64,000 nucleotides of DNA from Rugalucina vietnamica. Lineage: Eukaryota > Mollusca > Bivalvia > Lucinida > Lucinidae. The position numbers and the translations under genes were made by a program. The notes under the pieces were generated by a model. It searched no databases and had not been told where the DNA came from. It worked only from the letters and a program-made list of their open reading frames with translations. Where the stretch lies: positions 45,264,883 through 45,328,882 of the forward strand of contig OZ024879.1 in assembly GCA_964017185.1 (NCBI GenBank), given 5' to 3'. Below are positions 1-64,000 of the stretch, piece by piece (position 1 is the first letter of the stretch; every line of letters begins with the position of its first letter).

Positions 1-54
1 CGCCTGCCTTGTGAATTGGAAAATGCCCGTGTATTGTATAAAATAAAAAGAAAA

Positions 55-203
55 TTTGCTTTTTTTCGGTGAATACCAAATATATTTCATCTCGTGAGTT
101 GAAAACATAATAATTTTCACTCGTGCTGCGCACTCGTGAAAATTCTGATGTTTTCAACTCACTCGATGAAATATATTTGGTATTCACCTCAAAAAAGCAA
201 ATA
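55..203. repeat. palindromic repeat TTTGGTATTCACC
   Basis: GAATACCAAATATATTTCAT is inverted at 164-187, centred on CTCGTGCTGCGCACTCGTG. Confidence 0.75.
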
Positions 204-315
204 TCCTCTATGAAGTAAAGAAGATGATAAAACTTATGCTTCATTGAATGACTGGGTGGAATGGAAAGTTTTACTTCAACACCAATTTTTTCAGACAATA
301 AAAGCACTTAAAAAT

Positions 316-552
316 GAGCCGCCTCATGGGAAAACCAACATTCTGCATAGGCGAAAACAAAGACGCAGATCAGCTTCGCGGTAACCGCGAAGCTGATCAG
401 CGCCTTTGTTTTCGCTTTTCGGATAGTACAATTCCTCTCCTATAAATTAAAACCGAAATTTCAAGCTTCTAGTTCTTTTCTGTGCTTGTACAGCCCAGTT
501 TGTGTCGGACCTGTTCGGAAACGACATTGTTGGTTTTCCCACGAGGCGGCTC
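316..552 (+). mobile_element. GAGCC MITE, copy 1
   Basis: Founding description of the family. Ends GAGCCGCCTC / GAGGCGGCTC, then GGGAAAACCAACAAT-type inner repeats. A ~65-bp perfect hairpin (CAGATCAGCTTCGCGG and its complement, flanked by GCGAAAACAAAG) sits about 40 bp from the left end. No coding capacity. A 4-bp target duplication AAAT flanks GAGCC..GGCTC. '+' is used when the hairpin is near the low-coordinate end. Confidence 0.9.
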
Positions 553-602
553 AAATGTTAGATTACATTTTTATATTGTGGCACTCTTCTTTCTCGATAA
601 GT

Positions 603-837
603 GAGCCGCTGCATCAGCAAACCAACCTTCTGCATATATGAAAACAAAGGCGCAGATCGGTTGTTCAGTAACTGCACAGCTGATCAGCGCCTTTGTTTTC
701 GATACACAGAAAGTGCCATCTTTCTTCTTCTTAAATTCGAAATTTCAAGCTTCTAACCATCTTCTATGGCTGCACAGGCCGATTCGTGTGGGACCTGATT
801 GGCGACTTAAATTGTTCGTTTTCTCAAGCGAAGGCTC
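603..837 (+). mobile_element. GAGCC MITE, copy 2 (degenerate)
   Basis: Same ends and core with many substitutions; core reads TTGTTCAGTAACTGCACAGCTGATC. No clear target duplication. Confidence 0.75.
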
Positions 838-1014
838 AATTGTAAAAAGATACAGTTTGTAATCATACTCTTTGCGTTTAATGCATGTCCATCAGGATAG
901 CATGTTGCTCTAAACTATAACACCATCCGGTTTTCTCATGACGCGGCTCAATAAAGTGTTTGCAGCTATGAAACCACGAGATCGCGGATGTGAAACAAAC
1001 ACAAACTGAAATGC

Positions 1015-1117
<103 letters not shown>

Positions 1118-1216
1118 AAAATTTCGTGCTGAGAAAAGATTACATGTGTTTAAAGTAGTTTTTACTTTTTGTTATTAAACAGTAATATCAGGATATTGCT
1201 TAAGCATTTTAAAAAT

Positions 1217-1459
1217 GAGCCGCCTCATGGGAAAACCAACAATCTGCATAGGCGAAAACAAAGACGCAGATCAGCTTCGCGGTAGCCGCGAAGCTGATCA
1301 GCGCCTTTGTTTTCGCTACACCGATTACACCGATAGTACAATCCCTCTACTTCCTAAATACGAAATTTCATGCTTCTAGCTGACTTCTGTTACTGTGCAG
1401 CCCGGTTTGTGTCGGACCTGGTCGGAAACCACATTGTTGGTTTTCCCACGAGGCGGCTC
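1217..1459 (+). mobile_element. GAGCC MITE, copy 3
   Basis: Full length, AAAT target duplication; a short internal duplication (acaccgattacaccga) adds a few bases after the core. Confidence 0.9.
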
Positions 1460-1514
1460 AAATATTGATTATATATGAAATACCTTAATAAATTCTGAGG
1501 CATTAATTTTGACT

Positions 1515-2085
1515 GTTTGTTCATTCGCTTATTTGTTGTTTTGCGTCCCAGTCAACAGCTGTGGTCATGTCGGGACTTTACCTCGATTAAATGGAACTTC
1601 TACCAAACAAGACAATGAGACATAATGACATACGAAATATTTTTGGAGATAACCACCCAAATAAACGAAGTTAATCGCTAAATGCAGGGAATGTTTGAGT
1701 AAAACCACATTTCCTGGGCAGGCTCAGGCCTTAATCATTACGAAAACTTGCCCATGCAATATACAGTGATTTCTAAAGTTGTTAAAATATGAAAATTTTT
1801 AGTAGAAAATTTTTGATATTTTTCTTATTTTTTGCTCAAAACAAAGATTGTGGGCACACGTTAGAACCGCCTCGGCGAGGCGGTTCTAACGAGTACCCAA
1901 AATCTATGTTTTGGAGCAAAAATAAGAAAAATAGGTTAACCCCTGCATACCCCAGTTTTGCAATATAAAAGTGGGGTTCAAGGGGGTATGTATTACACGG
2001 ACATATTTTCCTGATGATCGGGTTGTCGGTCGACAGTGTCTGGAGACACAAGTAGCCCATATTTTCTCGCGGCCTAAATGAGCGA
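1515..2085 (-). mobile_element. SINE-like repeat, copy 3, split by palindromic MITE copy 1
   Basis: GCGTCCCAGTCAACAGCTGT at the tail side, and after the MITE GGTCGACAGTGTCTGGAGAC and TTTTCTCGCGGCC at the head side. Confidence 0.6.
1736..2016. mobile_element. palindromic ATAGATTGTGGGTAC MITE, copy 1
   Basis: Family description: about 280 bp, ends CATTACGAAAACTTGCCC and GACATGTTTTCCTGATG, near-palindromic throughout, centred on GAACCGCCTCG..GAGGCGGTTC and flanked by ATAGATTGTGGGTACNCGTTA. Non-coding. This copy interrupts a minus-strand SINE-like repeat (about 1515-2085). Confidence 0.88.
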
Positions 2086-2192
2086 TCTGATTATGGTTAT
2101 GAACTTGAACAGTAAGGGCCTGTACAGTACATTCGAAAATCGTATCAAAACCATGTTCTGTAGTCGTGATAAATAATATCTTTTTCTATAAA

Positions 2193-2300
2193 GCAGTCGC
2201 AGTGGCGCAGTGGTTATGTCACTCGCCTTGTAAACCAGGGGTAGCAAGTTCGACTTCTGGCTTCTCCAGTCTGTCGGAAGAGACTATAAAACGCGGAGTG
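2193..2300 (+). mobile_element. tRNA-derived SINE head (truncated)
   Basis: AGTGGCGCAGTGGTTATGTC (A box) and AGCAAGTTCGACTTCTGG (B box) fold like a tRNA with TGT in the anticodon position; tail missing. Confidence 0.65.
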
Positions 2301-2370
2301 AACCGGAAATGGTGTACACAAAACGTGAAAGTTATCAGATTCAAACAGAAATAAAATCCTGGGGCATTTC

Positions 2371-2650
2371 CATCATGAAAACATGTCCGTGTAATGTATA
2401 CCCCCTTGAACCCCACTTTTATATGGCAAAACTGGGGTATGCAGGGGTATACCTATTTTTCTTATTTTCGCTCCAAAACATAGATTGTGGATACTCGTTA
2501 GAACCGCCTCGCGGAGGCGGTTCTAACTTGTATCCACAATCTATGTTTTGAGCAAAAATAAGAAAAATATCATTTTTTTTTCCTGTGAAAATTTTCATTT
2601 TTTAAAACCAAAAAAATTTCTGTATATAACATGGGCGTGTTATCGTAATC
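2371..2650. mobile_element. palindromic MITE, copy 2
   Basis: Full length, close behind a truncated tRNA-type SINE head. Confidence 0.88.
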
Positions 2651-3399
2651 GAACTCGAACAATTATTGGAGAACTTAAAGCCAGATGTACGTAATTGACC
2701 TCACGGTAGAATTTTTTTATTTTTTGCATGTGAGTGTATTTTGATGTCCTGCATACGAAAATGAAAAGAAATCAATACCGTTCCGAGCTTGTTTTCGAGA
2801 TATCGGCCTTCAAAATTGTCAAATTTGAGAGCGAAAATACATTGACGTCAACGTAAAATGCGATATTTTGACCCCCTTTTCGTTAATTTTCTTGATATAT
2901 TTCAAAAATTTCACGGTAGGATTTTTTGAAAAACTGATATGTATTAGAGAAATTCCTGAACTACATGTAGATAACGAGAAAGTCCTTAGTTACCGGATTC
3001 GTTTTCCTGCTATAAGCGTGCGAAGAGAGGTAGTCGTTGCTGATTTCAGTACGTTTTATGCGCGACGTCGATTTTGCGCCAAAATCTCCGACGCTATTTA
3101 GTATTCAATATTGCTAACTGTCGCGCAAATGATGTTTTACTCCGGATAATATGTCCACAATCTATATTTTGAGCAAAAATAATAAACAATATCAAACAAT
3201 TTACATTTCTGAAGTCCTCTGCATAATTGTATGTACATAGTTTCGTATCCCGAACGTAAACTGACGCTAGAAATGACGTTTCGAGCGAAAACTGACGTAA
3301 CGAATGCGGCGTAAAAATGACGTTTCGACCCTTAGATACGCACGTTCCTTTGAGCGCCTTCAATTACGTACATCTGGCTTTAACATTACGTTTCTAATT

Positions 3400-3594
3400 G
3401 AGCCACCGCATCAGAAAACCAACAATTTGCACATGCAAAAATATTTAGGCTCATTACTTTTCGATACACAGATAGTACAATCCCTCTTCTCTTCAAATCA
3501 GGAATTTCAAGCTGCTAGCCTGCTTCTGTGACTGTGCAGGCTGGTTTGTGTCGGCCCTGGTCTGAAACCCATTTTTTTTCTAATGTGAAGACTC
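3400..3594 (+). mobile_element. GAGCC MITE, copy 4 (core deleted)
   Basis: Terminal and distal parts are recognisable, but most of the hairpin core is missing. Located about 80 bp downstream of the SLCO-A exon 9 donor. Confidence 0.7.
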
Positions 3595-3672
3595 AATTTA
3601 TAATTTGTAACATGATTTGAGCGTCCTGGTGATTTAAAATAAAATACGCCTTGTGCAAAATGGACTTCTTAC

Positions 3673-3845
3673 CTCAGTGTAGCCGCATCACTGGGCGTGG
3701 AAGGCAGGAATGTAGTAAATATGACGCAGAAAAACATTACTATAAATAGATACATTAGGCCACACCCACTCGTACAATTGGCAGCTGATACTGATGAAAC
3801 ATTGGCTCCTGACCCAACCTCCACGCATGAGCAGTTTGAAAATGT
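3673..3845 (-). CDS. SLCO-A coding exon 9 (end of Kazal loop, TM10)
   Basis: 173 bp, phase 0 to phase 2, exactly the length of SLCO-B exon 9. Encodes TFSNCSCVEVGSGANVSSV, SAANCTSGCGLMYLFIVMFF and a segment ending PSTPSDAATLR. The cysteine spacing and 'P..P....TLR' match the sister exon. Acceptor TTTTCCAG, donor AG|GTAAGA. A pearl-like cassette starts 67 bp upstream of the acceptor. Confidence 0.85.
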
Positions 3846-3958
3846 CTGGAAAATAAATGAAATCTAAATTCGCATAGTCTACCTGTACAAGTCGAATCCT
3901 TGTTGGGAATTATGTCCCCCCAACCGAAGGTGGGGGACATATTGTTTTTGGTGCGGTT

Positions 3959-4004
<46 letters not shown>

Positions 4005-7000
4005 TAGCTTCTTTCTTACGCGATATCTTTTGAACCAGTGGATGGATTTTGACCAAACTTGCATAGATACATGGTTGGGAGGGGGGAAAGAGTTGATTAG
4101 ATTTTGGTGACCTTGACCTCATTTTCAAGGTCACCAGCCCATGAAAACTGATCAAATTAGGTTTTCTGACGCGATATCTTCTGAACAAATGAATGGATTT
4201 TGAGCAAACTTGCACAAGAGCATTGTTGGGAGGAGGCTCAGAGTTGATTAGATTTTGGTGACCTTGACCTAATTTTCAAGGTCACCAGCCTATGAAAACT
4301 GATCAAATTAGGTTTTCCGACGCGATATCTTCTGAACAAATGAATGGATTTTGACTGAACTTGCACAAGGGCATTGTTGGGAGGAGGCTCAGAGTTGATT
4401 AGATTTCGGTGACCTTGGCCTAATTTTCAAGGTCACGAGTCCATAAAAACTGTTGAAATTAGTCTTTCCAATGCAATATCTTGTAAACCTATTGATGGAT
4501 TTTGACCAAACTTGCACAGAAGCATTGTTGGGAGGAGGCTCAGAGTTGATTAGATTTTGGTGACCTTGACCGAATTTTCAAGGTCACGAGTCCATAAGAA
4601 ATGTTGAAATTAGTCTTTCCAACGCGATAACTTGTAAACCAATAGATGGATTTTGACCAAACTTGCACAGAAGCATTGTTGCAAGAAGGCTCAGAGTTGA
4701 TTAGATTTTGGTGACCTTGATCTAATTTTCAAGGTCACGAGTCCATAAAAAATGTTGAAATTAGTCTTTCCAATGCAGTATCTTGTAAACCAATCAATGG
4801 ATTTTGACCAAACTTGCACAGAAGCATTGTTGGGAGGAGGCTCAGAGTTGATTATATTTTGGTGACCTTGACCTAATAATCAAGGTCACAAGTCCATAAA
4901 AAATGTTAAAATTAGTCTTTCCAACGCGATAACTTGTAAACGAATGGATGGATTTTGACCAAACTTGTACAGAAGCATTGTTGCGAGAAGGCGCAGAGTC
5001 GGCTAGATTTTGGTGACCTTGACCTAATTTTCAAGGTCACAAGTCCATAAAAAATGTTGAAATTAGTCTTTCCAACGCAGTATCTTGTAAATCAATTGAC
5101 GGATTTTGACCAAACTTGCACAGAAGCATTGTTGGGAGGAGGCTCAGAGTTGATTAGATTTTGGTGATCTTGACCTAATTTTCAAGGTCACGAGTCCATA
5201 AAAAATGTTGAAATTAATCTTTCCAACTCGATAACTTGTAAACCAATTGATGGATTTTGACCAAACTTGCACAGAAGCATTGTTGCGAGAAGGCTCAGAG
5301 TTGATTAGATTTCGGTGACCTTGACCTAATTTTCAAGGTCACGAGTCCATAAAAAAATGTTGAAATTAGTCTTTTCACTGCAATATCTTGTAAACCAGTT
5401 GATGGATTTTGACCAAACTTGCACAGAAGCATTGTTTGGAGGAGGCTCAAAGTTGATTAGATTTTGATGACCTTGACCTAATTTCCAAGGTCACGGGTCC
5501 ATAAAAACTGTTGAAATTAGTTTTTCCAATACGATATCTTGTAAACTAATTGATGGATTTTGACCAAACTTGCTCAGAAGCATTGTTGTGAGGAGGTTCA
5601 GAGTTTATAAGAATTTGGTGATTGTGACCCAATTTTAGACAGGGTCCAAAACAAGTTTAAACTATCACACCTTACATGGTGTCTTCCCTAGAAAAACTTC
5701 ATATCACAAGGTAACTACACTTCAATTACTAAACGGTTGGGGGGACATAGTTTTCCTCAGAAAACATTGTTTTAATTATAGCTGCATTCTCTTCTGTTCT
5801 AAGCCAATACAATACCCGTTTTGTAAAAAAAAAAAAAACAACATTTGAGCCGCCGCGTGGGAAAACCAACAATGTGGTTTCTGACCAGGTCTGACACAAA
5901 CCGAGCTGTACAAGCACAGAAGATTGCTGGAGACGGGAAATTTTGGATTTAGTAAGTAGAGGAATTGTACTATCCCTGTAGCGAAAACAAAGGCGCTGAT
6001 CAGCTTCGCAGTTACTGCGAAGCTGATCTGCGCCTTTGTTTTCGCCTATGCAGATTGTTGGTTTTCCCATGGGGCGGCTCATTTATATGAACCCGCAGTA
6101 GTATTCAAGAAAGCGTAACTCATCCTTTTTTTTACTTCGATAGCCGCCAACCTTAAACTGTCTCTATTTAACTTGAGAACCTCCCAGGGGTTTTGGGGAT
6201 TCAGGGAGAAGGGCTATTTATTTTCAGGGATTTGGGGAGAAGGGTCATTTATTTTCAGGGATTTGGGGAGAAAGCGGGGTTTTAGGGAGCAGGGAGCAGG
6301 GGGCTGAGGAAAAACATTTTAGGGAGCTGGGGAGAAAGGTCATTTTTCTTTCAGGGAGCAGGGAGCAAAGACCCCCCCCCCTGGGAGGGCCTCTAACTTA
6401 GATATAGATGAATGATATAGTATGGTCATGATAAAACCCTTTACTTCGAAAGAGTTTACATTTAGAAGGTTTCAGTTTCAGGCTGCAGCTCAGACAATTT
6501 AGATCTTTCTCAAATGTTTTAATATAATTATGAAAAAATGGTAATTCCTCACATTTTACATTAGAATATTTAGATAAACGAGGAAATCTTTCTTCAGTGA
6601 AAGTCTCCCATACAACTTTCCATTAACCTTTGGAATGTGGCTGAAGACTTACCAAGCCCAAAAGGATTTCTGTATACACTGGGGTAGTCTTGACCTTAAA
6701 AAATACTCTCAGATTTATTGGACAATGGCCGTTTTTTATATCATCGGTATTGATTACTATTATGCTATTAATCTGGGCCCAGTTGTTCAAAATTAACGAC
6801 ATCGGTAGTTAACGATTCGTTAAAATTTCGAGCATTAATATTACAAATACACGATTATTTTAGTTGATAAAATGTGAGAATCCTTTGAATTGCAAAGAAT
6901 TCTTACATTTTAACAACAAAAAATAACAGCATTTACTTAAAGAGGTGAGGTCTTGACGATGACATTAAGCTAACAAAGTTTTGAACAACTGGCGCCTGCA

Positions 7001-10000
7001 TTTTAAAAAAATCTAACGCGACTTTCAAAGGTAAAAATCAAGTCAGATAGAGTAGATGAGCATAAAACCCACTTGTGATTAAGCCTTTTATTCCCCTGTT
7101 TTTTATCCATAATAAGAGGGGGTGAGGTATACATTTTATGAATTATTATGCCTTATTATTTCAAAAGTATTAGTCATTACGGCATCAGGATAACGTGTCC
7201 GCGTAATGCTTACCCCTTATACCCCACTTTTACACAGTAAAACTGGGGTTTATAGGACCATACCTTTTTTTCTTATTTTTGACCCAAACAAAGATTGTGA
7301 GTACTCGTTAGAACCGCCGCGCTTCTCAAAACGGTTCTTACGTGTACCTAGAATCAATGTTTTGAGCTAATATATTAAAAATATCAAAACTTTTCTAATA
7401 AATTTTTAAATTTTTACAGCTAAAAAATCTCTTCATCGCATGTGTAAGTTTTCCTAATGGCATTATATTCACGTGACTAACCTCGCCATCCTCCGAGATC
7501 TCGGCACATCCCGCGTGACAACTACTGAAATATTTGGTTCCCTGCTCATCACACACAGGATCATAGAACTCTGTAGTACAACTGCACCCAGCGTTGCAAG
7601 TGGCCACAAGGGAATTATGGGAACTAGAAAATATACAATAATTTCAATATTATAGGCGTATGAAATGATATACCAAATACTTTTTGGACATCAGGAAAAC
7701 AAGCAAATTCAAAGAATTTATGTCCCCCGCCTGTGTTTTTGTTTATATAATAGTGCCAATAAAAATGTAATTGCAGGATGTATGTGAAAATAAATTGTTT
7801 ATCTAATTCTAGTTTTATTTTGTTTTAAATCCATCTCAAATGATTGTATGAGAGGCCTATTGATTATACCGTAAATTAATCTGAGGATAATATCCAAATC
7901 ACATGCACATCTTCAAAGCATGGTCAAGACATCTGTAAAGTTTCAAAAGAATCGGAATAAAACTGTAGGAGGAGTTGCGCCCACAAGGTAGCCACCATCC
8001 ATTCACTTGCATTGTCAAAATGTCCGAAAAATTGACTAAGCTAAAATTGCGAAAAAAGTATCAAACATTAATCTGAGGATTATATCCAAATCACATGCAC
8101 ATCTTCAAAGCATGGTCAAGACATCTGTAAAGTTTCAAAAGAATCGGAATAAAACTGTAGGAGGAGTTGTGCCCACAAGGTAGCCACCATCCATTCACTT
8201 GCATTGTCAAAATGTCCGAAAAATTGACTAAGTTAAAATTGCAAAAAAGTGTCAAAAATTAATCTGAGGATTATATCCAAATCACATGCACATCTTCAAA
8301 GTATGGTCAAGACATCTGTAAAGTTTCAAAAGAATCGGAATAAAACTGTAGGAGGAGTTGCGCCCACAAGGTACATACTCCTATAGGAGGACGGAAGGAC
8401 AGAAGGACGGAAGGACGGACGGAATGACGGAAAGCCAAAAACTATGTCCCTCCGCTTTTCTTCGAAAAGGCGGGGGACAACATATCCGGGCAATGTATAC
8501 CCCCTCATACCCCACTTTTATGTAATAAAACTGAGGTATACATGGGTACCTATTTTTCTTATTTTTGCTCCCAAACATAGGCTGTGGGTACTCGTTAGAA
8601 CCGCCTCGTACACACAATCAATGTTTTGAACAAAAATAAGAAAAATATCAAAAATTTTCCAGTGGACTTTTCCATTTTTCTGCTGAAAAATTCGCTGTAC
8701 GTTATATGGGCAGGTTTTCGTAATTGAGGAGGTAAACTGAAAGACAGTAACAAATCACGTTCATGCTATTTAGGACTCCTCGGCCAATTCTATGATTTTG
8801 ATACCTACTTTCGGTTGGTAAATGCGGTTCTCATTGGCTTGCTTACCTATTTTCAAAGGGTTTGCTTTGTATCCATATCAAAAATAAGTGCATGGTATTT
8901 CAATCGATTTGAAACTAAAGAACGTCATTAAGTTTACATCTTAAAGTTAATGTGATACGACGATGTACTAGCCACGTCCTACCGAGATATCAAAGAGCAA
9001 TAAGCAGTTGTTTACTTACGAGCCTTTGTAAGGATGGTTAACTCCCGCCATTTTCACATCATCACATTTAATCCACAGTAACGTAACTAACAATATAGTT
9101 ATTCCACAGGTTATAATAGAAAATTTCAACATCCCTCGAACCTTGAGTTTCATTTTGTTGCAGATAAAACCGCCAAAGAACATCCCACCTGCTGCGCCTG
9201 GTACTGCTGCAGCACCTGAAAGACAATCGGTTTCATTTTGTTGCAGATAAAACCACCAAGAACATCCCACCTGCTGCGCCTGGTACTGCTGCAGCACCTG
9301 AAAGACAATCGGTTTCATTTTGTTGCAGATAAAACCTCCAAAGAACATCCCACCTGCAGCGCCTGGTACTACTGCAGCACCTGAAAGGCAATCAGTTTCA
9401 TTTTGTTGCAGATAAAACCTCCAAAGAACATCCCACCTGCAGCGCCTGGTACTGCTGCAGCACCTGAAAGACAATCCGTTTCATTACTTTTTTGTAGTTA
9501 CGATTTTAACATGTTTGAAAATGGGTTATAACTGTTTCTGTTTGGGCCTTTAAGTTATGAATCTTTATGTTCACCAAAGAGACATTTTAAACCCAATATA
9601 CTGCAAGAAAATAGTCGAAATTCTTTTGGGCTTCTTTCCAGGATAGGCCTATCTCTTCTTTTGAGCAGTGCTTTTTTTTTCTCTCTATGTTTCCTACATA
9701 GATCTTGTAATCATTGTTCTGTCTATATATCCCGTCCATATTCATCGATTAAGAAACAAGTTGGCTTCTTTAAAAAGAAACCAATGAAAAGGTCAGCAGC
9801 CGTTTGTTATAAGAAATTCCTTTAAATTTGCTCTAGATTTCAGTGTTGTTGATTCTCTGGATTGTCATTAATTTCGATTCTCATACGTTTCAGTTTCGTT
9901 TCCTATACATGAATGTCGTTTCTTGTTATGAACGCTTGACCAGTGTGTGTATCTGTCACTCAAGGCACTGACCAAAATTTCTGATGTTATGGAATCAAAG

Positions 10001-13000
10001 CCAATACTAAAGGGAACACGATTACAATCAATATGCCGATGTGTAGAAAATCATTTTACAGTGCAGTCAATTTGTGACAGAGTTCTGAATTTTGACCTGC
10101 AGCCACACTACCAGAAACAGACCCATGGGACCGATGTGATGGACTAAAAGTCAGCCATATAGAGTTCCTATAGTTTCTGTACCCTTTCGTCAGGGTATCT
10201 ACGATCTAAAGATGCGCTATGATAAGCAGTCACCACGATCGACACTGCTTGCTAGATTTTACCGTTATTTGACGGGGAGTGTCAAAAATGGATAAATTTA
10301 ATTGATTGCGGTCAACTGTCTAGTTAGTATAGACGGGTTCACTAGTTTTTATTAAGCGCTTTATGTGACAAAACGCGTAATTGAGAGAGAGCAGTCGATC
10401 ATGGGTAGAATTTTCTTCATATTCAAAGTAAACACTGTGGAAAAGGACCTTTTCCAATAAAACACTCCATTTCTATCTGATACATTAGGAAATTGAGCCG
10501 CGACGCGAGAAAACCGGTCTTCGGGGTTTCCGACCAGGTCCGACATAAATCGGCCTGTACAGTTACAGAAGCAGGCTAGAAGCTTGAAATTTCGGATTTA
10601 AGAAGAAGAGAAATTGTACTGTCCGTGTAGCGAAAACAAAGGCGCTGATCAGCTTCGCGGTTACCGCGAAGCTGATCTGCGCCTTTGTTTTCGCCTAGGC
10701 AAAAATCCGGTTTTCTCACGATGCGGCTCAGGTAATAATGTGTAAATAAAGAATGTGAAAGAACGTTACAATAGCTACGTTCGGGGTTGTCCCAATGGTA
10801 AAATCTGCAAATATACCAATGGTACCATTGGTAACATTTTACAAATGGTAACCAGAAAACCCTGAACGTTTTTCTGCTGCCAATGGTCCCACTGGTAAAA
10901 ATTATTACTATGGTACCTATAGTCACATGGTGGAATTTTTATCATATTGATCAATAGTCGATACACATCACAGGTATTTGTCTTTTTTATTTTCCACATG
11001 TATATTGTGTTATGTATAAAATTTACATTTGCATCTATGACAAAAAATAGTGCTTATTTGCGAAATTCATGAAATATTTTTATGCTCGCCATATTGAATT
11101 ACGTGACTTTTCCCGCGTTGGTAGATTACGGCTAACAAACTTTTAAATGCGTAACCGCGGTTAGGAAAAGAAATCCGATTCATGCCGTTCCGGTTCCGCA
11201 TTACATGGACAAAAACTGTTAACAGACTTTGGAAGCTCGCGTTTCCAAGTAAAATATTTTTATCCGAATGTAGATATCGAAAATATTTCAATGCTATTTA
11301 ATCAGCGATAAATCGTTCTATTTATACCCCAAGGGATTTCCAGAATCGTTTTCTTCTAATCGTGATTTTGATTCCCTCCTCAAAAATACATGTTGAGATT
11401 GCATTGTACACGAAGAAAATGTGGGTCATTCGCAAGGATATTTTAGATCTCCGTCCATTGTGCCCTTATGAACAGAAAGCAAGACAGCGTACTGATGGTT
11501 TTTAACATTATGTAAAGTTTGTTGATACTTTCCTTGCCTCTGCCCATTGCATTCAATGCATATATGGTATATATCTGTGTCATCATTTTGGTTACGCGTT
11601 TAATCATTAGAATGATAGCAAAATACGCCATATAAAACACATGTATTTTAGATTTTGTTTTTGTTATTAGTTGTTCGCTTAAGTTTTAATTGTCACATCC
11701 TCTCGTCCTCTCTTAATATTTTGTAACTCAAATTGTTTTTGTTATTTGCAGTAAAATGTTTGATACATAGATCTACAAATAAAACATGCATTTTATTACA
11801 TGCAATACAATAATTAAAACGTATGATATTCCTGTTTATGATAACGACTTCACAACATTCTGAATACTTTTATTTGATTTTTTTTCTGGTTTATGTCATT
11901 TGAAACGCTGTATAGAGAGTATCATAACTTGAACTGGTAGAGCTTGTAATGTATCCTTCATATTCTTAATGATTGAATGCGCAACCATTTTTACTTACCT
12001 TCAAATGGAAGGTCACTTAGAAAACAGCATGCTGGCACAGACATATGTTGCAATAAAGTTTATATATATCTGTAAAGTTTGTCGTGGAACAATCACTAAA
12101 ATTTGATATTTGCCAGCAAATTGCCCAATTGTTAGTTGTACTTCGACGACTTTGACAGTGTTGAAACACCAGGTTCGAAGGAGGGAATAAATAACTCAAA
12201 GATCATCAAATTGTTTTACGAGCTACTTTGGTGCTGACCAACAATAGTAAATAAGTGAAAAAATAATAGCATTCTTATAGTGCCTTCACACTATCACGTA
12301 TCGACTCACGTATCTACGGCGTATCAAGATACGAAAGGTACGTCACGCGTACGTCGTACATACGTGAGCATACGTAGCCCATACTCCTCGATACGTAGCT
12401 CATACTCCTCATACGCCGATCGCGAGGTGCTACGTTTTTTTATGTGTGCACTTAAAAATTCGTAGCACGTACGTGGCAGGTCCGATACGCCGCACATACG
12501 TCACACATACGTAGTGCATACGAAAGCAACGTGGCAGGTACCCGTAGATACGTAGCTCATACTCCTGATACGCCACACATACGTCGCGGTTAACATGCCA
12601 CGTGACGTGACGTATGTACAGCGTACCTTTCGTATCTGCTACGTACGTGTGACGTATGTGTGGAGTATCCTCGACTCTCCTTTCGTATCTACGGCGTATC
12701 AGCGACGTACGTGTGGCGTATCTCGCTTATCAATGGCGTATGTGCTACGTATGTGCTACGTATGTAACGTACGTTTCGCTGCTGTGGAGTATGTGTGACG
12801 TATTAGGAATATTAGGAATATTTTGTGGCATTCCAAGAGAATATCAGATGTTTCTCACGGGCCGGGGTGGCGTGCAGGGTTCCTTCAGGGCTACGCTTGG
12901 TGTAGCCTCTGTCTTTATTCATGACATCCTACGACCAGGATGGGGAGCTTGGAGATGTCCCCCGGCCCCCCTCCCCTCGTTTTTTTTCTTCGGTGTTAAT

Positions 13001-15285
13001 CTAGATTATCTAGATTTCTCCAGTGGCATCTTCGGCCTCTGATAATTGATAACTGTAATGTGCGAATTGCATGAACAAAATGAACACAACCGTTTGTTCT
13101 CATAGGTATTAACGAGGTAGATATCGCACCTGCATCGGGCAAAATAACTAAAAACGAGAAATATAGGTCGAGGGCACCAGGTCAAGGTGTGTTCTGAAAG
13201 GGTATGTCAAGGACAATTACTATGCAAGGTTTCACATTCGCAGCTACCTTAGGTGCACAGAAAACCAAACTTTGACATAAAAATTAACAAAGTCAATGGA
13301 CCGTGAAATATAGGTCAAGGGCACCGAATCAAGGTTCGTGCTTGAAGGGTACGACAAGGACAATTTTAAAATATACATGGTTTCACGCTTGCAGCAATCA
13401 CTGATGCAGAGAAAACCAAATTCCGACGTAAAATCAACAAAGTCAATGGCCCATGTTTTAAAGGTCAAGGGCATGTCAAGGAGGGTTTGTCATGGACAAT
13501 TACTATGCAAGGTTTCAAACTTGCAGCTATCACTGATGCAGAGAAAACCAAACTTCGACGTAAAAACCAAACTTCGACTTAAAAAAATAACAACGTCAAC
13601 GGACTGTGAAATATAGGGCAAGGGCACCGGGCCAAGGTGCGTGCTTGAAGGGTATATCAAGGACAATGACTATGCAAGGTTTCATACTTGCAGCTATCAC
13701 TGATGTAGGGAAAACCAAACTTCGACGTAAATGTTGACGGACGGACGGACGGAAATTTGGACTCCTATATCGCACCCTAATATAAGCAGGTGCGATAAAA
13801 AGCAATTGGTACAGAACAGATACGCCGCAGATAAGAATGGAACGTAGAACATATGTCGTAGATTTTCATACGCCACACATACGTCACACGTACGTAGCAC
13901 ATACACCTTGATACGCCGTACATACGAAAGAGAAATTCCATTCTAATACAGATACGTCACTGATACGCCACAGGTACGTCACACGTACGTGGTACATACG
14001 TCGCTTGAACAAAATACGTCTCAGACCTCGGCGTGTCGCAGTTTTCATAGATACGCGAGCGATACGCCGCTGATACGTGAATATGTGACAGAGGCTTTAG
14101 ATAATCGATATATTGCTGTACTAAAATATAATCATCAATCGATCCGATTAGCGTTTGTTTTGTTTACGTTTTCTTGGTCCTGAAATGCGGAACCGGAAGG
14201 GCATGAATCGATTTTCTTTTTCTTAATAGGCGGTTACGCATTTAAAGGTTTGTTAACCGTGATGCTGTATTTTGTCTGCATTATTTGCTGTCTTATCTTG
14301 GTAACATTGACTTTTGGTAAAAATATTATTGCCAATGGTATGAACTCCGAACGTACCCAATTCAAATACCAATTATTTGTAAAGAATCATTTTAAGTCGC
14401 CTCAAATGAAAACTAACAATCTGCACATTCGAAAACAAAGGCGCAGATCAGCTTCGCAGTAACTGCGAAGCTGATCAGCGCCTTTATTTTCGCTACACGG
14501 ATAATAGAATTCCTCTATTTTCAAAATCCAAAGTTTCTAGTCTCTAGCCGTCTCCCGTGCTTGTACAGCCCGGTTTGTGTCGGACCTGTTCGAATACCAC
14601 ATTGTTCCCCACCCCCCTCAAGTTTTACCTGTATACAGTGCGGCAGTCGTAGCCGTTACCGCAAAATGGTTCTGTATAAACTTTGGCACGAACGTGGCAA
14701 ACCCTGACGTCAGGATACCCTCTGAGGCCCCTGCCAACATCGTAAAAAGAAAGGGCTGGTTTCGGATAAGGGCCCAGATCACTTTAGGGAATTCTTTGAT
14801 GGGTAGTCGGGTAGCGGTGACGGCTTTGGACTGTTTCTGGCTTCCTTTGTGCATCTGTGAGACACGGGTCTCTCGTATAGTTTTGGCGGCTGAAAAAGTA
14901 ATAATTGAGCCGCCTCGTGGGAAAACCAACAATGTGGTTTCCGAACAGGTCTGACACAAACCGGCCTGTACAGTCACAGAAGCAGGCTAGAAGCTTGAAA
15001 TTTCGGATTTAAGTAAAAGAGGAATTGTACTATCCGAGTAGCGAAAACAAAGGCGCTGATCAGCTTCGCGGTATCTGCGCCTTTGTTATCGCCTATGCTG
15101 ATTGTTGGTTTTCCCATGCGGCGGCTCAATTATTTACAACCTGATCGAAAGAGATTTTGGCTCTTAAACTGTAAATCTGACCAGCGGTCTTCAGTGTCAC
15201 TTACTTCCGCATCCAAATCTAGAATAATCAAGGCATGATAATTATGATTAAAACTAGATGTACATGTGCGCCTCCTGCATCAAAG

Positions 15286-15321
<36 letters not shown>

Positions 15322-18300
15322 AAGATTGAATGAAAATTTATAGTTTAATTCATACCAAAGATAATACTGAGTCTCGGTTAAGAAGTCTAATTACGAATAG
15401 ATGGCACTATCATGGTAACTGTGTCTTGCCCAAGGACTACAGTGCCGTTGCTTTTACAGCCAGGGACACCTCACCTAGATGTCCGACCTACTACTATGAC
15501 TTGAGCCGCGACGCGAGAAAACCGGTCTTCGGGAGTTCCGACCAGCTCAGACATAAACCTGCCTGTACAGTCACAGAAACAGGCTAGAAGCTTGAAATTT
15601 CGGATTTAAGAAGAAGAGAAATTGTACTATCCGTGTAGCGAAAACAAAGGCGCTGATCAGCTTCGCAGTTACTGCGAAGCTGATCTGCGCCTTTGTTTTC
15701 GCATAGGCAATAATCCCGTTTTCTCACGATGCGGCTCACTTCCATTATGATGAGGCCACATTTCCACCCTCCAATTTAGACTTCAGTCATGCATAATCAA
15801 CACATCAGGAAAATATGCCCGTGAAACGTGTACCCCCTCAAACCCCACTTTTATTATAGAAGCCTGCGTGGTGCAGTGGTTATGTCACTTGCCTTGTAAA
15901 CCAGAGGTCACAGGTTCGAACCCGGGCTTCTCCAGTCCGTCGGATGGAACTTTAAACCGAGGTCCCGTCTCCATATGACCTTAGCTGTTGGTGGGACGTT
16001 AAACCCCAATCAACCAACCAACCCACTTTTGTTTGTTTTTTTGCTCCAAAACATACATTGTGGGTACTCGTTAGAACCACCTCGCCGACACATTGTATGT
16101 TTTGAGCGAGAATATTAAAAGGATCATATCTTTTCCAATGAAATTTTCAATTTTTTTCTTCTGAAAAATATTCTCTGTATATTGCAAATTGTGTATATGA
16201 TTGATTCAATAATATTGATTCTTTGTAAAACTATTACTTGTTATTTCTTGCACACCAGATAGAGAAATCCCTGGTTTTACCCCATGTGAGAAATTCTTAT
16301 CTCACCCTCGTTATCTCACCTCGGTCGCACCCTGCGTTCAAATGTTCTTTTTTACCACTGGTTGTATAGGACGTCACGTAATTTCGTCGCTAAGCGCACA
16401 CGTCACAATGACGTCAAAACGTTTTAAATCAAAATGGCGGACGCCGCGATTTTATCATTTTTCTAGGTAAATAGTATAAAAATCAATCTTCGCTGCATTA
16501 AGGTGAGTAAGAAAAAGAATCCATCATTCGTGTCAGGTATGGATAAACAAATCTGTTCATCGGGTCACAATTTGGCATCACTCGGCGAGCCTCGTGATGC
16601 CAAAATGTGACCCTCGGGACAGATTTGTCTATCCATACCTGACACTCATGTAAGATTCTTATATTATATATAATCAAAGAGGAGTTACTTTGATAAATAT
16701 ATATTTCATTTTTATTCTTCTAGAATTTATTGTCTAGAACTTTACAGAATTGTGTCATTGATTATTTTTATAACTATTACAGTTCAACCTGATTATAATG
16801 CGCCTCACTATAGTGCGGTTTTCAATATAATGCGGCCATGTCATGGCTCCCAAATTGATTATTTTGCTATAAGTCTATTGTAAGTAACCTCATTATAACA
16901 CGATTCACTTATAACATGGTCTGTTTCCATGGACCCTAAAAATAGCGTTATAATGAGGTTCATCTGTATTATAATTTAGAAGTTATTAACACATTATAGA
17001 AGCTTCTGGTTGAATCTGTGTGATTCGAACTGGGTGATTTATCATTGTCACCGTATAACAGAAATATTACATGTTCTATATCCTCTTAAAAATATCTTTC
17101 AATTAAACTCTGGTACTTTGAAGAAAATTCATGTCACCTGACCATTTGACATTGACAGAACAAAACAGAACTGTCTGTACTGTTCTCGAACAGTTTATTA
17201 TATAATTTTCTAGAAGGTAGTTGATTCTTCCTCAAATGTATATATATAGGTCCCAATCCAGTCTTGAGCATTCAGAAATTTGAAGTGATTTAAAGTTTAT
17301 AGTTTTGGTTGTTTCACTAGTGTTTTGGATTAGAATAATAGTGTGGATTATATATACATGTGCTCATATTCTAGATACTGGATTGAGGATACCTGTGGAC
17401 TTACATTTGAGGGACAAGGATTTATTTGAACAGTATTTAATTTGTAAGTTAGTTATTTATTTATTTACTTATTTGTTTCATGATTGTATGTATTTACTGC
17501 ATTTATTTGTTTATTTGTTTGATTTAACTTGTTACGTTTAAATTAGTTGGTTGTTTTTCGCTATACCTGTGTTGACCATTACGAAAACTTGCCCATGCAA
17601 TATACAGAGATTTTTTTAGCTTTAAAAAATGAAAATTTTTAGCTGAATTTTTTTTATATTTTTCTTATTCTTGCTCATAACATAGATTGTGGGTACACGT
17701 TAGAACCGCCTTGCCGAGGCGGTTCTAACGAGTACCCACAATCTATGTTTTGGAGCAAAAATAAGAAAAACAGGTATACCCCTGCATACCCCAGTTTTGC
17801 TATATAAAAGTGGGGGTTTGAGGGGGTATACTTTACACGGACATGTTTTCCTGATGTAGTTACGCTTGCTCGTAACAATAGGCATGTTTTCGTAATGATT
17901 ACACGTGTAGTTATTCCACTTACACGGTAATTCGGCACCATAGCAAGACAGAGGTAGAGCTATCAACATACAGGAGGAGAAGCTGACGAAGAAAGATGCC
18001 CACCAAGCCCCCACCCATCTCGGGTCACTGGGGGTCAAATCGATCCTGAAATTAAAGAACATATATCTTATGAAGAACGGTCATAGTTTCTTTACGACAG
18101 GATGATTTTGTCGTAAAGGCTTTGTAACAAGGACAGGTGTAGTGAAATTAGCATACAGGACGAGAAACTGACGAAGAAGACAGACAGCCCACTACCCACT
18201 GGGGGTAAATCTAACCTGAAAATCTATGTATAGAGAAATTGTCCAGGTATCTTGACACGTACCGGTGACCGTGTTCAACATTTTATTTTAATGATGTAAA

Positions 18301-21300
18301 TGTCAACCATGACTTGTCATTGAAAATATACATGACAAGAATTTGTCAGTCAGCCATCCCAGCAGGCACATGACGTCAGAATGACGTCAGATCGACGTCG
18401 ATGCGACGTCATGACGTAGCATCGACGTTGATATGACGTCATTAAGTGCGCGATCACACATGGCACAGCCAACCATATGTGTGACGACCCTGAGATATGT
18501 TTGTAATACGATCGCGAATGCTTTTAACGTTTATAGCAGCTCGCAATGAAGACTCGGATAATGCCTCGGCCAAAGGACATTTGGCTTGAATTTCAAGCAT
18601 CTTGGATTTCAGAGACATATCATTTAATAGATGAACTGCAAATGAATAAAAAAAAAAAATACAGGGAATAATAGTTCTTCAAAATTACCAATGAGAAGTG
18701 ACCTATTTTGATATATGTACAGATTTATATTTTCATGCTTTCTCCACTTTTTATTTTTGTTTGTTTGTTTGAATTGACGCTTAACGTCCCAGTCAACAGC
18801 CGTGGTCTCGTCGGACCGTTGGCTCCATTTTATGGGTCGTGTATCCAAAATTAGGATGTCATGACACACAACTAAGCCAATAAGGCTTACATGTACAGAT
18901 GGTTTGTCTTGAATCAAATTTCCTGGCCAGGCTCAGACCTGAGCGGTTAACTAGTAGTCAGATGTTCAGACAGTTTTTGGTTGTTTCGCCAAATAATTAT
19001 TGTAATTTGAGGGTGTTTCAAACATGTAATTTAAAAATTCTTTTGTGCAATATGCTGACAGAACTTGTCACATTCAGAGTGAACTTCTCTGAGCCGCCTC
19101 GTGGGAAAATCAGCAATGTGGTTTACGAACAGGTCCGACACAAACTGGGCTGTACAGCCACAGAAGCAGGCTAGAAGCTTGAAATTTCGGATTTAAGTAG
19201 AAGAGGAATTGTACTATCCGAGTAGCGAAAACAAAGGCGCTGATCAGCTTCGCGGTTACCGCGAAGCTGATCTGTGCCTTTGTTTTCGCCTATGCAGACT
19301 GTTGGTTTTCCCATGGGGTGGCTCATATACTATTACAATTGGACTACCCGCATATTACGGTGCACATTCACATGTACCTACTTGCTTGTGTCAACTTTAT
19401 CAAAATCAACCCAAACGTCCAGGAGTTGTCCGCCAATGATATAGCCAAATCCGGGACCCAATGCTGCCATGCCGTACAGAATACCTACAAAAATTTGAGC
19501 CTGTGCATGAGAAAACTAACAATTTGGGTTTCCGACCAGGTTCGACACAAATCAGGCTGTACAGTCACAGAATAAAGCTATACTCTTGAAACGTTGGATA
19601 TAAGTAGAAGAGGAATTGTACTATCCGTGTGGCGAAAACAAAGGCGCTGATCAGCTGTGCAGTTACTGCACAGCTGATCTTCGTCTTTGTTTTCGCATAT
19701 GCAAATTGTTGGTTTTCTCAGGCATAGGCCCATTTATAATTAACTCATTTATGGCGAATGGACTTTCCCATTATTATCATTTGCTCGAGTCTTCTTTCAT
19801 TTTGGTTTAAACAATATTTATTTTGAATCAAAATAACATATCAATTTACATTACATAACAAATAAAGTGTCAGGATTGGAAAACAAGTCATGTGGCTTAT
19901 AAAAATCCTCTCCTGTAGCCTTTTGGTGACTTATGGTTGTTTCATTTTTTGACGAAATTCCTCTGTAAGCTGACTAAACAGAATAGCCCGAGATAGGACA
20001 CCGCGTTCTGTGACGTCTCATCCGGGGCTATTCTGTTTAACAATGTCCCATAAATAGGACACCAGGACCCAGTTGTTCAAAGCATCGTTAGCTTAACGAT
20101 ATCGTTAAGACATAAATTTGTTAAGCAAATATCAGCAAAAGTAACAAATACACTGTTATTTTTTGTTGAAAAAAATGTGAGAATCTTTTGCAGTGCAAAA
20201 GATTCTCACATTTTTTCAACAAAAAATGACAGTGTATTTGTAATATTTATGTTTGAAATTTTAATGAAACGTTAACTAACGACGTCGTTAGTTTTGAACA
20301 ACTGGCCCCAGGCACACAACTAAGATCATAAAAATGAAGAAAATTTACTGTACATAAACAACAACAAAAATTTACGGTACATAAACAAGAACAAACATTT
20401 TATAAACGAGAACAAAAATTTACGGTACATAGACAACAACAAAAAATTACGGTACATAAACAACAACATAATTTTACGGTATATAACGATTTTGAATACA
20501 TCAAGGGTATGGCATGTGCCTCAGAAGTCTCTGTCTAAAATATTGTTAAAAGTGTGTGCATGTACACGAAAAGGTAAAAGTTACTAATACTAAAGAGAGA
20601 AAAAAAATGTATTCAACGGTTTAAATTTCAACCCATCATGTTCAGCAAAGTTACGAATTGCACGAAATGTTACATGATACGTGCTGTGATAAGGGAGCGA
20701 CCATTTGCTTTTTATGGGGTGGGGGCGGGGGGCTGGAAGACGTTTTCTGGTCTGGATATTTTTTCACTGGCGACGTGGTCCTGTCATTTTATTTGTATAT
20801 ATTACAATACGTACAATAGAATTTACCCTGTACTAGATATTTCTTTCGGGCAAAATTCGGTCCTAGAATTTATTTCAATAACAGCTGTCGCAGGACAGCG
20901 TAGCTCGCCTGACTTGTGCTTTGCCACTAAATTTATCAAAAGCATAAAATTTCAGACCAATATCTTCAAACATGCAAAGTATCAACTTGATCCATCAACA
21001 TGTTCAAGAGATATAGACTTCTAACAACTTTTACGAAAAACTTCAACAAAAAATTTCTAAATCTGTGACCTTGACCTCACGGTCACCCAGGGTGGGCCAC
21101 GATGGTACTCCATAAAACTTCAGACCAATATCTTCAAACATGCAAAGTATCAACTTGATCCATCAACATGTTCAAGAGATATAGACTTCTTAAATCTTTA
21201 ATGAAAAACTTTAACATAAAATTTCTAAGTCCGTGACCTTGACCTCAAGGTCACCCAGGGTGGACCACGATGGCACTGCATAAAACTTCAGGCCAATATC

Positions 21301-24300
21301 TACCAACATGCAAAGTATCAACTTGATCCATCAACATGTTCAAGAGATATAGACTTCTAAAATCTTTAATGAAAAACTTAAACATAAAATTTCCAAGTCT
21401 GAGACCTTGACCTCAAGGTCAACCAGGATGGGTCATGATGGTACTGCATAATACTTCAGACCAATATCTACCAATATGCAAAGTATCAACTTGATACATC
21501 TACATGTTCAAGAGATATAGACTTCTAAAATTTTAACCGAAAGTGTGACGCGGACGTACACGTAAACGTAAACGTAAACGGGGACGACCGAGGTGACAAC
21601 AATAGCTCTGTGCACTTCGTGCAGGCGAGCTAAAAATGTTCCAGCCCCCCCCCCCCCCTCCCCTTAAAATCAAATGGTCGCTCCGTAAATGATAAGAATC
21701 GCAAGTTTAAGATAAGAGATGTCCCGGTCGGCTTTCGTAACCTATTAACCTTTCGAAGACGGTCGGCTTTCGTAACCTATTAACTTCCGAACTAATTGGG
21801 CGCGCTAAGACCAGACATTTGAATCTGGATCAGGTGAGCCCGCATTTATATGTCTAGTGTGAAAAATCAGTTGACCTTTGGTTCTAACATCAATTTGAGC
21901 CGCCCCATGGGAAACCCAACAATCTGCATAGACGAAAACAAAGGCGCAGATCAGCTTCGCGGTAACCGCGAAGCTGATCAGCGCCTTTGTTTTCGCCACT
22001 CGGATAGTACAATTCCTCCTCTACTTAACTTCAAAATTTCAAGCTTCTAGCCTGCTTCTGTGACTGTACAGCTCGGTTTGTGTCAGACCTCAAACCACAT
22101 TGTTGGTTTTTCCACGAGGTGGCTCAGTTTATTTACCCAGATACAGCGGTGAGCTGGTCGCCTTCACACTGTCATCTATCAATCCCACGCCCACCGTGTA
22201 CAGTGTAGACCCTCCGATACCGTGAAGTATCATGCCAAACATCAGCACTCCCAGGTAATTCTGTAGGCCCGAGCTTTCACAGACTTCTTCTTTCAGTGAC
22301 GTAGCTGAAAATGTTGTACGAAGAACGCCCATGTATATACAGATTTTTCAGAAGTTGTTAAAACTTAAAAATTTCAGTAGATTTATTTTCTATATTTTTC
22401 TTATTTTTGCTCAAAACATAGATTGTGGGTACACGTTAGAACCGTTCTAACGAGTACCCACAAACTATGTTTTAGAGCAAGGTATAGGCCTACCCCTGCA
22501 TACCCTAGTTTTGTTATGTAACGTGGGATATAAGGGGGTTTGCGTTACACGGGCATGCTTTCCTGATGTTTATTAAAAGAAAACATGGGTGCTACTAACC
22601 TGTATCTGTGCGACTGGCGCCTGGACCAATATAACAATGCGAAGTCATTGATTCCTTAACATTTCTTGTTACCATGTGAATCATGAGAGCGGGATGGGGG
22701 GGGGGGGGGAGGTTGGGGGGCGCTAACACTCACAGCCGTGTTAATCTTGCACTCAGTAAAGCCATTGGTAGCATTTATTAGTACAACTTTCTAATCAGGC
22801 ATAAATTTGTTAACTGACTGTTTAATCGCCGTACAGTGATCCACCACTGTATACTCTACAAGAAGAAGAGCGTGAAATTCATCCCTTTTCAGGCACGTAT
22901 TAATGCTTATCGTCATTCCTGTTTCCCAAAAACTGTCACCACCAGGAATCCTGTATTGCCTCTGCGAGTCTGGATGCTTTCAAATCATCCATCCAGCTCG
23001 TCCCGCCCGTACCATCCTATATGAGCCTGTTCATGAGAAAACCAACAATTTGGGGTTACGACCAGGTCTGACACAAATCGGCCTGTAAAGTCACAGAAGC
23101 AGTCTAGAACCTTGAAATTTCAGGTTTATGAAGAAGAGGGATCGTACTATCCGTGTAGCGAAAACAAAGGTGCTGATCAGCTTCGCAGTTACTGCGAAGC
23201 TGATCTGCGCCTTTGTTTTCGCCTATGCAAATTGTTGGTTTTCTGATGCGGCGGCTCATATCTAAAATAAAGCAATTATCATGAAACACATTTTTTGTTC
23301 CTTACCATTTGCGCTGCAAGTTTTCGTCAGATCCTCTCCCCACTTATATAACCCTGTAGTAAAATGAGGCAATGCCATAATGAAAGATCCCGTTCCCATG
23401 ACAACCGCGGCGAACGTCAACCATCGTGCCTTGAACCGACCCGAACCGAAGAAACTGACGAAAAGGCCGAATATTGCCGCGGCGAAGTCGTATGAGCTGG
23501 AAATCATCCCGGACCGAGAACTTGGGAGCTTGAAACGTCGTTCGACGGTCTGGGTGTTGACATTGTTGACGCCGTTCACAACAAAACCTGCTCAGAGGGA
23601 ACATAAACATGCGCGGATCCAGAGGGGGGGGGGGACCGGGGGTCCGGACCCCCCCCCCCTGGAATTTGGAAAATTTATCTAAAAAAAGGTAATTTCGGGA
23701 TGTTTTGGGGGTTGGACCCCCCCTCGTCTGTGATCAAAAATTACCATTTTCGTTGGACCCCCTCTCATGAAAATTTCTGGATCCGCGCATGATAAATCAT
23801 GCTTATTATATTTGATAGTTCATATCTGAAAAGTTTAGGGAACAAATCTTCTATGTTTTATCTGTGTAGAGCGCTGTGGCTCAGCGGTAGAGGCGAAAGG
23901 TGGCGGGGTTCGAGCACAGTGCATTGACGTTAGACCATTTTATTGGAACACATTATATGAAACACTTGAGCCGCCTCATGGGAAAACCAACAATCTGCAT
24001 AGGCGAAAACAAAGACACAGATCAGCGCCTTTGTTTTCGCTATCGGATAGTACAATTCCTCCTCTACTCAGCTCCAAAATTTTAAGCTTCTAGCCTGCTT
24101 CTGTAGCTGTACAGGCCGGTTTGTGTCGGACCTATTCGGAAACCGCATTGTTGGTTTTCCCACGAGGTGGCTCACTTATTGTTGCAAATAAACACTAGTA
24201 AACACTCGGTGCAGTCACTGAATGGTCAAGAGGCTAGTCATTATCTTGGTTAAAATGACCAGTCATAAGAGGTTTTAGAGCCAGCAGGGTCAAATTGATA

Positions 24301-25032
24301 AGGACCCATTGCTATAGTTAAGTCTCGATGTAATTATACCAAGTGCGTAGAAAGTGAATTGCAAATTGGTTTCCTTTTGTCTGTTTGATGTAGCAAATTT
24401 TATGTTAATTATAGAGTGACCAGAGGCACTTAAACGTATCTATCTAATCTTTTTTCTTTAATAAGGATGCTTCGCCAAGCGATGGTCTGTCAGATGAGAC
24501 ATTAACTTAACTCATTGAATGAGTCCTAATGTCCGTATGACTTAAGTTGTTGGCGGAACGTTAAAGCCTTACTCAACTAAAAATATTAGCTGCGTCCTAA
24601 TGACGCATATACGAAAACAAAGGCACAGATCAGCTTCGCAGAAACTCCAAAGCTGATCAGCGCCTTTGTTTTCGCTACACGGATACATGTACTCCACTTC
24701 AACTACGTTTTACATCCGAAATTCCCAGCATCTACTCAGCCCTCTAGCCATCATCTGTGCTCAGTTGTACAGCTCGGTTTGTGTCGGACCTGTTCGGAAA
24801 CCACATTGTTGTTTTTCTCGCGACGCGGCTCAATTATGTACAAACCCTGACTAAAAGTAAAGATGCACATCATAACAAGCAGGAACTTCGGATTGTTGAA
24901 TTTCTGTAGAAACCCTGGCTTGCAACTTCCGTATCCACATTGCGTGTCCACTTCCGGTTCCTGTTCGTAGTCGACCACGCCCCCATTCTCTTTGTCGTCC
25001 AAAGAATGGTCCGGTGTGTAGTTAATTTTCAT
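3673..25032 (-). CDS. SLCO-A: OATP (SLCO4-like) organic anion transporter, 3' end missing
   Basis: Split gene, sodium-independent uptake carrier of the OATP/SLCO family (12-TM plasma-membrane protein moving amphipathic anions such as steroid conjugates, thyroid hormones and prostaglandins; substrate not predictable). Coding exons on the minus strand, in order: 24846-25032, 23306-23587, 22137-22304, 19382-19484, 17924-18045, 14629-14889, 9020-9215, 7482-7623, 3673-3845. All junctions are GT-AG and the phases join one open frame of about 544 codons. The last two exons expected from the sister gene (about 65 and 300 bp) were not found between 1 and 3672, so the gene probably continues past the left edge. 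The start is the ATG at 25032. SLCO4 affinity rests on the N-terminal 'CGYGSCKPG..LQKFNNPK' block. Loss of the 3' end by decay is the alternative. Confidence 0.9.
3912..5749. mobile_element. pearl-like / Helentron-type cassette 1 (151-bp units)
   Basis: 16-bp inverted ends TATGTCCCCCCAACCG / CGGTTGGGGGGACATA; the left end folds as a hairpin (GTCCCCCCAACCGAAGGTGGGGGAC). A (GTCGGC)n microsatellite follows at 3961-4003, then about 11 tandem units of 151 bp, each with GGTGACCTTGACC..TCAAGGTCAC. The architecture matches the bivalve 'pearl' family, since linked to non-autonomous Helentrons. Confidence 0.85.
5847..6080 (-). mobile_element. GAGCC MITE, copy 5
   Basis: Full length, reverse orientation, ATTT target duplication, core TTCGCAGTTACTGCGAA. 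Confidence 0.9.
6180..6390. repeat. GGGAGCAGGGAGAA low-complexity repeat, copy 1
   Basis: Iterates CAGGGATTTGGGGAGAAGGG and AGGGAGCAGGG; the inverse type lies at 28345-28545. Confidence 0.75.
6775..6997. mobile_element. GGCCCAGTTGTTCAAA MITE, copy 1
   Basis: Ends GGGCCCAGTTGTTCAAA / TTTTGAACAACTGGCGCC; long central palindrome around AATGTGAGAATCCTTTG. Confidence 0.75.
7183..7459. mobile_element. palindromic MITE, copy 3
   Basis: Diverged copy with the central hairpin broken (GCCGCGCTTCTCAAAACGG). Ends 23 bp from SLCO-A exon 8. Confidence 0.8.
7482..7623 (-). CDS. SLCO-A coding exon 8 (Kazal-like extracellular loop)
   Basis: 142 bp, phase 2 to phase 0. Encodes SSHNSLVATCNAGCSCTTEF then YDPVCDEQGTKYFSSCHAGC and AEISEDGE. 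C..GC.C....Y.PVC...G..Y.S.CHAGC is the Kazal-SLC21 domain of the large extracellular loop between TM9 and TM10. The donor is GAG|GTTAGT; a palindromic MITE ends 23 bp downstream of the exon. Confidence 0.92.
7720..8484. mobile_element. pearl-like cassette 2 (about 191-bp units)
   Basis: Ends TATGTCCCCCGCC / GGCGGGGGAC; about 2.6 units of ~191 bp starting ATTAATCTGAGGAT; then a (GGACGGAA)n run at 8389-8430 and a terminal hairpin GTCCCTCCGCTTTTCTTCG with its complement. Confidence 0.85.
8485..8725. mobile_element. palindromic MITE, copy 4
   Basis: Centre shortened; its left end directly abuts the pearl-like cassette at 7720-8484, which probably inserted into it. Confidence 0.8.
9020..9215 (-). 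CDS. SLCO-A coding exon 7 (TM8-TM9, start of large loop)
   Basis: 196 bp, phase 1 to phase 2. Encodes GAAAVPGAAGGMFFGGFICN then KMKLKVRGMLKFSIITCGIT and ..IKCDDVKMAGVNHPYKGS. 'G...VPGAA.G...GG....K..L' is the OATP TM8-9 motif. The donor is GTAAGT. The acceptor used here is the most 3' of four nearly identical acceptors. Confidence 0.9.
9136..9470 (-). repeat. 83-bp x 4 tandem amplification of the exon 7 acceptor
   Basis: An 82-83 bp unit holding the pyrimidine tract, acceptor CAG and the first ~70 bp of exon 7 occurs four times; the acceptor CTG (plus strand) falls at 9216, 9298, 9381 and 9464. Only the first and third acceptors keep frame with exon 7. The third would add 165 bp and 55 codons without a stop. 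Confidence 0.9.
9756..10464 (+). repeat. ~710-bp dispersed repeat, copy 1
   Basis: Close to the inverted copy at 53574-54297 over its whole length. Contains a 66-codon frame (9947-10147) with MESKPILKGTRLQSICRCVE. Ends in the palindrome GGAAAAGGACCTTTTCC. Confidence 0.85.
10495..10729 (-). mobile_element. GAGCC MITE, copy 6 (CGCGACGCGAG end type)
   Basis: Ends of the second type: GAGCCGCGACGCGAGAAAAC and CACGATGCGGCTC. It abuts the ~710-bp dispersed repeat. No matching 4-bp duplication. Confidence 0.85.
12280..14098. mobile_element. CGTA-word foldback element, split by cassette 3
   Basis: Ends GTGCCTTCACACTATCACG and its degenerate inverse CGTGAATATGTGACAGAGGC. Both arms (12280-12805 and 13805-14090) are built from degenerate words ACGTACGTGTGACGTATG / TACGCCACACATACGTC. 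The unique stretch 12815-13110 between them is unexplained. Confidence 0.7.
13122..13797. mobile_element. pearl-like cassette 3 (about 145-165-bp units)
   Basis: Perfect 12-bp inverted ends TATCGCACCTGC / GCAGGTGCGATA; four units with GTCAAGGACAATTACTATGC; (GGAC)n at 13735-13752; right-end hairpin. Nested in the CGTA-rich element 12280-14098. Confidence 0.85.
14396..14606 (+). mobile_element. GAGCC MITE, copy 7 (right end lost)
   Basis: Breaks off at CCACATTGTT, about 22 bp past the donor of SLCO-A exon 6. Confidence 0.8.
14629..14889 (-). CDS. SLCO-A coding exon 6 (central loop, TM7-TM8)
   Basis: 261 bp, phase 1-1. Encodes AKTIRETRVSQMHKGSQKQS (cytosolic loop), then LPIKEFPKVIWALIRNQPF and ASEGILTSGFATFVPKFIQN. 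'F...P....F......A.E....GF..F.PK..Q..F' is typical of OATP TM7-8. The exon sits between two GAGCC MITEs, one starting 18 bp upstream of the acceptor and one ending about 22 bp past the donor. Confidence 0.92.
14907..15127 (-). mobile_element. GAGCC MITE, copy 8
   Basis: AATT target duplication. Half of the core hairpin is deleted. Starts 18 bp upstream of the SLCO-A exon 6 acceptor. Confidence 0.88.
15283..15320. repeat. poly(T) tract
   Basis: About 38 T; possibly the tail of a lost minus-strand retroelement. Confidence 0.9.
15503..15737 (-). mobile_element. GAGCC MITE, copy 9 (CGCGACGCGAG end type)
   Basis: Full length, ACTT target duplication. Confidence 0.9.
15807..16200. mobile_element. 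palindromic MITE, copy 5, split by a SINE
   Basis: Left arm up to CCCACTTTT, then the SINE 15858-16022, then CCCACTTTT again and the rest of the MITE. Confidence 0.8.
15858..16022 (+). mobile_element. tRNA-derived SINE, full length
   Basis: Head GTGGTGCAGTGGTTATGTCA with B box CAGGTTCGAACCCGGGC, body, then GTTGGTGGGACGTTAAACCC and a CAA-type tail. CCCACTTTT flanks it on both sides. A SINE rather than a tRNA gene because of the body and tail. Confidence 0.8.
16530..16652. repeat. palindromic repeat GTGTCAGGTATGGATAAAC
   Basis: GTGTCAGGTATGGATA..TTTGGCATCAC is inverted around CGGCGAGCCTCG; probable MITE. Confidence 0.75.
16780..16966. mobile_element. pogo/Tigger-type MITE, 187 bp
   Basis: Ends CAGTTCAACCTGATTATAA / TTATAATGAGGTTCATCTG, flanked by TA on both sides (16778-16779, 16967-16968). 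CAG ends and a TA duplication are typical of pogo-related mariners. Confidence 0.8.
16973..17570. other. AT-rich intron sequence, nothing recognised
   Basis: Within SLCO-A intron 5. The frame at 17305-17541 is low-complexity (Phe/Leu/Tyr-rich) and looks like chance. Confidence 0.6.
17577..17856. mobile_element. palindromic MITE, copy 6
   Basis: Full length with a perfect centre. Ends 67 bp from the SLCO-A exon 5 donor. Confidence 0.9.
17924..18045 (-). CDS. SLCO-A coding exon 5 (OATP signature, TM6)
   Basis: 122 bp, phase 2 to phase 1. Encodes IDLTPSDPRWVGAWWASFFV then CMLIALPLSCYGAELP. 'DPRWVGAWW' is the OATP superfamily signature, but the following x-G-F/L is A-S-F, so the usual glycine is serine. 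A decayed copy of this exon lies just upstream in the transcript (18130-18219). Confidence 0.92.
18130..18219 (-). pseudogene. decayed duplicate of SLCO-A exon 5
   Basis: About 90 bp here align with exon 5 in the same orientation. Shared blocks include the segment around 'atacagga.gagaa.ctgacgaag' and 'cccactgggggt.aat', and the acceptor CTGAAA is kept. Small indels destroy the WVGAWW codons and a stop interrupts the frame. It looks like an ancient tandem exon duplication that lost function. Confidence 0.7.
18358..18443. mobile_element. CCCAGCAGGCACATGACGTC palindrome, copy 1 (right end lost)
   Basis: The left end and core TCGACGTCGATGCGACGTCA are present; the right end is replaced by AAGTGCGCG. 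Confidence 0.8.
18755..18960 (-). mobile_element. SINE-like repeat, copy 2
   Basis: TTTGTTTGTTTGAATTGACG CTTAACGTCCCAGTCAACAG, then CTCAGACCTGAGCGGTTAAC; head truncated. Confidence 0.65.
19091..19324 (-). mobile_element. GAGCC MITE, copy 10
   Basis: Full length; flanks CTCT and ATAT do not match. Ends 57 bp from SLCO-A exon 4. Confidence 0.88.
19382..19484 (-). CDS. SLCO-A coding exon 4 (TM5)
   Basis: 103 bp, phase 1 to phase 2, identical in length to SLCO-B exon 4. Encodes ILYGMAALGPGFGYIIGGQL and LDVWVDFDKVDTSK, matching OATP 'I.YA.A.LGPA.GY..G...L..YVD'. A GAGCC MITE starts 10 bp upstream of the acceptor, so the branch point must lie in transposon sequence. Confidence 0.9.
19497..19731 (-). 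mobile_element. GAGCC MITE, copy 11 (CTGTGCATGAG end type)
   Basis: Third end type GAGCCTGTGCATGAGAAAAC; core variant CTGTGCAGTTACTGCACAG. ATTT target duplication. Starts about 10 bp upstream of the SLCO-A exon 4 acceptor. Confidence 0.88.
19976..20063. repeat. ACAGAATAGCCC hairpin repeat, copy 1
   Basis: ACAGAATAGCCCGAGATAGG pairs with ATCCGGGGCTATTCTGT around GCGTTCTG; followed by TGTCCCATAAATAGGACACC. Confidence 0.75.
20064..20310. mobile_element. GGCCCAGTTGTTCAAA MITE, copy 2
   Basis: Ends GGACCCAGTTGTTCAAA / TTTTGAACAACTGGCCCC; almost perfect central hairpin AATGTGAGAATCTTTTGCA. Confidence 0.8.
20340..20485. repeat. degenerate TTTACGGTACATAAACAACA tandem repeat
   Basis: About five units of 27-30 bp (ACAAAAATTTACGGTACATA and variants). 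Confidence 0.8.
20693..21684. mobile_element. GGAGCGACCATTTG MITE split by cassette 4
   Basis: Inverted ends GGAGCGACCATTTG / CAAATGGTCGCTCC with G-rich and C-rich subterminal runs (20718-20732, 21645-21662). Cassette 4 occupies most of the interior. Confidence 0.7.
20901..21632. mobile_element. pearl-like cassette 4 (168-bp units)
   Basis: Ends TAGCTCGCCTG / CAGGCGAGCTA; about 3.6 units of 168-169 bp, each with GTGACCTTGACCTCAAGGTC; (CGTAAA)n at 21550-21580; right-end hairpin TAGCTCTGTGCACTTCGTGC. Nested in a GGAGCGACC-ended MITE. Confidence 0.85.
21897..22125 (+). mobile_element. GAGCC MITE, copy 12
   Basis: Full length; ends 12 bp from the last base of SLCO-A exon 3, inside the donor side of the intron. 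Flanks do not match. Confidence 0.88.
22137..22304 (-). CDS. SLCO-A coding exon 3 (TM4 region)
   Basis: 168 bp, phase 1-1. Encodes SLKEEVCESSGLQNYLGVL followed by MILHGIGGSTLYTVGVGLID and DDSVKATSSPLYLG. 'G.G.TLYT.G...IDD.V....SP.Y.G' is a strong OATP hallmark. The donor is GG|GTAAAT; a GAGCC MITE begins about 10 bp into the intron and a truncated palindromic MITE begins about 25 bp upstream of the acceptor. Confidence 0.92.
22330..22567. mobile_element. palindromic MITE, copy 7 (left end and centre lost)
   Basis: GAACCGTTC remains at the centre. Begins about 25 bp upstream of the SLCO-A exon 3 acceptor. Confidence 0.8.
23023..23257 (-). mobile_element. GAGCC MITE, copy 13 (mixed ends)
   Basis: Left end CTGTTCATGAG type, right end GCCGCATC type; ATAT target duplication, so the ends were mixed before insertion. 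48 bp from SLCO-A exon 2. Confidence 0.88.
23306..23587 (-). CDS. SLCO-A coding exon 2 (TM1-TM3)
   Basis: 282 bp, phase 1 to phase 1, the same length as in SLCO-B. Encodes FVVNGVNNVNTQTVERRFKL, then SGMISSSYDFAAAIFGLFVS and ..GSFIMALPHFTTGLY. 'ERRF.L.S..SG.I.SSYD' is typical of OATP TM1-TM2. A palindromic GC-rich MITE (23608-23791) ends about 20 bp upstream of the acceptor, and a GAGCC MITE ends 48 bp beyond the donor. Confidence 0.92.
23608..23791. mobile_element. CATGCGCGGATCCAGA palindromic MITE
   Basis: Ends CATGCGCGGATCCAGA / TCTGGATCCGCGCATG (one unpaired A), G-run and C-run interior, 5-bp duplication ATAAA on both sides. About 20 bp from the SLCO-A exon 2 acceptor. Confidence 0.85.
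23867..23930 (+). mobile_element. tRNA-like SINE fragment
   Basis: GAGCGCTGTGGCTCAGCGGT and GGGGTTCGAGCAC only; no acceptor stem, so not a gene. Confidence 0.45.
23968..24173 (+). mobile_element. GAGCC MITE, copy 14
   Basis: ACTT target duplication; the hairpin core has collapsed to CACAGATCAGCGCC, apparently by deletion of one arm. Confidence 0.88.
24475..24590 (+). mobile_element. SINE tail fragment
   Basis: TCCGTATGACTTAAGTTGTT then GGCGGAACGTTAAAGCC resembles the tail of the SINE at 15858-16022. Confidence 0.55.
24590..24831 (+). mobile_element. GAGCC MITE, copy 15 (left end lost)
   Basis: Core imperfect (CAGAAACTCCAAAGCTG); right end of the CGCGACGCGGCTC type. Ends about 13 bp past the SLCO-A exon 1 donor. 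Confidence 0.75.
24846..25032 (-). CDS. SLCO-A coding exon 1 (cytosolic N-terminus, start of TM1)
   Basis: The ATG at 25032 opens MKINYTPDHSLDDKENGG, an acidic cytosolic tail, then CGYGSCKPGFLQKFNNPKFL and the start of TM1 ending ..FTFSQG. The donor is CAGG|GTTTGT, weaker than the sister gene's CAGG|GTAAGG. A GAGCC MITE ends at 24831, 13 bp into the intron. Upstream, a strong polypyrimidine tract and AG at 25105-25106 suggest that 25033-25104 is 5' UTR of the same exon. Confidence 0.85.
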
Positions 25033-25104
25033 GGTCGTGAAATTTACTTCAGGCTGTAGCTATCTCTTTGAATGTTGAACATCTCTCGTAGTTGAATAGA
25101 AAAT
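25033..25104 (-). other. probable 5' UTR part of SLCO-A exon 1
   Basis: Read on the minus strand, an 11-T tract followed by CTTCAAG gives a good acceptor just above 25104; the 72 bp between it and the ATG have no other long frame. The promoter and any further upstream exon were not located. Confidence 0.4.
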
Positions 25105-25350
25105 CTTGAAGAAAAAAAAAAAGACCAGATTTCATTAAAATTATGTCAGGTCATGCCACAGTAAATGGTAAATGGTGGTATTCATGTTATTCCCGTTGAA
25201 CAGCTATGCTGGGTTAAATGGAGACGGGCTTAGAAAAGCCTGGAATTGAAGTCAAAGGATAAACTCAATACGCCTCCGAGGCTTCATGGGTAAATGGGAC
25301 TTTTGGAATTACAAACCAAACTGAAGACATGAAATTAGTTCATGTCCATT

Positions 25351-25480
25351 GAGTCGCGTCATGAGAAAACCAACATTATGTACATGCGAAACCAAAGCGC
25401 AGATCAGCTTCGGAGTGTTACTGCGAAGCTGATCAGCGCGTTTGTTTTCGCAACACGGATAGTACAATTCCTTACCTTCT
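25351..25480 (+). mobile_element. GAGCC MITE, copy 16 (left half only)
   Basis: GAGTCGCGTCATGAGAAAAC and core are present; the right half is missing. Confidence 0.7.
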
Positions 25481-25679
25481 ATAGCCATGGTTTTCTATCT
25501 ATCTGACGATATCGAACAATATATAAGCTGATGAGAATATGCTGGCTGATATACCTTTTTATATTTAGGAAGAAAAAATAACACTCTCTCCTAGCCTTGG
25601 ATCATGATGATGAAACACTTTCATATGCCAACTTTTTTTTTCAATGTTTCTAATATACAAATCTGACTGTTTGAAATAT

Positions 25680-25914
25680 GAGCCGCGACGCGAGAAAACC
25701 GGTCTTCGGGGTTTCCGACCAGGTCCGACACAAACCGGCCTGTACAAGCTCAGAAAAGAGCTAGAAGCTTGAAATTTTGGAGTTAAGTAGAGGAGGAAAT
25801 GTACTATCCGAGTAGCGAAAACACAGGCGCTGATCAGCTTCGCGGTTACCGCGAAGCTGATCTGCGCCTTTGTTTTCGCATAGGCAATTATCCGGTTTTC
25901 TCGCGTCGCGGCTC
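25680..25914 (-). mobile_element. GAGCC MITE, copy 17 (CGCGACGCGAG end type)
   Basis: Full length, ATAT target duplication, both ends of the second type. Confidence 0.9.
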
Positions 25915-26057
25915 ATATGTTCCTGAGTTCAGAATTAATAAATGCACTTCAAACTCCAAAATGCCAAAAACTGGATCGATTTTGAGACATGTCACTTTAA
26001 TTCCACCCATTCATTTGATAATTCTCAGCTCAAGAATATTTCATAGGTTTGACATTT

Positions 26058-26293
26058 GAGCCGCAACATAAGAAAATCATCAAAAATGCATAGGCGAAAA
26101 CAAAGACACAGATCAGCTGTGCAGTAACTGCACAGCTGATCTGTGTCTTTGTTTTCGCTACACGGATAGTGATATCTCTCTTCCTCGTAAACCTGAAATT
26201 TCAAGCTTCTAGCCTGCTTGTGTGACTGTACAGCCTGGTTTGTATCGGACATGGTCGGAAACCCAAATTGTTGGTTTTACCATGCGTAGGCTC
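26058..26293 (+). mobile_element. GAGCC MITE, copy 18
   Basis: Core variant CTGTGCAGTAACTGCACAG with perfect arms; right end CATGCGTAGGCTC. Confidence 0.85.
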
Positions 26294-26500
26294 AAATTTT
26301 ATAATCCAAGAAAGGAGAGAATTTCTTGCATCTTTCATGTATAAGGCCACTGGTTTAAGTACGACTCATTATCGAACTGGGAAGACGTGCTAAGTGGACA
26401 GAGTCCGCGCGTCGAGAGCACTTGAGCCAGAATAAACTATGTATATGATAAAACCAGCATGCTGACTTCCAAAAATAAAGGCCACGTCAAGTCAATAACT

Positions 26501-26729
26501 GGGCCGCCTCATGAGAAAAACAACAATATGCACATGCGAAAACAGAAACGCAGATCAGCTTCGCGGTAACCGCAAGCCAATCAGCGCCTTTATTTTCGCT
26601 ACACGGATAATACAATTCCTCTTCTTCTTAAATCCGAAATTTCAAGCTTCTAGCCATCTTCTGTGACTGTGTCGGTTTGTGTCGGACCTGTTCGGAAACC
26701 ACATCGTTGGTTTTCCCACGAGGCGGCTC
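26501..26729 (+). mobile_element. GAGCC MITE, copy 19
   Basis: AACT target duplication; left end mutated to GGGCCGCC; right arm of core damaged (CGCAAGCCAATC). Confidence 0.85.
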
Positions 26730-26888
26730 AACTGATGTGGTCCGACCAGGGCCCGTAATTATAAACTTTGACTATTTAATGCTCAACTCAGCTGAGCATA
26801 AAATTAAAAGTGCTCATAATACTGAAATATCCAAAAATTAATTGAAATTTCAGGTTAAGCCCACCAAAGCGTGTAATGTATCATGCTG

Positions 26889-28193
26889 TGTTGCAACCAG
26901 AAATGTAACAATGTAACACTTGTTACATTTTGGGCAGTTTGTTACATTTTGGGCCGACAACGACGACCAGAAACGTAACAATCATGTAAAATTTTTTGTT
27001 ACATTTTGGGTCGATAGAGTACCTATCGACCCAAATTGTAACAATGTAACAACAGTTACATTTTGGGCAGTTTGTCGCTGTCGACGCTGTCGGTCCAAAA
27101 TGTAACAAAAATATTTTTACGGATATTCTTGCTGTCTACAACCCATTTTGTAATAAAGAAACAGTTTTGTATATGATTGACTGTAGATGTACTTATAAAT
27201 GATCATTAACATGCATAAATACGCAAAAATGATGTACATTTCGAGTAGGGGAAAGTTTGTTGTAGTTGTCTTATCGGCTCGCCAGTTCAGCATGCTCCGG
27301 TGTCGATATGGCTTCCGTCGTACTTTAAGACCTCCAGGCCAGACTCGATGAAGAAAGCTCGTACTCCTTTTCCAAGTTTCCAAGTTTAATTGACATCTCT
27401 AAGTTTACGCTGCGTGTGCAATGGAGTCTCCGTCGGGAGGAATACAATGAAGCTGGGACACTGACGGAGATGCTCCATTCAATACACAAATAAACAAATT
27501 ATAGCAAGATAGCTCAGTGGTTAGAGCGTCCGCTTCGAGAGTGGTAGATCGCACATGTATAGATTTTTCCTTCCCAAGTGGTAACAAATGGCCAAAGTCC
27601 CGGGCCAAAATCACGTACTATTTAAGTCTTGGGTATTCAATATCTGATTATAGACTGGTTATCCTGATGTACCCCGCAGCCAGCAAAATAGCTACTTTTC
27701 TTTTCAAAACTTTACAAAGGAAAAGGGTTATGAAACGTTAGTAGTTTGGAAGAGAACTAAATTGTAACAATGTAACAACACGAATGTCTTGAATAAGAAA
27801 AAATGATAGAATAATTTATTCTTTCATCAGTTTTGGATATAACTGGAAAAGTTTCGACATGCGATGGTAGGGGATAGTACTCGTTGGGAAGTCATTTTTA
27901 AGTTTTAATTCAAAATATTAAGTCTTAATATTATAGTTTGCTGAAAATGTGGAGTGAGTGAAGAAATTGAAAGATACGTGTTTCTCTTTATCGTCTTTGA
28001 CGGATAATAGATGCTAAAGTGTTTGTTTAAATATTCATTTTTTTATTTTCAAAAATATGCCACTCATCGACCCAAAATGTAACAACAATTTCGTTACATG
28101 ATTGTTACATTTCTGGTCGACGTTGTCGGCCCAAAATGTAACAAACTGCCCAAAATGTAACAATTGATACATTGTTACATTTCTGGTTGCAGC
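26889..28193. mobile_element. AAATGTAACAA-word foldback element
   Basis: Ends TTGCAACCAGAAATGTAAC and its inverse; arms (26889-27110, 28065-28190) are built of AAATGTAACAA / TTGTTACATTT words plus GTCGAC joints. ATGCTG stands on both outer sides. Inserted in a GCTCAGCTGAGC MITE. Confidence 0.75.
27505..27580 (+). mobile_element. tRNA-like SINE head fragment
   Basis: AAGATAGCTCAGTGGTTAGA followed by GCGTCCGCTTCGAGAG; the T-arm is missing. Confidence 0.45.
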
Positions 28194-28344
28194 TATGCTG
28201 ATAAATGTTAAAATGCCAACATTTGTTAGCATTTTAACATTTATGAGCAAGATAATTTTTAGCGTCAGCTGAGCTGAGCATGAAAGAAGTTTTATAAGCT
28301 CGACACTAGTTTTGACAGGCAGGATCACGATGTTTAAAACTGAC

Positions 28345-28545
28345 ACTACACAGGCCCCGGGTAGCAGGGTTGGAAAAAAACGGCCTTTCTCCCCAGCTCT
28401 CTTACTGCTTCCCTAGGATACTTGCTCCTTGTTTCCTAAAACTCAAAACGTTTTTGCTGCTATGCTCGCCAGCTCCCTGAGTAGAGAGGGCCCTTCTTCC
28501 CATCTCCCTAAAACAAAATACCCTCATCCCCAGATACCTGAAACC
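28345..28545. repeat. CTCCCTGCTCCC low-complexity repeat, copy 2
   Basis: TTTCTCCCCAGCTCTCTTAC, CTTCTTCCCATCTCCCTAAA; complement of the repeat at 6180-6390. Confidence 0.7.
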
Positions 28546-28664
28546 TCGTACCTTGGTCATAGCATGGCATGCATATAGAGGCAAACAGAAATACAGACAT
28601 GTGGAAATTAGACGGAACAAACTACATGCCGGTTGAAAATGTGTGAAATTTAACTGCATCGATA

Positions 28665-28931
28665 CCTGGTCCCGAGGTTATAAAACTTTCTTTCAAGCTC
28701 AGCTCAGCTGAGCCTGAAATTTCAACTGCTCATAAATGTTGAAATGGTAAACATTCATGGAAAGTTCAGGTTCAAAACTAAAATACAAGTAATTTATCCA
28801 GATCATAAATGTTAAAATGCCAACAATCCTGCTCATAAATGTTGGCATTTTAACATTTATGAGCAGGACAAATTTTAGTCTCAGTTGAGCTGAGCATGAA
28901 AAAAAAAAGTTTTATAATCTCGGGGCCTGGT
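28665..28931. mobile_element. GCTCAGCTGAGC MITE, copy 2
   Basis: Ends CCCGAGGTTATAAAACTTT / AAAGTTTTATAATCTCGGGG, inner CAAGCTCAGCTCAGCTGAGC; the interior palindrome TTAAAATGCCAACA is inverted at 28817-28860. Confidence 0.8.
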
Positions 28932-29274
28932 CCCTCTGTTCTTACTTCACAGAGTAGGCTTATTTTCCGAACATGTTCTGTATAGTGCCTATGACTGCAA
29001 TTGCAATGCATGTTTGCATGTGTAACATGTTATCATAAAAATGTAAAACTCTTACTTTTAATGCTTCGCAGTGAGTCAGGACTACACAATTCAAACTATT
29101 GCATTGTTTATTTCCCTATATCCCGACACTACCGTACAACTTGAATACTTCAACTCGGTGAAAATTAAAACTTCCAATATGTCTACCGTATTAATTTCCG
29201 ACTCCATTTTTGCTTCACATATCTTATTAATTGATAGAATGTTAAGTGCATATGAAGCGTGTTATGAATGCTTT

Positions 29275-29509
29275 GAGCCGCATCGTGAGAAAACCGGATT
29301 TTTGCCTAGGCGAAAACAAAGGCGCAGATCAGCTTCGCGGTAACCGCGAAGCTGATCAGCGCCTTTGTTTTCGCTACTCGGATAGTACAATTCCTCTTCT
29401 ACTTAAATCCGAAATTTCAAGCTTCTAGCTCTTTTCTGAGCTTGTACAGGCCGGTTTGTGTCGGACCTGGTCGGAAACCCCGAAGACCGGTTTTCTTGCG
29501 TCGCGGCTC
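29275..29509 (+). mobile_element. GAGCC MITE, copy 20 (second end type)
   Basis: CTTT target duplication; perfect core; right end CTTGCGTCGCGGCTC. Confidence 0.9.
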
Positions 29510-29605
29510 CTTTGTTAATAACTATGTCAAGATCAAATTTTGTATTGAATTAACTTGTGCTAAATATAAATGAAAAATATGAATTCATATTGCTCATAGA
29601 CACAT

Positions 29606-29830
29606 GAGCCGCGGCGCAAGAAAACCGGCCCTCGGGTTTCCGACCAGGTCTGACACAAACTGGCCTGTGCAGTCACAGAAATTGCGGGCAGAAGTAGAGG
29701 AGGAATTGTACTATCCATGCAGCGAAATCAAAGGCGCTGATCAGCTGCGCAGTTACTGCGAAGCTGATCTCATGGATCTGCGCCTTTATTTTCGCGTACC
29801 CAATTATCCGGTTTTCTCGCGGTACGGCTC
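29606..29830 (-). mobile_element. GAGCC MITE, copy 21 (second end type)
   Basis: ACAT target duplication; core arms unequal, one CTGCGCAG, the other CTGCGAAG. Confidence 0.85.
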
Positions 29831-30112
29831 ACATGAGGCGAGGCGAGAGAAAGCTTATTTCCAGTCCGACAAAAAATATGGGCATTATTACAACCACAAA
29901 AATGTAAGGTTTAAACTTAACGAAACAAAATATGTGGACGAGATTACTCAAATTAAATCTGGAAAAAAATGTCTGCGCGAGTGTGATTTTATGCAAATGT
30001 TTTGCGTAAAAGTGCAGCTATTTTACATATCAAGCAGTTGAGAGTAAAAGTTCTTTGCCACTTTCTCAACACCAGCAAACGCGTATTTAGCCGCTCAGTA
30101 CATTTTGTGCCA

Positions 30113-30297
30113 TCATTACGAAAACTTGCCCATGCAATAAACAGAGAATTTTCGAGCTTTAAAAATTGAACGAGTACCCACAATCTATGTTTTGGAGCAA
30201 AAATAAGAAAAATAGGTATACCCCTGCGTACCCCAGTTTCACTATATAAAAGTGAGGTTTAAGGGGGTATACATTACATGGACATGTTTTCCTGATG
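30113..30297. mobile_element. palindromic MITE, copy 8 (one arm deleted)
   Basis: The left end is joined directly to ACGAGTACCCACAATC of the right arm. Confidence 0.8.
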
Positions 30298-30644
30298 GTT
30301 TGGAAAGCTGTCAAACTGCCATATTCAGTGCTCTGTGCACATGCTGTAAATAGGGTTTTTTATGCATTTGAAATCTCTGATGCAGATGATGTTCAAAATA
30401 CATGTATACTTTATCATGTTCATATTACGTAGGCTGAAATGCGTTTAGTCAGTTTTTTTTCCCATGATGTTTAAATAATTTTTTATATGTTGTGGCCAAT
30501 TTTCAACAGCTGTCCTTGCTGATCGATTCGAAATATAGAACATCTCAATTTGCATTTGTCGTTGACTTTTGTGACATTCTTTGTTTCTCTTTATCTGCAT
30601 TTCAAGATAGACAATGCCATATTTCAAAGCATAAGTTTATAGAT

Positions 30645-31128
30645 GAGCCGCCGCATCCGAAAACCAAAAATCTGCATACTGGAGAAAACAAAGGCACAGA
30701 TCAGCTGTACAGTAACTGCACAGCTGATCAGCGCCTTTGTTTTCGCCACACGGTAGTACAATCCCTCTTCTTAAATCCAAACATCACGAAAACATGTCCG
30801 TGAAATGAATACCCCCTCATACCCCACTTTTATATAACAAAACTGTGGTATGCAGGGGTATACCTATTTTTCTTATTTTTGCTCCAAAGCATAGATTGTG
30901 GGTACTCGTTAGAACCGCCAATCTACGTTTTGAGCAAAAATAAGAAAAATATCAAACTTTTTCAGCTGAAAATTTTCTATTTTTAAAGCTCAAAAAATCT
31001 CTGTTTATTGCATGGGCAAGTTTTCGTGATGAATTTGAAGCTTCTAGGCTTCATCTGTTACTGTACATGCCGGTTTGTATCAGACCTGGTCGGAAACTCT
31101 GAAGACCGGTTTTCGCGCGTCGCGGTTC
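30645..31128 (+). mobile_element. GAGCC MITE, copy 22, split by a palindromic MITE
   Basis: Left part 30645-30780, right part from about 31041; the break falls within 'TTAAATCC(G)AAATTTCAAG'. The palindromic MITE 30781-31040 fills it, so the GAGCC copy is older. Confidence 0.8.
30781..31040. mobile_element. palindromic MITE, copy 9, inside GAGCC copy 22
   Basis: Ends CATCACGAAAAC / GTTTTCGTGATG are perfectly inverted. Confidence 0.85.
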
Positions 31129-31774
31129 ACATGATGTTTACATAATTGTTTGGCTAGCTATTTAGGTGTGGGGGCACAGCTTAGAGACTGGGAGGGGGAG
31201 GGGCATAATTAGTCTGCTTTAACCAGTTAACGTGTTTCTCGTGGTTGTAGCTTTCACAATAGGGTTCCAGTTATATTCAGGGGTCGTACAATTTAAAGTC
31301 CAAATGTATGCCTACATGTATTACCTTGAAACTGGACAAATATGCAATATTAATGATATTTGCATCTCAAAATGGAAAATGTCACACTTGAAAGCATATA
31401 ATTTAACAAACAAAATACTTCATAGCGTACCTGTTTACAAAAATCCAACATTTACACTCGTTAAAACCTTCATCTATATGTATGAGCCTAAAGATACGAG
31501 CTGCAATCAAGCAGTGAATTTTGAATAAATTAATGAAATTTTAGACACAAAAGTAAATACACACAAGACACAACTGAACTAATTTAAGCTCACGCATGAT
31601 TAAAAGCGTATAACAGAAAAACTAAAGGTTAAAGTGTTATGTGCATGGTATAGTAATTTTCATGTACCGAAATACTCATAAAAGTATGACTTGCGAAAAA
31701 TCGTTTGAAGAAAAAGTATACGAAAGTTAAATATAAATTTTATGCAGTAAAGACGGAATTACAGAAACGATGGA

Positions 31775-32080
31775 AATAGTTTGTTTGTTTGAATTGATGC
31801 TTTACGTTCCAGTCAACAGCTCAGGTCATGTCGGGACGTTGCCTCCACTATATGAGACTTTGACCCAAAATGAGGAGGCCATGACATCCAACAAGTGCTT
31901 AAAATATAAGCATCCAACAAAGCCAAAAAGGCTTAGTTTGACTTGAAACCACTTTTCCTGGGGAAGCTCAGACCTGAGCGGTTAACCAGTAATCAGATGG
32001 TCAATCAGCAGCGAACAAGCTTTCTCTGGAGGCACAAGCAGCCCGTCTATTTCTTTAGGCCACAATGGGCGGGGGCCCGA
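31775..32080 (-). mobile_element. SINE-like repeat ending GACGTTAAGCATCAATTCAA, copy 1
   Basis: Plus strand TTTGTTTGAATTGATGCTTT begins it; the body has GTCAACAGCTCAGGTCATG and CTCAGACCTGAGCGGTTAAC. Related copies lie at 1515-2085, 18755-18960 and 62600-62855. Confidence 0.65.
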
Positions 32081-32597
32081 TAGAAATAGTGTAAAAAATT
32101 TACAAATTCGGCCCTTAAGTACAGAGAATAAATCACTTTATGTGGACAAAATTATAGGGGCAGCGCAACCAGTGGCAACTATTACAGTAAGGAGATCTAT
32201 GGCTTAGATGTTAGAAGTCCCTAAATGTCAGATTTGGGAAGACGAAATTTTGATGTTATGACTATTGGGCTGAATTTAACATTTATAGGTGAAGAAATAT
32301 ATACACTTTCGTTTACAAAACAGTTTGGCTGATTTAACAGAATCCAGATAATGCAACTAAATATTTTCACAACCCACCCCATCTTTGGGACAAATGAACC
32401 ATTAGACTTTGAACTGATTTGCATTTGTTTGTCAACAGCACTTTTTAAGCAAATAAATATGGGCTCGTTTGTTATATGAATACTGAACAATATCCACACA
32501 TTGGTTGTCTATTGTTTTGTAATTTTAATTTTATTTTGAAAGAAATGTTAGCATAGTACATAAGATCTTTAATTTACAATCTTATAGTTTAATTCTA

Positions 32598-32700
32598 GGT
32601 GTGTTCCCCCCGGGACCCAGCATGCCCTTTCGCCAGTTTATGTGTTTTTCTCATTCATACAACATATCAAAGTAGCATCCTGGGTCTAGGGGGGAACAGG
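32598..32700. repeat. palindromic repeat GTTCCCCCCGGGACCCAG
   Basis: GTTCCCCCCGGGACCCAG and its partner CTGGGTCTAGGGGGGAAC enclose about 70 bp. Confidence 0.65.
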
Positions 32701-33303
32701 GTCAGCGAGGCGAAAATGTATAATTTCCTGAAATTTTCCCTGAACTAAAATAAGCACAGTTGTTATGGACAATTTTAAAGACATCAACTGTAGAATTGTA
32801 AACATTCATGGTCGTATTTCTTGTCAAACCGGTGACAGGGTGAGCATATTTAGGTCATGTAGATGTATTTATAGAGATACAGTACATGTTCAAAAGTAAA
32901 TTTGCTTTCAATCTATGCGTATTGCATTAATGCTTAGAAATGTGAATTCCAAATTTTATGTTAAAATTGACATAAATTATGTCATTGACAATTAAAATAT
33001 GCAAGAACACAATAATATTAAGAAACTAGACATTTTCGTCTTTGAAAGAGACATATTTGACATTTAGGGACTATCCCAATCTAAGGCATAGATGTCCTTT
33101 CTAGGTAATTTTAGGTTTACTGTTGCATTACGAGATCTTTAACCTGCCTGTTGTTGTTCCACCTGAGATATGAGACCAAGAAGATAATGCACGTTTGCCG
33201 TTTGTTAATCTAGGAACCATCTGCTCCCCCCCAAACCCCAACCCCCACCCCCCACCCCGCCTCCTCCCACACACAACCATATCGAACAGTTAATTTTCCA
33301 CTG

Positions 33304-33537
33304 AGGCGGCCCCCGTGGCCGAGTGGTTAAGAGCGCTGACATTTCATTACCGCACTTAACCATTCGATCATCTCACCGCTGTGACTGGTGTGGGTTCGAG
33401 CCCCGCTCTGGCCACATGTGAGACAAGCCAAGTTCTGCTTGCGGGTGTGTCAGGTGTTTTTTCTCGGGGTTCTCCCGTTTTCGCCCCACCTACCTCATAT
33501 GAGCTGAAATAATCTTGAAAGGGACGTAAAACTGAAT

Positions 33538-33579
<42 letters not shown>
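33304..33579 (+). mobile_element. tRNA(Ser/Leu)-type SINE with poly(A)
   Basis: Head CCCCGTGGCCGAGTGGTTAA with a long variable arm and GGGTTCGAGCCCCGCTCTGG, body, then GAAAGGGACGTAAAACTGAA and about 39 A (33541-33579). Confidence 0.8.
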
Positions 33580-33582
<3 letters not shown>

Positions 33583-33641
33583 ACTGATTTAATTAGTTAA
33601 TTAGAAACTGGTCAACTAGTCCAAGTGAAGTCATTATATAT

Positions 33642-33879
33642 GAGCCACCTCGTGGAAAAAAACAACAATGTGGTTTCCGAACAGGTCTGACATAAACCGG
33701 CATGTGCAGCTACAGAAGCAGGCTAGAAGCTTGAAATTTCGGATTTAAGAAGAAGTGGAAGTGTACTATCCGTGTAGCGAAAACAAAGGCGCTGATCAGC
33801 TTCGCGGTTACCGCGAAGCTGATCTGCGTCTTTGTTTTCGCATATGCAGATTGCGGTTGGTTTTCCCATGGGGCGGCTC
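33642..33879 (-). mobile_element. GAGCC MITE, copy 23
   Basis: Full length, ATAT target duplication. Confidence 0.9.
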
Positions 33880-33926
33880 ATATCGCTGTGACCCCAGGGG
33901 GGGCCTTCAAATAAAGAAAAATGTAA

Positions 33927-33927
<1 letters not shown>

Positions 33928-33980
<53 letters not shown>

Positions 33981-34013
33981 AAATAAAATAAAAAAAAAAA
34001 AAAAAAAAAAAAA
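33928..34013. repeat. (AAT)n / poly(A) microsatellite
   Basis: About 14 AAT units grading into AAATA and poly(A). Confidence 0.95.
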
Positions 34014-34234
34014 TGTTTCACTTACTATATAAAGTTCTGTGTCCTTTTCAATTGTATAATTGTGTATTCAGTTGATATTATACACTGTATATATAGTTTC
34101 TATACATTTGTGATACAAAATAACGCCGTTCATTCACGGCTAAGTAATTCACGGTAATTGATGTGTAGCATGACAATTTTATTTTTATTTCCTTTTTACA
34201 CAGCATAAAGGTCAGCGATTAAAACTCTCTTATT

Positions 34235-34468
34235 TGAGCCACCACATGGGAAAACCAACAATCTGCATAGGCGAAAACAAAGGCGCAGATCAGCTTCGCA
34301 GTAACTGCGAAGCTGATCAGCGCCTTTGTTTTCGCTACTCGGATAGTACAATTCCTCTTCTACTGAAATCCGAAATTTCAAGCTTCTAGCTCTTTTCTGT
34401 GCTTGTACAGGTCGTTTTGTGTCGGACCTGTTCGGAAACCCGTTGTTGGTTTTCCCACGAGGCGGCTC
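34235..34468 (+). mobile_element. GAGCC MITE, copy 24
   Basis: Full length with core TTCGCAGTAACTGCGAA; flanks ATTT and ATAT differ. Confidence 0.88.
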
Positions 34469-34539
34469 ATATTTGTTTGGCTTAAAGCCTGGTTAATATT
34501 GTTATTAACACATTGCCAGTCAAAATAACATACCATCGT

Positions 34540-34760
34540 TTATTTGTATTGAGGTTTAACGCCATAATCAACAATTTTTCAGTCATGTGATGATGTCAGG
34601 ACTGAGCCACCGTTTCCTGGATATTAATCAATACTCCGGGGAGTTGATGTGTTTTTTAACATAAGGAAACAAGACGGTACCCCATGAGGGGATCGAACCC
34701 AGGACCTCCCGATTCGGTGTACGATGTTCTACTCTACCACAAGCTACAATGCTCCCCTTA
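34540..34760 (-). mobile_element. tRNA-derived SINE, minus strand
   Basis: Minus-strand head TAGCTTGTGGTAGAGTAGAA with CCTGGGTTCGATCCCCTC; tail side has TTTAACGCCATAATC on the plus strand. Confidence 0.65.
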
Positions 34761-34837
34761 AATGTGATTTTTCTTCATAAGAAAAATAGAGCTGACCCTT
34801 GATACAGTCGAGAGGGTCCACGTTTGAGTCCATGATA

Positions 34838-35092
34838 TGTATACCCCTAGAACCCCGATTTTAAATAGTAAAATTAAACTGGGTAAGAATGGGTCTACAG
34901 TTTTTTCTAATTTTGATCAACAACATAGATTGTGGGCACTCGTGAGAACCGCCTCGCCGCAGAGGCGGTTACCGCCTCGCCGCAGAGGCCGGTTCTAACG
35001 TGTAACCACAATATATGGTGAGGCGGTTCTAACGACTGCCCACAATCTATGTTTTGAGAAAATTATAAAAAAATATCAGAATTTTTCTAATG

Positions 35093-35190
<98 letters not shown>

Positions 35191-35212
35191 CATGGGTAAG
35201 TTTTCGCAATGG
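34838..35212. mobile_element. palindromic MITE, copy 10, with (TA)n expansion
   Basis: The centre (CGCCTCGCCGCAGAGGCGG) is reiterated three times, and the right arm holds a ~95-bp (TA)n run at 35092-35188. Confidence 0.85.
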
Positions 35213-35551
35213 CATACAGTGGCCAGTCTCATCTACACCCATACAGTCGTATCACCAACATTTTTTAGTCAAACAAACCAATTTTCATTCAATACAAGTC
35301 TATAACAGTGTATAATTAAGGATGACAAATAAAAATTGTAAAAAAAGTTATTCTAAAATATTATTATTTGCATTAAACAGCATAAGCACAAAAACTATAA
35401 CAAAATATTTCGATTTTTATTATTGACAATAAATAATTATATGAGACCTTATTCTAAATAAAGTATTTGTATTCTTCACGGTGGTATAAATTTAGACTTA
35501 ACATCCGGCACAGTTGTACGTCTTATGCCGGCCAAATATCATTGCCAAAAA

Positions 35552-35652
35552 CCCAGCGGGCACATGACGTCAAAATGACGTCATGTCAACGTCGATGCGA
35601 CGTCATCATCGACGTCGATCTGACGTCATTTTGACGTCATGTGCCTGCTGGG
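35552..35652. mobile_element. CCCAGCGGGCACATGACGTC palindrome, copy 2
   Basis: 101 bp, palindromic; several TGACGTCA octamers; ends CCCAGCGGGCACATGACGTC / GACGTCATGTGCCTGCTGGG. Confidence 0.85.
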
Positions 35653-35775
35653 AAAGATTCAGGACAAATGCTAGTAAAGCCCACCGAGGCAGGTTACTTT
35701 GACTTCGCCATTAAAGGAAATGGGAAGAGGAAAATGACTAAAATATTTAAATTAAAAGTTATTCGCGAAAGAAAT

Positions 35776-36009
35776 GAGCCGCCGCATGAGAAAACCAACA
35801 ATCTGCATATGCGAAAACAAAGACGCAGATCAGCTTCGCGGTAACCGCGAAGCTGATCAGCGCCTTTATTTTCGCCACTCGGATAGTACAATTCCTCTTC
35901 TACTTAAATTCGAAATATCAAGCTTCTAGCTCTTTTCTGTGCTTGTACAGACCGGTTTGTGTCGGACCTGTTCGGAAACCACATTGATGGTTTTCCCACG
36001 AGGTGGCTC
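35776..36009 (+). mobile_element. GAGCC MITE, copy 25
   Basis: Full length, AAAT target duplication. Confidence 0.9.
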
Positions 36010-36127
36010 AAATGTGGCTCTCGTAGCGGTCAATATTCGCTTCAGCACAAAGCGGATCGATCGAGCCATCACGCCACACCTTGCCGGGATAAAATGAGAC
36101 GAAATGCAACATATAAAAATAAAGCTT

Positions 36128-36343
36128 GAGCCGCCACATGAAAACTAACAATCTGCATCAGTATGCGAAAACAAAGACGTAGCCATGATCACAAACACAC
36201 TGATCAGCGCCTTTGTTTTCGCTACGGCTCTCTTTTCTAAATCTGAAATCTCCTTCTTTAACTTATTCTCTGTGCTTGAACAGCCTGGTTTGTGTCGGAC
36301 CTGTCCGGAAACCTAAACTGTTTGTTTTCTTATGCGAAGGCTC
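36128..36343 (+). mobile_element. GAGCC MITE, copy 26 (core destroyed)
   Basis: Ends and distal part are recognisable; the hairpin is replaced by 'tagccatgatcacaaacac'. Lies about 340 bp below the SLCO-B stop. Confidence 0.75.
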
Positions 36344-36686
36344 ACATGTAATAATAATAGACCCTGTTAATGTGAGAATAACAATAAATATGCTCATGGT
36401 CAGATCAATCAGTTTGGTGGCTAACACTGTGTCTTACTTCGGTACTCCGTTTCACTACATGACTGCGGAACGTCGACGAGATCCTGGCATGCCAGGTTTC
36501 AAATAAACAACTTGGAGGTTTAATCTCAGAAACTTTCTTTGAAACATGTATATATATGTGTGTCTACACTCAATGATGAACCCTGTATGAAAGTCCGAAC
36601 TGTATATGACACAGTCTTCTGTATAAGACTGCACCCCATGGGATTATGGGATTGCACTTTATGGGACACCTTCTAAAGCCTTTGGC

Positions 36687-36985
36687 CTACCCCTTCGCGT
36701 CATCTGAAAGCACAGTAACAGCGGACCGAACCGAATCTGTCCGAATAGTTCCATCCTTTACAACATATTGCACGCCCTGCTCCGTGGGCGGCTTGTATGT
36801 CTGGTGCGCTATCACGAAAAATATTATAGAGACAATCTTAAAAGACACAATGAGCACAAAGAAATTCAGACTTAAATTCGTATTATCATAAATCCAACAG
36901 GACGCATGTTCGCCACATTTTTCCCGCCAAATAATGCAGGTGCTGTCAATAATGGCGCCGAACATGATTGGACCTGGAACGGTTC
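36687..36985 (-). CDS. SLCO-B coding exon 11 (TM12, C-terminus, stop)
   Basis: 299 bp, phase 1 to the stop TAG at 36687-36689. Encodes TVPGPIMFGAIIDSTCIIWR, EKCGEHASCWIYDNTNLSLN and a hydrophobic TM, then a charged tail ending SDDAKG. 'P.PI.FG..ID..C..W...CG..G.C..YD' is the canonical last OATP exon. Confidence 0.92.
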
Positions 36986-39900
36986 CTGAAAGCGGAAAAG
37001 GAAATGTTTAGGCCTTGTGACAGCAAAGATTTTTTTCATCATTAGAGTAATGTTTTAAGGATTTTAGAAACACTACAAGACATTGGGTTATTGACAGACT
37101 GAATTTATAACGGGTCACTGTTGGAATGGCCTCTTCAAACAATAAAGAAAATATAAAAAAAATGTATCATCATTTGGATTCGTCTCATGTACATTTTCTT
37201 CTAGGGAAAAATAGCAAGAATATGCAAGAAACATCTGTTAGAAATGTATTTTGTCCTGGTACTTGGAATAAGCTATGGCACTCCCCGGGATTTCATTTCA
37301 ACGTTTAAACGTTTATATTGATACGTACCTAAAAGTCTAACAATGAACCATTTTAATCCAAGTCCCAATGTTCTCTGGCTGTCATGAATGCATCTGAAAT
37401 AATCAGCAGCAAACTTTACATTACGAAAACTTGCCCGTGCAATAAACAGAGATTATTTGAGCTATAAAAAATGAAAATTTTCAGCTGATTTTTTTCTTAT
37501 TTTTCTTATTGTGCTCCAAAACATAGATTGTGGGTACTCGTTAGAACCGCCTCGCCGAGGCGGTTCTAACGTGTACCCACAATCTAAGTTTTGGAGCAAA
37601 AATAAGAAAAATAGTTATTCCCCTGCAAACCCTAGTTTTCCTATATAAAAGTGGGGTTTAAGGGGGTACTATTCATTGCCTGGACATGTTTTCCTGATGG
37701 TGTTATCTCTAAATGCACCAAAAGTGTTGTAAAAGCAAAATCAAGCCATGGTTTACACCAGCGCTGTAATGATATGAACATATTCGGTTTTCCTTTGTAG
37801 ATATATCATACAGAAGGCATCAAATAAAATTGTTGTTGCTTTTTCTCTTATGAAGGAACACAAAACGTTTCACGGTCATATTTTTAAGTTGAAATACTGA
37901 TTACATTGTAGATCACTTTGTTTTAAAAAGTAACGTAAGTAACAAACCAAGTCACATACCAAAACTTTAATATAATGTATAAGACATACCTTAGTGTTGC
38001 GGCAACAGCCGGAGGTGACGGCGTAAACAAGAGAAATATGGATATAAATACAAGTGGTAGGAATATGTAGAGTTTGTCACACCCTGAACCACATTTCCCC
38101 ACCGTTACCGTGGTTACGTTGTTACCCTGAGATTGGTTTACACAGGAACAGTCACTGTAGACCTGCAAGAAAGTATACATACGTGTGATATACGTTATGT
38201 TTCGAAAGAAGATCGATATGAGGAAGGTAACGTATGTAACGAATAAAGGCAGCAGTTTTTACAATGAACCTGAAAAAATCATGTCCATATGAAAAATGAC
38301 GTTAGCCATAAAACAGCGCATGATTACTCGTAGAAAACAAGCTTCAAATTGGTTTTTAGGGATATAAAAATGGTCATATAAACGTCATTCAACGTTTTAA
38401 TGCAAAATTTAACGTAAATCGTTTACATGCTTCAGGATAAATTAAAATTTAGCTGTGATAGTTTGGTCATTAGCTATATTTCGGGTATTGCATTTTATTG
38501 GTATTGGGATACGGACTACTTGTCCAACGGAAATAGTATAAACCACTGATTTAATATGTAACGAAAGTAACGTATAGGTTTAAAGTAACGTAAGCAACAT
38601 GACAAACTACGAGTACATACCATCCCTTCTTTATCATGAGACTGGCACCCCGCGTGACATGGTGAAAAATATTGCACACCGGAAACAGTATCACAGACCG
38701 GTTCGTACAATTCTGTATGACATTTACATGCTGCATTACAATCTGACGTCAGGCCTGGTAATGGCGATGAGCTGAAACAATATAACAAATACGGTAGCTT
38801 TAATTGGCCATGGTATATACAAAGTACGGTTCTAGAGATTATAGCTTTGAAAATGTGAACGAACGGACGACAGATGCCAAAGCATGCCTATACTATAAGC
38901 TGACCAAGTGAGCTACAACCACACAACATTTGGCATTGATTTATAATTTGTTTGTACTGTTTGATGTTATGTTTATTTGTCTGTTTTGTTAATGACTATC
39001 CTAGGTTACTGATATTGTAATGTCGGGACGTTGCCTCTATTTTATGCGACCTATCTAACGCAATCCAAAATGTGCTTCAAATATAACCACCCAAGTAAAA
39101 ACCCGAGGCTTGTATGTATGGATTTGTTGTCTAAACCCAGTTTCTTCGACATGTTTAGAATTTGTTACATGTACAATATGTCAGAGGGTTAGTTAATGGG
39201 TGATATAGCGGAGCTGCTTAGTGAGCAAATCTGAGGGAATACTTCAGTTGATGATACAAGCATGAAATTTACACCATATGTTCTCCAAATAATGCAGATT
39301 ACAAAATGATTCCTGGCCACTTCGAATTCGGCCATTTTCAAGATGGCCGCCAAAAACCAAAATGGCCGACATATTTAAGAGGGCTGGTGTAAATGATTGA
39401 TCATTACTCACATTCTGATGATCACAGAACAACAATTTTGAATCCAAATTACAGCTACGGCATTGTCCTTTTGTATAAAGTTCAAAAATGCAAAAAAGCT
39501 AATTTGCATATTCATGAATATTAATGAATTTCTCCATTTTAGCTAAAATCAGTAGCAAAAATGTTGGAAATTGACAATTTCACATGTTTTCTCAGTTTTA
39601 AATGTCATAACTGATGCCTTAGTCAGATTGAGCCTTTTGTTCAACTTTATAATTGTTTTCATTAGGTATCCAGGTGAGCATTAGAATTTTCATTAATATT
39701 CATGATTTTTAAGAAATGATACAGACAATTCAGTTTCGACTTTTTAACAGAATTTTGGACTGTACGTCTACTGGTTAAGTAAAACATTCAGCTATAACAG
39801 TACATATATTAAATAATGTCTATCGGTCACTGAGAAACAATATCACTATCGAGATTCTGTGTAAGAATCATTTGTGTACAAGACGGTGACGTCACACAGT

Positions 39901-42900
39901 TAAATTTCACAGTTCTGACTGGACCTAAGTTCGGAAAATATGTGGTGACCCTCACTTTTAAGTTATATTCGAAATATTCTATCATATGCAGCATACATAC
40001 TTGATTCTATAACTGCAAAAAACTACTTTCAATAACCTTTTTCTCGTCGCTGAGAACACTTCGATAACTTTATTGTCGCGAAGTGGTCTAAATATAGACA
40101 AAAGATATAACACATTGCTAATTCTAACACATCTTGCCTACATAAAACCGTTTTATGCACAACACTTCACTGAAGAATAAGCGTGGCATTACTTTGCGCC
40201 ATTTCGATATCATTTGTGATGTCATCTATCATATCCCATCAAGCACCAATAGATGATGTAATGTCGTTTAAACGCATAACAAATGTAATGAATCATTTAT
40301 TAAGGGTATAAAACAGAACAAACAAACAAATGTAATGAATGTATGCAAATATCCGCATTACAGTCAAATACTTGGCGGGAAATCTGCAATGCAATAGTTT
40401 CAGCGACATTTGCTCTGTTTACTGTGTGTTAGAAACCAAATAGATCCGCGCTCGTGATTTGATCTTCTTTACTGTGAATTATTTCTCAACAATATACTGC
40501 TAGAGCTGATCTATTTCTAGCAAAAATGCCCACAATACGCTGCATATGATAGAATATATGGAAACCATTGTTCTTTAATTATTAAACATGAGCAAAGCAA
40601 TATGTGATTTCCAAAGTTATGTGCAGTTCGAACATGCTCTCTATCGCATGGTATCTACACAATGATAGTAAACACAGACTTCCCGACACTCAATATGAAA
40701 TGTTTGTGAAGGACATGGCAAGCAACCAGAAGCCCTCGTTTAGTGAGCCCGTCATAAAGAACAAGCTTCCTCTTTTCAGAAGGAAAGTTTAACCCGACCA
40801 ATCATCAGGCAAGTGAAAGCTTGACTGTTTGAAAGATGGCTGTATACTATTTTCGAGGCTATTGATCTCATGCCAAATTGTAGGAATTTTTACAATATGT
40901 AAATCAAAACTGTCCTCTGTCATTTCACAGATGGCATGTTGTACTCCTGAACAAAGTCAGGGACAACTTCTTGACACCCTTGTGCAAGGAACAAATACAA
41001 CTGATGAACAGCCAAATGCATACACTGATTGATGTGACTGCCCGGAGCAGCAAAACCTTGGATGATTATGCCACTGAGCTGATCGTACCTCACATTGAAT
41101 CCTATGCTCTATGCCCAGAAACACTCCAGAGTTGATATTGTTTTTATACTTATCGCCAGGATAGTTTGAAGGGCGAGTTCTGACAGAAACTAGGATCAAG
41201 AGTTCGTGGAAAGTAACTGTTAACAGTGTCAAAAAAGATACAATTGTTTGCAATATAGAAATCAACAGATAAAAATGAAACTGAGATCCTTTAAGAGTAA
41301 TGAACATATTAATGAGAAAGGGGATGGACCAAACTATGGTTTCGGCTACTCAAGCCTCGTCAAAGACCCTTTAGATTTGACAAAAATGAAATAATTATTA
41401 ATAAGTAATTATTGTATTTTTGCACCATTTTACTGAGTAGTAGGTACAAAGACTAGAATTATCCAAATGGGGCCAAATATATTAAATGTAGGTTAGAAAA
41501 TGTATCTAAACCAATAATATTTTTCTTGATTTCTCAGAACGTCCTCGCTGATCTCAAAAAGACAAAAAGATAAATATAATGTATACTAAAGATAACTTTT
41601 AGGGCCGCCATGACACAACATCAGCAGCAGGAATAGTAAATAACAATTACAGTCCAACCTGTCTTAAGCAAGCGGCCAAGGGAAACACTAAAATCGCTTG
41701 CTTAAAACAGGTGCTTGCTAAATAGAGGTTATGTTCTGACACTGGGGTTGGCCATAGCGTACACATCTCTTATAAAATTTTTGTGCATTTTTTCTTCTCT
41801 GAACCATGAATCTGGCATATGGTTTCAACTATAAAACTGGGCAATAAAGTGTTCCTGATGCTGCAGCTCACTGCAGGGGGTGTGTAATTAGCTGATCATG
41901 TCAGATACAAAAGTATTTTCATCAAGGTGCAAGATCGTTAATATTTCATGTAGAAAACGGATTAAAAATGCTATGTTATTCAAAAAATTCTGATTATTAT
42001 GAATTTTTACTTTGTTTTTGTCTAAAATGTACAATTAAATATTTTGATTTTTATACAGATATATCAATTATCAACAGATAATTAATCACGAGATAACCAT
42101 ACGAAAATGTGCATAATGACCGCAGTAGCACTGGGGGAGCTAATTATTTTATTACCTTATAATTTGCACTATCTGTACCCGAGATACCTTTCATCTCAGG
42201 CAGAGTGAAAGGTATCTAGGGGTCCAAAACAATAAGACATGTGTACGCCATGGCATTCCAACCAAACCATGTTGGCTAGAAATAAATAATAGCACAGCTC
42301 TGTCTACAGAATTAAAAATGCATAGGAACTGCAAACTCATACAGCCAAGAAGCACAGTCATCTGCATTAGCTCTTGGTATGGGTTTCCTCTATTAAAAGT
42401 GGTAGCACATTGTGAAAATGTTCCAAGAGGTATAAATCATCAATAATTTGGCCTTTTTGAGAGAGCAGTTTTTTCTCAGTAAGTATTATTTAATAAGAAA
42501 ATTTATATCAAATTAAAATCAACAGTTGAGATGTTTGTTTGCTTTGATTGAAAAGTAAAACATAAAGGGATGGAACTGACAGAGAAAAGATAAAATCTTT
42601 ATGGAAAGGTGTTGCAAATGAATGCATAGTCTGTTACTACTGTTATTGTTCTGTCGGTGGTAATTGTCACTATGTCCTCCCTGACAAGTTGTCTAGGATT
42701 ATCTTTTGAGACAATAAACAATGAATTATGGCATCTGGAAGGTGTGAAGACAATTTTGACACCAGACAGAGAATAAATACCCATGTCAAAATACTTTTTT
42801 TTATTTAATCGATGAAATTAGTGGCTGCTTAAGGCCAAAATTGGGATAGAAACTAGTGGCCTCTGGCCACATAAGACAGGTGCTTGCTTAATAGAGGTTT

Positions 42901-45900
42901 ATTTACATGTAAAATCAAATGGGGGGAAATAAAAGTGCTTGCTTAAGACAGGTGCTTGCTTAATACAGGGCTTGCTTAAGACAGGTTGGACTGTACAACT
43001 ATGATCCTTCATGAGTGATGAACATATTGATGCGAAAGGGGATGAACATTTAGAGCAGCCATATGATACAACATCAGCTGCAGTAATAGCAAAAAACAAT
43101 TAAACTATGATCCTTCAAGAGTAGTGATTAATGAGAAAGGGTGTGGATAGAAACATGGTTTTGGCTACTTAAGCCTCGTCAGTGACCCTTTAGATTTGAC
43201 AACATGAAGCCCTATGGAATTATTGTACTTTTGCACTTTTAAACAGTTGCCTGAACAACAGTTGCCATCTCTGAATTTTGGCTGGACAAAGCAGAACAAC
43301 ATATGGGTTCCTAAATGGACAACACAGTCTGGTATTGCCGAATACTGTCAGGAGTTACAAAAGTGTGGCTGTATAAAGTTACAATTTACTGGAAATGCTA
43401 CCGTTCAGGCCTTTCATGCGCAAAAATGTGTTCATGTAGCTGTCAAGAAGACCAATAAATCTTACAGTTGTGAACAACTCTCGTATTGACAGCAGCCATG
43501 TAAATGTATATGCTGGGTAATTGGCTTTGATATATTTATTGCAAAGCCCGTTCAGTTTAATTTAAATAAGCTGTACTGAATGTAATTATTCTTAATGAGT
43601 TAATTTGTTGCATAATTCATGCTTATTGGTTAGTAGAATTAAACAATATTTTATTTTTGTACTTTATTTCTTGAGTCCTTTATTTAGTATTTTATTTTTG
43701 AGTCAAAATGTGTTATTTAAGATAATTTCTTTTCCTTTATTTCTTGAATTCCCATAGCTTTCTCTTTTAAATTATAAGGAAAATATGTCATTAATATTCA
43801 TGACTTTATTTATAATTAACAACTTAACTCTAAGGGGCATTGGAAGAAGGACAGTAACAGAGTTTAAATTGTGTATGGTTCATTCTTTGTATAAAATATT
43901 GAATGATTTTGTACTGCACAGCTTGATAAACGCAAAAATTTGAAGACACATTGAGTAATTTCAAATAAATATTCATAAATATGCAAATAAGCTTTAATGT
44001 CATCATGCTAATTTAATGTATGACAAAGTGAAATTTAAGTTCTATATTTTATTTGACATTCCAGCAGAGTCCATGGTTGAATAATTTGATTTTTGTTATA
44101 ATTTTTCGCAATTTTCATGATTTTGGAGGCAAAAATATAGAACTCATTAATATTCATAAATATGTAAATGAGGCAAATTGTTGATTTGGATATAAGATAA
44201 AAGGGTGATGATTATACTTTAATTTGGTATAAAGATGTTTGTTCTGTGCCAAACAGAACCAGAGATATGATCAATTTATTACACAGACCCCTTATAGAAG
44301 TGTCGGCCATCTTGGATTTTGGCGGCCATCTTGAAAATGACCGAATTTTGCGTGGCCAGGAATCATTTTTGAATGTGTGTCATGTAAAGAACATATGGTG
44401 AAAATTTCATGCTTGTATCATCAACTGAAGTATTTTCTCACTTAGCAGCTCCACTAATAAGCTTTTCCTTGAGGCCAAAGCAGCCTATCTCACAGCACCG
44501 CACTCAAGTCAAGCCAGTAGCATTTAACGATAGAGCATAGTTAGGACAGTGGTACCTGTTAGAATTATAGTGCGTTGTTACTCCAGCGAAGTTCCCGAGA
44601 TCACATTTCGCCCACATAGCGGCTGACATTACTACAGTTAGACTACAGCATACTATTGCCACCCGTATACAACCCTTCACTTTTAGATTGAGTTTCTTGC
44701 ATAACACACCGCCGAAAAATTGTCCTCCCGCAGCACCAGGCACGGCCATAAAACCTGAAATATCAAGATGAAAATGAACAAAAACTTCCACACTATAACT
44801 GTAACATCTTATTATTTTCTTTCTCTTTTAATCAGTTTTTACATAGAACTTGCAATAGCTTTTAAATGTTATAAAGGTAACGTTTCATTATAAGCATATG
44901 AAACAGAAGAAACAAAATTTGAAGAAAAAAAAATTGAAAGTCAAATGTTAATTTTTATGCTAAAAAATCTTTAATTTGTCAATCTACTTAAGTAAATTAT
45001 TGTCATTGGCAGTGTTGATATAAAACATCACTATTTGAAGAATCCTGGTAGCAAAAGCAATGTTTTAGTTATTGTGTAGTTAACGATCGCCATGCACATA
45101 CATAAGTGCACGTGGAATTTAGACACAATCTTACTCCGTTACACACGTATAAGCCGCCTCGTGGGAAAACCAACAATGTGGTTTACGAACAGGTCCGACA
45201 CAAACCGACCTGTACAAGCACAGAAAAGAGCTAGAAGCTTGAAATTTCGGATTTAAGGATGTTCGCTGCTAACATTTGACATTTCGGAACTTCCGGTTTT
45301 TCTTTTGTTGAATATCTCGTAAACGGTTGCAGATATTTTCCTAATCCTGCTCTCACATATACCGAATTTCCCTTGCGAATGCCCTTCCGAATGAAATTTT
45401 GAGCAAATTTGCATTAATCGCTAGAAATTCGGAAGCATTCGGTAGCATTTGTAAGCATTCGGAAGCATTCGGTGAAAATTTCGAGATGTTGCGAAAATTA
45501 GGAACATGCTCCTAAAATTCGCAAGGAAATCATATTCTTAACATATTCGTAAAGAATTCGTAAACAATTCGGATTGATTGCAAGACATTTGTAACACTCG
45601 CAAGCCATTTGCAAGGATTCGGTAGCATTAAATTCTATTGAGTTTTGATGTCCGTAAAGAACCGCTAGTGAATCACAACATTTTCACATTAAAGACTCAG
45701 TTTTTAGCATAGTTTATTTATTCTGGCCCTATCCTTCAAGTAAAGGTCATTATTTATGGTGTTTAGCTTTAAGCTATCCAGTAATGTATGACAGACAAAC
45801 GAAAGTCCCGTGGAATTTTTGTTTGCCCAGTAAAATTGTCTTTTTATTGTGTAAATCGCAATTTAGAGAATCAACAAAGTGATGTGTGTTTCAAGAGAAG

Positions 45901-48900
45901 ACTTGGATCAATAATGACATATTTCATATCTCGTCAGGGGCACCAAGACAGGTTTTCGCGCGACGGCGCCCATACATTAAATACACGAACCACTTACAAA
46001 ATATTAAAATCCACTTGCTAGAAGTATTTTGTACACATTTAAAATTTGTAATCCGCAATGAAAATATGCGCCACAATATTATTCCCTTTCACTTATGACA
46101 CGCCTTTAAACATCGCATAGCTGCACGTGCTATGCGTGACCTGTTTTGGTCTAGACACGATGATGTATTGACCCATTTCATTTGTTTATTTACGTTGGCC
46201 TTGTCATGGAAAAATCTACTGTTTGTAACTTTGGAAAACAAAGCCGCTGGATGGCTAGCTATTATGCAGACTGACCCGCGCCTTTGGCCAACCACCTACA
46301 ATAGACGAGAAGACCTTCCCATATTAAGAACATACCGATCTATGTCGATCTATGAACAAAAACACAACAGATTTTTCAATGACATGGATTATGTATTTAC
46401 TGCGCTATACGTGTTGCATATCTCTACTCAAAATAAATCAGGTATTTCTTCTTTAAAATACATAATCAGGACTGCTTGTTGTATGGATATGCAGAAGAGC
46501 TGTCACATCCGGGCATCTCTGATGGGTTCATGTAGCAGGTGGTACTGTGGAGAAGTATACCGTATTTCTCTCCCATAACACTCTATTGCAAGTATTTCTT
46601 GAATGCTCTAAAACAACTGAAATATTATTTGAGACGAGATACGGAACCCGAAGCTTAATTTCGTTTGCTATTTATTTAAATGAATAGTCTTTTTTTACAT
46701 GAATCCGTCGTATTGAAAGTTGAAGTTTCAGGAGAAAATACAGGATTTTCTCAAGTTCCACTCCGAAAATACTTCCCTAAGTTCAACTTACATAATTTTA
46801 ACTTGATTAGCCTTAGTTTATGTTTCTTATAATATATGTACATTTCTTTTGGAAGGCCAATGAGCACACAAACCGAATTAAACTCTTAGCAAGTGTACTT
46901 CCATGTTATATGCCTAGCTGGGGTTATACTGTCTCGCCATGTTTCACGACTATTATATGCTCTTTATTTTTTCTCATGTTGTTTACTTTGTAAACCTGAG
47001 ATGTTGAAATAAACTTGTAAACTTTTCCATGCCCCTTAGCATTGTGGGTGATTTCGTTTTACATTGATATTATTGGCTACAAAGTTTGCGAATGAGTCAA
47101 AACTGAAAAGAATTCGGCAAGCATTCGCTACACATTCGCTTCATTTGTAAGGTGTTTGCAAGACGTTCGTATTATTTGTAACGGCATTTTTAAGCGTTCG
47201 GAACATTCGTTCTAGGCATTTTCAAGAATTCGGTAGTGTGGATGGCAATCAATCGCAACATTCTTAAGACATTTGTAAGGATACGCAAGCATTCTTTACG
47301 CTTTCGCAAAGACATCGTTTTGTACAAGCCCCGCCCCGTCCATTTGCATCATATTCGGTAATTTCAGCGCGAATTTCAAATTTTAGCATTCGCAAGGGAT
47401 ATTCGGTATATGTGAGAGCAGCATTTTACATTTGGATACATATTGGTGATATGCATTGAATGAGCCATGAAAATTGTCAATCTAAGAAACTTCATTTTTT
47501 CACCCCATTTTCTGCAACTTTTCGGAAAAGTTTAGTTGTCAGTAAAATTTAGGGGGTAGGGTAGGTTAAACTTGAATATTACACATCTTCAAATTAATTG
47601 CACTAGTTCGATGTTTATTTTAGATGCAGTATATGTGTACTCGGTCTTCTAAGTCAGTCTTTGTGTCTTTGGTGTGCTGGTTTTAAATTTTTAGATGGTT
47701 TTATGAAATGGGCTTTAAGAAACAAAACGGCCGAAAAAAGGCTGAAAATGGCGATTTTCAAGTTGTTGGTTCTCTCTTATATGCATACTACCCTATATAT
47801 TTCTTTCTTTTATTCGAACAATGTTACCACGTTCTATGTTGTGTGAAAATACAAGAAAAATTTTGAATCAACAAATATGGGTTTGGCACATTTCAAAATA
47901 TTGATTTTTTCCGACTTTTCAAGTATGGGGGTAGGGTTGGAAAATGAATTGTAAAATTATGTCATCCACTTCAAGTTGCAAATTCTTCTATGCTTTTGGT
48001 CCGAAATAGTCTGAATTACGTAACTATTGTGACTTTTGAAATAATTCTATGTGTATTTTTGTTCAAGACAGGTATATTTCAAAGAATTAAAAATTAATTT
48101 AATTTTACTAAATTTAAAACATGGCGCTCAGAGGTCTCATTCAGAGGCCTGTAGCTTGAAAAAAATGCACACTACCCTATATTTATTTTGTTTTCAAATG
48201 TCTTGTGTTGTATGTTGGAATAAAAAAAGAATGGTTAGAAAAAAAGTTTGAATACTTTTTCATTGGCAGCGAACATCCTTAAGTAGAAGAGGAATTGTAC
48301 TATCCGAGTAGCGAAAACAAAGGCGCTGATCAGCTTCGCGGTAACCGCGAAGCTGATCTGCGTCTTTGTTTTCGCCTATGCAGATTGTTGGTTTTCCCAT
48401 GAGGCGGCTCATATGTTTAAAACGAACTGCATCATTTGGGACATTTTCACTAGAACCCACAATATAACGGGTGCAGGACATTTCGTCTAAAACCATTTCG
48501 TCTAAAAGCCATTTCGTCTAAAGGACATTTCGTCTAAAAGACATTTCGTCTAAAGGACATTTCGTCTAAAGGACATTTCGTCTAATGAACATTTGGTCTA
48601 AAGGACATTTCGTCTAATGGACAATTCGTCTAAAAAATCTAGTGGGTGCGACATTTGGTCTAAAAAAAAGTTAAGAAAAAATAAGAATTTTTAGACCAAA
48701 TGTCGCACCTTACTGGAAATCAATTTCAGACATGTGATTTGAAATATTTATTTATCATTTCTGTTTATCTGCAAGCTTATGGTGACAAAACATGTATATT
48801 GATCTATCTTAAATGGTCATTGTGAGCAGTTATCAAACTGGTTGCTATAATGCAGTGTTTAGGATTAGTTTTGTTCCATTGTTGTCTGTTGCAGTTGTTG

Positions 48901-51900
48901 ATTGATAAATAATAAAAGCATTATATACTTTTTAAATAAAAGATGCTGCTGCAACATCGCTGGAGGGATTGGCTACAATTTGTCATATTAAATAATGAAA
49001 TTGATATCCAATAAAATGTTGTTCAAAAATATTTTCCTTATCATTTATGTTTTAGACGAGTTTTAGACGAATTTTAGAGACATTTTTAGACGAACTTTAG
49101 ACGAAATGTCGTATTCGACGAAATGTCTATTAGACGAAATGTCCATTAGACGAAATGTCCTTTAGACAAAATGTCAATTAGACGAAATGTCTTTTAGACG
49201 AAATGTCCTTTAGACGAAATGTCCTTTAGACGAAATGGCTTTTAGACGAAATGGTTTTAGACGAAATGTCATGGATCCCAATATAACAGACTCTTTCTAA
49301 TGTGTTTAGTGTGATGGAATATAAAACTGAAAGTGTCCATTTATTAAAGATGCATGTTAATTTTACTGTATTTTCAAGCGTTCGGTTCCGTAATTTACTG
49401 AATTGATGGTTAGCGTAGTTTGAGTCCTAATCATAGTTCTCAAACAGTAACACATTAAAATTTCCCACTCACCCGTTAACATGGACGCCCAGCCTGCCGT
49501 GACGCCAAACTGATTCTGAATAAACTTTGGCATAAACGTCGCAAAACCCGACGTTATCATTCCTTCCGTTGCGCCCGCGAACGTTATGAACATAAATGGT
49601 GGTACTTTGAGCAGTTGGTATATTGCTGAGGGAAGGTAGCGCAAGTCGGAGAGTTTCCGAGTTTTAGATGAGATGGCGACGGCCATTGATCCGTCATCCC
49701 CGTGTGTTTGTGAAACACGTGTCTCTCGCACGTGCTTGGCACCTAAAATGAATATTCAGGAATTCCTTTCTAAAATAGTTTACTGTTTTTCTAGCATAGA
49801 ACTATTTTAGTATCACACCCAAAAATGATCATCTGTTTCGTCATTTTCTGACCGAAATGAAAGTAGATATTCATTCAATTTGTAATTTCATTTTTCAGTA
49901 TCTAAAATGTTTCGCTCTTCAAGTGATAATGTACTGCTTACAATTAGTTCGCAGAAATGCTCAACCTGATTCCGTCTAAATGCTTTGACCCGTCAAAAAA
50001 AAAACATTTGCATGATTCTTGTTTCCGCAATATAACTAATATTAAGTTGTAAAATATGCTTACTTGGTAGTTCAGCACCATACATAGAGATAGGTATCGC
50101 AGCGACCAGAAACAGCACTGAGGCCACCAGGAACCCCACCCACCACGCCCCGACCCACCTCGGGTCCTCCGGGGTAATGCCAACCCTGTAACATTAAATC
50201 AGTTATGTTATTTTGTGATGAATTCAACTGGGGCGGGGTTAACGTGTACCCACAATTTATGTTTTGAGCAAAAATAAGGAAAATAGCAAAAATTTTCTAC
50301 TGAAAATTTTCATTTTTACAACCAACCCTGTAACATTAAATTTTGTGATGAATTCAACTGGGGCGGGGTTAACGTCCCAACAACAACTATGATCGTATTT
50401 GGGCGTGATATCCATCATGAAAACATGTCCATGTAATGTATACCCCCTTGAAACCCACTTTTATAAAGCAAAACTGGGGTATGCAGGTGTATACCTATTT
50501 TTCTTATTTTTGCTCCAAAACATAGATTGTGGGTACTCGTTAGAACCGCCTCGACTAGGCGGTTCTAACGTGTACACACAATCATGTTTTGAGCAAAAAT
50601 AAGGAAAATAGCAAAAATTTTCTACTGAAAATTTTCATTTTTTACAACTTTAAAAATCTCTGTATATTGCATGGGCATGTTTTCGTAATGGATATAAAGT
50701 GCATCCGGAAGACTTAGAGAGCCCCGGATCGAACCCACAATTCCCGGTGTGCAAGCGGAGTCACGGCCTTTACCACGACACCATGAACACACTGGTAAAC
50801 GTAAACGCACTGGCTAAGGCACGAACGTATTGGCTAAGGCAATTTCAACGCTATGGCTAAGAAAGAAAATGGCGGATAGGGGGACACATGTGCAGGTTTG
50901 TTGTTGTTTTACAGCTTCATTTTTCCGATTCTCCACTTTGTCGAGGTTACACTTTTACTGGCTGCAGCTGGCGACATCGGGCCATCGAACGTAAGTTTGT
51001 GACTCATTTGTGGGTCCCACGCCGCCAAGCCAGTAGCTTGCATCATTGATAATCGGAAAATGAAGCTGTAAAACAACAACAAACCTGCACATGTGTCTCC
51101 CTATCCGCCATTTTCTTTCTTAGCCATTGCGTTGAAATTGCCTTAGCCTATACGTTCGTGCCTTAGCCAGTGCGTTTACGTTTACCAGTGTGATGAAGGC
51201 TTCTAAAATGGATCTTTGATGAAGCAAAAACCTGTGTAGCAATTCGTCACAGAAAATGTTCCTATTTTGACAGATTCAACATGTCAAACGTGATTTTGAG
51301 ATGCTCTGGTTGCAAGATTCTGTCAGATACCACCAAATAGATTATATATTATTTGGTAAATATTATTTGGCAAGTCTCTGCACCATAAAGAAGCAACTTT
51401 ATTAGCACAGTATTGTTAACGTACATATGTAAAATGCATTTTAGCGGATAAAAGCTTTATTGAGTGAAATGCAGTGCGGCACATGTTAATCATGTGGATG
51501 AAGAGCATGGTAGAAAAACACAAGTGTTCCGAGAAAAGAAAAAAAATCTATACGTACTCGTGTGTAGCAATCTGGTCAAAGTCGACATAGATATCCAGAA
51601 ACTGGCCTCCAATAATGTAACCCATTGCTGGACCCAACGTCGCAAATGCGTATAAAATACCTGAAAAAAAAGAGACTATACTTACTTCATAGGGTAAGGT
51701 AAGTTGACACCCCTTGCATACGTAACCCATATTTGACAAATGGATTCTCCCATCGTTATCAATTGGACGAGTCCACTTTCTTTTTTAGGGGTGTTAGGAG
51801 TGATTTTTAAATTTTATTTAATTTTTCGATGAAAATTCTATAAGCAAACAGAATAGCCCCAGATGGGACGCCGCGTTCTGCGGCGTCACATCTGGGGCTA

Positions 51901-54900
51901 TTCTGTTTGCCTATGCCCCACAAAAGGGACGCCAGGCTTAAATGAGTTAATATCCTACGTGTAATTAATAAGTGCACAATTCCCTATATTTCTCTACAGG
52001 TAATGGGCATTTCAAAAGTGCACGTGTGCACGAATGTGAAAAGTTTTGTTCAGACTACTGTAAATGGTGGTATATAGCGGTGGTCTAGAAACGGCGTGGC
52101 TACATTACAAAAACTTGACATTCATTAAATAGAGATTTTTTTTCAGCGATAAAAATGAAAATTTCAGTAGGAAAAAAATGGAATTTTTAATATATTTGTT
52201 CAAAACATTGATTGTGAGTACACGTTAGAACCGCCTCGCCGATGCGGTCCTAATGCGGCTTTCACACTAGAGCACGATCTGTTACGATCGCCACGATTGA
52301 CAAATCGTAGCTAATCGGGACATTTTGCCAAAATCGTTCTGATACGTTCTGCTGCGAGTCGTTGCGTTTTGATACGATCTGTGCCGATCTGATACGATAG
52401 GGTAGTGATCGGTCAAAATTTGGGGACACGATTTTGGTCCCGGATAGATACGATTAGTTGCGTTCTGATAAGATTATTACGATTAAGCCCCCGATTCCAA
52501 TGCGATCTGATACGATAATCACGATACACGACCGCGATTTGATACGGACTGATACGTGTAGATGCGTTCTGGTACGAGTCTCAAGAACTGATACGATGTG
52601 TTGCGATAGATTACGACTGTTGGCTTGATTTTTGGTGATTGTGGTCACGATTGTGTCACGATGAGACCACGATTGGTATATAAACGTCGAAAACAAACAT
52701 GTACCTCATTATGTTTTTAATCTCTGAAGACGAAATAACACTGATGATGGAAGGAGCTGAGAATGAAGAGAATGCGATATTTACATTATTTATGTAGTTT
52801 ATGATAAAGCCTTATCCTTCCCCTTTCTACCCCTGCCTCTGCTGCCATTTCCTGGCAACCTTCAGATTTCTAATTAAAATGAAAATGACCGTATTAATAT
52901 AAAGTTTTCTATTGTTGATCAAAGAATAAAAGTCAGTTATCGTGCCCGATGTATTCAATGTATTGATAATTCGTAACAGATCGTAAGCATCCGTAGCAAA
53001 AGCGTGGCGTGTCGTGTCTCATCGCATTTACTCGTAATAGATCGCATCATATCGCGAGTAATTCGCATAGTCTCGTAGTAAATCGGGCCAGGCAATTTTC
53101 TCGAATCGTAACAGACCGTAACAATTCGTAGGAGATCGCAACTCATCTCAACAGATCGTAGTGTTTTGGACTATCCCTATAACCGCGATTCAGGAACAAG
53201 ATGAGATACGATTCGTTGCGATTTGTTACGATATCATACGATCTGATGCGATGGCCACGATGGTCCCTCCAATCGTGGTAATCGTGGCAAAATTTTTGGC
53301 AGCCAAAAATTTTTCCACGATTAGCCCGATTGTCACGATTGACATCAAGATGTGATAAGATCTGATATCCAAGATTGGTCCACGATGAGCACCACGATAC
53401 CAATCGTGGTCGAATCGTGATAAGTGTGAAAGCTGCATAATGAGTACTGACAATCTATGATTTGGATCAAAAAATAAGAAAAATAGGTATACCAATGCAA
53501 CCACCAGTTTTTTCTATATAAAAGTGGAGTTTTAATGGGACATGCTATCCTGATGATACGCAAACGTCTCCCCAGTTTCATTGGAAAAGGTCCCTCAGGA
53601 CCTTTTCCACAGTGTTTACTTTGAATATAAAGAAAATTTTACCCATGATCGACTGCTCACTCTCAATTACGCGTTTTGTCACATAAAGCGCTTAATAAAA
53701 ACTAGTGAACCCGTCTATACTGACTAGACAGTTAACCGCAATCAATTAAATTTATCCATTGTTGACACTCCCCGTCAAAAAGCGGTAAAATCTAGCAAGC
53801 AGTCTCGATCGTGGTGACTGCTTATCATAGCGCATCTAGGTTTAGATCGTAGATACTCTGACGAGAGGTACAGAAACTATAGGAACTCTATATGACTGAC
53901 TTTAAGTCAATGACATCGGTCCCATGGGTCTGTTTCTAGTAGTGTGGCTGCAGGTCAAAATTCAGAACTCTGTCACAAATTGACTGCACTGCAAAATGGT
54001 TTTCTACACATCGACATATTGATTGTAATCGTGTTCCCTTTAGTATTGGCTTTGATTCCATAACATCAGAAATTTTGGCCAATGCCTTGAGTGACAGATA
54101 CACACACTGGTCAAGCGTTCATAACAAGAAACGACACTCATGTACATGTATAGGAAACGAAACTGAAACGTATGGGAATCGAAATTAATGACAAACCAGA
54201 GAATCAACAACACTAAAATCTAGAGCAAAAGGAATCTCTTATAACAAACGACTGCTGACCTTTTCATTGGTTTCTTTTTGAAGAAGCCAACTTGTTACAA
54301 TAATTGCCCATTATTGGTCCTCATATGGTTATCCCATAAAAGCAAATTTTGGGGGTATCTTTATGTACTTCTTAAGCAACAGAGACTATTGGGCTCATTT
54401 TCATAATATTTGGAAATGTTATTTTAGCTGAAAAAGGAAAATTGCGCATTTTTCAAATGGCAATGGACCATAAAAATCTGCCGAGGAAAGTCCCTTGCTA
54501 CTCCTAATCAAATTGTTTAATCTTCACGTTCGTTGATTTTACAACCGTCTACATGGCGCTTTCGCAATCTGTGGTTTACAGAAAGAAGAAAAATGCAGTT
54601 CGCGCTCTCCGTGGTCTGTGATGTCTTGCACGTAGCATCGGTCTGCTAGTCTACGGTCTATAAGCAAGGACCATGCCTCCGTACGGGGGTATTCGTTTCT
54701 CTGTTATTAAGACACGTTTCGATAAATTTGAAACAACGTTGAAGGGGCATAAGTTATGATTGTGGAACGCTATCAAGAAATTTACGTCCCATGTTTACTG
54801 AAGCGGAATGTTGTTGCATTAGTTTGAACGAATAGGCTCCTTGTAAATATAGTCTGTGTTTAAAACCAATAAATGAGCCGCCTCATGGGAAAACCAGCAA

Positions 54901-56663
54901 TGTGCATAGCGGGCGAAAACAAAGACGCAGATCAGCTTCACAGTAACTGCGAAGCTGATCAGCGCCTTTGTTTTCGCTACTCGGATAGTACAATTCCTCT
55001 AGTTTCTAAATCCAAAATTTCAAGCTTCTATTAATCTCCTATGCTTGTACAGCTCGGTTTGTGTCGGACCTGTTCGGAAACCACATTGTTGGTTTTCCCA
55101 CGAGGCGGCTCAAAATAATGTTGAAAAGTCTGGCAAAACCGGATATTTACCTGTAGTTCGGGCTTGTTCTTTACCCAATAAATGGAGCCCATATCCCGGT
55201 AATAAAGAAAGGCTCATTGAACACGAGTAAACATCGCTTTGCTTTTGTGCCCGCTATGCACTTTCTGGTCAGAACTTTGCAGATAGCCGACAAGTATTGC
55301 AAGAATAAACTGATCATCCATCTCTGAATCTATGACGCCGATTTTTATAGAAGCAGGCTGATCATAAGTGAGCCGCGACGCCAGAAACCCGGTTTTCGGG
55401 GTTTCCGACCAGGTCTGACACAAACCGGCCTGTACAGGCACAGAAGCAGGTAAGAAGCTTGGAAGTTCGGATGTAAGAAGAAGAGAAATTGTAATATATC
55501 CGTGTAGTGAAAATAAATGCGCTGATCAGCACAGCCGATCTGTGCCCTTTGGCCTAGGCAAAATTCTTGTTTTCTCATGATAACTGACTTGTATAAGTAC
55601 ACCCGCATTCGGAATTGTATACCCAAAATATTATTTACCGAATCTATAATTATATTGAAACGTTTGACTCGTTTTGGTGTAAACATAAATAGGAACGCAT
55701 GAACAAAATCTATGCATGCGTACCCAGTTGCATACAGATTGAGCCGCCTAGTGAGAAAACCAACAATGTGGTTTCCGAACAGGTCTGACACAAACCGGCC
55801 TGTACAGCTACAGAAGCAGGCTAGAAGTTCGAAATTTTCGAGTTAAGCCGGTAGAGGAGGAATTGTACTATCCGAGTAGCGAAAACAAAGGCGCTGATCA
55901 GCTTCGCGGTTACCGCGAAGCTGATCTGCGCCTTTGCTTTCGCCTATGCAGATTGTTGGTTTTCCCATGGGGCGGCTCGATTATAGAAACAGTATATGAG
56001 CCGCCGCATGTGAAAATCAACAATCTGCATAAGCGAAAACAAAGGCGCAGATCAGCTTCGCATGAACTGCGAAGCTGATCAGCGCCTTTGTTTTCGCCAT
56101 ACGGATAGTACAATGCCTCTTCTACTTATATCCAAAGTTTCAAGCTTCTAGCTTTATGCTGTGACTGTACAGCCTGGTTTGTGTCAGACCTGGCCGGAAA
56201 CCTAAATTGTTGGTTTTCTCATGCACAGGCTCATATTGCAGTAGCGATAAGCCCGGGTGCCCAGTTTAATCTTGAAGGTCAATGCCCGGCATCAGATCCA
56301 TTCTGACAATAAAAATCTTTTTCATGTAAACAAAACGGAGTAAAAGTCACGTAAATTTAATCGGGTAGGTTTTGAAATGTCTTTCTGGAATTTAGAAAAA
56401 AGAACATAAGTCGTACACTTTTGATATTTCTGAATATAAAATCCTGTTTACATGAATATGGGGAATTTTAACGTACTCTTGTCAAATATCATTGGCTCCC
56501 AGAAAAACTCAGAAAAGTATAAAACGGACATGCAGTTAGAGAGGAGAATCAAAAAGCTTATACAAGCGACATAAGGATAGTTACAAAGAAAGAAAAGAGG
56601 AAAAACCTGCAAACCAGATAGAAAAAGGTAAGACGGAAAATTTTAGCGTGTATAGTTAGTTTG

Positions 56664-56711
<48 letters not shown>

Positions 56712-59018
56712 TATTGTTTTATTTTCCATTTCTTAGTGGACTATCTTACAATGAAGGCATTTTGTAAGTTCTGTAAAGATTTGCTACGTAAGTTTTACAT
56801 AAATAACTGGACAAAGCTGACACGTTGCTGATCTTAGCCAGTGCCCAATTTGTAGCTTAACATTTGCATAAAGATTTATTTCTTGGAACAGTTTTCGTTT
56901 TGGGACGCATGGAAATATATGTAGAAATTCACACGCCACAAGTGGAATGAGGTACCGAAGTGGAGAGGAGTGAAAGCTAGCCAGTTGATCTAGTAGGAAA
57001 CAGCATAGCTTCTTAGACTATTTATAACGGTATTTTATTTCTGTTTTAGGATCTGTTGTATTTCAGTGAAGAAAAAGTGAATGAAACCAACGCTGTCAGG
57101 AATGGATTGCGAGAAACCACCACAGGTCGTGTTTGAGACAGAATCGTCGAAACGCAGCAACAAGCGTTTACTGATTGGGATCATCAGTGGGATCACCTTG
57201 GTCCTCGTCATTGTGGCGGCCATATTGTTGGCCGTCTTTATGGGCGCCAAAGTCACGAAGGACGCTCAGAAAGAGGCCTGGTTAAACTACAAGGATAAAG
57301 ACGGGGAACCAAAATCTGAGCACGTGACTGCTGATGCACGTGAAGAAGACTACACGGTTCCCAACGAAATGCGCGTGATTTACGACTTCGAGCAGGGTTA
57401 TGCTGTTCACAAACTTGAACGAAGCGACGATGATCCGGAAACTGTTGACTACAACGTCTGCTATGTCAGCCATCTTGACCGGCAACACGTGTCATCACCG
57501 GACAAGGTCAAGGACGCCATAACCGACAACGAAATGGAGGTTCCGTCTGACGTAGAATCGGAGGAACTGCACTACAAGACGACAAGGCAGGTGTTTGACC
57601 GAGATCAGCTTTCGCCGCGCGCGAAAGAGATGTGCAAGGACAGCAAGGTGTTTTGGATGGTCAAGTCGACGGGAGATGTTCGTCAAAAACGTGACTGCTA
57701 CGTCATCCGAAGATGTTCTTACTATCTCGTGACTGTGGGAGATAATACATACCTTGTCCGTAAATGCGATTATTATTTATACTGTAATTAACTGAAAATC
57801 GGTCGGAGAAAGCGAGCTACTGTTTTAAACGTCGAAAATTAGAAACGTTCTTTGAGACCAACTTTGTGTGGTCAACAAAGCCAACTTCACACTTGTACAT
57901 ATAAACGATAGAACATGGACATGGACAATTGCCAAACGTAAGATGCTAATGAACAGCCATGTAAATTTGAAAATGACATTAAACGACAGCTTCCAATATT
58001 GAATAATTTGCCTTAAATATTGTTTAAATGCCTCATTCAGCTTAAAATTACCGTATTCATTCTAATTAGTGCACATGCTCCAATAAGCGCACACCCTGGT
58101 CATTTCTGAAAATCATGTGCATAAGCGCACACTACTCGACTTACATATTGGTATGTTATAAAAATTTTACATATAAATTCTGTATTAAATGCACTAAAAC
58201 TTAACATTAGCTGATCAAACACTATTTTACAACACTTAAATGACATGATCTTCCGTATTTTGACATGGAAATTTCAGTATGTATTGTTTTCGTTCCTAGT
58301 GTGTGTTTATTAGAACGGTAATTTGTTACCTTAACTTTAAGTTATTTTGAAAAGTTAAGCGCACTGTGCCCTAATTAGAACGAATACGGTATACAAGTTT
58401 GTCTTTCGTAGATTTGTCAATAGTTCGCAGAAGCTTTCAAATGATTTTTTGAATCCGTTCATGAATAACGCTATTTTGAACTGTATAAATTTTTTGGTAT
58501 TGTACATAACATTTTAATGAATGCTTTACTTGAATTTTATCTACCTATTGTCTTTCCTCGATATACATGTTTACACCAATTGTCTTTCATATAAACACCT
58601 TTTTTCAAATAAAATGAATTTTGAAAATGCTGTTTGTGTATGTTCATTAATAACTTATGCTAACAGGCCTAAGATATTCAGACCACTTACTCTACATTAA
58701 TTTTAACAAATTAAAAACTGATAATTTACAGCAGCTATCTAGCCTTCATTTCTCTCCACTCCGGTACCTCGTTTCACTTCCGCGAGACGGTGTGAAGGTA
58801 TTACGAAACACCGATGGGAAGATCCAGTCTACTGAGAGCTTATCGTCCTTCATGATTTCAGTTGTTCATCGTGGGCATTTAGCATCAAATAAAGCCGACT
58901 TTAATTTAGTTCCGTACATCAAGGGAGACAGACAGACAGACAGACAGACTGACTGACCGACCGACCGACCGGCCGGCCAGCTGACAGACAGACAGACGGA
59001 CGGACGGACGGGCGGACG

Positions 59019-59054
<36 letters not shown>

Positions 59055-61159
59055 TACAGACAGACAGACAGACAGACTGCCTGTCTGTCTGTTAGACGGG
59101 CGGACGGACAGGAAGATAGAGCAGACATACCGATATACATGGGGGAACTGTTAGCTGAGACGCTGTCATCTATGAGCGCAACCCCGACTGTATACAGAGT
59201 TGTTCCCCCTAGACCGTGCAACAGTTGGCCAAGTATTAGAACGTAAAGATAATGTTGCAAATCGCTCTCGCTGCTACAAGATTCCGTGTCGCCTGGAAGA
59301 ACAATAAGACAATGTAATATATGAGCCGCGACGCGAGAAAACTGGTCTTCGGGAGTTCTGACCATGTCTAGCACAAACCAGCCTGTGCAGCTACAGACGA
59401 CGGCTAGAAGCCTGAAATTTCAGATGAAGGAAGAAGAGGAATTGTACTATCCGTGTAGCGAAATCAAAGGCGCTGATCAGCTTCGCAGTTGTTTTCGCAT
59501 AGGCAATAATCCAGTTTTCTCACGATGCGGCTCGTATGATTCAAACTTATTTTAAAAGACAATGAAAAAACTTTATCAAATGTAACAGAAAGTTAAAGCG
59601 TATAACTGAACGTCCACTATATATGGTAAATTATATATTTTTAAGGCATTTTGCTAATACCAGACATTTCTTCAGACTAAACGTCAGTTTGTACAAAGAT
59701 GACATTGATGCCGAAGTTTCTGACTTTCATAATCTGTTATGACCAAGGACAATCCCATTCAATTATGATTTTGACTGGCTGGTGTAGTTCAGTATGAAAC
59801 GGGATGTTCCCGTTTCGCCTACTCCCGTTTCGCCTATGATTTGTCCCATTTTGCCTACTCCCGTTTCGCCTACTCCCATTTCGCCTACACCAGAAATGTT
59901 CACTATTCCCGTTTCGCCTACTCATTCAATATGAATGCATAACCAGAATCGAGTGTCGTTTTTATATATATTCACTGTAAGCATGTAGAACAGAAATAAA
60001 TAATAAGATTTAAAAAAATGTTTGCTGGCAACAAAGTGCATTGAGTAGGCGGAACGGGAATTCATTTAATGTCCAGAGTAGGCGAAACGGGAGTAGGCGA
60101 AATGGGAAAAGGCGAAACGGGAGTAGGCGAAATGGGAGTAGGCGAAATGGGAGTAGGCGAAACGGGACCAAATCTATGAAACTACCCCCGCCCCTAAGTT
60201 TCTAGTCTCGGCAACGAAAGTCTTGTATGGTATACAAGCCTCATTTACAAGGCACGCAGCTTAACCATATACGATCTGTTACTGGCTTAAAAATACCTTC
60301 TGCCCGACATGACAGCTCCACATTTTGCCCCCACTCGTACATTCCGGAAGTGAAGTGAGGTAGCGCCATTACAAATGACCCAATCGCCATGGTAACTGCC
60401 GCCATTGTCAGCCATTTTGCTTTCTGTCTTCCGGAACCCATGAAACTGATGAAAATTCCCAAAATGGCAGCCGAGAGGTCGTATGAACTGGAAATCATGC
60501 CGACGCGTGAGCTAGGGAGCTGGAATCGTCTTTCAACCGATGACGTATTGACGTTGTTAATGCCGTTGACCACAAATCCTGTCGTAAGGGAAGAAATAGG
60601 GTTATTACGAATCGAATTGTGAATAAATGTATCTAACTTTTACTATGAAAATACTGTTCAAAACCTTTTTTATGACTACAAAATAGGGTGCAAGGCTTAC
60701 ACTAACATAACGTCTTAAACTGGTGCGCAATGCAATTTTTAAATCGAAAGAGAAAAAAAGGTAGCAATGATCAGGATATTGAAACTTCGGCTTATGGGCG
60801 GGGAGGTGGGGGGGCGGTAACTACATCAGCGCCTTACCCTGTGCCATTGAGAAGCAACACAAAAACATGAGCAGGGCTTTCGGGTTGTTACATTTCTGTA
60901 AAGCGTCTGGTCGACATTGCCAATATCCACAGCGAGTCTCGACATCATCATCACGGATCTTTTCCTTGTATAAATCTCCGTTGGTAAATTCATTGGCAAT
61001 TTCCGGAGAACTCGGGGGCGTCTCAAACACATCTTTTTCTTTCATCGTGCCGTCAAGCGTCACGTCGTGGCTGTCGTCTGCTGAAAGGGTAAGGGGCACA
61101 AGCTCTTCCTGGTCGCCGTTATCAGGGCGCCGGACCTTCGAAAACTGCTTTTGAATCCC
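36687..61159 (-). CDS. SLCO-B: OATP (SLCO4-like) organic anion transporter
   Basis: Split gene encoding a plasma-membrane OATP/SLCO carrier, paralogue of SLCO-A. Exons on the minus strand, in order: 60838-61159, 60297-60578, 59131-59292, 51558-51660, 50064-50185, 49473-49742, 44556-44754, 38621-38771, 37990-38162, 37329-37393, 36687-36985 (stop). Phases agree at all ten junctions; the sum is 2148 bp. The first in-frame Met within exon 1 (MKEKDVFETP) gives 677 residues, normal for an OATP (about 650-720). An upstream exon adding up to 38 codons plus its own start is possible, since exon 1 has an acceptor-like TTTTCAG at its 5' edge. Hallmarks: 'DPRWVGAWWVGFL', the Kazal-type loop and 12 predicted TMs. 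Intron 3 (about 7.5 kb) houses the plus-strand BRICHOS gene. Confidence 0.93.
37329..37393 (-). CDS. SLCO-B coding exon 10 (65-bp exon, TM11)
   Basis: 65 bp, phase 2 to phase 1. Encodes CIHDSQRTLGLGLKWFIVRL plus LG, matching OATP 'RCV...R.LALG..W...R.LG'. The donor is GTACGT. A palindromic MITE begins 26 bp upstream of the acceptor. Confidence 0.88.
37419..37699. mobile_element. palindromic MITE, copy 11
   Basis: Full length. Begins 26 bp upstream of the SLCO-B exon 10 acceptor. Confidence 0.9.
37990..38162 (-). CDS. SLCO-B coding exon 9 (end of Kazal loop, TM10)
   Basis: 173 bp, phase 0 to phase 2. Encodes VYSDCSCVNQSQGNNVTTVT, VGKCGSGCDKLYIFLPLVFI and ..FTPSPPAVAATLR. Acceptor CTTGCAG, donor AAG|GTATGT. 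Confidence 0.92.
38621..38771 (-). CDS. SLCO-B coding exon 8 (Kazal-like extracellular loop)
   Basis: 151 bp, phase 2 to phase 0. Encodes SSPLPGLTSDCNAACKCHTE, LYEPVCDTVSGVQYFSPCHA and GCQSHDKEGM. This is the Kazal-SLC21 cysteine pattern. Acceptor TTTCAG, donor ATG|GTATGT. Confidence 0.92.
40604..43489 (+). pseudogene. decayed ORF of a transposon-associated protein
   Basis: Three fragments read in order: 40604-40792 ends SEPVIKNKLPLFRRKV; 40829-41032 begins KDGCILFSRLLISCQ and has SQGQLLDTLVQ; 43214-43489 has LNFGWTKQNNIWVPKWTT and IAEYCQELQKCGCIK. The pattern 'I.KNKLPLF / LFSRL.I..Q / GW....W.P.WT......C.EL.KCGC' recalls uncharacterised proteins spread through invertebrate genomes with mobile DNA (from memory, unverified). 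Stops, gaps and the pogo insertion show it is dead. Confidence 0.45.
41650..42993. mobile_element. pogo/Tigger-type non-autonomous element, 1344 bp
   Basis: Ends CAGTCCAACCTGTCTTAAGC / GCTTAAGACAGGTTGGACTG with TA duplications at 41648 and 42994. Extra iterations of GTGCTTGCTTAA near the right end. No transposase frame. Nested inside the 5.2-kb element. Confidence 0.85.
44556..44754 (-). CDS. SLCO-B coding exon 7 (TM8-TM9)
   Basis: 199 bp, phase 1 to phase 2. Encodes GFMAVPGAAGGQFFGGVLCK, KLNLKVKGCIRVAIVCCSL and ..KCDLGNFAGVTTHYNSN. Acceptor ATTTCAG, donor AACAG|GTACCA. The 5.2-kb inverted-repeat element ends about 100 bp beyond the donor. Confidence 0.92.
45257..48278. mobile_element. TTAA-type DNA transposon (piggyBac- or Kolobok-like), 3.0 kb with nested insert
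   Basis: Ends GGATGTTCGCTGC / GCAGCGAACATCC directly flanked by TTAA on both sides (45253-45256, 48279-48282) within a GAGCC MITE. Without the nested 2.1-kb element it is about 0.95 kb and non-coding. Confidence 0.85.
45347..47421. mobile_element. 2.1-kb element with CTGCTCTCACATATACC ends
   Basis: Inverted ends CTGCTCTCACATATACCGAA / TTCGGTATATGTGAGAGCAG, followed by GCATTCG-rich subterminal arms (45380-45640, 47090-47400). The centre has a plus-strand open frame 46132-46578 (148 codons) that I do not recognise. No target duplication seen. Confidence 0.7.
48471..49278. mobile_element. TTTCGTCTAAA-word foldback element
   Basis: Left arm iterates GGACATTTCGTCTAAA about nine times (48475-48650); the right arm is its inverse (49040-49275). 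Flanked by CAATATAACGG / CAATATAACAG (48460-48470, 49279-49289), an 11-bp duplication with one mismatch, in the Mutator-like range. Confidence 0.8.
49473..49742 (-). CDS. SLCO-B coding exon 6 (central loop, TM7-TM8)
   Basis: 270 bp, phase 1-1. Encodes AKHVRETRVSQTHGDDGSMA, LRYLPSAIYQLLKVPPFMFI and GATEGMITSGFATFMPKFIQ, ending ..SMLTG. Acceptor TTTTAG, donor ACGG|GTGAGT. Confidence 0.92.
50064..50185 (-). CDS. SLCO-B coding exon 5 (OATP signature, TM6)
   Basis: 122 bp, phase 2 to phase 1. Encodes VGITPEDPRWVGAWWVGFLV then AAIPISMYGAELP. 'DPRWVGAWWVGFL' fits the OATP signature fully. The acceptor TTACAG and adjoining intron are duplicated about 140 bp upstream in the transcript (50320-50372). 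Confidence 0.93.
50320..50372 (-). repeat. duplicated acceptor region of SLCO-B exon 5
   Basis: CCAACCCTGTAACATTAAAT..GATGAATTCAACTGGGGC repeats 50180-50234, including the acceptor and four exon bases; the intervening 85 bp is palindromic-MITE arm. Confidence 0.8.
50413..50690. mobile_element. palindromic MITE, copy 12
   Basis: Full length. A fragment of its right arm also lies at about 50240-50320 next to the duplicated exon 5 acceptor. Confidence 0.88.
50696..50787 (-). mobile_element. tRNA-like SINE head cut by the 405-bp element
   Basis: Minus strand GTGTCGTGGTAAAGGCCGTG and GGGTTCGATCCGGGGCTC. The element at 50788 interrupts it. Confidence 0.55.
50788..51192. mobile_element. 405-bp element with ~150-bp terminal repeats and 5-bp duplication
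   Basis: Ends CACACTGGTAAACGTAAACG / CGTTTACGTTTACCAGTGTG, inverted and nearly identical over about 150 bp. Exact target duplication ATGAA (50783-50787, 51193-51197). A 5-bp duplication with CAC ends is Transib-like. Inserted into a minus-strand SINE head. Confidence 0.85.
51558..51660 (-). CDS. SLCO-B coding exon 4 (TM5)
   Basis: 103 bp, phase 1 to phase 2. Encodes ILYAFATLGPAMGYIIGGQF and LDIYVDFDQIATHE. Acceptor TTTTTTCAG, donor GA|GTACGT. It follows the 7.5-kb intron that contains the BRICHOS gene. Confidence 0.9.
51846..51935. repeat. ACAGAATAGCCC hairpin repeat, copy 2
   Basis: A 65-bp nearly perfect hairpin CAAACAGAATAGCCCCAGAT and its complement around CCGCGTTCTGCGG, followed by TGCCCCACAAAAGGGACGCC as in copy 1. 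Confidence 0.8.
52103..53555. mobile_element. palindromic MITE, copy 13, split by a TAA-flanked element
   Basis: Left part ends in the central GCGGTCCTAA; the right part resumes TAATGAGTACTGACAATC after 53434. Confidence 0.85.
52256..53434. mobile_element. GATACGATC-word foldback element with TAA duplication
   Basis: Ends TGCGGCTTTCACACTAGAGC and inverse of TGCAGCTTTCACACTTATCA, TAA on both sides (Harbinger-like 3-bp site). The interior is degenerate GATACGATCTG / CGTAACAGATCG words in opposite orientation on the two arms. Confidence 0.8.
53574..54297 (-). repeat. ~710-bp dispersed repeat, copy 2
   Basis: Reverse complement of 9756-10464. The same frame is present with a stop at the position of a Gln codon in copy 1. 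Confidence 0.85.
54875..55111 (+). mobile_element. GAGCC MITE, copy 28
   Basis: Full length; core arms differ by one base; flanks AAAT and AAAA. Confidence 0.88.
55370..55582 (-). mobile_element. GAGCC MITE, copy 29 (degenerate)
   Basis: Second end type on the left; the core lacks its loop and the right end has decayed to TTTTCTCATGATAAC. Confidence 0.75.
55741..55978 (-). mobile_element. GAGCC MITE, copy 30
   Basis: Full length, GATT target duplication. Only about 20 bp from the next copy, in the opposite orientation. Confidence 0.9.
55998..56232 (+). mobile_element. GAGCC MITE, copy 31 (mixed ends)
   Basis: Left end GCCGCCGCATG type, right end CATGCACAGGCTC type; ATAT target duplication. 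It is the last repeat before the BRICHOS promoter, about 290 bp away. Confidence 0.9.
56518..56524 (+). promoter_or_regulatory. TATA box of the BRICHOS gene
   Basis: TATAAAA, preceded by 'gaaaag' and followed about 25-30 bp later by a purine-rich leader, so transcription probably starts near 56548. It is the only TATA box in good register with the splice donor at 56628. Confidence 0.55.
56548..56627 (+). other. 5' UTR exon of the BRICHOS gene
   Basis: Purine-rich, no ATG-led long frame; ends GAAAAAG|GTAAGA, a consensus donor. The matching acceptor is CTGTTTTAG at 57041-57049, so exon 2 starts at 57050 and the ATG lies 31 bp in. The start is inferred from the TATA box; the intron is 422 bp and contains a (TTTA)n run. 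Confidence 0.5.
56668..56713. repeat. (TTTA)n microsatellite in the BRICHOS 5' UTR intron
   Basis: About 11 TTTA units. Confidence 0.9.
57081..57791 (+). CDS. BRICHOS-domain type II membrane proprotein with C-terminal four-Cys beta-hairpin peptide
   Basis: 236 residues in one coding exon. Layout: cytosolic residues 1-29 ending in KRSNKR; a single TM about 30-56 (LLIGIISGITLVLVIVAAIL); linker; BRICHOS domain about 94-193 with NEMRVIYDFEQGYAVHKL, the conserved cysteine pair Cys127 and Cys185, and YNVCYVSHLDRQHVSSPDKV; then RQKR (201-204), a furin-type site; then a 32-residue tail with Cys206, 212, 229 and 235. The tail spacing C-x5-C-x16-C-x5-C is mirror-symmetric about VGDNT, so bridges 206-235 and 212-229 would lock a two-strand hairpin rich in Y, V and L. 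In BRICHOS families the domain chaperones a beta-prone C-terminal client during secretion; annelid members release antimicrobial hairpins. Net charge of the tail is only about +1, so antimicrobial action is not assured. Another role as a secreted or matrix peptide is possible. The ATG has MKPTLSGM in context; Met8 is an alternative. Confidence 0.88.
   Translation: MKPTLSGMDCEKPPQVVFETESSKRSNKRLLIGIISGITLVLVIVAAILLAVFMGAKVTKDAQKEAWLNYKDKDGEPKSEHVTADAREEDYTVPNEMRVIYDFEQGYAVHKLERSDDDPETVDYNVCYVSHLDRQHVSSPDKVKDAITDNEMEVPSDVESEELHYKTTRQVFDRDQLSPRAKEMCKDSKVFWMVKSTGDVRQKRDCYVIRRCSYYLVTVGDNTYLVRKCDYYLYCN
57792..58628 (+). terminator. 3' UTR and poly(A) signal of the BRICHOS gene
   Basis: AT-rich stretch after the TAA with no coding pattern or transposon. 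The first good signal in context is AATAAA at 58608-58613, giving a 3' UTR of about 0.8 kb. Earlier cryptic sites cannot be excluded. Confidence 0.45.
58925..59113. repeat. GACA / GACGG / GACC compound satellite
   Basis: Blocks of (GACA)n, (GACC)n, (GGCC)n and (GACGG)n, ending about 15 bp from the SLCO-B exon 3 donor. Confidence 0.95.
59131..59292 (-). CDS. SLCO-B coding exon 3 (TM4 region)
   Basis: 162 bp, phase 1-1. Encodes DTESCSSESDLQHYLYVLIL, GQLLHGLGGTTLYTVGVALI and DDSVSANSSPMYIG. A GAGCC MITE begins 31 bp upstream of the acceptor, and a GACA/GACGG satellite starts about 20 bp past the donor GTATGT. Confidence 0.92.
59323..59533 (-). mobile_element. GAGCC MITE, copy 32 (second end type)
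   Basis: Core has lost one arm (TTCGCAG|TTGTTTTCGC). Starts 31 bp upstream of the SLCO-B exon 3 acceptor. Confidence 0.85.
59801..60174. mobile_element. CCCGTTTCGCCTACT-word foldback element
   Basis: Left arm repeats CCCGTTTCGCCTACT (59808-59925) and the right arm AGTAGGCGAAACGGG (60040-60165). Exact 8-bp target duplication TATGAAAC (59793-59800, 60175-60182). Confidence 0.85.
60297..60578 (-). CDS. SLCO-B coding exon 2 (TM1-TM3)
   Basis: 282 bp, phase 1-1. Encodes FVVNGINNVNTSSVERRFQL, SSRVGMISSSYDLSAAILGI and ..GSFVMALPHFTSGMYEWG, ending SCRAEG. Very close to SLCO-A exon 2. Acceptor ACAG|GATTTG, donor AAG|GTATTT. Confidence 0.93.
60838..61159 (-). CDS. SLCO-B coding exon 1 (cytosolic N-terminus, start of TM1)
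   Basis: 322 bp. Open from GIQKQFSKVRRPDNGDQEEL through KEKDVFETPPSSPEIANEF to CGYWQCRPDALQKCNNPKAL and ..CCFSMAQG. 'CGYWQCRP..LQ..N.PK' parallels the vertebrate SLCO4 N-terminus. An acceptor TTTTCAG stands at 61160-61162. The frame stays open upstream to 61402, but that stretch reads like intron. The true start codon is unresolved. Donor CAGG|GTAAGG. Confidence 0.8.
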
Positions 61160-61688
61160 CTGAAAAGATATAGCTTTAAAATGTATTTTAAAAGGAAGAG
61201 ATTTTGGAAGCCATTGATTTTTTTTTATTTCAAATCGCGACTTATCCATGACATACTTTATCCACCGTAGATACAGTAATAAGTTATGGCTAACCTTACG
61301 GTTTAAACATTCTTTCTCTGTCATGTTGGGACAGAACCAAGGCTTCATATACCTTCTACGTGTCAAATTGGGGATGGTTAAATACATGCATGTTTTGCAC
61401 AAGGACTCAACACGGCTTTTTTTTTTCTTCGACCCAAGGGTGTCTCGCTACAGAGTCCGACCTTTAAATTAGACAGATCAGATCGGCCGATCTGACAAGA
61501 AGCTATATAAAACAGAATACCTTTGTCGAGTGGTCTAGAAGTTGGGCAGCCTACTTTGGCTAATCAGGGCTTATTTTATCAGAAGCATTTACGGTAATCT
61601 TGATATAATTGAGACACAATAAGTAGGCATTTCCTATATTAACAGTCAAAGAAAACTAACGACTTCTTAAATTTCGCACTAAGCTTAT

Positions 61689-61923
61689 GAGCCTGTGCAT
61701 GAGAAAACCAACAATTTGGGTTTCCGACCAGGTCTGACACAAACCGGCCTGTACAGTCACAGAAGATGGTCAGAGGCTTGAAATTTTGTATTTAAGTAGG
61801 AGAGGGATCGTACTATCCGTGTAGCAAAAACAAAGGCGCTGATCAGCTTCGCGGTTACCGCGAAGCTGATCTGCGGCTTTGTTTTTGCCCATGCAAATTG
61901 TTGGTTTTCTCATGCACAGGCTC
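61689..61923 (-). mobile_element. GAGCC MITE, copy 33 (third end type)
   Basis: TTAT target duplication; both ends GAGCCTGTGCATGAG type. Confidence 0.9.
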
Positions 61924-62298
61924 TTATGTTTAATTTGGTGGGACTTGTTTTGACAAAAACTGCATAGAATATCTGAACAACAAACGCACAGAATGCAATA
62001 TTTTGTCAGTTTAAATTTGCACAAGTCTTACATAACATTTGAAATTGGCTAATTGTACGGTTAGCTTTAAACTTTAGGATGATTTGTAATTTGTCTGTCA
62101 TTTTGAAAGGCAAATGGCTTCCTAAGCATTCATGTTATAGGTAAATATATAGGTAATCCTTGGCCACCATCGTATTATTATCTTTTGATACTTAATTAAG
62201 TTGTAATAACATTGTACCATGTTACGAATTCGGGTACAATCCCCATGAATTGAAACCAAAACAAGTGCCAAATAAACTATATACATACAGTCTCAAAA

Positions 62299-62513
62299 CC
62301 AGGCCTCGTGGTTATAAAACTTTTCAAGCTCAGCTCAGCTGAGCATGAAATTTCAACTGCTCATAGATGTTAAAATAGTCAAGATTGCTGGAAGATTAAG
62401 GTTCAAAACTAAAACTCTAGTAAATTGTTGGCATTTTATCATTTATGAGCAGGATAAATTTTAGTCTCAGCTGAGCTGAGCATAGAAAAAGTTTTATAAC
62501 CTCGAGGCCAGGT
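62299..62513. mobile_element. GCTCAGCTGAGC MITE, copy 3
   Basis: Ends CAGGCCTCGTGGTTATAAAA / TTTTATAACCTCGAGGCC; same subterminal GCTCAGCTCAGCTGAGC. Confidence 0.8.
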
Positions 62514-62599
62514 ACAGCACAGGCTCTGACCAGACAGTGAGGATCGCCCAAGAATGAGCGACAATGAATCCATTTCTAGAAACGTAGGTTTTTACTCAG

Positions 62600-62855
62600 A
62601 TATGCTACATCTGGTCCCCGCCCATTCGGGCCTTAAGAAATAGATGAGCTGCTTGTGCTTCCAGGCAAAGCTTATACACTGACTACTGGTTAATCGCTCA
62701 GGTCTGAGCCTGCCCATCAAGTGGTTCAAGTCAAACCATTCATACGTATAAGGTTTTTTTGTGGATGGTTATATTTCAAGCACTTGTTGGATTTCATGAC
62801 ATCCTCATTTTGGGTAAAAGTCCCATAAAATGGAGGCAGCGTCACGACATGGCCT
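62600..62855 (+). mobile_element. SINE-like repeat, copy 4
   Basis: GGTCCCCGCCCATTCGGGCC, GAGCTGCTTGTGCTTCCAGG, GGTTAATCGCTCAGGTCTGA; the tail ends in GGAGGCAGCGTCACGACATG. Confidence 0.6.
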
Positions 62856-63391
62856 TAGCGGTTGCCTGGATCGTAACGCACCAATTGATATTAATAACCA
62901 TTCTTGGCTTGTATTGTTCCCAGATTGAAAGTTTGTAAATTACATGTACATTATGTATGCTAGGCCATCGCTTCGAGCCGTGTGATCTGGGTTGCCCTGA
63001 TTTATGTAGACACGAGATTTCAAGAGATTCGAAAATGATTTTTAACAAGAGATGCGTTGAAAAATTTAAAACATTTATCATATGAATGATTGATATGCAG
63101 TTGTTATCTGTGACATTTTAATTTGCATACTAGCAAGTTGATTTTATACATATTTTAAAGTCTGTTTTATATAAATATACGACGGTGTTTAAACTACATG
63201 TCGTAGGAACAGGTTTCATAATTATTCGACTGAATCAGGCTTAACCTCATTATCTGTGCAAAGTTCAAGTCTTTGGCCTCGTTTGCTTGATAATAAACAA
63301 AGTCATCACTATGTTTGCATAAAAAATATATGCTTTTGGATAAAAAAGGTACCGAGCCAAAAAGGCAGCCTTTCTAGAATCATTGACCATA
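62856..63391. other. AT-rich unique sequence upstream of SLCO-B
   Basis: No exon, repeat or RNA gene recognised. A 5' non-coding exon or promoter of SLCO-B could be here or beyond the window. Confidence 0.5.
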
Positions 63392-63488
63392 CCCAGCAGG
63401 CACATGACGTCAGATCGACGTCGATGCGACGTCATGACGTCGCATCGACGTTGATATGACGTCATTATGACGTCATGTGCCCGCTGGG
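63392..63488. mobile_element. CCCAGCAGGCACATGACGTC palindrome, copy 3
   Basis: 97 bp, complete at both ends; core GATGCGACGTCATGACGTCG. Confidence 0.85.
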
Positions 63489-63649
63489 ACAGTGTCCATG
63501 ATAAATGCTTCCTTGTAACTACTCCCTTCGTTAGCACGCATGTGCATGAGTGCACGCATGTGCATGAGTCCATGCACCGTTGAGGACGGCGTAGTTCAAC
63601 CGTGCAGGTTGATTAGTGCATCTGTAGTCACTGCAACTGAAGCCTCAGT

Positions 63650-63939
63650 ATTGTCCGTGTAATGGTGTAATGTATACCCCCTTAAACCCCACTTTTATAT
63701 AGTAAAACCGTCAGTAAAACTGGGGTACGCAGGGGTATACCTACTTTTCTTATTTTTGCTCCAAAACATAGATTGTGGGTACTCGTTAGAACCGCCTCGT
63801 CAAGGCGGTTCTAACGTGTACCCACAATCTATGTTTTGAGCAAAAATAAGAAAATATCGAAAATTTTCAGCTGAAACTTTTCAATTTACAAAGCTCAAAA
63901 AATCTTTGTTTATTGCGGAATGGGCAAGTTTTCGTAATG
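63650..63939. mobile_element. palindromic MITE, copy 14
   Basis: Full length with a perfect centre; a short duplication GTCAGTAAAAC in the left arm. Confidence 0.88.
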
Positions 63940-64000
63940 TAGCTGATATGCCTCTATCCAAACTGCCGTTGGCCTTAAACGCTTAAATATGTGACTTAAC

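Follow-up and report, generated by a model that had tools for sequence, protein, structure and literature searches.

What does the open frame at 57081-57791 on contig C11 encode, how did it come to lie without introns inside another gene, and what might be released from its C-terminal end? The frame belongs to a stretch of 64,000 nucleotides of the Rugalucina vietnamica genome, called here the window. We consider, with a probability of about 0.7, that it is a retroposed copy of a BRICHOS peptide precursor, set in an intron of an OATP-like gene, kept functional and releasing a 32-residue hairpin through cleavage at RQKR. We call it gene B, and its two intron-containing paralogs genes A and C.

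Structure of the gene B precursor

Gene B is a single open frame running from ATG to TAA. The following features were located in it.

57081-57791, plus strand: gene B, intronless CDS of a 236-aa BRICHOS precursor, most likely a retrogene (translation, Pfam and genome search)
57165-57245, plus strand: hydrophobic membrane anchor, aa 29-55, after an N-terminus containing Lys and Arg, probably in type II orientation (read from the translation)
57366-57656, plus strand: BRICHOS domain, aa 96-192, with Cys127 and Cys185 (Pfam; alignment of genes A, B and C)
57681-57692, plus strand: furin-type site RQKR, aa 201-204 (read from the translation; RMKR and RQRR precede the tails in genes A and C)
57693-57788, plus strand: predicted mature 32-residue hairpin, aa 205-236, with proposed bridges Cys206-Cys235 and Cys212-Cys229 and a turn at Gly220-Asp221 (AlphaFold2 for the hairpin)

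The first-pass annotation had read from this frame a protein of 236 aa with a TM anchor, a BRICHOS-type block with Cys127 and Cys185, and RQKR at 201-204. The translation bears out its coordinates and length, the hydrophobic segment is present at aa 29-55, and RQKR stands in the place given, with its equivalents in the two paralogs. The BRICHOS block was recognised by PF04089 at aa 96-192 with E 3.2e-9 and 37.3 bits against a cut-off of 25. When the BRICHOS profile was run exon by exon over the 1.09-Gb genome, gene B was the sole match among three candidates scored, in a search that overlooked the other family members, whose domains are split by introns. Between the anchor and the cleavage site, aa 56-200 form an acidic proregion with a net charge of -13. 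Three BRICHOS residues, Asp102, Cys127 and Cys185, are invariant in the alignment of genes A, B and C. A conserved Asp is found in 97% of single BRICHOS domains (PMC9627735), and Asp102, constant among these three genes, may be this residue. The AlphaFold2 model of the full-length protein is poor (pLDDT 44.7); it gives a helix at 27-62 with low confidence and repeats the hairpin of the tail.

The tail of gene B has 32 residues with Cys at tail positions 2, 8, 25 and 31. A recount on the sequence agreed with the earlier statement that each pair sums to 33, and the same register (i+j=33) pairs Cys2-Cys31, Cys8-Cys25, Leu12-Leu21, Thr14-Thr19 and Arg7-Asp26. How unusual is this symmetry? Among the 35960 possible placements of four Cys in a tail of this length, 2360 (6.6%) show nested symmetry and 120 (0.33%) show it about the exact centre. 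Shuffling of the tail gave a symmetric arrangement in 13,066 of 200,000 cases, and in 39 of 200,000 the symmetry was combined with G-[DN] at its centre, a criterion picked post hoc, after inspection of the tail. By itself the Cys symmetry is modest evidence. Nor is the four-Cys pattern shared by the paralogs, which have two Cys in the tail of gene A and eight in that of gene C, so that the symmetry as first noted is a trait of gene B.

AlphaFold2, run on the gene B tail alone as a single sequence, returned one hairpin with strands 2-15 and 18-31 and a mean pLDDT of 97.0, a value to be read with the knowledge that the program readily yields confident short hairpins and that such a model is no proof of disulphides. 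Of the structure earlier proposed for residues 205-236, the hairpin is thus well supported as a prediction, with 206-235 and 212-229 as its putative bridges. A fold search of the PDB with the hairpin gave 346 matches at E 10 and none at or below 0.001, a lone hairpin being too small to discriminate. PDB sequence searches returned chance matches only for the precursor, for tail B and for the three-gene profile, and none for tail A; no chain named BRICHOS appeared in them up to E 10. The calculated net charge of the tail is +1, as had been estimated, with three Asp, and at this value the tail falls short of the cationic peptide expected of BRICHOS antimicrobial precursors.

Paralogous genes and the origin of the copy

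The genome holds at least three BRICHOS precursors, namely gene B of the window and the intron-containing genes A and C, which reach 30.7 and 38.3 bits with PF04089 (cut-off 25). Gene A was assembled from a protein search of the own genome and from its splice sites as read; it has six exons at C1:80022791-80027748 on the minus strand and codes for 245 aa. Its product ends with RMKR followed by GTCYRYVYYIRWWRIGNYIYYRWVLFRISYAC, a tail of 32 residues with a net charge of +5 and Cys at positions 3 and 32. This tail is rich in Arg, Trp and Tyr, resembles in our view that of arenicin, and judging by its composition is likelier to be antimicrobial than the tail of gene B. The tail exon (C1:80022791-80022918, minus strand) was the one hit of a splice-aware scan of 31 kb downstream and lies about 310 bases past exon 5; it had been missed by an earlier scan of 11 kb, which allowed CAG and TAG acceptors only. 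In 307 kb of other strands, taken as background, the scan rule gave 18 loose and 3 strict hits. By chance one would expect about 0.02 loose and 0.003 strict hits within 310 bases, and about 1.8 and 0.3 over 31 kb. A random hit as near to exon 5 as this one is therefore improbable, but one somewhere in 31 kb is plausible, and we assign the exon on the strength of its short distance from exon 5, its phase and the RMKR motif.

Of gene C, five exons were found at C1:68361007-68365838 on the minus strand; exon 1 was not found. Its end (C1:68361007-68361116, minus strand) reads RQRR and then GCKRTCNAYCSCCPRDCGVRCSINCSW, a tail of 27 residues with eight Cys and a net charge of +3. This tail was first chosen by eye among Cys-rich frames and was then the sole hit in the 11 kb past exon 5. 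Three of its Cys pairs are nested round one centre, and the tail is possibly a cystine-ladder hairpin. The precursors of genes C and A share 34% identity. Four exon junctions are comparable between them: three coincide in the alignment and are of phase 0, and the last one, of phase 1 in both genes, adjoins a five-residue alignment gap.

Genome searches with genes A and C gave no further complete member among the best candidates scored. A stretch at C1:81176434-81176562 on the minus strand was considered as a fourth member and rejected, as it resembles exon 1 of gene A and no other family exon was seen in the surrounding 29 kb. Weak matches to gene A lie at C1:11451269-11451481 (E 2.0) and at C10:31156059-31156355 (E 2.4).

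Gene B has none of the five introns of gene A and lies on another large contig, C11 instead of C1. Its position is intronic and antisense to an OATP-like gene, whose nearest exon matches on either side are at about 59.1-59.3 kb and 50.1-50.2 kb. The parts of this host gene next to it are as follows.

60244-60573, minus strand: upstream host-gene exon, seen as an OATP-like ORF; extent of the ORF, not exon ends (translated match)
59117-59284, minus strand: OATP-like exon match before the intron that bears gene B; extent of the match, not exon ends (translated match)
50059-50190, minus strand: OATP-like exon match, the next one found past gene B (translated match)
49363-49731, minus strand: OATP-like ORF farther downstream in the host gene (translated match)

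Retroposition is the most likely origin of gene B: the spliced transcript of a BRICHOS precursor gene from the family of gene A would have been reverse-transcribed into the OATP intron on C11. In the 1.2 kb before and the 1.5 kb after the ORF we found neither a run of at least 8 A nor a flanking direct repeat of at least 12 bases, so the case for retroposition rests on intron absence plus location. The copy is old, as its saturated synonymous sites show (pS 0.907), and at such an age poly(A) and target-site duplication are expected to be missing, since they may have been erased.

How much of the precursor has been kept in gene B? Between genes A and B, 136 of 197 precursor residues are identical, with pN 0.197, pS 0.907 and pN/pS 0.217. 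As pS is saturated, the true ratio of the precursor must be below 0.217; being pairwise, the value averages both branches, while the open frame is gene B's own. When the CDS of gene A was left to drift neutrally in simulations that counted substitutions, without indels, 21 of 5000 sequences were still free of stops at 0.2 substitutions per site, and none of 5000 at 0.4 or at 0.6. These results indicate that the gene B precursor is under purifying selection. Nor is its ORF a chance frame, given the number of precursor residues that match an intron-bearing paralog despite saturated synonymous sites.

The tail shows a different picture. In an ungapped alignment on the outer Cys, only 4 of 30 residues are identical between A and B (pN 0.689, pS 0.853), and the difference in identity between precursor and tail has a Fisher p of 7e-9. 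The first-pass annotation had asked whether the tail evolves faster than the BRICHOS domain, and in this comparison of A with B, within one genome, the tail is far more variable. The similarity of the two tails is at the level of shuffled sequences, of which 2579 of 5000 score as well for the protein and 993 of 2000 for the DNA, whereas for the adjoining exon 5 none of 2000 DNA shuffles does so. Both tails are nevertheless 32 residues long, span 30 residues from Cys to Cys and carry G-[ND] at their positions 16-17. The comparison indicates that the chaperone was kept and its client rewritten or replaced between A and B. As the tails are no closer than shuffles, their comparison gives no ground for deriving tail B from tail A. 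A derivation of tail B from tail A by frame shift was also considered and rejected, as the other frames show no likeness by eye.

Where, then, does tail B come from? It may not have been rewritten in place: the retrocopy could derive from an intron-containing paralog that is lost or was not found, or from a gene A transcript that used another last exon. Such a source, which is compatible with a functional retroposed precursor and touches the origin of the tail only, seems to us to have somewhat less than an even chance. The tails without residual likeness next to a clearly similar exon 5 speak for it. Against it, the 31 kb past exon 5 of gene A gave no second tail-like exon under the scan rules, and a genome search with the gene B protein found no second B-like tail among the best candidates, where an exon of 32 residues with low identity could escape.

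Comparison with known systems and the putative role

The polychaete BRICHOS peptides (arenicins, alvinellacin, capitellacin, abarenicin, HfBRI-25 and HfBRI-29) and gene B have in common a hydrophobic anchor, a BRICHOS domain, a dibasic or furin site and a C-terminal hairpin braced by Cys, which for gene B is a predicted hairpin with the putative bridges given above. The likeness in the order of parts, already pointed out in the first-pass annotation, is confirmed by the succession of anchor, BRICHOS, RQKR and hairpin. Gene B differs from the polychaete peptides in that it belongs to a bivalve genome, has a tail of charge +1 and is an intronless copy. Its tail has 32 residues, compared with 20 in capitellacin, 22 in alvinellacin and 25 and 29 in the HfBRI peptides.

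In the worm H. filiformis some precursors are anchored in the membrane, and hairpins with two disulphides are predicted (PMC10745061). Alvinellacin is encoded by a gene with five introns, the last exon of which carries the peptide (PMC5431198), a structure that is matched by gene A and not by the intronless gene B. For Alvinella, an invariant peptide next to a diversifying BRICHOS part is reported (PMC5431198), the opposite of genes A and B, which have similar precursors and dissimilar tails. Across annelids, the peptide is far more diverse than the BRICHOS domain (PMC6780910), in agreement with the divergence of tails A and B. Cathelicidins, too, join a conserved pro-domain to heterogeneous C-terminal peptides, as BRICHOS peptides do (PMC10745061), but with a different domain, and the likeness is one of analogy only. 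OAF resembles gene B in having a convertase site and, behind it, a pair of strands whose Cys are nested (PMC9714404); Pfam OAF_N reached 13.2 bits in gene B, below its cut-off of 27. On these comparisons, gene B is best read as the molluscan equivalent of the precursors that yield BRICHOS peptides in polychaetes.

The analysis shows directly the parts, the paralogs, the intron absence, the coding constraint on the precursor and the tail divergence, and it predicts the hairpin. What we infer is that the copy arose by retroposition and that its product is processed, forms disulphides, is secreted and acts in defence or microbe control. Most likely, the gene B product would pass into the secretory pathway as a membrane precursor of type II orientation, with BRICHOS holding the beta-prone tail; trapping of the client by a complementary strand is what AlphaFold2 models suggest in other BRICHOS proteins (PMC10182729). 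A furin-like protease would then cleave after RQKR and set free the 32-residue hairpin with Cys206-Cys235 and Cys212-Cys229, and the released peptide could serve host defence or the control of associated microbes, as with worm BRICHOS peptides. The defence role is proposed because of the kinship with gene A and its arenicin-like tail and because of the worm precursors built on the same plan; the charge of +1 makes it weaker for tail B. Such a role is likelier for the gene A tail (+5) than for the gene B tail.

Does the hairpin need to be antimicrobial at all? The main competing proposal is that it is a signalling, matrix or other peptide, as with the Bri2 tail, and we regard this as possible, with the odds leaning rather against it. 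The Bri2 tail has 23 residues and presumably one disulphide, compared with 32 residues and four Cys in gene B. ITM2/Bri2 and gene B can be likened, by description only, as membrane-anchored BRICHOS proteins with a C-terminal hairpin released by furin (PMC9714404, PMC10182729), the release being a prediction in gene B. The 23-residue tail of Bri2 is freed by furin (PMC9714404) and reportedly has no antimicrobial activity (PMC6780910); the net charge of +1 and the three Asp of tail B fit a peptide of this kind. The hairpin plan had earlier been tied to the worm peptides, whereas hairpins with nested Cys that follow a convertase site are described as frequent in BRICHOS proteins (PMC9714404), which also favours a non-antimicrobial product. 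Against such a product, the nearest paralog, gene A, has a tail of +5 rich in Arg, Trp and Tyr. The paralogs keep the precursor and differ in the tail, as in annelids the peptide is far more diverse than BRICHOS (PMC6780910), and the five introns and last-exon peptide of gene A match the alvinellacin gene (PMC5431198).

A broader proposal would make BRICHOS in this bivalve a general hairpin-making pro-domain, whose client is swapped or rewritten between copies. Retroposition would then have given an intron-free unit with a near-neutral, doubly bridged 32-residue hairpin and a new function, such as the management of microbes or of algal symbionts in place of the killing of bacteria; we find this doubtful.

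Retrocopies usually decay, and no second tail of the gene B kind was seen in the genome among the best candidates scored, but a decaying retro-pseudogene with an ORF open by luck is highly improbable in view of pN 0.197 against a saturated pS over 197 codons, of 0 stop-free sequences in 5000 neutral simulations at 0.4 substitutions per site, and of RQKR, both BRICHOS Cys and the symmetric four-Cys tail, which are all present.

The architecture is known; the putative retrogene and the change of client are the distinctive points. BRICHOS antimicrobial peptides have been called restricted to polychaetes or to marine worms (PMC6780910, PMC9756803). One review sentence names BRICHOS-domain peptides for polychaetes, mollusks, cnidarians and tunicates jointly, without saying which (PMC12466427), and beta-hairpin antimicrobial peptides of some kind have been counted for Mollusca (PMC13001179). 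In mussel, a BRICHOS protein ranks high among the up-regulated genes listed, beside a defensin-like one (PMC4203926). In the excerpts of the open-licence literature on BRICHOS in molluscs and lophotrochozoans, no mollusc BRICHOS hairpin precursor was described among the matches listed. Three precursors in a mollusc genome, one of them with a strongly cationic tail in the style of arenicin, would imply, if true, a system that goes back further than the annelids or extends beyond them. The three genes would likewise offer new peptides to assay, and the retrogene would be a natural experiment in which one chaperone has an entirely different client.

The OATP locus and the mitochondrial contig

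The window contains two apparent tandem OATP genes on its minus strand, at 9016-23555 and 44558-60573, the second of which hosts gene B. Their exons match in pairs at about 60.4 and 23.4, 59.2 and 22.2, 50.1 and 18.0, 49.6 and 14.8, and 44.7 and 9.1 kb. Part of an OATP exon (FYLQQNETDCLSGAA) is repeated almost without change at 9231-9423 on the minus strand, in copies that follow each other at a spacing of about 82-83 bases and are hence partly out of frame. A dispersed repeat that translates as VQAGLCQTCSETTLLVFPRGGS occurs in more than 10 places of the window, for example at 14557, 24103, 35939, 55047 and 55737.

The mitochondrial contig, C47, has 30,680 bases and carries the genes nad4L-cox1-cox3-nad2-cox2-nad6-cob-atp6-nad4-nad3-nad1-nad5, all on one strand. 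Of its translated ORFs, 9 of 10 were over the Pfam cut-off and nad6 was below it; nad2 and nad4 matched the general antiporter family only, and nad2, nad4, atp6 and nad1 were named by reading. We take this gene order to be different from that of annelids, which speaks against a polychaete origin of the genome. An unassigned ORF of 429 aa on C47 (L032, 3659-4948) and an ORF of 174 aa (L033, 1480-2004) are, by eye, almost identical at their start.
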